Assembly: GCF_000003605.2 (NCBI RefSeq) | Contig: NW_003149270.1 | Span: 151,832 to 215,831, forward strand | DNA length: 64,000 bases | Reading direction: 5' to 3' | Source: Saccoglossus kowalevskii | Lineage: Eukaryota > Hemichordata > Enteropneusta > Harrimaniidae | Shown here: piece after piece, positions 1 to 64,000 of the stretch | Layout of the letters: every line of letters begins with the position of its first letter | How positions within the stretch are numbered: position 1 is the first letter of the stretch | The notes under the pieces: model-generated | Told to the model about the DNA's origin: nothing | The model's database searches: none | What the model saw: the letters and a program-made list of their open reading frames with translations, nothing else | Translations under genes and position numbers: made by a program

Positions 1-3000
1 ACAATAACAATACAATAAACCAACATACAGAAACAATAGATGGCAAGATATCAAAGAATTACTATTCAATATTGTACAGATTTAAAATACACTAGTGACA
101 TAAATATGAAAACAAAATTACCCTGGAAAAACGCAAACTTCCTGATATTTATTATTATTCTTGACCTTGATTTCAAAACAGTGGAGGCGCCCTCAACTGT
201 TCATAAAATGGCAATTCAAATGAATATTCCAGGTAAAAAGCTCACGTCCAAACATTTCGCCGGAAAGATGACAAATGGAAATATGACATGGTTTCTAGTT
301 TTAGGACCAGGCAATAACAAAGGAATAGGTGCTCCATGGACATTAGCTTTATGGTTCCGACAATGTTTCAAATCGAATGGCGCTCAGACTGGCTGAAATA
401 TCACAACAGAGGATATTTGTGTAATTCATAGGCTCTATAAAACGAAGGATAGAAAACACAGGCAGACAACAAAAGATCTCAGGATGTTTGATTCAGGTTA
501 TAATTTCTGTAATTTATAATTTGATTGATTTGGGTTGTACAAATTTTGACATAGGTTGGAAAACAATAGTCGTAGCAATTATCTGCTTCGATATTTAATT
601 ATCGATTTTATAGACATGTTTTAACACGGAAGTGTCAACCTTCAAGTTGTATATCATGTGAAAGTAGCTTCGATCCATTGTATGTGCTTTTGAAAAGCAA
701 TTAATTATGGCGAAAGGTAACAATTCGTGTGAAGCTTTCTTCAAAATGCAAGTTATTTGTACACAAACCATTTCTGTTGACCCACTGAGCTCCATGGTTG
801 AATTGAGTAACATTTTCAATAGACCAGGAGGTACATCACGTGCATTTCGCGTTCATTGACACCAATCACAAGTGAATTAGCATACAGGAAAACATGCACC
901 ACGATAACTGAATGTCTTTGTTTCTTATCCCTAATGTTGTTCACTCCATGCAACTATCGATGGTAATGCAACTTGTACAAGTTGCAACCAATGCAATTAT
1001 ACTGTTGCCATGGTGTTTTCTACGTGTTCATTTAAAGAAAGCATTTTTGATCATACAGATGTTAAATAACGACGTGCTTTCGGGTGACCTAATTACGATA
1101 TTGAAAAGTTGACCAAATTGTCGTTTTGTATATTTATTACTATCATCATTGATGTTATTATTATTACCGATGTGGTTATTTCCAATGACATTTTTTTCTC
1201 TAAGTTCGCAGAAAACACAGCTTTTTTCGCTAAATAAGGTTGATACATTGCTCACCAAAATCCGGAAACAGTGAGAAGTTCCTTGTGTTGAATAAATGAG
1301 CAAACTAATGGCCAAGTATAAATAAAAAAATATGTAAAATATGTCTCGCCAGGAACAATGCAACATCAAAAATGTATTAAATTCTATGGGAGGGGAGGCA
1401 TTTGTGTCGAGGAACATAACGACCAGACTCGTGCACTTTGATTTGATCTACTGATTCGCATGCTCACAACATGATGTATTACACTCATGCCATTACCACA
1501 ATCAATTTTCTATTTCAATTGGAGAGCGCAATTTGCTCACCATGCACGACAAAGATTTCATATCTTAGTAGGGTGAGCAGAAGTTCACACTGAAACGTGT
1601 GTATATGCCAACTATACAGAGAAGGATACTGTACATTAAAAACTATGCCCACAGTAACAGTGCACCATAATCGTTTAAACAAGTTTTGTTTAATGTATAC
1701 GAGTACGTCGTGATAGATGCCAATTTACAATTTTTAGGCTGTAATAATCTAAATCATCAACATTACTCTTAGATAATGCTTACACCCTGTATGGTATACA
1801 TATTATATGTAATTAAAAATGCACACTGAATTACGACTACCGTATACGGCACGGTATACAGAAAGTGTTAGTGTTTGTCCGCACAATACCAGTAGTATTC
1901 GTTCGATGCAACTGCGCATGCGATTTGAATTACTGGCACGTAGTGGTCCAGCGCCAACGAGTAGTCTTAATCTAGTGTTTATAACACCATCAACAACAAC
2001 GCAACGGATAGTGAAATCAATAACAAAGAAATGGGAGAGCGTCCTAGGGCGGGTTAAACTATGGCTGCATGCCGACTGGATACCTACCAAAATGTACGTT
2101 GGTAAACATACCGGTAGAAAGATACGAACATAAATTACGTCACAATGTACGGGTCTTTTGTACGAGTTCTCCGTGGTGCGTACCACCACCGCCCTTAGGA
2201 CATGTTTATGTTATTTGTTATAATTGTAAATGTAGCATTGTGACCCAGACACTACGTCGGCCGTATAATCGGCTATATCATGTACTGATTATAATTTCTA
2301 TCCGTCAGTCAACCTACAATTGTAACATAATAAAAGAACAAACCATCTGTGCATAAATGGTCGATTATAAGACCCTGTTCCATATTGACATCACTCACTA
2401 CGATCTATATACACTACTCTGTATCGGAAACATTTATATTGTCATACGCAAAAACAAGGCCTTCTTCTCACCCCAATAACTGAGTGATGGACCTACAAGC
2501 CCTAATGAATCAAGGCTATAAGTGCTATAGCACAGTTCCAAAACGCTGCTGACAAAAGGGGGAGTGTCCGAAAGCATGCTTACAGACAAATTGTGATCCA
2601 CTGCGGCAATAAAATGTAAATGATAATAATAAAGCATAAAAAAAATCTGCCCTCCGTTCCCCATTAGCGTTGATATGGTTTCGAGCACGAACACCGAATG
2701 GGTTAAGTGTGTGACTGAATACTAATAAAACATGAATATTTTCCACGTGATAAATCATTCCGATTTTTAATCACGCCAGATTAAATTATTGAACTTGAAT
2801 GCAAATGCACTGACGTACTTCCACAATACAAATCTCCGGCTGTTATATTTCACAACAAAATCAGCGGATGGAATTGACACGTACTTGAGTGTCAGACCTG
2901 AAATGCGCATGTGACCGCGAAAACGACAACACAAAATCTAACAATTTTATTTTGTATGGTGTTTGACAAACCGCATGGCGTCATGATAAATCATCGGAGG

Positions 3001-5709
3001 CATAAATATGACGATTCTTTGAGATTCAGCGGTTAATGAGCAACTACGTTTATCTGACTCGCTCAAATCTTAAAGCGGGAGAGTCGTCAACTGCGCATGC
3101 GTCAGATCGCCATAGCGTGTCATTGTTTACAAACAAGCGTCTACCCATGAGCCGTTGCTTTTTATAGTGTGTTGTTATCGTCGCTTGGGACTCAACTCCC
3201 TCGCGTGCGCAGGTGACGACCTTCCCACTTTAAACAGCATATGGATAAATACGTGCATTTTTGACCATTTACTTGTTTGAAAAAACGATAAAAACATTAA
3301 AATATGATTTATCGTAAAATAAAAACGACGCTTTGCAACCAAACGTAGCAGTATTCGTCCAATGAAATATTGAACACATTGACCTTGACCTTATAATTGA
3401 CCTCATACGCAAATGACCGCAGATATCTCATTCGCCCAAGACGTAATGTTGTGGGGAAATATTTAAACATGGTCAAAAAGTCCTCCACATTGCCTGTTTA
3501 AAATATTATCCATGTATGTGGTGAACGTGACTGATTCTTTTTCTGAAAATGCGTATTTCGAATTGAGTAGACAGACACGCTTGTCAAATCAGTACAAATA
3601 TCACACTTCAATGCAGTGGAGGTAACGTGTTCTCTTTTGAGTAATTATTAGAGGAATTCATTTGTTTCCACTACAGGGCAGGTTACTTCACATATCACAT
3701 ATGTACAATGAATTATGATAGAAAATTTTGCTATTGAAATGTTTAACCAATATTAACCGGTAAAACTTTGAGATACGAACAAATAATGTCATCATAGTGA
3801 AACCAGTTTTTTTAAAAAAAATCCAAATTTTAGCCATTATCCATAACTTTTTTTCTGACTCCGGGTGACTCCTATTTTTTATTTTTGGTAACCTGGTGAT
3901 ATAAACCAATAGTAATAATGAAAGAATGAACGGGTGCAACCTTTAGTTTGGTCCCAACCTACCTAACAAATATAGTTTTAGTAATATTTTAACATAACTA
4001 CGCAATGCTTGTAATCAAGTAAACTGAGTCTAAACCGAACCAAATTCGTTTGTGAAGTTTGAGCAAACAGAAACAATGTTGACTCGGATCAACTTTATAA
4101 AAATGAGGATTAATACTTTAAAACTTTTCAAATATAATCTACAGACCATGTGTACCATGGACATCAGTTTTGGCTGGTGGTGTCACGTGTTACGTGATAA
4201 AGCATAGCGGATAGTTAAATGTAATAAATGGCTCTGGTATTAATACTCCTCGTGATTGCGGGCAGAAAACAACCCGTTGCCCGTAGGTTGATTAGACCAT
4301 GGACGTACGTCCATGATCATATAGAATTGAATACGAAAATACAAAACTGTGCTATCTTCTTCACGAGCAACAAATTGTGAGGATTTCAAGAGTAGGGGAA
4401 TTTGTAGCAGTGGTTATTTTCTTGGATGCTTCAAGTGGCAATCCCCGTGAAAGCCAGCAAAATATCGAAAGTAAAAAATGACAGTGGGTTCAAATTGATT
4501 CGTGGTGTGTGATATATAGAAACTGCCATCATGCGGGTGATGGGCATTTTCTACCCACGGCACTAATATCAATGATGAACCCTGATGTTTTTTAAGTACT
4601 TCACATGTCGACACTTGTTGAGAAAGTACTATGGTATGTCGCTTCTGAGCAAAATGCGTCTGTTGTGGTATAGATGATTGTGGTGGTTGTGGTATAGATG
4701 ATTGTTGGTGTTGTTGTAAGTCAGTTGCTCCTAGCAGTTATTATTGGGAGGTGTGAAACTGTCCCTGGCCTTAATTGTTACACGACCACGGCCAATATGT
4801 AGATTATAGAGGGACTGTGACAAAACTTACACCGCGATAGGCAGTCATTTTTGGAGTCCTTTGTGCAAGATCAGTCCGTGCCAAAGTTCGCACCACACAC
4901 CAAAATAACACAATTACGATGGTCACTATGGTAATTACCGCCATAGACAGTATGGAGATGGGGCATTAAACCGAGGCACCCCCTTTCAAGTTTCAATGGT
5001 AAACGGGGATTTTACAGTCATGCAGACAGCAGATTCGGTTCAATTTGCAACTCCACTGGTGACGATGATGTCCATGGTACGTACATCTTAATACAATGGA
5101 AACAGCTCACAGATATACGAGCACGTGAGCCCGCATGCATGTTAAACCGTGTCTAAAAATAGCCTTTCCCAAAATAAAGGGGGACTCATCAGAACATGTA
5201 CGAATATTTATAATAATCGGCACACTTAAAAAAAAATAGCGAGATTGTCATAAATAAAATATTGTCGGGGTATATTATAAAAAATGCGACATTATTTTAC
5301 TACTGCTACTGCACATAGTGGTGTATTATTATAGTTATGATTCATCGTCACATCACAGCAGCGCAACCACGTACATACATAGTAGTATAGATAATCACTA
5401 TATATCAGAAAAATAAACATGATAAATACTAGTATATTTTTTTCAAAATAACTCTCCTACGTAGACCAGATGTTAAATGCTTTACAACTAGTGCACACAT
5501 TCGAATTGCTTAGTCTGTTTTTCTTATCTCGATACCTAACGCTGAAATCACATTCACAATACGAACAGAAACGCTGTGCATTTTTCAAGGTCAAAATTGA
5601 ACAGCGCGTAAAATCATAAATATACACAATATAGCAACGATTTTCCACAGACACATTCGTGAAAATATTGTATATCACTGTACAAAAAATTATCAAATGT
5701 CGGTCTTAC
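1..5709. other. Upstream intergenic or intronic DNA, no supported exon
   Basis: AT-rich sequence with scattered short open frames on both strands, none with recognisable protein similarity or splice support. It should contain intron 1 of the divergent - strand gene. It holds the MITE at 3070-3233, a short tandem duplication of a ggtatagatgattg unit near 4670-4710, and a 14-nt half of the hairpin sequence described at 61784 (4806-4819). Confidence 0.5.
3070..3233. mobile_element. TTAA-flanked MITE, 164 bp
   Basis: Both ends are TTAA followed by an inverted repeat (left AGCGGGAGAGTCGTCA; right, read inward, AGTGGGAAGGTCGTCA, both continuing into a CTGCGCAYGCG motif). TTAA target duplication with terminal inverted repeats and no coding capacity fits a non-autonomous piggyBac-like DNA transposon. 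A second copy in opposite orientation, carrying an internal insert, lies at 31806-33044. Confidence 0.75.
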
Positions 5710-5770
5710 CAAAGCTGAGAAATAACACCACGAAGAGGAAGAATATCGATCCCGGTTTCACGGCAGCCAT
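5710..5770 (-). CDS. First exon of a divergent secreted/membrane protein gene
   Basis: Read on the - strand, an ATG at 5770 with A at -3 and G at +4, and an in-frame TAG three codons upstream, opens 20 codons (MAAVKPGSIFFLFVVLFLSF) and one base before a strong donor gtaaga. The hydrophobic core IFFLFVVLFLSF after a short basic N-terminus is a textbook signal peptide (or signal anchor), and a phase-1 intron right after a signal peptide is common in genes of secreted proteins. No further exon could be picked out in 1-5709, so the intron may be long and the rest of the gene may lie left of the window. The product family cannot be told from this exon. A chance ORF is possible, but start context, hydrophobic core and donor agree. 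Confidence 0.6.
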
Positions 5771-6142
5771 TTTGAGCTAAGGATCACGGGATTTCTTTCC
5801 ACCTAGGGAGAATATACATTCTCAATCATAATTAATTGAGGCAAAGAGACAAAAGATGGCTCCATTACGTAATCGCACTCTTTGAACAGAATAGCAGCGA
5901 TTAGTTGAAGTGAAAATATTCATGCTCACTCCCCCTGAAGGCTGACGTTCGACACACATGTGAATGTTTAGGTAAAAAATTAGCGACCTCGGAGTGAATT
6001 CTCACGTGCCATGGTGCTTTAACAATTCGAAAGTTCGGCTCGGTAGAAACCTTTGTGTTGGCGCGATACGAGGGCTGTGACCAACTCGTATTCAGATACG
6101 ATCCAGTCGTGCTCTCCATGCCTTACATTTACTCCTTAGAAC
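5771..6142. promoter_or_regulatory. Putative bidirectional promoter between BCOR and the divergent gene
   Basis: Only 372 bp separate the two opposing ATGs. The stretch holds a CACGTG E-box (6003-6008). The start of the - strand gene lies in aaaatggctgcc, close to the YY1 consensus, which often overlaps start codons. No TATA box stands at an obvious place for either gene. The transcription starts are unknown; the 5' UTRs of both genes must lie here unless upstream non-coding exons exist. Confidence 0.5.
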
Positions 6143-6240
6143 ATGGCTGGACGATCCTCCCGGAATATCTGGGACATTTTAGGTGTCAGTGCTGACAAAG
6201 ACCCCTCTGGTCTCGACAATGTTCGGACAAAAAACAGTTT
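6143..6240 (+). CDS. BCOR: BCOR exon 1 (start codon)
   Basis: Codes for [20 protein letters not shown] and 12 further residues, plus two bases of Leu33. The ATG has A at -3 and G at +4, and an in-frame TAG lies two codons upstream, so no longer N-terminus is possible in this exon. The donor gtaagt is strong. I do not recognise the N-terminal sequence itself. It is assigned to this gene because phase and frame carry cleanly into exon 2 and then exon 3. A separate short gene, or alternative first exons inside intron 2, cannot be excluded without RNA. Confidence 0.75.
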
Positions 6241-9200
6241 GTAAGTGGAGATATAATGCAGTTTTGCACAGTTCGAAGTTTCGATGGGAGGCTATTTGCT
6301 CACGATGTGTCTCGACGCGTGTTCCGTATTTTATTTGAACTTATGTAGCTCGAATCTAGTATTAACACATATTTCTTTCGACCGTAGATCACATGCAACG
6401 TTGAAATCGGGAAGTTCGGAAGACGTGGCTAGTGCTGACAATCCAAAAGAAGGGACGACACAGGTTTGTACAGTCGGTCATACGCGAGTTTGGGCTTCGA
6501 AACAGCATGTGTTTTGGGCTTACCGCGGATGGGGGCATCGGAATTTTTCAAGTTTAATATCTGGTAATTTCGCACGAGTTTAGTACGACCCCAAGGACAG
6601 AAATGGCGGTTCTCCACAATTAAAAAAGGAGCGTTGTTGTTTACTTATTATTCCGTGCTGAACAGCATTTTGTATCCGGGCCATACTATGTCGGGGCTGT
6701 CGTGGTTGTGTCACTCTAAAATACTTGCCGATTTAGGACATGCTTCCAGAGTGTTCACTCGTGACTTAATTTTGCACTAATTTCACTGTGCGGCAATATC
6801 ACGATCGTGATCGTATCCCGATGATGCGTATCGAGTGTACGAAACATTGCTGGTTTGGATATTATTGCTACGGCTGTTGCATAGTTCAGGATGGTTGGTA
6901 AAGTGTGTTGGCGTGACGTGGTCATTTTTTTTAGAAATTCGTCAGGACCACGCAACAAAATGAACGGAATCAATAAATGTGCTTTATTCGGCGTATTAAT
7001 TGTTTCGGGATTCACTTTTAGTTTTAATCGAGACAGTTTTTTATCCCTAAGAATAAGAACTCATCCATTCTCGAATTCCAATGCAATTAAAAAAATTTCG
7101 CGTCTTCGTATAGGTAATTTTCCTAAAACAATATTCGCTTATGTCATATGGTAGCCATGACAGTTTCAAGGAGACGTATACAGAGATATCCAGTACGATG
7201 GCGTCAATTTTCGCAATTTTTGCGTGAAAATACTTCGTTATGCTTCTGCTTCCGTATATAAAGTTACTTAAATATTGTTTCGTGGGCGAGAGTTTCCATA
7301 CGGCACAATTTGAAAGCTCCGGTACGTCGTTGTACCCAACTGAGGTACGTAAGACGGTCTTGTTCGCCTAAATGTCCATTAAAGAAGGACGTGGTTGAAA
7401 CCAAATAGCTGATCATATCGATCGAAAAGCTAATGGGGGTTCTATAGTCGTAACCCACTTGACAACGCCCGATCGCGTCTTACTTCTCTTATACACGTTC
7501 GCGCTACATCTAATTGATTTATTTTTTCCATGGAGAAAAATCACATTCGGGGGGGGGGGTTGCTTTTTTTACATTGTTATTCATATAATTTTAACTAACA
7601 CGACGGGATAAATTGTACCAATGGTTCACCTATCGTAATTTCTAATCGATCGATCGATCGAGTATTCGTGGCAGCCATTCGGTCAACGCGCAGATGTGTT
7701 TAACTAGATTGATGTGACCGCTTCTTGTTTTGGACCCAACGTAATACGTTGCCGCTGCCCCAGTACATTTACGTTCTATGAGCGTATTTACTCGGGATGT
7801 TATTCCCTGGTACGATTGACCACGATAAGCACGTAGCCTCAGTCATGATATGACGACATCGGTGGCCATTTTTGTGAAACGCCTTTAATCATACAACATG
7901 CCTACCGTGTCACACATATGTTAGGGGTTTTGTGATATATATGAAGGTGTGTATTCTGGCTCGAGAAGTACATGACCTTGACATTCTCGAACCATTGTAC
8001 TCGTTCTTGTTGTAAGGGATCCCGGGGCTTTTTTTTCATTATAATTTTGTATTTTTGATGGTCAATTTGCACGTACATTATACACTCTTTGACAGAAATC
8101 ATTAAAACAGTAGACTTGTTTACGAAATGTATTATTATTTGTCATGACGTATATCCAGGACTAGATCCGTAAACACGTAGATATATATCATCTATGTATT
8201 ACCAACCTCTGTGCTGTCGGATGGCTCGCGTAGAAATAGTAATTACTGCCATGTCACAGACTGAAGCAGTACTTAGTATTAATTAAAACATCGACCCTCG
8301 GGTCTATGATTTAACAAGGACATAGCATCGTTACGTACGTTTAACAAAACGCAACCGTAACATTGGCGTAGGTAATTTGTTTACGGGCGTCGTTATTGAG
8401 AGTATATCCGACCAGACGTGACGTAACTGGATCGAACTATTGTCTTTTGCTTACACGAATCACTTTTATTATATGCCATGTGTATACGGATGCATGAGCA
8501 TCTATGTTCACTTGCTCAAGTCTAAACACATCTCGCATTAGGTTATGTAATGCACCTTTTGCAAGTGTTTAGTATACACTCTTTTGCATGTGGATCACAT
8601 TTTGCTTGTAGGGATTTGGAACGCGAATACTCTGTCTGCGCTTCAGTACCTTATCGTGCTTATATAGTCCTGTGTATCCTTTGCCCTCATAGATCGAAGT
8701 ATTAGTGGTCATCAGTGATGACCATTCTGCAACCGCACTTTAGAGTACCCCGTATTTAGAAAGACATAAGCGTATCTGTTGTTCTTGATAATACTTCGCG
8801 AGTCATAGGTGAAATAGGCAGGTCAAAATCCCCACTGAACTGGAGGAGCTAGAGACGCATCGTAAATCAAACTCTTGCATTATGTAAAATAACATTTCTG
8901 ATATCGGCGTTTTAGTATTTGCTGCACACTAGTTGTTTTAGGGGAACGTACTATGCATATGCGTACTTCTATGTATATGCACTTACGATGGTTTGTACTC
9001 AATTGTTTTATGGTACATTACCAACATAGTCACGTCACTAAACTACATACGCTCACACAATGGTTTGATGCCGGACATGCCAAACGTGTTTACTTATGAT
9101 CATTTTCTCTGATGAAAAAGGTCAACATACGTACAGGTTTTAATTCCACGATGTGCACATTATAGTAATTAATCTGATCCAAATGTACATACGTTTGCGA

Positions 9201-12200
9201 ATTATGTGTGCACTAGCACATACAATGATTTACTCTTGTGCAACAGTCGTACTGGCATGACGCACATATGCACAGACATGACATAAGAGTGCATAGACAA
9301 CATAGTTACCTTTGTGAAGTATATGTGTACTAAAACGATGAACGAGCAAAAGAAAAACATGTGTGCATTATGTGTGCACAAACAACACGAGTACACGAAA
9401 AACATAGTTACCTGTGTGAAGTATATGTGCACACAAACATGACACACGAGTACCCAGACAACATAGTTACCTATGTTAAGTATATGTACACTAACATGAC
9501 CCATGAGTACATGGACAACATAGTTACCTATGTAAAGTATATGTGCACAAACATGACGCGCGAGTACATGGACAATATAACCTTTGTGAAGTTTATGTGT
9601 ACTAACACGATGAACGAGCAAATGCAAAACGTGTGTGCATTCTATGTGCACAAACAACACGAGTACACGGAACACATAGTTACGTGTGTGAAGTATATGT
9701 GCGCTAATATGACTCACGAGTACCCAGACAACATAGTCACATGTGTAAAGTATATGTACACAAATATGACGCACGAGTACATGGGCAACATAGTTACCTC
9801 TGTGAAGTATATGTGCACACACATGACGCACGAGTACATGGACAGCGTAGTTACTTTTGTGAAGTATATGTGCACACACATGACGCACGAGAACATGGAC
9901 GACATAGTTATCTATGTAAAGTATATGTACACAAATATGACGCACGAGTACATGGGCAACATAGTTACTTTTGTGAAGTATATGTGCACACACATGACGC
10001 ACGAGTACATGTGCAACATAGTTACCTTTGTGAAGTATATGTGCACACATATGACGCACGAGTACATGGGCAACATAGTTACCTTTGTGAAGTATATGTG
10101 CACACATATGACGCACGAGTACATGGGCAACATAGTTACCTTTGTGAAGTATATGTGCACACACGACGCACGAGTACATGGGAAACATAGTTACCTTTGT
10201 GAAGTATATGTGCACACACGACGCACGAGTACATGTACAATATAGTTACCTTTGTGAAGTATATGTGCACACACATGACGCACAAGTACATGGGCAACAT
10301 AGTTACTTTTGTGAAGTATATGTGCACACATATGACGCACGAGTACATGAACAGCGTAGTTACTTCTGTGAAGTATATGTGCACACACATGACGCACGAG
10401 TACATGGACAATATAGTTACCTTTGTGAAGTATATGTGCACACACGACGCACGAGTACAAATACATGTACATGGCTAACTGTTTCTGTGAATTAAATGTA
10501 CACATACACGCACATTCCATGCAGGTACATGGCCAACTTAGTTACGGATGTGGATTATATATGTCACAAACATAAAAAACCGTACGAGTATCTGGCAACA
10601 TAATGGCGTTTGTGAATCACATATGCACAAACATGACGTATAACATGACCTACATAGTCACGTTTGTGGATTTTCCGTGTATATAGATCCTAAGATGTTT
10701 TACTCCGATTTAAAAAAATACCCACATGTGACGAATACGATAACAGTTGCGGATTTGAATATGCAGAATAATATACGATGATCTGTTCAAATAAAAACAA
10801 ACAAATGAACAACACACATGAACTTTAATATACCGATGTCATCGCATTTATGGATGCGATCTGGGCGATTTGATTTAGATTAGAATGCTTGCCGTTTGTC
10901 GATGTGATATGCGGGTTTCTGGTGCACGTGTTCAGTTACGTCTGCATCATATCGGCTCGTTCGTTCTCCGATTTAAATACATACCCAAAGGTTGTGACAA
11001 GCGAATAAGCGTTTTTCTTTCAAATCCAACATTGCCTGCCAAGCTGTAGTGTACTTAATAGGTATTTGAACAACTAATGTACGAACTAGAATGAACAAAA
11101 TGGCGGATGTTTTCATTCACAAATGTTACGAACAATAATTATAGTCTATACGACATGCAACACATAGAGCAACTCCGATCATAATTTGAAAATTAATCGG
11201 TGTTTTCCGTGATCGTAACTTACGAACACTATCGTACTTCATGTTTTTTTTTTTTTATTATTTGTTCATGACTTGTCAATTAGTTACCTCGGTGTGAACT
11301 CGCAGCGATCACACGGCAACAAACATGTAAGTACGTCATCGTGCTATGTGCACATTTGCATAAACACATGTAAGTGCGCCTATACGTTTCAGATGTGAAC
11401 ACGTGGATTGAATAACTGTTTAACATGAGCACGTGACCCGCATTTACCTTGTAACTTCAATCTATGCGTTCCCGTTATTTGATTTACTATTTTATTACCA
11501 TTGTAAATTTGTCACTCGCAATCACGACGTGGTTTCAGGATAGCTTGCCAAACACGGTTTCGCTTGTCACTTCCACAAGATTTACTAAACCGCGCGCATT
11601 GCTGCTTTCCAAATTAATTTGCACATGTCGAACGTATTAACGCGTGTAATTTACATGCCTATTGATGTTTTTGTTTTGTTTTTCACATGCACTCCAAACT
11701 ATTACCACACGGTGTTGGTGTAAGAATGTAATCAGCAGGTGTTCATATTTTTTATTTATTTATTTGTTGTTATTTCATGATGACTACGTTGATAAGATAT
11801 ACTTCGAAAGATTGCTTTAATTTTATTTTCTGGTTGTTAACTCAAACACGGTTGACTAGAGACCTACAGAGATGTTTTCAGACACAGTACGCGATTCTAC
11901 GAATAATACGTTTTCAGNNNNNNNNNNNNNNNNNNNNNNNNNNNNNNNNNNNNNNNNNNNNNNNNNNNNNNNNNNNNNNNNNNNNNNNNNNNNNNNNNNN
12001 NNNNNNNNNNNNNNNNNNNNNNNNNNNNNNNNNNNNNNNNNNNNNNNNNNNNNNNNNNNNNNNNNNNNNNNNNNNNNNNNNNNNNNNNNNNNNNNNNNNN
12101 NNNNNNNNNNNNNNNNNNNNNNNNNNNNNNNNNNNNNNNNNNNNNNNNNNNNNNNNNNNNNNNNNNNNNNNNNNNNNNNNNNNNNNNNNNNNNNNNNNNN

Positions 12201-15200
12201 NNNNNNNNNNNNNNNNNNNNNNNNNNNNNNNNNNNNNNNNNNNNNNNNNNNNNNNNNNNNNNNNNNNNNNNNNNNNNNNNNNNNNNNNNNNNNNNNNNNN
12301 NNNNNNNNNNNNNNNNNNNNNNNNNNNNNNNNNNNNNNNNNNNNNNNNNNNNNNNNNNNNNNNNNNNNNNNNNNNNNNNNNNNNNNNNNNNNNNNNNNNN
12401 NNNNNNNNNNNNNNNNNNNNNNNNNNNNNNNNNNNNNNNNNNNNNNNNNNNNNNNNNNNNNNNNNNNNNNNNNNNNNNNNNNNNNNNNNNNNNNNNNNNN
12501 NNNNNNNNNNNNNNNNNNNNNNNNNNNNNNNNNNNNNNNNNNNNNNNNNNNNNNNNNNNNNNNNNNNNNNNNNNNNNNNNNNNNNNNNNNNNNNNNNNNN
12601 NNNNNNNNNNNNNNNNNNNNNNNNNNNNNNNNNNNNNNNNNNNNNNNNNNNNNNNNNNNNNNNNNNNNNNNNNNNNNNNNNNNNNGTTAATGTTTGTATA
12701 ATCGCGTCTTCAGAATGAGGTCATGCAATTCGTTCGCACGGACTTGTTGTGACGGCCATATTTGACGCTATTAGACATAACGTTGTTACTTTCGACAAGA
12801 TGATTCTAAACAGTAATGAGCCCGAAAACTCTCTTCGTTCATTTCCGGGGCGTTAGTTCTGATTGATATAAATTCACCGTTTTACGTCATCATTTTGAGC
12901 GCGTGGTGTACGCTTATTTTATTACGATTCCCATATGTTTCATTTGCCAAAATTTGATGAAATTTCGCGTGCGTTGTATGCGTCTATGTTTAGCGCCTCT
13001 TTGATTCGTATATCGTCATGTACTGCAGGGACGAGTGAATACAAAGGAACAGCATTCGTATCCCGGCGTGTACGGTGACATATTGTACGTTTTGAATGCC
13101 CGTTAGTTTGTGGAAAATGTTTACCTTGGCCTAGTTATTTGAGATTTAAACACCATACACCACCTCTATCGTGCAGGTTATTCACAGTATGTTAACAATG
13201 TTTAATATCATCGTTCTATTCTTGAACATAGTATCCCAATCGAGCAATGGTACAACACTAGACTGTTTCACGCGTCTCAACACTGTTTTTATGTGTTATC
13301 ATTTGTAAATCGCAGATATCATTGTATTTGTGGTCAGGTCAACGTCCTTCTCCGTGCCCTTTACTACCACTAACGTCACGGTGTCGTTGTTTTATGCTTC
13401 AAATATCGTGCATCACGATCACCATCCACGCGAACTGTCTCGTTGCCATCAAACGTAACTTGCTAACGTTAGTAACCATGGCAACCAGCACCAATTATCG
13501 TGATACGAGACAAAATATATATGTGTGGGTTTTCGTCATGGGTTATGATCATTCTTTAATTTTTGTTTCTGAATACAAAATCAATGCAAATGATATTGCG
13601 ACATTTAAGCAGATAACTGGATTCAATTGACAACGTGGTTATTGTTGTCATGAGTTGTGACCTGATTATCTATCCCCAACGCCTAAAACGCAGCTCCAAT
13701 AACGTAACTAACCGACTAGAAACAACGGGGTCAACTCAAGGTCTCTTAAGCTTTATACATATATAGGTTTTATAGATCTGGCAATATCTACATGGAGGGA
13801 TGTTTCAGTTAAAACAGTCTGATATTAAATCGCTAAAGTAAATTTGGCACAATACGGCAACACAAAATCCTAAGAGTACGGTAATAATGATGTTACACGT
13901 TCCACCATGTGATCACACCGGAAACCGGAATCGTGTGTATTTACGTCTCGGGCGAATATTCGCTGTTAAAAAAAATGAGCGGCCATTTTGTAAACGCTGG
14001 TCGTCTTTGAAAAATGAATATTACCGTGGCCATTTTTTTAGTCTGGGATGAATGTTGTTCTAAATGTCGATATAATTATGGTGTTCTATGCTGTATTATA
14101 ACATTTATTTTGTGTGTGCGTGTTTGGTCTTTTATATCTTTTGGTGCAGTATGTATTTGTGGCGTGTTAAAAAAAAGAGCGTTTTGCATGCTAAATCATT
14201 AATCTTCCATACAAATAATTGAGACGCCAACTCCCGAATTGTTTGTTTTTTTATTCGTCGTCGTCTTTTTGTCCTCATTTACAATAACCGACTGAAGCTT
14301 ATCAGAATGCTTATTCGCAATACTTCCACTTTCCACTTACCAGTCGATATAGAAATTTCGCAATTGTAATTTGGATTTCCCCATCATATTTTGATATGTC
14401 GTTTTGTATTTATATCCCATTTCACTCGAACCTCCCGTCCCGTTAGTTGTACTAGATCAATGATTGCAAATATCGGGAGTCGTACTTTGTCAGTCCGCGT
14501 GTCTGATTTTGTCTTCTTGGAAGACAAATTTACAGTATGGCTAATGCCATAATTCTTTTTATTCTCATCCTGTTAAACACATCTCACAAATTAATACAAT
14601 TCCTTCCCTTAAAAATGAACGATGTGACAACTCACAAATTCCCATTTTAGTGCCCACGGTCTGTCACGCTATGTGGTTTATAGGGAATATGTTAACATGC
14701 TCATTAGTATTCCATATTCTATTTGTCATATATGACGCACGTTTGATTATATCGCCAGCAAAATCGGTTAAAATTATGAAAATGAATTGTTATAATACTA
14801 GAAGTGTGCATTGGACAGCGAACTAATCTCTAAAAAGACACAGCGTTAATGACTTGGCTAACGTGATTCACGGCGTCAGGGTCAGCGTGCGTCATGGATG
14901 ACGAAGAGCATTGGATGATTGAATTATCAATCTGCATAATCTAAAATACAAGCGATACGCGTAACACGAAGCAAATAATCGTTGACCAAAATGTCGGCTG
15001 CAGTATCTCGTTCAGCTGCAAAAGGAAACCTATGACAGCGCCATCTCGTTTTATATGGCCCAATAACTGTGATCACTATACAAACGGTTCGTTTGTTCAA
15101 AACAAAATATTGATGTTTAAAATCGCGCCTTATACAGTGGCGCTTTAATTTATTTACTAATTGACTAAACTCAAATATTATAGCAGACCTTGGCTATTCG

Positions 15201-18200
15201 TACCTGCAACGCTGCAGTTTAGTTGCCATGCCCAATTTTGACGATACATCGTGGATCAGATGAGTTAACTGAGATGTTCTTGAACGTTTTTTTTTTCTTG
15301 CAACACAGAATGATCAGTTGAATAGTATCACGTGTGTACCGTCCGATGTACCGGGTTTGCCGTTTGCGTGTTTTCAAAATGCAAGGCCAGTAACCCCTGA
15401 CCTTCAAAAGTGAAAATGAATTCCACACAAAACACTCAAAAATATTTTCATCGAAAATTAATTCCAGCTAAAAATGAAGTATTTTATAGTACTTGCCCGT
15501 TACATTATAAATACTTGTACGTTATTAGCATTCGTGCTAATATGTATCCGTCATAACTCCGTAATTATTCACCAACACTTGCACATGAATCCATGAATAC
15601 GTATTACTATATATCCATGAATAAGTATTACTATATCATTATAGTATGTATCCATGAATACGTATTACTATATATCCATGAATAAGTATTACTATATCAT
15701 TATAGTATGTATCCATGAATACGTATTACTATATAACCATGAATAAGTATTACTATATAACCATGAATAAGTATTACTATATCATTATATTATATATCCA
15801 TGAATACGTATTACTATATATCTATAAATAAGTATTACTATATCAGTATGGTATATATCCATGAATACGTATTACTATATATCTATGAATAAGTATTACT
15901 ATATCATTATAGTATATATCCATGAATACATATTACTATATATCCATGAATACGTATTACTGCATATATCCGTGAATACGTATTATTACGTATGTACGTA
16001 TAGTTATTACTATATGTCCAAGAGTGTACGTATAAACACGTGTACATCATAACGTATGACGAGATATCCACAATTACGTTTTACTGCACATCAACGAGTA
16101 CGTATAAATACATAACCACGAGTACTACAGCTCTGTATACATCAGTACGTGTAACTACATGTCCAAGGATACGTATAACAACGTCTGCATGCGTACAAAT
16201 ACACGTAACTACATATCCACGAGCAAGTATGGCTTCATATACATCAGTATGTTCATAACTGCATAAACATACGAGTACGTATTACTACACACCCACGGGT
16301 ACGCCTAACTACATACATACGACTACGTATTACTTCATGTACCACATGTGTATCGAAGGATCCATTGTGACTACCACTACGTTGTTTATTTTATAAACAC
16401 TGCCACTGCGAACCCACGATTACATGTTGCTGGTATATCACCAATTATCACGTCATGGCTTCAATTTCGATTACTACTACATTTAAATGGTAATGGTACC
16501 AATCTTGATTACTATCCCATATATATACTAACAATGTTCCATGCACAACAAGTTTATACCATTATTATACGTATCCATATACTTCACATATTGAAAGTGC
16601 CCATATTTGGGGAGAGGAGGCCAAACGATGAATTTCGGCGAAGCCTGAGTTTTAATGCTCATTTTAAGTGTAATATCATCCAAGAGCACATATAAGGTGA
16701 AATGCTGTAAACAACATACTAGTAGTTCACTAATTCTGCACGACAAACACGTACAACTCCAGCTTGATTCAAATGATATGTTGTTTATGCATTTTATTTG
16801 TTGTAAGTTTTATGTAGAAAGGGACCAACAGTGAAACAGTCAATGAGCCGGAAGTAAAACACATCCCTAAATGTATTGATACTGTTTTACCCCTTACCTT
16901 ACCGTACATTCAAAATTGGTTTAACGACGACGCAACTGCCAATACTTCGCAATCATTGCATATATATACACTTTTGGAGTCTATTTGTGCCATGTTTTAT
17001 TCATGAGTCACCCGGGGGGCCACGTGACGCACAAGTGGCTTATTCTGCTTGCGTCACGAACTATATCTTAGCTTCCACAGTTCTGTTCATCTCACGGCGG
17101 CGTGACCGCGGAGTACGTAGTCATGTTATAAACTTACGAGTAGACGAGTTTGGGCTACATGCTTCCCCGCCTTCGTCACGGTGTTTCCAGCCCCATTGGT
17201 ATTATGAATGCGCAACCATTACCTTTGTAATTCCGCCGAGATTTTGTTGCAACAAACAAACAAACAGGGTATGATAAATGCTTCATTTATTATTTATTAT
17301 ATTTTTCTCGCGGTTTGAAAATCTTCGAGAATGTTGGCGATTTTCTCTTCAGCTTAATGCATACAACTCTCTAAAGGGAATATTTTGGTTCGGGCGATCT
17401 TTTTTTTTTTCACCCCACCCCACCCCACCCCGAGGACCATTCTGACGTTGTTAACATATGACTGCAGCTATTCAAATCAACATCTGTAGCGTTGTACTTA
17501 AATGACGAAATGGCACTACATACATGTATGTTCAGTGGTACCGTTGCTTTTGCCCGTCTCAGTGGTTATAGTTAGTAATCTGAGTAATCCCAAACAAATT
17601 ACGGTAAAGGTGCCAGTAGCACTTTAATTTCGTACTTACATAAGAGCATCGTACCGACGTTGATATTATATTAAACCATTTTTCCATATCCGTTTTCTGC
17701 TCGAATATGCTGCTGCATCGATTGTCTGACGTCACACAATTTGACGGTTTCTTAGTATGACATGTAGTTATACAGTTATACGCGACGGATGCAAATGAGT
17801 TAAACACGTTGGCATTAGAAAAAAACAAACAGAGAAGGTGATTTTTTGGGGGAGTCGACATTTTCGTTCATATTATAACTGAACATGGTACAGTCCAATA
17901 GCCAGTCACCGACATCGGGTTGGTAGGTCGTTCAAGGGGTAGTGTGTGCCGCTCGATGTATGATGTTCGAGTTCGAAGCTAGACTTTGTGAATTCTTCTT
18001 GGTACAACAGAAATTGGACAGGGTTTCGTCAATGACATCACGTGATCTATACGCGCCAGAACAATTTATGAGAACAAAAAGACCGGCTATACAAGACTCG
18101 TGTGTGTCGTCTGCACGTATTAACTCTTCCGGGATATTTTGGCTGCGCCGATTTTGTTGAGATGCTGAATTGTTCGAGTTACGGACTTCGAGTTACGAAC

Positions 18201-21200
18201 ATCGAGTTACGAAAACATCGAGTTACAAAAATGACCACGCCCGTATTTTAGAAACCACTTTTTAGCTCCGCTTTCGACTTTGTCGAGCGGAGCTTATCAT
18301 ATGAGTGATTGTCCGTCGTCGTCCGTCTTCCGTGTCGATGTTTTACTTTTTCGACTTCTTCTTGAAAACTACAAGCCTGAATGCTTTGATACTTGGTGTA
18401 TATGTACCTTGGGTAGACCTCTCTCAGATTTGTTCATTTCATGATGATGTCTTCAATTCTCTAATTTTGGTGAATATTTTTGTCATTTTTGGTAAAAAGT
18501 GATATTTTCGACTTCTTGTTAAAAACCGCAAGTCCAATTGCTTTGATATTACATATATAGGTACTACATGTGGACCTCTCTCAGATTTGTTTATTTTGTA
18601 ATGATATCTTTAATTCTCTAATTTGGGTGAATATTTTTGTCATTTTTGGTAAAAAGTGATATTTTTTTCTTGTTAAAAACCACAATCATTTATGGTGAAA
18701 AATGATATTTTTGAATTCTTGTTGAAAACAGCAAGTCCCATTGCATTGATACTATCCATATTGTTCATTTTCTAATGATATCTTCTGTTCTTTAATTGAA
18801 ATGTGCATCGCTAACAGCGGAGCTATCTCAGCCGAGAGGCTGCTTGTTTTTTATTGCCGAGGAGTTTGACTTCAAAGTAACTTTTTCGTCAAGAACGGCT
18901 TAGAAAAGTTATATTATAATTAATTAATTAATTAATTAATTATAATGCATTCATATCAGAATATGATGCGTGTTTTATTGCTATTACTCTCCTCCATATT
19001 TTATGGAAATTGTAAGCTCCGTCGTTGTCGTACCTGTAGAGGTGAAAAGCGGACCATGCTAAAAAATGCGATATTTAATTGGCAATACAGGAATGTAGTC
19101 TGACCTGATTCAAATTACCCTGGCCTTGTTCAACTAGGTGTATAATGTTTGCATAACTCAAATACATTAACCTCGACTCAGTGTTGGCCACATCCCGATA
19201 AACTCGAAAGTCATCGGATCGGATATTTATATTATCGAAAATAAATAGAGCCCTGGTTGTATTCAGGTGTCTGTGGCACAAAGGACGGGGGCATTGCGGC
19301 GTCTGCTCCGCGCTGCAGATTTCTTCAATCTGTACGCATTGAAATGTCGTAGTTGCATATAGCACGACAGGGTCGCGAAAGGTCACGCGGCTGGGGATTC
19401 AGTGAGTGACTTGTTTTCTGAAAATCTTTATTGAATGGTTTTGTGTAACAGTTTCATGCTGACGATCACCAGTGTCGGAATTCGTAGACCTTCTGGATAG
19501 AAGAAATTTAAAGTGGCCACGATACTGAAGTTCGAAAATATCGTCTTCTTTTTGCAGGCACTGTCAATGTCATACGTATGTATTGGGTGAAATTGTATTA
19601 GAGCTCAGGGCGTCTAAAGGGCGACTCAGAATTGTGAATAATATTCAAAACTGTCCATTTTTTACACTACATAATCTAAAAATGATCTTCCTTATGACAA
19701 AAAGTTAACTTCTCATCAATTATTAGTCTTGTAATCCAAGATTTTAATTATTAATGAAGTTTTATAAATATTTATAACTTTATAAAACCGTTGCTATAAA
19801 TATGCCGTTATTAATTTATATATGTGGCAGTTTAAGCTAGCTAGGTTCTATCCGCTGAAGATCTGTGCTCAAGCTTATGCTTATAGGCCGCCTCGACGTA
19901 AATATTAGTCCTTGGGACGAATTCTCGTTTGGAGTCGTTATGGTTCTTGTGGAACATATCTATAAACGTGAACTTGGGTATCCTGTGTCAATCACACTCA
20001 CGTATATTAATAATGGCCATACCGTTGGATTTGAAGGTGCGAGATATATACAGAAATAATAAAGGTGACGACTCCCCCGCTTTAATACACTGTGTTATGT
20101 TCGATATGGGTTTTATGCGACGTATACAACGCATGTAAACCACACTTGTTTGTTTACGAGTTATTCGAACACCCACTTGACTATACCACGACGCTTTAAA
20201 ATATGGTCATTTTACTTTACAAATGTTTCGATATGTGCGGTGGGATAACACATATATTATCGTTGCGTTGGGTTTTCTTTTCTTTATATTTTATAACATG
20301 GGAATTGTCATCAGGGTCTGGCATATTTATTCTAGTATATACCTGGATATAAAATCGCCAACATTTTACGAGCAACGACCCACGATTAATGCAGAATCGA
20401 ATAAAAACGGGATGCTCTCCTAACAATAAGCAATTGAAAAGATGAAACACACGATACAATTGAAAAGCGAAAAATACTAAGCATACAACTAACTATTATC
20501 GAAGCGTTTTATAGATGTCATTAGTTTGGCTGATGTCTGTCACACATGCATTTCAACTGATCTTCCCAGGACACCCAGCCGATGCGCACGCGAACGCTCA
20601 CTGGTCCCGGCTCCTTTCCTCAGTCATCTGAGATTAGCGTGATTATACTCCATATTACGTTAATCAAGTGAAATGCAGTAAGAAACATTGCCCTTGTCCC
20701 GTAAACCTCTATTAATTTATATATTGTTTACACTAGTTTTGATGAGTTCGATGCTTGCTTGCATCGTAGTTGATAAGAACTGTTTAAAGCGAAGCAGTCG
20801 TCGCGTAGAGTTCGATGTGGGACCCATGTGACATATAAACCGTATGTGAAATGTGTCTGTTTACACGAAGTTCGAAAGCGCGCTGCACGCCGGGAGTCTG
20901 TAGAGCTGTGACGTGTGATACAACTATAGATGACTGTTAGGACCTCGTTTAGCACAGTAATATTAAATATGGTTGGATATATGTTAACTATATGTTGGAG
21001 TGACACCCTTTTGTTGATGTCTCTGTATCGTTGTTAAATATGCTGTGAAAGAATAATATGAACTTTGAAGGAACGACGTCACAACGATTCACGTACTAGA
21101 TGTCGCCAGTGTATCCAATACCTAGTACATGGTATGAAATTAGACGAATAATTTCATTTCAATAGATGTCTGGTTACGTATGTATTAACCGGGAGTCTCC

Positions 21201-24200
21201 CTTCCTTCCCTAAAAAAATAAGACATGCACGTTACTGTACTTCAAACTGAAACATATCGATCATGTACATATGTATTACGGGTTTCGCATCGATTCACAA
21301 ATTATGGAATCGCGGATAATGTACAAACTATGGCATGAACAAAAATCGAGGCGGTATGGGATCGCAGAGAATTGCAATCTATGACCTAGAATAAAAGGCG
21401 GTATGGGATCGCGGAGAATATGCAAATTGCGATGTGGAATACGAGGCGGTATGGATCGCTGAGAATATGCAAATTGCTATGTGGAATACGAGGCGGCATG
21501 GGATCGCTGAGAATATACAAATACGACATGGAGTACGAGGCAGTATGGGATCGCTGAGAATATACAAATTACGGCATAGAATACGAGGTGGTTTATAATT
21601 TCGTAGATACAATTACGACATAGAATACGAGGCGGTATGGGATCATATAGAATATATAAATTACGGCATCGAATACGAGGCGGTATGGGATCGCGGGAAT
21701 ATGCAAATTACAATACGAAATAGGAGGCGGTATGGGATCGCGGAGAATATACAAATTGCGACATGGAATACGAGGCGGTATGGGATCGTGGAGAATATAC
21801 AAATTACAACATTCAATACGAGGTGGTATATAATCGCAGAAAATATACAAATTACGATGTGGATTACGAGGTGGTATATAATCGCATAGAATATACGAAT
21901 TACGACATTCAATACGAGGTGGTATATAATCGCATAGATACAATTATGACGTGGATTACGAGGTGGTATATAATCGCAGAAAATATACAAATTACGACAT
22001 GGAACACAAGGTGGTATATAATCGCAGAAAATATACAAATTACGATGTGGAATACGAGGCGGTTTGGGATCGCTGAGAATATGCAAATTGCGATGTGGAA
22101 GTATGAGGCGGTATGGGATCGCTGAGAATATGCAAATTGCTATGTGGAATACGAGGCGGCATGGGATCGCTGAGAATATACAAATACGACATGGAGTACG
22201 AGGCAGTATGGGATCGCTGAGAATATACAAATTACGGCATAGAATACGAGGTGGTTTATAATTTCGTAGATACAATTACGACATAGAATACGAGGCGGTA
22301 TGGGATCGCGGGAATATGCAAATTACAATACGAAATAGGAGGCGGTATGGGATCGCGGAGAATATACAAATTGCGACATGGAATACGAGGCGGTATGGGA
22401 TCGTGGTGAATATACAAATTACAACATTCAATACGGGGTGGTATATAATCGCAGAAAATATACAAATTACGATGTGGATTACAAGGTGGTATATAATCGC
22501 ATAGAATATACGAATTACGACATTCAATACGAGGTGGTATATAATCGCATAGATACAATTATGACGTGGATTACGAGGTGGTATATAATCGCAGAAAATA
22601 TACAAATTACGACATGGAACACATGGTGGTATATAATCGCAGAAAATATACAAATTACGATGTGGAATACTGTACGAGGCGGTTTGGGATCGCAAAGATT
22701 ATACAAATTACGACATGGAATACGATGCGGCAAGGGATCGTAGAGAATATATGATTAAGACATGGAATACGAGGCGGTATGGGATCGTAGAGAATATACG
22801 ATTAAGACATGGAATACGAGGCGGTATGGGATCGTAGAGAATATACGATTAAGACATGGAATACGAGGCGGTATGGGATCGCAGAGAATATACAAATTTC
22901 GACGTGGAATACACAGCTGTATGTGATAGCAAAAAATGTACACCCAACGACGTAGAATACGAGGCGGTAATGTGTCGCAGAGTAGTGTACCAATAGCTCT
23001 ACATTGTCCCAGTCGACATGATTGGACTTTCGACAATCGCCGGTTATCTTAAGTATTTGCTTATCAATAATGGCGCACATAATATCAGCGGAAAGGGTAT
23101 TGTCAAAACGACATATACGTGTTGTCGTGGCTCAAGATAGACTTAAAAAGCATCAACACGTAGAGAACACATACACCAACAATGTTAACTCCAGTGCTCA
23201 GTGAAAGTAATGAAGCGTGTTGTCTTATTACACGTTACGTCGTTGCACGACATGCGTATATACCATTGACGCAGTTTGACTTGTTTGTTATACAATGAGG
23301 AGGCTTTGCATTGCGCGATAAGTTGGTCGCTTCGTTCTGCGATTATAAATTATATACCAGTACATAAATTGTGGTGACACAAAGAAATAGTACTCTAATA
23401 TTAAACTAAAAACGTCAGGGAGGTATTTGTATGTAATTTAATACTACACTGTAACGTGCGCGTGTGTGCGTTACATTGCTGATATTAGTCTTGTATCCAT
23501 TCAAAATTCGACCGATCGCCATTTTGTCGATGTTGGTACATAATCTCCGGTACATCTTGTTGCGGATCGAGGTCTTGTATCGACCTTTAGTGGGTGAACT
23601 TTGTACCTGCCAACGGAAGATGCTATATGCCGATGTTGTTGTGAACTATACACCGCTTGCCGTACCCAAGGATACCGACTTTGGAATTCGTCTATACGGG
23701 GTTCACTGTACATGCAGTGGACTCGGTTGTCTCAAAGTGTGGCGGTGTTTCAGTGAGGTCACTGTGTACATCCAAGCGAAAGGGAATAAAGATTATTAAG
23801 TGAGACTGAGCTCGTACGAGAAAGCTGAATTAAATTTATTTATGTATTCGGTGTGCATACGTGTTGTGCATCGGACAGCATGATATCACACTACGCAGAG
23901 TATGGAATCGTATAGTTCGGCATTTGCTTATATACAGCCGTATAACTGCACCAGTCGCCATGGTGATTGTGTACATCTCGAGGAAGGCATACGAAATACG
24001 AATTCTAAAATGTAATCTAAAATCCAAAGCGTTTAGCAAGCTGCACTACTTATCGCGCGCTAATGGCCAGTTACGTCAAGGTCAATGATCTATACGCCAT
24101 TGTATGTAACTATTTATATCACTCGTGTCGTGTACTACATCTATTAGTATCGATGTAATTCAGTTATTCAGTAATTCGACGTTCTCACAGTTTGCCACTG

Positions 24201-27200
24201 TGGCTGCGTTAAACTCCTCCCCAATGCCCTTGAAACATGAATGTATAGCTTCTAATATCTTTGCATAGAATGTCACGTGGTATTCTCTTGATTCACCTCG
24301 CCCTACGTTGTTTTACAACATCGCGCACTGTTGATGGAAACAAAACGAAATCAAATTACGTATTAAAAGGTGGGAGTTAACGATTTAGTAATATCTGGTG
24401 CCTGAATCGTGCCGTCACCGTGGTATCGTTTCATCGCGATATCGCCTTACTCACTAATTGAGGTAGGACCACACTAAAAAAAAATACTCCTCTAATAATT
24501 ACTTTCCCTGGCAACGGCCCTTACCGAAGCACCGATATATAAATTGTTTCAGCGGATACGACCAGTTTGCAAACGACCATGACGACCCGTCTATGTATAT
24601 AAAACGTGACGTCACAATCATAATATGCCGGCTGCTGTATTACACACGCATGCGCGTCTATTAATTCGAATATACGCGAGCTCTATTATAACTCGCCATA
24701 ATGCCGTGTGTTCCGCACCACCTATTTAGTACAACCGGCTTCCTAAACGGCATTGAATTGAGCATGTACATATAATAACTTGCCTAACTATAAATAATGC
24801 AATAACTCGGTTATGCGAAACCAACGTGCATTAATTATTTGTAATACATCTTGCCACGTAAGCACTCACGAGTCAATAATTAATGATGAAGGCACCGCAA
24901 TAAATCAAGTTCAGGTTATTCCAGAACACGTTATACGAACAGGACAAAAACCGTCTACACGTTACCCTATTATGTCCTTTGCTATCGAAGCATGGTTATG
25001 AACAATATAGCCCAATAGCATTGTGTATAGTTATGTATCACAGTGCTGTTACCGGTATATACTAGTAATATGTTGATTCTACAGTAACACTGAGTAACGA
25101 GTAAGTTTTAAAATACCCTTCATTTTATAGAGCTTTCATACCCGCCACAGTTGATATATTTTTTTTAATATTATGCAAAACGTGTGTAAAGGAAGTGACG
25201 TACAAAACATAGAGTTGTAATTGTGATTGCGCTTCGTATGCTTTTTTATGTTTTTTTAATATCATGTCACTCTGCCAACGGTGACGTACTCTAATCGAAC
25301 ACCGGAACTCATCAAGAAAAGAGAGACATTAACAGTTTAAAATGCTATGTAATTATGCAAATCGTCGTATCTACACTGTGGCTCAATGTAGTCATCGAAA
25401 ACTCGGCGATAATTATCGCCCGAATTCAAATTACCCACTAAGGCCGACTTGCTTGTGCCGGTTCAAGTCCCGCGCTGTAAACGTCGCCTGTGACCCATAT
25501 CCTACGCGACGAGGAGCAAAGACCACCACTTTATCATCCGCTGATCATCGATGCCGTGTTTTGACTCTATGATGTCTGTAATTTGATATGTACAGTTTTG
25601 ATATCATAGCATATTTGTGTTCAGTCATAACTAGACCATGACCTGATCTCTATACATAAATTACCGTGAAAAATCACAGTTATTTTGGCACGTATGTACA
25701 CGTGTGTGGCTGAATTTCTTTCATGCTGATAATCGTTGCTTGAGTGTTTAGGGGTGTCAGAGTCACTGGATCTTCTGATTATTACGGACTGTCCAATTAG
25801 TGATTGTACACATTTTTTCAACGTATCTACTTTTCTCGTACATGTTTGAACGCGAAATACAAAGTAAGCGGGTGCATTGTGACGTCATTGTCAGAGAGTC
25901 CAGTATGTGCCAACACGTCTTGTTGTGCTTACGTACGTGCGTACGGCTGCTCAGTGATTGATTATATACATGCCTGCAGCAGCTGACTCGGGTCAACATA
26001 AGGTCAGTGTCACGTGACATTGTTGAGCTTTTAATGCATGGTCCTAACCATTCCGTACACGAGTGTTGTGTAAGTAATGGACGTGCCTGTTTATGTTATC
26101 GCGATGTTTATATTTTTAAGTATTAACTATTTTACGGCGTAACTTCGCATATGACCTTGCATGTCTGTCGTGTTTAGACATCGCATTTTTGACAGACAAG
26201 ACGATTCCTGTCATCGAGTGGGTTATCATACGGCAGTCTCGAATTGGGCAATGGGCGTTCTAGAATGTCCGTGGTTGTATACCGTAACCTAGTTAAGGTG
26301 TAGTATGCGACATCAAAGCGCCGACAACTCCGAATATGCGACAAAATATAACTATAAATTAAGCCACGCGTATACACAGCAGCAATTTCATTGGATGAAA
26401 CGTTCCCCGATTCACGACATTGCACGCTGATGCGGGTAAATGGCATGTACTAACATGGTTCTAACGTGCCAGAAACGTATAACGTGTAAACATTCCCTGA
26501 ATAGGTTTTCGGCCAATAATCTTTTTACGTGTCGAAATGCGAGATTCTAGGTCAAAATTGTCTTGTGCCCTAATTACCCACAATCCTATATGGTAAATAT
26601 TGGTTGGTAAATGTCACCAGTACAAAGCCATCAGTGGATGTGCTTTATACATTCTGACAACGTATATTTTTGTAAAATGTTTTTCTCTAAATTGCTGAAA
26701 AAGTTTGACGATTTGCTAGATTAGTAATCTTTTTGTCAACAGTAAACAAAAATCAGTTTCTAATAACCATACTATTCTACATCCCCAGCACATGCAGTGG
26801 TTGTCATTCAATGGTTGAAACAACCAAATATGCATTTTAGTTGTCAGGTGATAAGGGTGACTACTTATGTTGGTGATCTTTTTTCCAAAGATTCGCAGCA
26901 TTGTTAGCACCTCTATAAATTGTCTTTCACCACACTAAACTTGACATTCTGATCACATATTGCAAAACGTACATTTGAAAGAAACTTGGTGGGTACGGTA
27001 CATAAACCAACGCGCTTTGCGCTTGAGGTTTATACCCCGGTTTTTGGGTCACATCTAAAGACTAGTATGGCCGATTGAACCCATGTACACCCGACTTCCG
27101 CAACGGCGATTGGATGCTCTTGTGATCTGACATGGTACATGGTACATCTCGGGGCAGTATTTGAATACAACTTACGTGGAAGATATGTCACGGGTTATCA

Positions 27201-30200
27201 CAAACACGTACTAGAACGGGTTACTCTGCTTATGTATGTCGCTCGGGTCTGCACTGATTTGGTCGTCAATCGATTAAAAGTTCAGTTCTTGACACTTGGG
27301 GCGAGTCTATATGTTCCGCATGCCATAAATGCAAGTAAATGAGTTCAAGTGTTGGCCCTGAATTGTACCGTAACATTCTTTTACTTCTTTGCGTACCTTA
27401 TGAGGACAATGCATTCACGTGTGTCATATGTAATAACCACATCGAAATGAACAAGTTACTCACTCACGTGACCTATATACTAGTATGATATGTGGCAGGT
27501 CTGTTCAAACACGTGGAGCCCTGCAGTACTAATATCATGGGATTTGCCGAGCAAATAAAAAAAGCAATATTCTGAAAGTTAACATGTTATAGGTACCTTA
27601 ATATGTAGTATTAAGTAATATTACCTCAATAGTACGGTGTATTTGCCGGGTTTAGTTTACGTACTGCATATGGTCTGTAAAAAACACATTGGCGGTGGTT
27701 GGTCGAAAAAAATTATACATATCGTCAGTTTTGCACATAATATAATGGGACGTGAATCAAGTTCACTGGCATATTGGGTGGACGAGTGCGTGCATGTTAA
27801 ACGCCAATCACTGCATTAATATTATATTTGGTTCACGATGCCCTGAAATGTGCATTTGTGAATATAATAACATTTTAATAATGGTGCATATTAGAGTAAA
27901 AATGAAAAAAAAAAGATTCCGAGCTTATCCTGATGTGAAACTGTGTCTTCAAACGACAGACAAAAAACTCGTACTTATAAAAACTATGTCTTTTTAAAGT
28001 GCATGAATTACTAGGTTACTAATAAGAATCGTGCAATATTGTTTGTAGATTAACAGAAGATCGATTGAAAATGAAGTAACTTTTCATCATTCGATTTAAT
28101 GCCGGTGCAAAAGTTGAACATTGAACATTTGATGAACTTGAAAAGTAGTTACCAAAATAAAGTCTGGAAACATCTGGAACGAATTGTCGTGAGTTTTCGC
28201 CCGTAAATAGTTATGACAAAATTGACAATAGGTCGAGTGATTGACCAATGAAAAACGTGCATTTACGTATCAGGTCATTGATTGCTTCCATATATAATGG
28301 TGCCGATGTACTTATAATTTACTTTTTATAATGGCGGCCATATTTCGTTGAATGTCTACCGACCAATTACGCATTTTCTCGTGTTTACATAGGAGATGTT
28401 ACGATCTAAGCCTTCCCTCAGGCTCAAATCAAATTCAATAATTATTATTATTATTGAAGAATCGCAACGTATCCCTTCCCTTCCGGGTATTTCCATTTAC
28501 ATGAATTTGTAATTATTCTATACAATAATACGAGACTCCCGACCCCTTCTCGATTCAGTCGTATTGCGATTGTTGAACCGATCCCAGTTATTGCAATGTA
28601 CTGTGTAAAATACTTTATTTTAGCTGGAATTAATTTTCGCTGAATAGATATTTTGGGTGTTTTGTATAAGAATATATTTTCACTGATTTTTGATGAGTTA
28701 AATGTAAAATATAGGAAAAAGGGTATATTCACTAGATTTTATTTTTACTGAATAATTCCTTCACAAAAATAGCGGAAATTAATTCCAAGTGAAAATAAAG
28801 TATTTTACATTATATAAATATCCCATAGGCGCCTGTGCTATATGTCGTGTTGTGATCATTTCAAAATAAAATACTTTCGTATTTGTAATACACGTCTCAC
28901 TTGCTGGGTCTGCGTCATAGTATTCAATAAACAATTATTTGAAACACGTACATGGCCCCTATAGGGGAATACTCTCGTGTGATGATGTCATGCATACTAA
29001 TTGTGGTGTAAAACACATAGACGACAGAGAATGTTGTTCATTAAATTTGTAAGAACGTCGTGTGATGGATATAAACCAGGACACACTGATTTATTGGGTC
29101 AGAGGTCCGAGTGATATATCACCATCATTCCAACGGACCGACTGAGTCGCTAGCCTATACTACTTGGCGTACTAGTTGATAACTCACCGGCATGTGCAAA
29201 CGTATACGCGTTAATTAATGAAATGAATCTCAGGTGCTGTCTATCACGTATTCCATGTTCCGAGTTCCACAAAACGATTGGTTAATACCACCATGTACTA
29301 GCTGAAACAAGATTCAGTCCCATTATACAATAGAGATTAGGCGACACGCTACTGTAAGACATGTTTACATTTCTCTCCAATTCGAATTGCAGCATAATTA
29401 CAGTCGCGTGAAAATCGGTTGATGTCGCGAAATACTATTGAGATTTGGGTCTCCGTACGTTGAATATTGCATTAAATTGCAACTTTTGTTGAGAGCTTTG
29501 TAGTCAGACTGTTTTTTAATTGTGTATACTGAAATGTGTACGAATATGAATATATACTATGATATTCTGGACATGTGTCTGTGTTCATTTGTTTACCGCC
29601 GAACTGATATCTGTTTAGGGGTTCCCGTGTATGACTGAGTCTAGTATGTTGATTACAATTAGTTCACGTAATGTTCAGCGAAGATAGCTTCAATTCGACA
29701 ACTGCATTCCGTTCTCTTCAAGTTGCTCGGTCCAAATGATCCGGTTGGTCGGTCCTGGTTCTAATGACTAATGCTAGCAGTATGTAGTTCATGAACTCGA
29801 ACTACATAATGTCTCGTCTTATAACAAAAACCGCGAATCGCGAGATGTTTTTTATCGAATTCCTGCATTGTTAAGGTGTCGGGGTAGAGGTCTACTCACA
29901 AATGAAAATATCCAGAATTTATTAACTTGTATCCCGGTCAATTTAAGGGTTTTTAAAAGTGACAAAAATGAAATTTTTCCACAAAATTGTGTTTCATGGA
30001 ACTTTCTCAGAATGTGGCACTGTAACGCACAAAATCATTCTCTTTCATGTTGCCGTGGTGCCATAGCCGTGATTGTACATAATAATCCAATGACTATTGT
30101 CATGCGATTTATGACTCACTTTTACGCAAAATATGAGGAGGCTTCCACTTTAAACACTCTACCCGTGTGACGGCATGTATGTGATGATCTACGTGTATTG

Positions 30201-33200
30201 ATTGGCGCGCATATCACGCCTGTTAACAACGCCATGCAGTACTAAGTATATCGGGCGCGATGTAGTGCCGTTCATCCCTTGCACAATCATATGCCAAATT
30301 GCACATTAACAAAGCGCAACCTTCTCCAATTTAAAGTGACATTACCATAAACACGTCTGTATTTTAATGCATGTATGTATGCCGGTAATGAGCTATCGCA
30401 CAAATAACCTTTGTATGATTGCGAACAACGTCGGCAAACGCAGAATCGTCGCAACGCTAACCATTAGATCATTTTCGGAGTTTATGATCAGTGCGTGTGA
30501 TAATCTGTTCACTTACGTCACAGCTTTTAGTCTGTTTTATCCACGGGCACTCGGCTTTTATAGTATATGATTTCTCAGTACTACAAATGTATACGCGGTA
30601 AGTCAAATCAAACATTCACATCCCAAATCAGGATTCGATCGATACATTAACTATTTAGTGAACTGGTTTGGTGTCTCAGCTAGGTGCAAACTAAGAGAAA
30701 CAAAATGGCGAATCGTATGACGTACTCGACCAGACATCACGTGACACTGGATCCCATAACTAGTCTATTGAGCTTTGGAATAGTGTGTTTCGTTTGAAAC
30801 GTATATCGATTGGTTATTGAACCCTGTGATATTCCAAAATGTCACTGTGATTACTGATTTGCTAACGGCTGTTGCTCGTCGAAACTACTATATTGTAACA
30901 CAATTACCCCCGGCCCGTTAATGTGAGATGCGTATGTTACGTCATCAGCGATTATGGATTGTTCTATTTCAATCGGTGATTGAAAATGTGATTACAGTAT
31001 TGTGGGTCAAGTTTTTTTTCAGTCTATCTGTGCATCGTTGTAAAATCGCTAGTCCATGCTGTCGTGCTGTATATGCTATCAGTAGCGGGAGCAGTCGTCG
31101 TCTGCAACTTCTCTTTTAATTCTTATCATAGCTTAGGACGATAATCCCCATGACTGACTACTACTGTAGAATACTTTATTTTCGCTTGGAATTTATTTTC
31201 GCTATTTTCGCTGAAGGGATGATTCCGTGAAAATAAAATCTAGCGAATATACTTTTTTTCCTATATTTCACATTATACTCATCCAAAATCAGTGAAAATA
31301 AATTCCATACAAAACGCCCAAAAAGCCTTTTCAGTGAAAATTAATTCCAGCGAAAATAAAGTATTCCACAGTATTAGTAGTTCACTATCTAACCGGTGTT
31401 TTAAATTACAAATGAGACGCATGAGATTATGTAAAACTACAAAAAAGTGATGCCCTAAAAAAAAATCGTACTTTCCCTGCTGTGTATGGTAAAACAAGAT
31501 TTCTCCCCATATTAGTAAAACATCTATTTATTTGGTTCATACAATTGGCTGTAACATCTCTTCGTGTCCGCGATATGCATAACTCACAACTTTGAGAACG
31601 TGCTCAAATTGGCATTTTGCCCACTAGATTTCATGACCATTCCAACAACTCGATTTATGTAACCGACTCGTAATTAGTAGGAGTCGAACGACAACTTGCC
31701 AGCAAATAAGTTAACTAGTTATAATCTTAGACGCACTACTGTAACTGTTCAAATGAACTTTTCGGACTGTTTAACGACTATATACACATTTTGGATTCAT
31801 TATTATTAAAGCGGGAGGGTCGTCACCTGCGCACGTGCGGGAATTGAGTCCCAATCGACGATAACAACAAACGCTACAACGCAAAGGATCATGGGTAGAC
31901 GCTTGTTTGTGAACATTGACACCATTGACGCTGCAGTTCGGCGTCTTCTACACCGATCTGACGCATATCGCGCTAGGTGTGCCGGGAGTTTGTTCGAAAT
32001 TTCGAACGTTTCGAAGTCAATCGTCGATTGACACCTATTTTACGGATATATTAAATTGTTTCAGAGACCTGTTTACTAAATAATGATAAATGAAACTTAG
32101 AAAACTTGTAAGAACAAACTGGGCCCAAATCGCGCAAATTGCAATAAGTTTACGCTGCTAGAGTCTGGTTCGGATGGAGTTCTATGCGTGATTTTATTGC
32201 GCTCAAGGACGTTCTATTTTCGAACTAGTTGAAACCGGAAATAACGCAACTACTTTTGAACTTCAAACACAAATTTGATTATCGTTTTTATGTGTTAGTT
32301 TCTGTTGTTTCAAAGATTGAATTATGTATGACAATAATATTTCACTCTATAAACAATATTTCACTAAAATATGTGATTCAAAGGCAACCCAAATTGTAAA
32401 AAGCAATATCAAGTTCCGCGTATAAACACTGTTGTAAAGAGGCGGCGGAGCGGAGTTTTAGCCCAAATCGGCTAGTAAGGCGTCATATGACACTTGGCTG
32501 GTTCCCGCCTCAAGTGTCATGGCGTACCAAGCCACAAGAGGCCGGTAACTAGTAACGGTTCCGGCATTCTGATTGGTACACCACTTTCTCGTTGCTTGTT
32601 CCATTTCCCTTAGTTACCTGACGTCAGCGCTTACGCTCGTGGCCATTCAGGGGTTTCCTTTTGCTTTCGAAAGTTGGGCGAATAAAAAGAATTGTTTCTT
32701 TTGTTATAAATTTGCACAGAAAATATCTAATCTGTAAATCTAAGCAGGCAGTATGCATGAGCATGGCTTTATTGTAGCATTACAGACACGTTTACGCAAA
32801 ACGGAACTTGGAATGTTTTCAAATTACGTCACCCAGTCGCGTTCCTTCCGGCCGGAAAACCGGCCCAAATGGAACAATATGGCGATTACTAGTTACCTGC
32901 GTCCTACCTGCCATTCGCAAAGGACGCCGGGAACCAGCGAACATATGACACAGGTTTGTGCTGGGACAGCGCTTCCGGTGATGACACAACGCAATGACAC
33001 ACAATAGCCATCTGACGCATGCGCAGGTGAAGACCCCGCTTTAACATTTGGATACTTTCTAATAGTTGGTAGTGTTAGCGAGTAGCGTATCATGGGGATA
33101 CTCCTCCATATATATATAACGTCCTTGACCGGTTCCGAGTTTTTTCATCGCGATTTGATTCAAATTGTTTCCCGATAATCTGCGTGATTATCTCTATACT

Positions 33201-36200
33201 ATACTCACAGTCACTCTACTAGTACAGTGACTGTGCTATACTATACTATACTATACTATACTATACTATACTATACTATACTATACTATACTATACTATA
33301 CTATACTATGGTCGGGTGAGGACGTGTTTTCACATCGCTCCGTGGTTTGTGCCACTTCCCCAGCTTTTTGGCGCGTATAGTACTTCAGCGTGTCAGTTTT
33401 GTTTACTACAAACACGTTGCATTTATCATTGGAGTGCTTTCTGTGAGTATTTTGTACTGTCATTTTCGGAATTTAACGTATTTTGNNNNNNNNNNNNNNN
33501 NNNNNNNNNNNNNNNNNNNNNNNNNNNNNNNNNNNCTATACTATACTATACTATACTATACTATACTATACTATACTATACTATACTATACTATACTATA
33601 CTATACTATACTATACTATACTATACTATACTATACTATACTAGTTTCGCTGGTTCCCGGTGTCCTTTGCGAATGGCAAGTAAGACGCAGGTAACTAGTA
33701 ATCGCCATATTGTTCCATTTGGGTCGGTTTTCAGGCCAGAAGGCACGTGACTGAGTGACGTGATTTGAAAACATTCACGAAACTTCGAATAGTTTTTTAT
33801 TCATTCCCGTCATCGTGCTTAGAGTTCCATGTAACCATGTTATTTGGAACAGTGGTAACAAAAACAGGTCGCGTGTTACACCAATCTCCCACAGACAGTT
33901 TTATTTCTAAGAATATACTTTCGTTGTTCTAGCCGCAGGGAACTCTGGGAAGGAGAATGGTGTTACACGTGACACAGGTTATCACTGTGCGTGACCACAC
34001 TACTAACTCGTATGTATAGCAGGTATTCTGTGTATTCAAATATTTGATATCTTACTAAAACTATCTGTTTAGTTTTGCGTTTAGGTCTTCAACCACAGTC
34101 TGATAGAGGTATCAAAATCTAAACTAACTTGTATGTACACGGTAACTGAGCGCCATCGTTTTAAATCGCACTTGATTATACTCGCGCAACGATACTGACA
34201 CAAAGTAATGTAGTTTCACGATGTAATAGTGATATTATTACTGGTTGCTTGGCACCACTTGATTGTCCAGTCACTGAAAAATACTGCATTTCGCTAAATA
34301 TTGGCAGAGATATTGGCTGGTTTGTATCAAGTTTATTTTCAGTGATTTTTGATGATTTTCGCTGAATTTTATTTTCCCCGCCGATTCACCCTTTCCGTGA
34401 AAATAGCGAAAACAAATTCCACGTGAAAATAATTTACTTTTACAGTACATTTTCATTAGGTGGTAACTGGACAGTGCTTCGGGATAACGAACAACATTGT
34501 GCGTGAATCAGCAATATCCAATATTTGTAGGGCATTGTGTAAACAACAACCCATTATGAGTTGTCCATTTTTTGAGATCCTCTGCTTGTGGGCGTTGTCT
34601 ACTTCGTTTGTGCGACATCATTTTATCAGAGTCAGCAAAAATCGCTATGTATACGCGTTCGGCTCTGATTATGTTGTGACATGACCCGACATGGCATCAG
34701 GGCCGAAATCACGCCCACTATCGCCTTCAAAACACTTCCCATTCAAATCATTACATCTCAGGAGTCAATATCTTTTGCAATTCCTGTGCGGAATTGATAA
34801 ACAAATTGTAGGTCCTCGAGAAAATAAATATTATTCTTCGACGCAATTATATGCTTGCCGTGTAAACCAAGTCGACTTCTAACTTTCTTTTTTCTCAATT
34901 TTTAGCTCCGCTGTCAACACAGCGAAGCTGTTCTTATTACTGATTGTCCGTCGTCGTCCGTCCGTGTTTTCAAATTTGATGTGCAAGTACCTTGGATGGT
35001 TCTTTCTCAGATTTGTTCATTTCATGTCAAAATCTTAAATTCTCTATTATTTTTGTCATTTTTGGTAAAAAGTGATATTTTCGACTTCTTGTTAAAAGTC
35101 TGATTGCTTTGATATTACATATATAGGTACTACATGTGGACTTGTCTCAGATTTGTTCATTTCGTGATGATATGACAGGCTGCTTGTTTTTTTATTTTTA
35201 TTTTTTTTTTTGACATTTCGGGGTATTATAATTATTATATAAATACAAGGGGGGTTATGTCCGTCTGCGTATCGCCCAATATTGTGCACATCACTGTCCT
35301 TGCCCCATTGTCAAAAAATAATCATGTCGTCCTTCATTACGAATGAAGTTATATACGCCACAGTCGTCGTGCCCGCCATGTTGAACAAATTTGTAAACAG
35401 ATTTTAGACAATGATAACAAAGGGAATAATCACAAAAATAAATTGCGCACTTACAGAGAACTGAAAACAGACTTTGGCTTTGAAAACTACTTACACGTAG
35501 TCAAAAACACTTATCACAGGTCATCAATGACAAAATTGAGGATTAGTGCTCACAGACTACAAATAGAGATTGGGAGATATAGCAACACAGATATATCTGA
35601 CAGAATATGTCTATGTTGTGTAAATAACGCCGTAGAGGACGAAGAACATTTTTATTTAACATGTGATCTCTACGTGGGAGAAAGAAAAAAAAACTTTATC
35701 AGCTGTTATCACTCCCCGATTTAGCAAACAATAAATAAAAATTAAAATATATTTTAAATAATAAAGATGAAAAAACAATAATACAAATAGCAAAATACAA
35801 TGTACATAGAGAACGGTTTCAAAACAAGAGAGGACAAACTGAAAACATTATAGTCAGCTATCTCAAGATAAGGTCATGTACATGCAATAGTAATCTAAAC
35901 ATTCACCAACACAAATGTGGAAAACAATCCAATTTACTTTACCATTATATATTTTTTTTCTACTTTTATTTGCTAGTTGTTTTATTTTCCTGTGTGTATT
36001 TTTATTCTCACTTTAATTGTTTGTTTGTCTTTATTAGTCCCCGTTCGGACGCAGTCCGAAAACGGGGACTTATGTTTTGCCCTGTGTGCGTCCGTGCGTC
36101 CGTGCGTCCGTGCGTCCGTGCGTCCGTGATCACCTGTATCTCGAACATGCATGGACCGATTAAGTTCAAACTTCACTCATATATCACACCTTATATGGGA

Positions 36201-39200
36201 CATATGCACATGCATTTTTTTCATGATCCGATTAACGATAGCCGAATAGCGGCCATTTTAAGACCGAAAATGTATCAAAATCGCACATTTTCACCATTCC
36301 GGACCCGTATCTCAGTTATGCATGGATGGATTTTGTTCAAATTTGGTACATACATTAAACATAATAGGACCTTGATGCACGTCTTTTTTTTTTTCGGATC
36401 AAGTTCGAAATGGCCGACTGGCGGCCATTTTGTTAAAGAATTCAGTTCTGGATCCGTATCCAAGACATGTCTGGATTGATCAAGTTCAAACTTCACACAC
36501 ACATGGTACATCATGTCACAAATAGATATGTGCATTTGTTTCATGATCTGCTTAACAATAGCGGAATGATGGCCATTTTATGGCCGAAAATGCATCAAAA
36601 TCACATATTTTCACAATTCCAGAACCGGATCTCAGTCATGCATGGATGGATTTTGTTCAGATTTAGCACAATGTGTTGTACATATGCAGGTGCATTTCGG
36701 TCATGATCTGCTTTGAATGTATATGTCACTCAAATATGAACGGAACGGGGACGTGTCATTGACAATGACTTGTTCACATCTGTATTGCATTTTAGTCAAA
36801 ATCCTAATAGGGATACGAAGGCAATAAAGATAATTATTATTATTATTATTACATTTTATGTTTGTTTACACGAAATTCGTGACGATTGATTAAATTTAAA
36901 ATATTTTTATGCGCTCGTATATTACCGGTTATAGCACTAACCAGGGCAAGAATATATACTATCGCGTCATATTTGTAGTTCGTTGTATGCACTTCGGTAG
37001 AGGCTTAGGCATGCGCAGTGATGAGTCTGCAGGGCATCTGTCGAATTGGGAATCAATATTGTATTTAAATTAAGTGGCATATATGTGTAATATATAATGA
37101 GCCATTCGGATAATGACACGATGATCAAATCGAATATAATTTGGATCAGTCTATTTACCACCTATTTGGTCATGTCGGTTGTATTCGTTAAATATAATGC
37201 GGTACCATGTTTTTGTCGCCTTTTATTGAAACGCTTTGACGGCTTCGACGATTTCCTGTTCAAACAGAATTTTGAGAGAGGTCACTGAACGTTGAAATGA
37301 AAGTACATGTACATTATTCATAAAAAAAATGAACTTGAATACGTTTTCGAAGTACTTTGACGTATTTCAGTTTATTTTTTGTTTCCATGTGTAGTTTGGT
37401 ACTTATTCAAGTTGTTTGTTGTATCATGGGGAAAGGGGGGAGTTACTCAATGGAACCACGCTGTGTCGTGCTCCCCTTATGAATAATGAGCCAATGTGTC
37501 TAGTAGCCTTGACAGTACGCCAGTCGCTCACGTCATCGTAAAAGCAAACAGTCACTAACAACGCTGCTTTGATAGGGGGTAGATCAAAAGAACACAACGC
37601 GTCATATGACACATTGTTCACCCCAGTCCCTCTATCACTTCAGTGTGCCAGTACGTTATCTACCAAACTCGTCGAGAAGAGCTGTCGTAGAAGCAAATTT
37701 TGCCCTCTATTCCGATGAATATGTTTCTAGTTGTTCCGCCTTCATCCCCACACCTCTACTTCAATGTCAATTTCCATTAGCGATATTTCCAGTAGGATCC
37801 AGACAATTTCGGATTGTGTAATCTTCTTTCACTAAAAAATTGTCTGCAAATTGCATTTAATTCGAAATTTGTGAGTGCATCTATAGCCCTTCATTGCTAC
37901 CTGTCGTGACACGGTGTACGACCTCACGTGGTTCCATCGGAGAAGTACGAGATATTTTTTCGTGGTATGTTTACGCAACTTTTACCGTCATTGTTCGCAT
38001 AGTTCTGTGAGACTGTATTATCTCGATTACTATGGATTTGTTTGAATACATCATTGTAAAACATAGCTAACCTAATTCTGTTTCCCATGACCACGTGATC
38101 GCGGCTTTGGGGACGTCAGTTCGCGGAATACGTCACTACCCACCGTAGGTTACATCAATATAGGTATGTATATTTATCAGCATTCACGTCATCGGGACAC
38201 ATTGTTCTTGAATAGCAGTGATGTGGTCTATTTATCGTGTCTGCATGTTACCGCAAATATAAAATGTATATCACAATGTAGAAGCAATACAATACAGTTA
38301 GTATTCAGCCGTTCAACCCCGGAAATGTTGATTTCAATTCATTTCAAGTACATTTGGTTTCGGTCGAATATTTGTTTCATTATGACTGCTGTGGCTTCAG
38401 CTGTCAAATCTGGTACCGATTTCCAATGAAAGGTAAATAATAGCACTACGGATCAAAGACTATAAACGCAGTTTTCCCGCGAATACATCTCATAGAATTT
38501 GACCAAGCCTTATTGATAACATTTAGCTTATCTTGTCATCGCAACTAATTACTAATACTGAACGTAACAGCCTACTCGTTATTTTTGAGAAACTTGTTCT
38601 TAAAATATGATGACAATGTTCATCACGTAGCGTTCGGCCCACGATTGTGTCTCCATCGAAAAAAACAATGATGAAAACATAATACTGCCAAAAACTGACC
38701 ACAGTTCATTATAAAATAGGCTGGTGACACATAACTTTTTTGTCAAGTCAATGTCGTGATATTGACAATTTATTGCAAAATGGATTGTCATTCTGGGTAT
38801 TTTCATTCATGAGTATGATTCTACCGGCCTTAATTTATTGCAAAATAATTCTGGGTATTTTAATTAGTCGTCGTGCCGCGTTCTGTTTGATATGGGATTC
38901 ATAGAGACGTATACAACGCGTGTAAAATACATTGTTTACATGAAATTTGAACACGCGCTGCGCGACGACCATCCCCCTTTAACTTAAACTTACATGATTA
39001 CAGAAGCATTACGATTGGTTGGATGAATACATGTGACAGTGTGCCTGATAGTGCAATCAGCAACATTGTTCGTGGTGTTGAAATGTATGTTCTGAACATT
39101 GTATGCAATACTAACCCGTGATGTTACTCGGGATGACTTCTTCCGGTTGTTCGTGTCGTGACAATTCTCTGCTTGTGTTGCCATGACAACAGCCAAGGTG

Positions 39201-42200
39201 ACCTTTAGAAGGTTGTCGTGGTTTCTATTCATCTCCGTGTCCATGGAAACGTGTTCCATGCGACTGAAACGCAGCGAGTAACCTTTCGCCATGATGTACA
39301 ATGATCACAGCCAGTTCACGTTCACAACACAAATTTAAACCCCCAAAACGCGGTAATATTATTGAATTCTGGTTATATTCCTTGATGACTCATCTCAATG
39401 TTGTATCATATAACCGACTCGGAAGATTCCTTATCAAATAATGTTCACACAACTAGTTTGATGTCGTATTTATATGTCCAGTAAAAGATATATATATATA
39501 TAAACTAGACACGATACACCACATTTTTGCGACTACTGAATTTTCACTACAGCTGTATCGCAGTCTCAACACAACGAACACACATATAACTAGGCGCGGC
39601 CTCGTAGAACCACACTGTAAACTCTCTACTCGCCCACAGTTAGTATATTGTATATTGTGATTTTTGTTTTTATCTCACGCCCATTAATTTAGTGTTAAAA
39701 GTAAAAAGCGGAGTCTTCGTACATAGCGGTGATCATATACACGTGACTCGTAACTAATGTTAGGGTGTCTATCCAACCATTTCACAAATGTGTATAAGTG
39801 TGTTTGCGACTTTATTGTAAATTAGGGTACTTGAGCGTCAGCTGTAAAAAATGCAGCATTACAACTGTGTTTTATAACTATTTTCACCGGGATGAAAGAA
39901 CAGTCACACAAAAAATGAACTGCGCTAGAAGTAATGTGTATGTACATTTTATGAATTAGACGTACGACCCACGTAAATTAATTTACTGGCAACACCTGGT
40001 CCAATAACTGATCACGTGGAGTCTCCCATCATGCCCTAGATGTCCTGCTTCACACGCGCGTCTTACACATCACGTGCCGCTGCTCCTTCTTGAATCACAC
40101 TGAACACCGATAGTGAAACATTTGCAGTATATTCGCACGACTCCACACCACTTTCTTTCTTGCATAAATAATAAATGACGCAAATGCGTAGTGTGTTGCC
40201 ATGGTTTCCAAGGTCACTCGAGTCCCAGTTAATCTGTGACGTGTTCGTTGTCACTGGTCGTTTTTTACTCCTCCGTAATTCTAATTCTAAATCTAAATAT
40301 GACATGATCTTTTTCAATCGAAAGCAAGCCGATATGGTAATTAGCTCATTTGTAACGTTTAGCGTTTATTTCGTTAGTGTACACGCCCGTCAGCCAGATT
40401 GTTCGATATCAATTTCCAAGGTATTAAATTGAGAATATAAAAATATAATTTGGCATATTTAAGACGAAACGACAGACGATTATTGGATATGTATTCTATT
40501 GTGTATAAGGATTGCATGCTAACACGATTACTGTAAATGGATTAATGTTTCACTGGGTTTTAATTTCGCAATTGTCGTTGATAAGTATAATCCTCGAAAT
40601 TAAATCCATGTGAGCATTAAAATAACAACAGTACTAATTGTGTCTCTGGAAAATTTAAACTTAAAATCCAGTGAATAAGCTGAAAACATTAAAAACAGTA
40701 ATAAATGGTTTTACCTTTTGCAAAATGCCGAAAATGAATCTTTTGACTTGCTTCAACACAATTCATGGTCATGAATGTGTGTCTGCTCTACGAATTGAAC
40801 GCGACGGAAACCGTGGAGTCATTGCAAAGCTACTTATAAGATTGTACCTGATTGGCTGTCCAACCCAAAGTAACACCTAATAAAACATTCAGACCAATCA
40901 GAAAGCAGATTATTTGGTGACTGTTTTATTTTCTCGATGTATCAAATTCCTCCTTGTGTATATACTTCGACTTAGTGCAAACCATGTGTTCGCCATGCTC
41001 TGTGTAACAGGTGTACACCTTAACCTTGTTTTTCTTCCACCAAATTCACGGCATAACCGGTAGTTTCTGTGTTACGTAACCAAATCTATCAGTTCTTTCT
41101 TGGCATGATGGTTTTAAAATGGTCACCACTGAACTGCAATTTGAAATTTACTATGGGCAGTTCAATGATATTAAATCTAAGTTTGCCTAGCTTAGGGTTA
41201 AAAGAAATGACAGGATACAAAGTCCTGCCCCTTTCTATTATAAATAAATTGACAGTATGTATATTTGTTAAACTATCTTAATTTAATTTAATTAAACTCA
41301 ATTAAAACGCAACCATATTTAGAGTTGCAGTTTAATTGAGTTAATTAAATTTTATTCATATATAGGATTGTAACTTTTATTAAATTGCATTTCTATGTAG
41401 AATATATACGTACACTACAACATAAAACGAACTCAGGCCAGACTTGTATCATATATATATATATACACTATGGGGTTATTACGAAGACTGTACAGCGGAA
41501 GTATCGACCGACGTGCAGCGGAGGTTGATGCGACGGCGTGCTGTCTAAGTGCATACTTTGTGGTATCCTCGTAATAACCTTATTATTATACATCTCCCCA
41601 ATGATACATCATGGGAATGCCGAAATCCAAAAAGTTTAGAACAGATTCAGCGAACTCCTTTTGTGTTGAGTCTGGTCAAACCCTGGGGCAGCCATGTTTG
41701 TTTTGTTTTTTTATTATTAGACGACGCTTACGCAAGTATTCGTTTCATATTTGGAATTCGCGTTTCCTAATATGGTAAGAAAATATCCGGTGCAATACCG
41801 CAAAATTACGACACGCTGTAACTTGTGGCGTTACGGTGACAGATGTATAATAATATACCGTAATACGAATTCAGGTCAGATTTGTATTATCTATATATAC
41901 ACACACTATACCGTAATACGAAATTAGGTCAGACTGAACTATACCATATTGTTTCAGTACACCTTTGCTGATTTCACAGGTGACACCCCCTCTTCTTACG
42001 TAACTGCCTATGTATGAATGATATATAGTACTTTATTATTCCATAAATTCCTCAATAATGTTCATATTCCACAAATGTTTCTGGCTGACTGGGAAGTACC
42101 GTTAATTTCACATCTCGCGTCAAAATGACGCGATATCTGCTACGTATCTTTGCTTGGCTATAGTCGATCAAAACGTACGCCGGTAATCTAGAACCTGTTG

Positions 42201-45200
42201 TATATAAACAGTGTGTATCCTCCACTCGACACCGACATTCTCGCAATATCTGTTGCTGACCGTGCGGATTCCTCTCGACCGCTGACGGTGTGTATAAATA
42301 TCAAATACTAGTACGTGGTATCGTGTACTGTATTAATAAACATTAATGTTAAACAGGAAACTTTGAACTGGCAGAAATTAAACGAGTAAAGTCGGTACAC
42401 GTGATATACCAGTGAAACGCAAATAGTTTCCACTGGGTCAAAGTTCACTGCGTAATCGATCTTATAGATGACGTCAAAATGTGTCAACGTTGACAGGGAG
42501 ACGGAAGTGCGACAGAGGTCGCTGTACTGGTGAATTGTACATTCGGTTCGCTCTGTTTCTCTGCGAATGAACTACGCACAGGCAGCGTTGTCTCGATTTC
42601 ATTCACGTGCCATTGACGGCATTATAGTCTGATTAAATGTTGAACCAAACACAGGAAAATTGGACCCGAGTCGTCGAGCTGCAAGTACAACTCTCATCGA
42701 CGAACACAGGTTTGTTAGACCACAGTTCCTCCACAAGGGATTCTAGTTTAGACGAGTCACATTATTGCGTGCGGCATTAATGCGTTTGGTCGTTTTAATA
42801 CGATTCTTTTGTCGTTTTGTCCCTTTATCTGTGATCGTTTTTCTTCCGTCGCCGCGCCTATACCGTTTCCTAACTCATGATAGTGGAATGTGCCATTCGT
42901 TCTTCATAAACAGCGCTGATGTTGTTTGATTCGCTTAGATATGGATCAAAAATACCCTTCCGTATCTGGCTAGTACGTGGCATTCCTTTACCATTGGAAA
43001 CTAAGCTGTTTTTTTTCAACTGTGTTTTATATTTCTATTACTCTTCATTACTCTTCTAATCTTGTTGAGGTTTGTACTTGTGATTATAATATAGGATGTC
43101 TTACGTACATTGAACGACGATTTGTTTAAATGCGACATATTTTTTTATTTATTCCAGTCTAGTCGCAAAGGATACGGAAGAATATGTCTTGTTAGTCTCG
43201 TCCGTTTTCTTTGTGTTGAGTGGGTGTGGCCACAGTACATGAAATGTGGTGTCCGTTAATTAAAAAAATAAGTACATTCTACATGTCTCCGACCGGGGTA
43301 AAAATTATCACAAACACTATGTTGATAATCCAGTAGTCTTGTTCGGCAGACTTCGGCGGTGCCACGTAAAAAACATGAAGCGAAACGGGTGTTTTTTTAC
43401 GAGATGTGACGTAAAACACGTAGAATTGCTGGAAGTATATTTATAAACATTATTTCGAACAAGGAAAAGAAAGAGATCATTGTCTACAATTTTGGCGTAC
43501 TGTTCCCGGGAGCACTGCTTCACTCTATTAAACATTCCATGACGTCATACATCCATGTTGCTGATGCTTTAATTAGTGTTTCTCTGAGGTACTAGTATTA
43601 TGCTCTGTGAATACCTCACGCACAGTCGTGGTGTGCGCCCCACTACCCTGCTCATATTGTGAGTCAGCTGTGTTGCCTTATTTGTCTCTGTTGTGTTATT
43701 TATGCTATAGTCATAACACACGTACTTGGCTATGCACATTGTATCTATATACCATGATACAATATCGGCATTTTTTAAACGAGGTCGTTATTCGCGTTAA
43801 GATAAGGCGAGTTTGGTGTAATGTGTAATGGACTAATACATATTATGTAGACACCACCTCTTTCTCTCTTCCCTTCTCTTAATCTCTTGTTTCTGTTTCG
43901 CTGGATGTCAGATACACCCGAGTTTTTCGGTGTGTTACCAACCTACGTCCTTCCCAGGGCTGGCACGAGTCAAACGCGTACAAATTATATATACGCGGAT
44001 GACCTGACCTCTCGCGTGTGGATTTGCGAATTTTCAAACAACCACCTATTTCGCTAAATGAACTAGCTGCCTTTTCTGCTCCGTTTTGTATAGCATCATT
44101 ATTTATTGTGTTGCCACGTTTTATAGGCACGTCACCGAATGTCTCAGTTCCTCGTTGCTATGTATATTTATAGCGATATTCCCGTGAACGATCCAGTACC
44201 AACATCGGATACAGTAATTTGCAAGGTTACTAGTAAATGGCGCAGCACGTGTTCGAATACTGTGGTTAACAAACAATGTATTTTACAGGCGATATACACG
44301 TCGTTATGAGACTCGCATCAAACACGACACGCCACAACAACCGACGTCCTTCAAAACACGATTTTTGTCGTTGTACGCAGTAGTGTATATTTGGAACGCC
44401 CTAAAATGGAAAGGGACAGTCACGAACATGCCGTTTATTCGGTTTGTCGCTTCACAAAGTAGTCGCCGCTTATCAAATATCTAACGTCAATTACAAAAAT
44501 ATCTAACGTCAATTATTGTGATGAATTTGAGTGGTGTGTATTTAATAAGCGTGTGTGTGAAACTCTGCTAAGAACCGGGTAAACTGTTGTTGTTTGTTTC
44601 GTTTCTTGTCCCAGCCAATGAACGCATGTATACACGACTCGCTCCCTACTCAGCCTTTCTTTTAATGTAATGTATGTCACAATGTCAGTACGACCCGCTT
44701 TCCATTTTTATAAGGATGTCGCTTCGCACTGAACAACAATTAAATATGCATCACAATATGCGCGGCTTGGTAAAATAAAACAAATCTGCGCAAGCGCGGA
44801 CAAAACAACAACATCACGACACGCTGTGACCTCCAGTAGTCCATTTTCAATTCTCTCCCCCTCTCCAGCAGTTGGTGGTGTCACTTTGCAAAACTGTAAG
44901 TGTCACGACGTTGTCCGTCTAATCACAGTCGTTTAGCTGATAATACTGAGTGAGTGAGTTTCTTTGCTTCTTCAAGCCTTCTTTGTATTTGGTTATATCA
45001 ATGTACTACTATTTTAGACGCAGTGTTGTGTGTCTTCGTGGCGGCGTGGAGAACGCACGGTGTGTATTGAAATCAAGTATGAATGCGTTTGTATGCAGTT
45101 TCTTGTTCTTCACGTCGTTGATGATCGGCCAATGGAAATGTGCTTTCCATGTGGTAACTGTAATATAGATGTAATATTTAGTTCCGCATTGTTTTTTTTG

Positions 45201-48200
45201 ACAGGGGCTCGAACTCGCAAACCGAATAATATAATAATTTTGTGTAATTTTGTGTCGTTTGTGCCTCAGTGTTTGTCCCAATTTTGATTTATGACCAGGG
45301 AAGTTTGCAAAAGAGAGTTCAATTTCCCGCTCAGAAAACAGGATCATGAAGCTCAGATAAAATGTAAATACAATTTTGCTGAGGATTACTTTGCTAACAC
45401 GAATTGACTGCTTTTTAGCTCCATGAATTTACTAAAAAAAATTACATTTAATGTTTTGTGTAGATCTCAATCCTGGCAGTCGTTGCCCTTACTTCCGTAA
45501 CTATTCGCTGAACATTACTGTGGGTGGTATGTCATCTTAATACGAAAGTACCGAGGTCGAACCGCCCACTAAACCCGCAGCGGGACTCGCCAGTGCTGTT
45601 TCTCGGGTTGTTACAGTTTGGTTGAACCCCGGGGGTTGAACGATCGCTTGTGTTGTGCATATAAACAGATTCTTTGTTTTGACCACATTTAAATACGTTT
45701 GTGCCCATTTCCTTTTGTTCATAGATATCATATAGCATTTATTCCATGCTAATAGTGATATGTGTCCGGGAGTAATGCCACCCGGGTTTTTAGATATGCA
45801 CAATAAATCGCGTTTGATGAAACCAGACAGTACATTTATTGTCTGCCCATCAAACGGAGGGTCTCCGCGGGGAAACCCGCGCATGACGTACACTAGTATT
45901 ACTTGTACCATGGAAGGTACCTTCCATGCTTGTACGCATGTCCGTATCTCGCATAAATCTGGTCACCAGCTAGATTTTCAATTAACCGTGCATGTGCTTG
46001 AGCTGCACACTTCGACCCACATTTATTTGATTGTATCTCAACAATAGAAATATAGTTATCTATTTATTGTATTCACGCCTTGTACCATATCGTTTATGCA
46101 CGGTCACGACTGAACGTACTTTATTGAATGCAAAGACGAGATGGTGCCACTAATTTTTAGCGTAATAATATGGCGTTGTCTGTACTGAGATATGTGTATA
46201 TAGCCTAGTTGTTGTTTGGGTATTATAGCCTGTTTGTAAATACTGTTCTGCTCATTATATTTGGGGTTGTATTTTTGCCTATAATCGCATGGTATGGTGT
46301 ACATCGCTGGTATTGGTGAATGTCCGTTGATAAGTTTGCAAGTAAACAAAAACAGAATCGTGCCCCAGTGTGTACAGTTCTGATTGTTGATTACAATATG
46401 AATTACCGAAATGCTGTCATTTTACTAGAAAATTATTATTCCCATGCAGATGATTTTTTAAAAGAGGGTATTCGTCGCGAGGCGCGCGTTCGAATTCCGC
46501 GAAAACAATGCATTTTCACGCGTTCTAAACGTCGCCATGACAACATATCGAACGCACCGCAGCGCGACCACCACCATCACCACTACCATAGATCTACCCG
46601 TAATTTTATCTCAACTAGTGGCGATTTCACGTTTTTACCAGAGAGCATAATAATTTGTTGAATATGCGGCACACCCCAGCCGGTGATGCCGCGTAAAACA
46701 ACTTCCATGCATACTTCAGGGTTCTAGGTGCTTTGCATCCTCTTTCTCTATTATTTGAGATCGTGGACGAAGTGCACAATGCATTTGGTTGTAAATTACA
46801 CGTTTTTTGCGTCTTCTTTTTTGGGAAAAAAAACGCCTCGCGAATATAATTATGTCCATTTCTCCCGACAACGATTTTTTCGTACTTTGTTATGTGGTTT
46901 CTATATCTAGGTTACTGGTGCTCGCATGAGTCTGGATGTGCACTGTATTGTCTCCTGTTTGCATGCTAGATACACACCTCGAATTTGTCTTTACACACCT
47001 GTGTCAGTACGAAGTAGTGTTCCAATAGCGACATCGACAGACGGATGGTTGGTTGTTAAAAACACAGATGGGAAAATTATCCAATAGAAGACAGTTGTTG
47101 TCTGCATCAACTCGTCTTCGGCTCCCGGATGTCACAATAGCATCCATCACAGACATTGGTTTGAGTCTAGTGGCATCCAACGAACTCTACAAAAAAATAA
47201 TGACAACGAATCTACTAATCAAGTTATTTTTTTTTTGCCTTGTCCTAACGCTCGATTCTTTGTTTTTTCGTTTCTGTACAGGGCGTCTATAGATTGACCG
47301 AAAATACCATACACAGTGCAAATAAAGTGGATTTAATATCTGTGGAAGATCAAAATGCCCAGTCGGCTACAACAGGTGGCAGCATGATTGAATATCTACT
47401 CCAACACCCGTCTAGTTTAGAAAGGTAGGAGGCAGTAAAGTAATTCTACAAGTGGTACTTCATGTGTGTATGCGACCTTGTCTATATTTAACTCTATTTA
47501 ATTGGTTCTTGATGTAGCTTTGCTATAGATATACTAATCCGCCTCAACTTTCTAACCTGGGAAAACATGGTTGTATAATTTAGGGCCACTTGACTTTTCA
47601 AATTTAAAATGAATCCTTATCGATAGTGAATGTGTACTGTACACCAAGAAAGGATCGGTGTGCCTGACCTTGAAGGGTCCCAGAAAATATTCAACACAAT
47701 CTATCCATTAGGATCTATGATTAGGGTCACTACTGTTTGATATTTGTAATAATGCAATGTCAGATAGCATGAATCTATATTTTGATTGGTAGTTGCTGTT
47801 CACAGAATTCACAGGACAAGGTTGTGTGACCGCTCCTTTAAACAGGTTAAATAATCTCTTTACGTATATTTGGTATTCGAACCACGAATGAGATTTCAAC
47901 CAGCTTTATACACTGACGACTTAAGGGTGTGTCCAATGCTGTGAATATGTGAAAGTAGAAAACATTGTTGTCCTTTTTAATTTAGTCTGTCAATGTACAC
48001 TTGTATTCCTAGTGTTTCAACCAATTTACATTTAGGAATCTATTTTTTTTTTACATTTTGTAGTAAACTGTTAACATTATACTTATTGTGCACAGACCAC
48101 CAAATACGAGGTATTAAGTTTGGGATAAGAACCTTCTGTCATGTGTGCAATTCATGTTTTCATAGTACGTTAATAACCCCTGGGACCACTTCGCATAGGA

Positions 48201-51200
48201 TAGCTGAATGAAATTAATGCCTCCGAATCTTATCAAGACTTAATGGCAATACATCGAGTTTTCGCGACTGGATCGACGAAATAAATACAACTGTGTCTTC
48301 AGTTTTTATTTTACTCTTGGTTCCATTAACTATATCTGTTGATTTGCACGCTTCATTAAGTGGGTTGACAAAACGTCCTGTCTGTGTGAAGTCATTATAC
48401 AGAAGCCTCAGTGTATTAACTTTTTAATGGAAATCCTACAATATAGCGGTACTTATGAACCCCATGTTGAAGATAACTTTCTGTAAAAATATTAATTTAA
48501 ATTCCAATTTCGTTTTTTGCTGAATAATTAACAGACAAATCCAGGTTTAAATAACCTAGTTACATATACTCAAAATATCCAAATAGTGAAATTAAATACC
48601 TGGTTGCAAAATATATAGGAATACATTATATTATCTTTAGAACAGGGAGCTTATCCCTTTCTTGTTTTATGAGTGAAGGGCATCAGGAGAGATGCGTAGT
48701 ATACGCAGGTCTTTATTAGTTAATGTAGTGTTGGCCAAATATTCAATGTATAATATATTCAGGGTTGCCAACATATTATTCACATTCAATGTAGTATGTA
48801 GTTATCAAGCAATAATGCGTATATGTGTATTTTCTGAAATCTCCATATTTATGTGATATTTTGTTCTCCGATATTTCAGACATTCTTACAATACACCTCT
48901 TGTGAAACATCCCGATGTGGAGCTAAGTAAATCACCCCAAATCTCGTTCAGTAACTCCCTACACGTGACAACTCCGAAACAACAATATAAACAGGTAAAT
49001 AATAAATTTGTCATATATCATGAGTTAAGGAACCAATACTCATCGTCGTCACAGAATTCGTCTCATTATTTAGGCGTCTTAAACGAGCGGCGCCGCCAAG
49101 AGTCGTTATAAGCAATGCTTTCAGACATGTCACCCTGCAGGAAAATGTCACAAAACAAAGCATTCTTCACATTTAAGTTATTGGCTTTTCTGACAAATTA
49201 TTATTAAACTAATATATTCTGGTTAAAATTTGTTACATCTGCTGGCTGAAATTGTTTGCAATTAAAACTTTGCAATTTGATTAGAAGATGCTTGCAATCA
49301 AGGGAAATGTCACAAAACAAAGCATTGAAATTGCTCACAATTGAAAACTGATGGTTTCTAATTCTTACTTATGCTCGGTGGAGTTGCTACAAATAGTCAA
49401 AAAACTGATAAAATATTATGTTCATGAGTTTAATATTGCCAGAAATTAACCTACTTTTTAGTCTCCGTTTCGATGAAGTCCAAAAACGATGACTTATGGA
49501 TTATACTAGCCATATCTCACACATGCTCGGCCGATCGATGTCAAACTTCACACATGCATTTGTTTCATAATCCGAATCAACGATGGCCGAACTGGCGGCC
49601 ATTTTGTTTCAAAAAACTGTTGATAGCAGTGGTTAGGGATTTTGATGAATATTGCACAACATTCTATAGTATGATTTGTTAGTCCCCGTTCGGACGAAGT
49701 CCGAAAACGGGGACTATTAATTTGGGTTCGTTCCGTGCGTCCGTCCATCCGTACGTACGTCCGAAGCTATATCTCGGACACCCGTTGACGGATTTCATTC
49801 AAACTTTACATGAAGACAGTACATAATGTCTTACATATGCGCGTCAAGTTACTTTATGATTGGAGAAAAAATTGGCCGACTGGCGGCCATTTTGGATTTG
49901 ACATTTGCTATTTCTGATACCTAAACGTTTCTCGAAGATGACTGGGCCGATTTGGATCAAAGTTGGTATGATGATCATACATATTTGGTTATTGGTGCAC
50001 GTCATACTTTTTCCGTGATTCAAACAAATATGGCCAACTGGCGGCCATTTTCCTTGTCATTAACAATGACTTGTTTTGTTTTTTCTTTCAGTCGAGACAG
50101 TCTGGTTCTCCAAGGAAAATGACAGTTGATAAAGAATACAGTTCTATACAGAGTATAGACAATTCCAACATGGCTATAATCCCTAATTCAAACAAAATTA
50201 CAAATGGAACAATGAATGGATATGCCAAGGTCCATGATGATCAGTCACCAAAACCAAAAGTGCCATTTGAAAGGAAGCCAAAAAAGTATGTGGAAATGCG
50301 TTATAGGGCTACATTAGAAACACAGTCATCATCAAGGTTGCCTCCGCCTTTGCTCAAACAAGGTCCATCTCAGACAAAATCAGAATCTGCATCAACGAAG
50401 ACAGTTTCAGTATCTCATTCACTTGAGCCCCCATTAGATCTAAGTGTACCACTAGACTTATCAGTGAAGAAAAGGACATTTTCAATGCACCATACAACAG
50501 ACTATGACAGACAGTTCACATCTAACTCTCCTGAGAATACATTTCAAAATGGTTATTCATCGAGTGATTTTTCTCAAAGAGTAGGGATACCAAGATCATT
50601 CTTGTCTAGACCACTTGATAACTCTAGGGGATCATCCCCGGCACTCTCACCAGCCCATTCACCGTATCATCACTGTTTGTCTCCTGAAATGAATAGAAAT
50701 TTATCACCACCCTCAATTCCTATTCCTAGAGTTCTAACGCCAACGTCAATATCTGTTAATACTTCGCCAAAGACATGTGAACAATATTCTTCAGCATCGT
50801 CACTGGGGATGGTAAGGAATACGTTTGCTGTGTCTACTAGCGTCAATGGCAAATCTGCTCAGCAGAGACCACTGCCACCACCTAAATATGATAGAAGAAA
50901 TGGATCTACCCCGCCTTACCAGAGTGCAGGTACATCAAAAGCCAACTCGCCTATAAGAATTGCCCGTGTGAACCCCACTGCCGCAAAATCACCTGAAAGG
51001 TCCAGGGCTATCAGCAGCAAATATCCTGTAATTTCAATGTCACAAACAGGACATTTACAGACATTTCTACCCAGTACATCTTCCAATAGTTCATACAGTA
51101 TTCCTCCAAAGATGCCTGACAATGGGAGGAGCCAAAGTCTGTATCCTCAGATGTCCTATGGGTCACCAGTAGGTTATGTAATGGCTGAAAGAGATAGATC

Positions 51201-54200
51201 TCCTAAGCGCCCTCCTTGCAACACTTCACCCATGCATAGACAGACACTGGGGACCAAATCAGTACACCCCACCACCTTCAAGTCAAGAACACATTCTCCA
51301 CATGGAGGTGCTTCTCCAATGGGAATGGTTGAGAACTCCTTTTTAGCTGGTGCTAAGCTAACACAATTATTGAGACCTATAGATGATCAAGAGAAAGCTG
51401 TAGAGGACGCTGTAAATCATCAGCATTGTCATAACCAACCAGATATGCTACATGAAAAAAACATTTCCACCTCTCAGTCATCTCCACCATATTTGATGCC
51501 ATTGGAAATTCATATCCCACATGGGCATGCTGCAAACCTTCAAAAAACTCCACCTCGATTGATAAACGTTTCCAGCAAGAACATGTCACCAGAACAAATT
51601 ATTCATTGTCATGAATCTCAGAGAAACAATCTTTGCACTGTCAATGGCCATTCACCAAGACCTGCTGAACCTAAATCGCCTACAATGCCTGTTCTTACAC
51701 CTCACAACACACAAGCACCTGTACTTCTCTCACCAAGCCAGAACAAGCTTTCCATGTTCTCTTCTATTGACCCTCCAACATTGGATCAAACAAACTCTAA
51801 GGTATTGTATAATGCACTCACACTGCCAATGTATCCCAAAGTTGCCGATGAACAGTCCAGAAATGAATTGTATGATCGTCTGTCACCGTCTTGCAACACC
51901 CCAGTTACTATACCACCTGTTTTGACATCTGATCAGTACAACAGTATTCACAGAGCTCAACAAGAAAAGCAAAGGTTCACACAGATGCCTTATCGAAAAG
52001 ATATGGACAACATGATTAGAAAAGCCTTGATGGCAAGAGTATCAGAGCGTGAAATCCCTCGAAGTCTTTCTCCAACACTCTCACTGAACAGAGTTTCTCC
52101 ACGTGATCCCAGAATGGGGGCTAAACAATATCAACATTTGATAGATCACCTGAATAAAAAAAGTATGGCACATGCCCACAGAACTGGTAGTTCCACTCAT
52201 TCTGCTGGACCACATTCTTCATCTGGCTGGGTGCCAAATCATAGAAAGTCTTCTCCCATATCTGCAATGACAATGCAAAGTAAGCCATTTAAGCGAAATG
52301 TGTGGGAACAATTAGGAGTTGCATGTAGTAGCACAACACCAAAAGAAACTGTCAAACATGCACTAGTTAATGAAATAATAGACTTGACATCTCCAGCTGG
52401 TTCACCAGCTACCCCTGCAGGTTATGAAGAGAATATAACAGATTCTGTCACTGAAATTAATACTGATCAAAATAAGAGTGATGTTGGTTTTGAAAAAAAC
52501 GATGATTTTACAGAATCAAGAGAATGTTCAGCGCGAGCTTCCGAGGAACTTCCACAGTTGATACCAGAATGGTCGTCAATACCGCACACTTCAACTGTCA
52601 TAACAGCAAATACCAAACTAAGTTCATCATGTGTAGTGAAGCTATCCCATGATATTTGCACTCATACTTGCAGTATGACTCCTTCAACAGAAGATTATTG
52701 CACTGTTACTTCTTCTGGTGTTGATGCAATTACAACCACATCTATGAATAGCTCAGAAAGGGCTAGGCAGCACAGACGATCCCTGGAAATAGCGAGGATA
52801 AAAAATTCTGAAGGATATGTTGCTGATAAACCAAAAAAACCAAAGAGTGACGATTTGTACGTTGATTCTTCATTACTTACTAGAGAGGACAGACATATAC
52901 AGGTAAGTTTTTTTATTGAGTACCTGAGAGTCTCGTTGAAATAAAAATGTGTGCTTTCCTTGCATATTTATATATATATATATGTATATTTATTGCTGTT
53001 GGTGGATACACTGGATCAAATGTAACCATATTCAAAACTATCGAACAGAAAGTATGTGCTATAAATATGTACTGTGAACAATTTAAGACAATTAATGAGC
53101 TTAATTTCTATTGTAAAACAGCGTGCTATGATGAGATTCATGGAGCAAGAAAGAGAATTTATAAACCCAACTAGGAGATCCCAATCCTTAGAAGATTCAC
53201 CCACGCAGATGAGACAATGTGTAGAATATGCAACAAAAAAACAGGAAAAAGATAATATTGGCAATTTACATCGAAAATACAAGTATAAGCTGGGGAGACA
53301 TTCTACTCATGAGGACAGTAATGAAGACGGTGGGTGTCTTAAAACAAATTCTTTATATTTTGTTGTTGGCCACATTATATCATTTGTGTTTTATGAACGC
53401 ATTCTCTGTGATATAATGGTTGTTTTGTTACCTTCACACTATTTTAAAGGAACATGTATGATGTCAGTGTTACATAAATTCACATATTTTACCTTGCCTG
53501 TATCATCATAGATGAAGATTTTCTTTGTTGTTATCATTGGCCCCAACATATTTTCTTGTGCTCAAAATAAACTTGGATATTAGCCTCCAAGTTACCAAGG
53601 GTACCAAGTTGGATTTTGTATGTGTTCTATGAATATTTTTCAAGTTATTGGTTAAATACCCTCCAAAATTACCTTTTTCTTCTAGTTACAGTAAAACATT
53701 TTTTTTATCTGATCATCAAATTCGGAAATCTGATCATGCACTATGAAATGTCAACCAAGTTCAATTTTGGTGTGGCCAGCATGGGACAAAATGAAGTCAT
53801 TCATACTGCTGATAATAATAACCAACTTGAGGAGTTTGCTTTCTAAGAGTGCAGTAAACAGATATGTTCTATAAATCAATGCTTATATATACAATACACG
53901 TACGTGTAGTGTTGATTGAGGAACATGATGGGTAGTATTTTTTATTGGTTTTGCATATGCGCAATTCCTGAAGCTATAAAATAGTAATGTAAAAAATCCC
54001 GCACCAGGACTAGGGGTTAAATTATTCTTAAACGTGTATAATTTTGAACATAAATAACGTGTGTGCTTTGGTCATAATGATAATGAATAGGAACCTTTAT
54101 ATTATTAATTTGTGTTATGATGTTGACAATTGTTTTCTTGCTATAAACATGATATCATTCATTGTCACATACATAACACTTGTATATCCATATTAAATGA

Positions 54201-57200
54201 AGAATACTTCGAGACACAGGTGCTGTTATATTCTCCATCACAAACCAAAACTACTATTAATACACACAACAGAATTCCATATGCAACTAGGACTGTGCAT
54301 TGCAATGTCAATACAATGAGAATAATACAGAACATTAATTAATTTTGAAAAGAAAAGATTTGTCATCGTCAGTTTGTATCCATTCGTTTATTTGTTATTT
54401 AATCTAGATTTTTCATGGGCAAGGTTGTAATAGTTGGGCTATGTTTTTTTCCAAACATTTGAATTTTGGAATGTATAAAAATCTTGCTTAAACGCCTCGA
54501 TTCGTTTAACACAGGAATGAGTACAGACAGCTTATGGAAAATGTATACCTTTTATAGTGGATCTAGTTTTTAAAACAATTCATTTCTGAAATCATTCATG
54601 ATGTATGTAAATACATAAAAGTTTGCCTTTGAAAATTGATTTATGAAGTAGAGTTGGTCGTGTAACTAAATATACTCGAAATTCTAATTCGTGTCATCTT
54701 ATATTTTTAGTTATTTTATTTCTAACATGCTAATGCATATTTATATATACTAATTTGCATGACTACAGCTAATTAATAGTTTCTACATTCAAATATTCAC
54801 TGTAACTAAACTATACCTGTTTAGTTGTTATACATATGAAGGCGACTCCCAACATGTCTCTAATTAATTCATACAATGTATAGTATTTAGTTTCGTATTT
54901 CTTTTTGTTGATAATATACCGTTATGTTTTTGGGACATAGAAATGTCTTTCTTTCCAGATGTCACTGTGCAGCATGTTCAGTCTGGCCAACAGAATGTTG
55001 AAGACTTTGTCAGAGAAAAGGTTTATAGTGACTATGATGATGTTGAATCGCCAGATAAAACGGAGCCATCGTCTCCGTCTTCCCTATTATTTTCTCCAAC
55101 ATCGGAACATGGTGATGATACGGAAATCAAGAAAGGTTTGTTACAATCAGTGATCGTTACAATTTCCATAGCTTTCAAGATGCTTTAAATTACTGCAAAG
55201 TATTTTAGCATAATCAATAACAACTGTAGGTTAGTACTGTGTATCCATAGTAACAGGTGCAATGGTCAGTTTTCTAACATACAAGTTCACCCTGCTAACA
55301 ATTTAGTGATAATATTCGCATTTACAAAACCATTGAAGTTAATGCATTTTAATTGAATGAATGGATGAAGAATTATTTTTTCAATATATTTATTGCTCAG
55401 TGTTCTATTTTGCATTATCCACTTTGCATCATTTTCACACAATTATGGAGGTTAAATCGCATTCCTGCATGCATTGCTCGCCTCCTTCAGCACATTAGCT
55501 TTAGTGAATACCCTCCTTGCATGTGAATGCCAGTACATTACGTGCTGTGCTATTCTTCCTTGTACAGGTCAATTCCAAGACTATGTTCCTGTCATTCTTG
55601 AAAAAAGGACCCGCAGTGGCTTGACAGGTAATCATTGCGATCATGGGGAATACTGTTTATAATCATTCTCTTGTTAAATCTGTCATATCAGCGTCTTCGT
55701 CCTTAACTTACGAAACCTTTCCAGATTGTCCATAGAGGGGCGGGAGATACTTGTATGATATAATTCATGATTTCATACATGAGTAATGCGGGGGTTTATT
55801 GACCTCGTAAGCATGCTAATTAAATTAATTACGTAACATACTTTCAGTGCTTCATCTGCTTGCTTGCTTTCTCTGCTCCATTCCATGCAATGTATGTAAC
55901 CTTATATCTGAATGAGGTTATTGAACTTCATTTCTGCATTGCGTTGTGGGAATATAAATGAAGTTGCATTTGCTTATATTATGTCTTGCATTTATTTCAT
56001 CAACATAAATGTTTGGTGATATGGTAGGTTGTTTTCTTGTCATCGTTGATAACAAATTACTGTATTTGTTATGTATCATATTCAACTATTTATTGTTTAT
56101 CAGGTTACAAAATACGAGAACGGAAACCTCTTTTTAATAAGAACGCCAAATATGAGCAAGAGATTGAAAAAGAAGAGCAGAAGAAACTGTTTAGGAAGCG
56201 AACGTTCAGTTTAGCCAGCACAAGTGGTGATGAAGCTTCGCCGCCAAGACGTCGTCGTCGGTCTCTTTCTGAATCAAGTGGTCACATTGTGTGTGGTCGG
56301 GGTCGAGGCCGTGGTCGAGGTCGTGGTCGTGGATACAGACGCGGGAGGGGTCGTGGAATGGGTAGTAGAGGTGGAAGAGGTGCAAGTAGTACCACTCTTG
56401 CTGTCGACAAAGTAAAGCGGAAATACACGTGGAGAGGCCGTGGACGACAAGAAAGCGGACACTGTAGGAGTAGGGGCAGGGGAAGAGGCAGGGGACGAGG
56501 TAGAAGACGTGGTCGCGGCCGCGGCCGTGGCCGTGGCCGAGGCCGTGGCCGTGGCCGTGGAATGAGGCATTTAACTGAAGATAATATCGATATTAAGGAT
56601 GAAATTATTGATCCTTCAGACTTTTTGTTCACAATGGATATCGCATCAGATACAGGAGACATTTTATCAGATGGCATGCCGAGTACATCTGAATCAGAGA
56701 AGTCTATGAGATGCATCATTGATCCATCTAACTATAATAAAATTCGATTTGTATCCGATGGAAGTGCAGGTGATAGCGCCATGGAAACACCAGAAAGAAG
56801 ACGGAAAAGACTATTTGATAAACCTGGAGGGAAAAGAACTTGTAAACGACGTCATCTCGATCTCGATCAAAATATGACCTTTGATGATGTCACTGAGGTA
56901 GAAAACTTTCTTTTTTTTCATTATAGCGATTACAAGAAACACAGAATTCTAAATTATCGTCTTCCATTTTTTGTATTAGCTATTCATATTTATTTATACT
57001 ATGAGGTGCCATAAGCGTACTTCACGTGCATTGGTCACTTTAAAAATGATGAGGGGGCATTATCGCGCGATATGCAATCGGCATTCTCATTCAACCAATA
57101 AAGTTGACAGAGACAGTAGAGTGATGTATATAGAGCGGATCGCCGACTAAATTCAAGGCTATCAGGTGGGCTCATTCAGAGAATTTCCTGCTGCAGAACG

Positions 57201-60200
57201 CCCAGGTGCCACGTGCTGTGAATTCAAAGAAATGACATGCTGAATGTTGAAGGTCACGATTTTATGATTTGCTTTTGGACTCATTAATAATGTATTTGAA
57301 ATAATCATCCCTTCCTTCTATGATTCTAAATATTACTTGACACAGTATATTAGTATTTTTTAATGTCGCGATGTATAACCATGCGCATCCTTTGTCCATA
57401 TCGCTCTGGTAATTCCTTAAAAGTCCATATGTCTCATTTCTAAATTTTAAGTGAAGATGATTTGTTGAGGAAAATACAAAGTAAGGTATTTGACAAAAAA
57501 ACACGTCATGAATGACGGTTAATAGGATGTTTTGCACTTACCGATACTCGTAAGTTGTATGTGCGTGTGCAGTAATGCTCATAACTCTGTGAATATAAAT
57601 GTCACATAATCATTGATATCGATTTCTCAATTTAAGTCAAGTTCTCATTAAGAAGAGATGGCATTATTTTCACTGTTATGACGGGGGTCACATGGTAGTT
57701 TCTTGAACACTCGAAATTCAATTTAGTAGTATTAACCAAGCGAACAGATTTTTGATTTATTGTTAGATTTTAATGATGACTGTAATTATAAGTTTCCAGA
57801 CACTGGCAATGATGGCGTAATTTTGTAAATCACGGGAGCCGCGTTGTTGTATTGGCCCCCCAGAAAATAAGTTGTCATTGAAGTGCGTGTTTATTCATTA
57901 TTGCAATTATCATTATGATTAGTTAAATTTGGATAGGATACGATATTTTATTTGGAACGTACACAAAAACAAGTGAATTCGTTTCGCAGTTTCGGCTGAA
58001 TTTACTAGCGAATTAATACGACACGTATTGTTGTTCAGGATTTCCCATTCACATTACTTCTCGTATATAGCGTAACAAAATCATTGTATACGAATACACG
58101 TGTTTACCGTTATTGAAATTATATGTGGGTATTTTAGATTGACTACGACACGGAGGACTTCGACAAAGAACACGAGGCTGCAGCTGAGGTATACGAGATC
58201 GAAGGGATTGAAATCGAGGGAATCAGTCCAACCAGACCAATGCCACCTGGTAGGTGCTGTTTAGTGTATGATTCACGATTTCTTGCGGTGTAAAACACGT
58301 AGTTGAGCTAATATGTGACATATTTGGTGAGATATATGCCGGATATATGTCCGTAGCTTTCAAAATTTCAACGCAGTAATTCGGATCAATTAAACGTTTG
58401 GTGTACTAGTAAATTAGCGCGTCTACCCTCTTTATTATTTCTGTTATTAAGGGTCACCCATGAGCAGTTCTTTTGAATAATTTTGTTGAAATACAACAGT
58501 TCTTTTGAATATTGTATTGAAATACCACGAATAAATGTTGCATTAGAATAAATTACTATCGCATGCCTATTTCAGAAAATGTCAAAAACACGCTCGTTTT
58601 CCAATGCAACATAACTAAACTAACGTGCATTGATATATTACAGAAATGAAACGTATAATGGTAAATAAAAACTCTGGCGAAACAATGTTACATCGTGCAG
58701 CTAGAGTGGGAAACGAGGTGAGTTGCAATATTATATGAAGATAACAGTGGCGTGAAAAAAAACTTGCTTGCTTGAAGAAAGTCGCCGTGGTCGTGTTGGG
58801 CGGACGTCCTCGAATTTCATGTGAACTGTTTCAACCGGTTTTTTTTACATGCGTTGTATACATAACATGAAACCCTTATCACGTGGCTAAATCAGTTGAC
58901 CGATCAGAATCAAGCCATAATCCACTTTGGGGAGACAAATGAATCATACAATTAACATATAACGAATTGCACAAACTTTGCAACTTTCTAGCTATAAAGT
59001 GTATTTCCACCATGACAGCCGTGGCAGTGATAACATCGTGAATTTAGCAATCGAAAACACACTAACCCAAGTTACCTGCAAAACTCGGCTGTATTTCTGT
59101 AACATTTTCGTTTGGGGAACTTGTCTTTACGTTTTTTAGTTCGGTTTGGAGGACTGTCGCTGGAGACAGGGGTCGGAGTTTACAGAGTAGATAAGGTTCA
59201 CACAGTAAACTTCATGGACGACGGTCACGTACGCTTTATCCGGTCACCTAAACTATTGTCATAAATTTGTCCAACCCGGTGTGTAGTACGCCACCTTGTC
59301 ACTATGATTCGTTAGTCAATAGCTAATCTTTGTTTTGCGAACATAATTGAACACTCGCACCTCGATGGACAATTTCGAGCCCGGTAGTGGCGTCAAAAAT
59401 CGATCACTCAATTTTCTTTGGAAGTTTTTCTTGTGGCATTTCATAGACATTATTCAACGTAAGGCCGCCGAGACCAAATGATGCCCAGCCATATTGATGA
59501 CTAGACAGCCGTAGTTCGAATAAAAAAATACACAAAGGCAAACACAAGTGCTTATTATTTTGCAAAATGTTGCAAATATTAAGTTCTTAACCAATCCCGT
59601 CGTGTGATAAGACAGATAATGAACTCGTTCGGTAGATTATGTATCACTCACTCAGCCTGTTTGCCTCAACTGGAATGTTGGTTATTTTGAATAACAATTA
59701 GCAAAGTCTGGGACGTTCAAACGCCGACTGAAAGAGAAAAAAACCTAGTGTCGCCGTGAAGTGTACATATGCCACATTTGATAACAAATCCGACAATTGC
59801 GAAAAGAAGAAACGTCCTTTGCCTTACAAGTACTAGTATAATGAAACTACCAAGAATGACTTTTGACACTCGTGGTGTTCGATTTCTCTATAAACACTCC
59901 AACGTCACGTATTCCTAATCAATATGGCCGCTGCCGACCCCCACCCCTAGTGGATGAGCTCCCTTGACGTGACTTTGTAATGGCGTATGTTAATTAGTGG
60001 AAATTTTCTGCTGTTTTCAGGAGATCGCGTTGTATTGCATAGAGAATGGCGTCGTGAACATCGATGTCAAGGACAACGCTGGCTATACACCGCTGCACGA
60101 GTGCTGTGTGCGTGGAAGACTACAAATCGCTAAACATTTACTCAAATATGGTGCTAATGTAAACTGTAGCTCTCTGGATGGAACTCGGTAAGTGTTACAG

Positions 60201-62668
60201 TTCTTCAGCTGTATTGTGGGTATCTGATGGTGAAATGTCACACTACATCATTATCATTACCGTGGATTCATCTATATACTCACTATACAATGGTATGCAT
60301 TCATTACGTTTCCCAGATTAAATAAATAATAAAATTCATAACATGAGGTGATACTTTACCTGAAATTCAATATCAAATTGTATCTTTAGATTGTTTTTAT
60401 AAATCATCGAAATCTGGCATTCCGGAACCGGATCTCGGCTGTTTACAGATACATTTTGTCAAACTTGGTACATACATTGGCCCTTGATCTAAGTCATTTT
60501 GTTTTCTAGATTGGATTCTAAATAACCGATTGGCGGTCTTGACGGCCTTTGGCCTCTGACGAGCTTTGACTGCTCATGTTCAAATTTTATATATTTATTA
60601 TACATCGTGTCATAGATAAACAGATGTATTGGTTTGACGATCTAATTCAAAATGGCCAACCGGTGGCCATTTTGTTTTAATTAATGCTGTTTCAAAGATA
60701 TATCTCTCAATATGGACAAGTACTCTTTTTACGATCAGATGCAAGATGACTGAATGTCAATCATCTTAATGTTAAAAAAATCATCATAATCAAGCATCAG
60801 CTTAAAGTTCTGGATCCATATCTCTATACTACTATAAACAAAACTATACGTCTTAAATTTGATAACTAACTGGAACTGTGTCATGCATGATTTGTTTAAA
60901 CTATGTGTGAAATGTGTTCACCCTTTTCACTCCTCCACACTGAAAAGGTAGTCAACAAAGGAAATTTCAACGCTTTTCTGAGAGACAGTATCCTAGTGCA
61001 CACACCATTGTCAACGCCCTCTATCCTCTCCGCATTACATATGTAGTAAAAATATAAGCATAATCACGATGTGTTTTGACTGTTTTTAGACCCATCCACG
61101 ACGCCGTAGAGAACGACCATGCTGAAGTGGTGAGGCTGTTACTTTCGTACGGTGCCGACCCACTATTAGCTACATATGCTGGAAGAACACCCTTGAAAAT
61201 TGCACGGAGCAAAAAGATGGCATCCTTTTTGAAAGGTATGAGAGCTGTTTTTGCCCCAAATAATAACCATTTACAAAGTTGATGCGTTTGGAGAATATGA
61301 TTTGTTGTGTTTGTCGCATGTAATAAGCGATGTAATGTCCAATCATGACCTGGATTCTAAATAACGATGACTTTTTTCTCTCTCAATATATAGACTATTT
61401 AATTGATTTGAATGGAAGTATACCCGACGACGATGACAGTTCCGGTGAGGACGTTTATCATGAATGGCAGTTCATAGGATCAAATGATGTATTCGGTGAG
61501 TTATTTTGAAACACCACCGCATTAAGATACGAGTCTTGTCAGTGAAACTCAATACTCCCAATTACGTAACATGTCTATATGTCCATTGGGCAAGATACCT
61601 CACAATTACAAGGATTTCATCGAGGGGCCACACTCCGGGAACGAAATACCATGCACCCCTTTCATAAACTATAAAATACCATTTTTAAGAGAAATGTCGT
61701 CTACTGATTGACATAGCGTTCCACTAAACATACACTTACATCCCACTGACAATACGACTACGACAATATTTTAGCACGATCAGCCACAGTCCCTCTATAG
61801 AGATAGAGGGACTGTGGATCAACTATTATTTATTTAGTAAATTGTATTAGATCATTTAAAACGACAGCGTGAATATTTGGATAATTCGTGGAGTGATTCC
61901 TCCGGCTGCAACATTTATGCACTGCCCGAGGAAGAATAGTGTTATTGTTGAGACGCTTTTCATGACATGCCGTAATTAAATTACATAAATGTGAATGGAT
62001 AATGAAATATTATCGTAGTAGCTAGGCGTTAGTTGAGTGGCGTATAGCGAGGGAAATGCCATATATATTTTCGGCTTCCTCGGTGAAATATCCCTCCTAT
62101 TACTAATATACTTGATCACTGTCATAAGTGTTAAAAGCTATTTACTCGGCGTTCGGGCTCGGGTTCTTCAGTATTTTCGCGTGTGTGTGTGCGTGTGTGC
62201 GCGCAATACATAATGAATAAAACAGTTAACGGTTTCCTGGCACACGAGATATTCTGTTTGATGACGTCAGTAACTTGTTGGCTTGTTCCCAAGTCAGTAC
62301 AGGGTGACACACCTTATACACACACAACTCATGCATACCCAAATTGGCTACGATATTTTCAGTATTTCAAAACATGAATAGCTACGAACTAGAATAAACA
62401 AAAAGGTGGATGTGTTGACACAAATATCACGTGACTGGAGTATGCAAATGTATAAGTCATTATTTTCTTGCTTCCGTTTCTATATCTGTCCTATCAGTTG
62501 TACCTAATATGACTTGAATGGCTATGTTTATTCTCTCCATGTTACAGATGACCCTGATGAACTCGGGTTCGATTTGTTTGAAAATTTACCCGATGATTCT
62601 GAGCCGGAGATAGAACCTCTATTAGAACTTAGTGACAGACCACATATACAAACATATCATCTTTTCGG
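6143..62668 (+). CDS. BCOR: BCL6 corepressor (BCOR/BCORL1-type), 15 exons, 3' end beyond window
   Basis: Joined exons: 6143-6240, 6388-6463, 47282-47424, 48880-48994, 50092-52902, 53122-53329, 54959-55135, 55568-55627, 56104-56897, 58138-58249, 58644-58717, 60021-60187, 61090-61235, 61394-61495 and 62548-62668. All borders are GT-AG and the frame stays open through every junction (1734 codons plus 2 nt). Seen: two PLDLS CtBP motifs (residues 258-268), IIDLT SUMO-interacting motif (906-910), a RAMMRF block (~1082-1094), an RG-rich tract (~1294-1382), [13 protein letters not shown] (~1469-1481), three ankyrin repeats plus a partial fourth (1543-1672) and an acidic linker. The ankyrin block (for example DAVENDH and LLLSYGADP) matches vertebrate BCOR closely. 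Known for the family: a nuclear corepressor that scaffolds the non-canonical Polycomb complex PRC1.1 through a C-terminal PUFD domain bound to PCGF1. Inferred: this is a single pro-orthologue of BCOR and BCORL1. The PUFD exons are missing only because the window ends. Confidence 0.93.
6388..6463 (+). CDS. BCOR: BCOR exon 2
   Basis: Acceptor after ccgtag; donor CAG|gtttgt, weaker than the others. Completes Leu33 and adds 25 Ser/Asp/Glu-rich codons, with no stop in frame, ending in phase 0. No domain is recognisable. It is followed by the ~40.8 kb intron 2. Confidence 0.72.
6464..9284. other. Intron 2 segment, no feature beyond simple repeats
   Basis: Unique-looking AT-rich sequence. Seen: a run of about 11 G near 7551-7561 and a short (ATCG)n run near 7647-7661. 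No coding or mobile element is recognised. Confidence 0.5.
9285..10480. repeat. 57-bp tandem array, about 21 copies
   Basis: Consensus built on catagttacctttgtgaag, tatatgtgcacac and atgacgcacgagtacatgg; the period is about 57 bp, with a few variant units. Because 57 is divisible by three and the unit lacks stops in several frames on both strands, long spurious open frames run through it. Degenerate units continue to about 10690. Read as protein it would be a 19-residue repeat ([19 protein letters not shown]), but there is no start, splice or composition support for coding. Confidence 0.9.
10481..11917. other. Intron 2 segment after the 57-bp array
   Basis: First about 200 bp are decayed repeat units; the remainder is AT-rich sequence with a poly(T) run near 11245-11257. 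No gene or element seen. Confidence 0.5.
11918..12685. other. Assembly gap, 768 N
   Basis: Unresolved bases. Open frames drawn across it are meaningless. Confidence 0.99.
12686..15403. other. Intron 2 segment, nothing recognised
   Basis: AT-rich unique-looking DNA with several poly(A)/poly(T) runs. Short open frames only, none with protein-like features. Confidence 0.5.
15404..15501. mobile_element. TTTTCGC-family palindromic MITE, partial copy
   Basis: Carries the gtgaaaatgaattccacaca...aattccagctaaaaatgaagtattttatagtact right half of the family seen whole at 31162-31373. The left half is missing. Confidence 0.65.
15585..16335. repeat. AT-rich 61-bp array built from about 24-bp units
   Basis: Core unit tccatgaatacgtattacta, alternating with a tccatgaataagtattacta variant and a tatcattatagtatgta spacer, giving a 61-bp higher period to about 15940. 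It then decays into looser units around acgagtacgtat up to about 16335. The cacgagtac motif is shared with the 57-bp array, so the two satellites may be distantly related. Confidence 0.85.
16336..18174. other. Intron 2 segment with a G-quadruplex motif
   Basis: No gene recognised. Positions 17413-17431 read four CCCC tracts separated by single A, so the - strand has four GGGG tracts with one-base loops, next to an 11-T run (17400-17410). Confidence 0.55.
18175..18235. repeat. Short tandem of cgagttacgaa-like units
   Basis: Four imperfect copies of a unit of about 15 bp, cgagttacgaaaacat. Confidence 0.7.
18260..18850. mobile_element. AGCTCCGCT hairpin repeat family, copy 1
   Basis: Starts with the hairpin agctccgctttcgactttgt|cgagcggagct, then gattgtccgtcgtcgtccgt, then repeated blocks of ctctcagatttgttcattt and tttttggtaaaaagtgatat, and ends at gcggagctatctcagccgag followed by aggctgcttgtt. 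A shorter second copy is at 34911-35190. There is no coding capacity, so it is a non-autonomous interspersed element of unknown class. Confidence 0.75.
18900..20081. other. Intron 2 segment with (TTAA)n microsatellite
   Basis: A perfect attaattaattaattaatta-type run lies near 18916-18945. The rest is not recognised. Confidence 0.5.
20082..20199. mobile_element. TTAA-flanked MITE, family B
   Basis: TTAA at both ends. The core gatatgggttttatgcgacg then tatacaacgcatgtaaa then gtttgtttacgag matches the copy at 38860-38982 (gatatgggattcatagagac, tatacaacgcgtgtaaa) and a one-sided copy near 20784-20894. Confidence 0.65.
20784..20894. mobile_element. TTAA MITE family B, one-sided copy
   Basis: Left TTAA plus agcgaagcagtcgtcgcg, then a gtttacacgaagttcgaaag and gcgcgctgcacgccgggag end like other members. 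The right TTAA is not found. Confidence 0.5.
20895..21344. other. Intron 2 segment, nothing recognised
   Basis: Short AT-rich stretch leading into the 48-bp array. Confidence 0.5.
21345..22925. repeat. 48-bp tandem array with 663-bp higher-order repeat
   Basis: Monomer built on gaggcggtatgggatcgcgg then agaatatacaaatt then acgacatggaatac; the period is 48 bp (16 codons), hence spurious frames on both strands. Sequence at about 21453-21640 recurs nearly exactly at about 22116-22303, an offset of 663 bp. The second higher-order copy lacks one 48-bp monomer. A run of three near-identical monomers (22752-22870) suggests recent local amplification. Confidence 0.9.
22926..28598. other. Intron 2 segment, no supported gene
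   Basis: About 5.7 kb of AT-rich DNA. The 111-codon frame at 23464-23799 has no splice or family support. A TGACGTCA palindrome (CRE-like) is near 24608. A GGTTCAAGTCC box near 25460 resembles a tRNA B box but lacks a foldable tRNA around it. Confidence 0.45.
28599..28820. mobile_element. TTTTCGC-family palindromic MITE
   Basis: Inverted ends: tactttattttagctggaat on the left and aattccaagtgaaaataaag on the right, with an internal aattttcgctgaat and gaaattaattcc. Full-length but diverged copy. Confidence 0.75.
28821..31161. other. Intron 2 segment, nothing recognised
   Basis: Short open frames only (the longest is 100 codons at 29868-30170, no family). Confidence 0.45.
31162..31373. mobile_element. 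TTTTCGC-family palindromic MITE, best copy
   Basis: Terminal inverted repeat of about 30 bp: tactgtagaatactttattt then tcgcttggaatt at the left, aattccagcgaaaataaagt then attccacagta at the right. No coding capacity; 212 bp. Confidence 0.8.
31806..33044. mobile_element. TTAA-flanked MITE carrying a 1.05-kb insert
   Basis: Left TTAA plus AGCGGGAGGGTCGTCACC and right TTAA plus the inverted AGCGGGGTCTTCACC. Sequence to 31966 matches the 164-bp element at 3070 (in reverse), and the last about 35 bp match its other end. The 1054 bp between (31967-33020) are extra and bounded by the 11-mer ATCTGACGCAT at 31956-31966 and 33010-33020. Inside lie a 16-bp perfect palindrome (31992-32007) and a 10-bp-stem hairpin (32488-32521). 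Confidence 0.65.
33206..33235. repeat. Hairpin, 10-bp perfect stem
   Basis: CACAGTCACT at 33206-33215 and its complement AGTGACTGTG at 33226-33235, directly abutting the CTATA repeat. Confidence 0.8.
33236..33309. repeat. (CTATA)n microsatellite, left part
   Basis: Perfect pentanucleotide repeat, about 15 copies. Confidence 0.95.
33486..33535. other. Assembly gap, 50 N
   Basis: A round-number run of N, likely of unknown true size, falling exactly at the start of the second CTATA run. Confidence 0.97.
33536..33642. repeat. (CTATA)n microsatellite, right part
   Basis: About 21 perfect copies after the gap. True length unknown. Confidence 0.95.
34272..34447. mobile_element. TTTTCGC-family palindromic MITE, diverged copy
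   Basis: cactgaaaaatactgcattt then cgctaaat at the left; gaaaacaaattccacgtgaa then aataatttac and acagta at the right. Confidence 0.6.
34448..34910. other. Intron 2 segment, nothing recognised
   Basis: No repeat or coding signal seen. Confidence 0.45.
34911..35190. mobile_element. AGCTCCGCT hairpin repeat family, copy 2
   Basis: Same order of blocks as 18260-18850 (agctccgctgt, gattgtccgtcgtcgtccgt, tcagatttgttcatttcatg, tttttggtaaaaagtgatat, aggctgcttgttttttt) but shorter by about half. Confidence 0.75.
35350..36850 (+). mobile_element. LINE (non-LTR retrotransposon) 3' end, with a nested hairpin element
   Basis: The frame at about 35370-35724 encodes [20 protein letters not shown] and then [36 protein letters not shown] and CDLY. 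This LR..AH.L.IE.GRY ... C..C ... EDE.HF...C..Y pattern is the C-terminal zinc-binding tail of many non-LTR reverse transcriptase polyproteins. Coding continues in another frame after a shift near 35690 ([20 protein letters not shown]), so the copy is dead as well as 5'-truncated. The 3' UTR runs to 36035, is split by a hairpin element (36036-36774), and resumes to end in aataaagataattattatta, a simple-repeat tail. The clade is not certain. Confidence 0.8.
36036..36774. mobile_element. AGTCCCCG hairpin element, copy 1
   Basis: Begins with the 35-nt hairpin agtccccgttcggac|gcagtccgaaaacggggact (36036-36070) and a gtgcgtccgtgcgtccgtgc minisatellite. It continues with repeated blocks around gcggccattttg, atgcatggatggattttgtt and ttaagttcaaacttcac, and ends in tgacaatgacttgtt. 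No coding capacity. It is inserted in the LINE 3' UTR. Confidence 0.8.
36851..38859. other. Intron 2 segment, no gene
   Basis: Mostly unrecognised. CAGTCCCTCTAT at 37624-37635 is a third copy of half the hairpin at 61784. A small direct duplication (tttattgcaaaat with ttctgggtattt) sits at about 38768-38860. Confidence 0.45.
38860..38982. mobile_element. TTAA-flanked MITE, family B, 123 bp
   Basis: TTAA at both borders. The left end has agtcgtcgtgccgcg and the right end has gcgcgacgaccatccccc before TTAA. The core matches 20082-20199. Confidence 0.7.
38983..40528. other. Intron 2 segment, nothing recognised
   Basis: A short (TA)n run near 39489-39502. No gene or element seen. Confidence 0.45.
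40529..40636. mobile_element. TTTTCGC-family MITE, decayed copy
   Basis: Inverted ttactgtaaatggattaatg and cattaaaataacaacagtac ends with tttcgcaatt inside. Weaker match than the other copies. Confidence 0.45.
41281..41353. repeat. AT-rich long hairpin
   Basis: Arms of about 31 nt with few mismatches (taattaaactcaattaaaac / gtttaattgagttaattaaa), loop of about 10 nt. Would extrude as a cruciform or fold as RNA. Confidence 0.75.
41354..47281. other. Last part of intron 2, no supported gene
   Basis: Nothing recognised as coding. A 20-bp perfect palindrome, catggaaggtaccttccatg, is at 45909-45928, and tandem gtatgaccg-poor AT runs occur. A gttcgagcccct box on the - strand near 45215 lacks a tRNA fold. 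Confidence 0.45.
47282..47424 (+). CDS. BCOR: BCOR exon 3
   Basis: Starts in phase 0 after a pyrimidine-rich acceptor (tttctgtacag) and ends in phase 2 at a gtagga donor. Codes for residues 59-105 and the start of Arg106 (begins [15 protein letters not shown]). No domain is recognised, and it lies in the disordered N-terminal part. The frame is open only in the phase demanded by exons 2 and 4, which supports the call. Confidence 0.78.
47425..48879 (+). other. BCOR: BCOR intron 3
   Basis: 1455 bp, AT-rich. No element or exon seen. Confidence 0.7.
48880..48994 (+). CDS. BCOR: BCOR exon 4
   Basis: Acceptor gatatttcag, donor gtaaat. Completes Arg106 and runs to Gln144 in phase 0 (begins [19 protein letters not shown]). 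Low complexity, predicted disordered, no known domain. It joins in frame to the giant exon 5. Confidence 0.8.
48995..50091 (+). other. BCOR: BCOR intron 4, largely repeat-derived
   Basis: The second half (49456-50075) is made of two AGTCCCCG-family elements. The first 460 bp are unique apart from a duplicated atgtcacaaaacaaagcatt (49146-49165 and 49309-49328). Confidence 0.75.
49456..50075. mobile_element. AGTCCCCG hairpin elements, two copies end to end
   Basis: A decayed copy (49456-49680; gtctccgtttcgatgaagtc start and ggcggccattttgtttc) is followed by a better one (49681-50075) with the 35-nt hairpin at 49681-49715, gtgcgtccgtcc repeats, two ggcggccatttt blocks and the ttaacaatgacttgtt end. 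The 3' end stops about 16 bp before exon 5. Confidence 0.8.
50092..52902 (+). CDS. BCOR: BCOR giant exon 5: CtBP motifs, SIM, disordered region
   Basis: 2811 bp (937 codons), phase 0 at both ends, residues 145-1081. Ser/Pro-rich and probably disordered. PLDLS appears twice in tandem (50431-50445 and 50449-50463), the PxDLS signature bound by CtBP; vertebrate BCOR has one PLDLS. IIDLT (52375-52389) is a canonical SUMO-interacting core. SSSGWVPN around Trp857 loosely resembles the BCL6-binding peptide of human BCOR. The C-terminal segment ([23 protein letters not shown]) aligns with human NSAGYVGDRF..TELYADSSQLSRE. Human BCOR also carries most of its N-terminal half in one huge exon, so the architecture agrees. 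Confidence 0.95.
53122..53329 (+). CDS. BCOR: BCOR exon 6 (RAMMRF block)
   Basis: Begins [13 protein letters not shown] directly after the acceptor ttgtaaaacag; human BCOR has RAMMRFSELEMKERE at the equivalent place. Residues 1082-1150, then one base of the next codon before gtgggt. The rest is Gln/Lys/Glu-rich and unassigned. The block's function is not known to me, but its conservation fixes both the gene identity and the splice site. Confidence 0.9.
53330..54958 (+). other. BCOR: BCOR intron 6
   Basis: 1629 bp. Open frames are short and unsupported. No repeat family recognised. Confidence 0.7.
54959..55135 (+). CDS. BCOR: BCOR exon 7
   Basis: 177 bp, phase 1 at both ends, so it could be skipped without a frameshift. 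Acceptor ctttctttccag, donor gtttgt. Codes for residues 1151-1209 ([20 protein letters not shown], then an acidic Ser/Pro stretch). No named domain. Confidence 0.85.
55136..55567 (+). other. BCOR: BCOR intron 7
   Basis: 432 bp, nothing recognised. Confidence 0.75.
55568..55627 (+). CDS. BCOR: BCOR exon 8 (60 bp)
   Basis: Small exon, phase 1 at both ends, acceptor cttccttgtacag, donor gtaatc. Codes for [19 protein letters not shown] after a split Gly. Both neighbours are phase 1 and the exon length is divisible by three, so it could be an optional cassette. No domain is recognised. Confidence 0.8.
55628..56103 (+). other. BCOR: BCOR intron 8
   Basis: 476 bp, nothing recognised. Confidence 0.75.
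56104..56897 (+). CDS. BCOR: BCOR exon 9: RG-rich tract and conserved basic block
   Basis: 794 bp, residues 1230-1494. In order: a Lys/Glu-rich start ([13 protein letters not shown]), an [11 protein letters not shown] basic/Ser patch, an Arg-Gly repeat tract (56295-56561, residues ~1294-1382) in two blocks split by a short Lys/Trp segment, acidic stretches, and [20 protein letters not shown] near residues 1463-1482. The last element aligns with human BCOR EKPSGKRLCKTKHL, which anchors the exon in the family. The RG tract is absent from human BCOR as I recall it. The basic runs probably act as nuclear localisation signals. The DNA of the RG tract is a GC-rich cgtggc-type minisatellite, which explains its expansion. 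Confidence 0.93.
56295..56561 (+). repeat. BCOR: GC-rich coding minisatellite (RG tract)
   Basis: Degenerate ggtcgt/ggccgt hexamers in two blocks inside exon 9, coding GR dipeptides on + and Pro-Arg on -. Much more GC-rich than the surrounding DNA. Confidence 0.9.
56898..58137 (+). other. BCOR: BCOR intron 9
   Basis: 1240 bp, AT-rich, no element recognised. Confidence 0.75.
58138..58249 (+). CDS. BCOR: BCOR exon 10 (acidic linker before ankyrins)
   Basis: Phase 0 to phase 1. Codes for an acidic stretch ([17 protein letters not shown]) ending in SPTRPMPP. Human BCOR has SRPMPPE just before its ankyrin repeats, so the end of this exon is clearly homologous. Donor gtaggt. Confidence 0.92.
58250..58643 (+). 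other. BCOR: BCOR intron 10
   Basis: 394 bp. A small tandem duplication of a cagttcttttgaat / gaaatac unit lies near 58463-58528. Confidence 0.75.
58644..58717 (+). CDS. BCOR: BCOR exon 11 (ankyrin repeat 1, first half)
   Basis: Codes for [20 protein letters not shown] and RVGNE; human has [25 protein letters not shown]. Residues 1532-1556. The TMLHRAA core is the ankyrin signature. Donor gtgagt, phase 0. Confidence 0.95.
58718..60020 (+). other. BCOR: BCOR intron 11
   Basis: 1303 bp, splits ankyrin repeat 1. Nothing else recognised. Confidence 0.8.
60021..60187 (+). CDS. BCOR: BCOR exon 12 (ankyrin repeats 1-2)
   Basis: Residues 1557-1612. Second half of ankyrin 1 ([20 protein letters not shown]) and the whole of ankyrin 2 ([20 protein letters not shown] then LKYGANVNC). 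Human BCOR reads [28 protein letters not shown] here. Strong donor gtaagt, phase 2. Confidence 0.96.
60188..61089 (+). other. BCOR: BCOR intron 12 with a decayed AGTCCCCG-family fragment
   Basis: Positions about 60415-60700 contain attccggaaccggatctcgg, gtcaaacttggtacatacat and ccggtggccattttgtttta, the internal blocks of the hairpin element at 36036, without its 5' hairpin. Confidence 0.65.
61090..61235 (+). CDS. BCOR: BCOR exon 13 (ankyrin repeat 3 and partial 4)
   Basis: Residues 1613-1660. [20 protein letters not shown] then [18 protein letters not shown]. It is almost identical to the human stretch ([20 protein letters not shown] and GADPTLATYSGRT), the most conserved part of the window. 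Donor gtatga, phase 1. Confidence 0.96.
61394..61495 (+). CDS. BCOR: BCOR exon 14 (end of ankyrin block, linker)
   Basis: Residues 1661-1694. [20 protein letters not shown] then [14 protein letters not shown]. Human has [20 protein letters not shown], so the linker between ankyrins and PUFD is conserved in layout. Donor gtgagt, phase 1. Confidence 0.93.
61496..62547 (+). other. BCOR: BCOR intron 14
   Basis: 1052 bp. Contains the 15-bp-stem hairpin (61784-61817) and a 28-nt alternating purine-pyrimidine run (62178-62205, cgcgtgtgtg type). Confidence 0.75.
61784..61817. repeat. Perfect hairpin, 15-bp stem
   Basis: CCACAGTCCCTCTAT, a 4-nt loop, then its exact complement. Half-copies of the stem stand at 4806-4819 and 37624-37635, so this looks like two abutting ends of a repeat family. 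Confidence 0.8.
62548..62668 (+). CDS. BCOR: BCOR exon 15 (linker, start of PUFD)
   Basis: Residues 1695-1734 plus two bases. [20 protein letters not shown] then an acidic run and HIQTYHLF. Human BCOR has DDESGYDVL and ends the linker with LLPCYNIQV, the first PUFD strand, so TYHLF should be the PUFD start. Donor gtaagt, phase 2. The following exon is outside the window. Confidence 0.92.
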
Positions 62669-63280
62669 GTAAGTCGTTTTTCAATATCCCAAGTTTCACT
62701 TTTACAAGTTTTACTACGAGGGTCGCTGTGTAAGTATATTTATCTCAGTGGTGTTATTATTTACTGCATGCAAATATGGTCATAATTAATTATATCTTCT
62801 CATCAGTGATGATACATTGAACATTGTAGTCAGTATTTGAATTTGTAAAACCAAATTGCACTTTTAATTGACGTCTAATTTTAAGAAATCCAATTTGATC
62901 AGAAAAGTTCAGTGACCAGGTTTGGTGTCTGAAATCTAATCTACGTTTAAATAACATATGTTTGTATATATTCATTTTTCCAAAAATAACGAGTGAAATT
63001 TCGATGGTGGATGATTATGTACCGGTATATGTACAAATATCCTTGAAACTAAAACGTGTGCCCAGAAAGGCTTACAATCGCATGCGCAGCGACCCCACCC
63101 ACTAATATCTACTATGGAAGTACTTCCTGTTTTCCACATAACCATGAATATTACCTATCTGGAATAATATTCATGGATAACCAAGATGGTTTTATTTTTC
63201 TGACCTAAACCTGAATTTAATATAAAAAGCAAATGCCAGCACAATGCTATTATTCGTTTGCAAGGGTTTACTAAACGAAA
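62669..63280 (+). other. BCOR: BCOR intron 15, first part
   Basis: Nothing recognised before the tandem array. Confidence 0.6.
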
Positions 63281-64000
63281 CATAATATCTGATCGTAAAG
63301 GTATAGTATAATAAACAAAACATAATATCTGATCGTAAGGGTATAACAAAAAAAAACATAATATCTGATCGTAAGGGTATAATAAACAGAATATAATATG
63401 CGATCGTAAAGATGCAATAAACAAAACGTATCAAATCGTAAGGATACAATAAAAAAAACATAATATCTGGTCTTAAGGGTATAATAAACAATACATGATA
63501 TCTGATCGTAATGGCATAATATACAAAATGCAATATCTGATCGTAAAGGTATAATAAACAAAACACAATATCTGATCATAGGGGTATATTAAACAAAACA
63601 CAATATCTGATCGTACGGGTATAATAAACAAAACATAATATCTGATCGTAAGGGTATAATAAACAATACATGATATTTAATCGCAAGGGTATAATAAACA
63701 ACAATATCTGGTCGTAAGGGTGTAATAAACAAAACATAATATCTGATCGTAAAGGTATAATAAACAAAACACAATATCTGATCATAGGGGTATATTAAAC
63801 AAAATGCAATATCTGATCGTAAGGGTATAATAAACAAAATGCAACATCTGATCGTAAGGGTAAAATAAACAAAACATAATATCTGATCGTTATGGTATAA
63901 TAAACAAAACATAATATCTGATTGTAATGGCATAATAAACAAAATGCAATATCTGATCGTAAGGGTATAATAAAGAAAACATAATATCTGATCGTAAGGG
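63281..64000. repeat. 35-bp tandem array, runs off the window
   Basis: Unit acataatatctgatcgtaag then ggtataataaacaaa, about 20 copies with point changes and occasional length variants. Open frames in all three - strand phases arise because the unit has no stop on that strand. Confidence 0.9.

Follow-up and report, generated by a model that had tools for sequence, protein, structure and literature searches.

The stretch analysed here, a window of 64,000 nucleotides from Saccoglossus kowalevskii, carries on its plus strand a gene of the BCOR/BCORL1 type in which positions 56295-56561 encode, in frame, an 89-residue stretch rich in arginine and glycine (model residues 1236-1324 after splicing). 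We tentatively propose that this gene is a co-orthologue of BCOR and BCORL1, encoding a PCGF1-binding subunit of PRC1.1, and that its GRG tract is genuine, has been kept at the protein level and would make a nucleic-acid contact tuned by methylation. With this tract, the BCOR-type protein is most suitably regarded as a new form of a known protein. No report of one is found among the titles and abstract openings of the open-access matches listed; the literature matches listed contain no paper that connects BCOR with arginine methylation or an RG tract, and none of relevance on invertebrate BCOR.

The host gene was modeled from 13 exons within the window, their borders picked by eye, which join in one stop-free frame with AG and GT at each border (table 1). 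A 14th exon past the window end keeps the frame and completes a model of 1784 residues with a terminal stop, a length that starts at the first model exon and not at an assigned start codon; the in-window part comprises 1676 aa. The tract lies wholly inside exon 7, which is 794 nt long, and not in exon 9, where the initial annotation had placed it. The same annotation had described about 90 RG residues in frame and in two blocks, and this description is exact in its coordinates, with the frame open across the exon and the 14-exon model. All three minus-strand frames are likewise open over the tract, with PR and HG repeats among them, because of its repeat structure.

Table 1. Features of the BCOR/BCORL1-type gene and its RG tract (window coordinates; model residues where given)
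Feature	Position	Strand	Details
Two PLDLS (CtBP-type PXDLS) motifs	50431-50463	+	residues 200-204 and 206-210; motif scan, coordinates from exon table
Exon 3 (large)	50092-52902	+	
Exon 7	56104-56897	+	acceptor ATCAG, donor GAG/gtagaa
RG block A	56295-56381	+	residues 1236-1264, 11 RG/RGG units
Spacer between blocks A and B	56382-56432	+	17 residues
RG block B	56433-56561	+	residues 1282-1324
R/G-only run of block B	56472-56561	+	30 residues
Candidate alternative intron	56500-56619	+	120 nt, in frame; donor-like GAG/GTAGAA, weak acceptor-like end
Weak PF15808 (Pfam BCOR) match	56787-56897	+	residues 1400-1437, last residue in exon 8
Exons 9-11, ankyrin repeats	58644-58717, 60021-60187, 61090-61235	+	
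Exon 13	62548-62668	+	end encodes PUFD start
Exon 14	64207-64531 (window-equivalent)		remainder of PUFD

The domains encoded at the end of the gene identify it as BCOR/BCORL1-type. A query of exons 12-14 matched the PUFD family (PF16553) with an E value of 1.2e-11 and 45.1 bits against a cut-off of 29.5, and three stretches of ankyrin repeats were found upstream of it (PF00023, E 2.9e-20). A PUFD search of the 572,110,611-base assembly (4830 contigs, 2 candidates scored) returned a single match, 249 nt long and beginning 211 nt beyond the window end. Matches to PF15808, the Pfam BCOR family, remained under its cut-off of 27 bits, both on window pieces (E 0.0042 and 0.0019; 15.5-18.9 bits) and on two tract-free queries (E 0.0029 and 0.021). 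The best of these stretches fall in profile positions 147-184 of 219, about 75 residues after the tract. PF15808 was absent from the matches to the whole 1676-aa model at E values up to 1, and an exon-by-exon search of the genome found nothing up to the same E value, not even at this locus, and therefore says nothing on paralogues. Since the segment upstream of the tract produced weak Pfam matches to other families only, the tract cannot be placed inside the PF15808 profile.

When the start of the PUFD was compared with BCORL1, it scored 34 against a best of 29 among 300 shuffled proteins; with BCOR it scored 21, shuffles reaching up to 33, and is not significant alone. A PDB search with the exon 12-13 piece found no match up to an E value of 10, and BCOR and BCORL1 were absent from the best 60 of 442 matches to the region after the tract, these 60 being other ankyrin-repeat proteins. 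The two PLDLS motifs in exon 3 are of the PXDLS form, which in BCORL1 is described as CtBP-type (PMC8005212). The gene had initially been called a BCOR orthologue. Its BCOR-type character is made firmer by the PUFD and ankyrin repeats, with PF15808 below its cut-off, and because only one PUFD match was found in the assembly the gene looks like a co-orthologue of both BCOR and BCORL1 rather than of BCOR by itself, an assignment made from domains. It shares with human BCOR and BCORL1 the order of PXDLS motif (known from BCORL1), ankyrin repeats and C-terminal PUFD, possibly with the BCOR non-ankyrin region, only weakly matched here, between motif and repeats; it differs in having an RG tract of 89 residues ahead of the PF15808 match. 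Human BCOR is not known to have such an RG tract. This agrees with the main text of a survey of human GAR motifs, in which the word BCOR occurs 0 times (PMC9957100).

The 89 residues of the tract include 33 arginines and 31 glycines, arranged as 27 RG and 22 GRG with a single RGG, so that of the RG/RGG character first ascribed to it the RG part is borne out and the RGG part hardly so. Three residues are aromatic (two tyrosines and one tryptophan) and none is phenylalanine. Block B opens with 2 units, followed by an 8-residue break and then by 14 units in the 30-residue R/G-only run. Counted with gaps of up to 5 residues, an approximation of the published motif finder, the two motifs hold 11 and 14 units, each with more than the 10 RG/RGG repeats per motif taken here as the mark of RG/GAR-motif proteins. 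Outside the tract, which is counted for this purpose as 88 aa with 26 RG, only 2 RG occur in 1588 residues of the 1676-aa in-window model. In 2000 residue shuffles of the protein the longest R/G-only run was at most 8, compared with 30 observed, and the maximum RG count per 90 residues, in windows sampled at every fifth start, was at most 5, compared with 27 observed. The tract has a net charge of about +34. Per 30 residues the charge is +8 to +12 over residues 1221-1310 and then +4, passing further downstream through -8 (1341-1370), 0 and +7 to -12 (1431-1460), and an intramolecular contact of the tract with the acidic stretches is possible.

Searching the PDB with the tract yielded 7 distinct sequences at E up to 10, all of them weak matches and most of them GRG-type tracts, comprising S10 proteins (E 0.0011 and 0.44), C protein (E 0.0045), a GR20 dipeptide (E 0.011), yeast SNF2 (E 0.013) and SmD1 sequences (E 0.15 and 0.27); Pfam returned 0 families for the tract alone. 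GRG is reported to be preferred by PRMT5, and a GRGRGR stretch of SmD1 has been built in the PRMT5 active site (PMC11847536). The tract shares its (GR)n composition with the SmD1 tail, a PRMT5 substrate, in addition to the weak match, but the latter is a short C-terminal tail on an Sm fold in snRNPs and belongs to no chromatin protein. MBD2, likewise a repressor acting on chromatin, also contains an uninterrupted GR run, its printed human motif having 12 RG and 2 RGG (PMC9957100), and methylation of its RG region by PRMT1 and PRMT5 is described as lowering its affinity for NuRD and methylated DNA (PMC4880565). In contrast, MBD2 is an unrelated methyl-CpG reader in NuRD with an N-terminal tract, whereas the tract found here is central, longer (27 RG) and part of a PRC1.1-type protein. 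ZC3H4, which alone among human proteins is said to have two RG motifs with >10 repeats each (PMC9957100), resembles our protein in its two long RG motifs (by the approximate unit count) and differs in being a CCCH zinc-finger protein with RG repeats interrupted by serine.

By analogy with these proteins, the tract would most likely be an SmD1/MBD2-like PRMT substrate that tunes the nucleic-acid or chromatin contact of PRC1.1, and RNA or G-quadruplex binding, methylation by PRMTs and condensation are reasonable expectations for it. A genome search for the PRMT5 domain (PF05185) gave 0 matches with 1 candidate scored, which does not mean absence because this intron-rich genome was read exon by exon, but which lends the proposal no support. 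The genome search for RAWUL, the PCGF/RING-type partner fold, gave 3 matches.

The tract is encoded by 13 different RG hexamers over its 27 units. In a neutral-decay test, codon changes relative to the nearest perfect hexamer array were compared with 5000 neutral trials. The 30-residue run has 21 base differences from that array, which alter 14 codons synonymously and 1 codon non-synonymously, against a neutral mean of 12.3 for the latter. With interruptions included, block A has 11 synonymous and 6 non-synonymous codons (neutral mean of non-synonymous codons 14.2) and block B 16 and 12 (24.7); for each of the three, 0/5000 trials had as few non-synonymous codons. A simpler neutral test kept the 30-residue run R/G-only in 0/20000 trials, and the 13-residue run at 56295-56333 had a neutral probability of 0.011 of remaining so; as in the test above, these values apply to a region chosen for its RG richness, and they presuppose independent units, a condition violated when units copy one another by gene conversion or slippage. 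Because there are 13 hexamers, and fewer amino-acid changes than neutral decay of a hexamer array would leave, the coding sequence favors a role of the tract as protein rather than a newly expanded repeat, and the same codon data make a recent minisatellite origin appear less probable, at least when the tract is taken as a whole. The whole tract lacks the near-identical units and the equal silent and amino-acid-changing variability of a minisatellite; the part of block B at 56508-56560 comes closer and looks like a younger expansion. We read the tract as an older one kept as protein, of which one part may have been refreshed by slippage. A serious if doubtful alternative is that slippage expanded a GRG-coding hexamer within a linker, presumably disordered, that separates conserved blocks, and that the repeat is translated without any particular role. 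This would accord with the TRF period-6 arrays at 56293-56332 and 56508-56560 (the latter with a score of 78), with the several large minisatellites of the window, with the position of the tract outside the matched Pfam BCOR stretch, the ankyrin repeats and the PUFD, and with a human GAR-motif survey that leaves BCOR unnamed in its main text (PMC9957100). It is opposed by the 13 hexamer types, by non-synonymous codon counts below the neutral ones in both blocks, and by genome searches with tract DNA and tract protein, which found no other match (1 and 2 candidates scored), although the DNA search skips simple repeats and both are weak for them.

Three further explanations concern how the tract is expressed or what it does. 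Alternative splicing might remove it partly or wholly, as an exitron, leaving it in only some isoforms. The best internal donor-like site, the 9-mer GAGGTAGAA at 56500, is identical to the real donor of exon 7 (56898) and scores 7.1, within the 7.0-12.4 of the gene's own donors; its use together with an acceptor-like site at 56620 would take out 120 nt without a frameshift, and a second donor-like site at 56371 (score 5.6) joined to the same acceptor would take out 249 nt, also in frame. The best internal acceptor, however, scores 6.5, under all 13 of the gene's own acceptors (8.3-14.1), in a comparison that favors the own sites because these 13 exons also served to train the scoring matrix, and the 120-nt event would spare block A and part of block B. 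We consider such splicing quite unlikely, and constant inclusion of the tract more likely on the splice-site scores. That the tract serves mainly to target the protein to the nucleus or nucleolus, or to retain it there, appears very unlikely. Its high positive charge and the RRRRR stretch just upstream at 56247-56261 would suit that role, and RG domains are reported to shape nucleolar sub-compartments in worms (PMC9633708), but the nucleolar RG motif described there is rich in phenylalanine, which the tract lacks, and the RG repeats tested in worms were not needed for accumulation in the nucleolus (PMC9633708). We give hardly any credence to the idea that RNA is the main level at which the tract works, with G-quadruplexes formed by its G-rich mRNA and bound by the protein in an autoregulatory loop, as has been proposed for RGG proteins. 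The G4Hunter score reaches 2.08 at 56470, exon 7 holds five two-tier G-run matches and a link between RGG coding and G-quadruplexes is reported (PMC11789052), but no canonical three-tier G-quadruplex is present in the exon and 317 of 1000 synonymous recodings score equally high, so that the encoded amino acids by themselves account for the G-richness. A G-quadruplex as a selected feature is unsupported by these recodings, and the G-richness is an ordinary outcome of arginine-glycine coding, in line with the reported link (PMC11789052).

According to the reading that we prefer, in which a co-orthologue of BCOR and BCORL1 has kept its GRG tract at the protein level, the gene product would serve PRC1.1, a variant Polycomb complex, as the corepressor subunit that binds PCGF1. 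The middle part of the protein, probably disordered, would when expressed present the GRG-type tract, and the positive charge of the latter could make multivalent contacts with nascent RNA, DNA or both, beside the chromatin-modifying module. Arginine methylation of the PRMT5/PRMT1 type would tune this nucleic-acid contact, as for the SmD1 tail and the MBD2 RG region, with a possible effect on repression. A bolder and, in our estimation, unlikely extension is a lineage-specific PRC1.1 with a methylation-switched, RNA- or DNA-binding BCOR tract, by which the complex, recruited to CpG islands through other subunits, would be held or released by nascent RNA and PRMT activity, or gathered into condensates, vertebrate BCOR having lost the tract or never had it. 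A subunit of the BCOR type that brings a long GRG tract of its own would constitute a natural variant for an RNA- or methylation-dependent PRC1.1 tether; if the tract is lineage-specific and dispensable, it would be an ordinary low-complexity expansion.

Scans of the window with Rfam at gathering scores and with ARAGORN under the bacterial code returned 0 hits each. An IMG/VR search for relatives found 6 stretches fitting a pattern, with 0 confirmed. A 125-residue open frame on the plus strand (35347-35721) resembles the tail of a retrotransposon protein, with a cysteine-containing end; no Pfam family matched it up to an E value of 0.1. The stretch at 49434-50091 resembles a dispersed element, with 'ctggcggccatttt' occurring three times by eye; it lies immediately ahead of the exon 3 acceptor and may itself provide that site. 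Large minisatellites, with approximate periods in bases given in parentheses, occupy 9385-10459 (57), 15585-16020 (24/61), 21347-22982 (48) and 63262-64000 (35); the last accounts for a large part of the intron that precedes the PUFD exon, continuing beyond the window end. Perfect arrays of the pentamer CTATA are found at 33236-33309 (14.8 copies) and 33536-33643 (21.6 copies).
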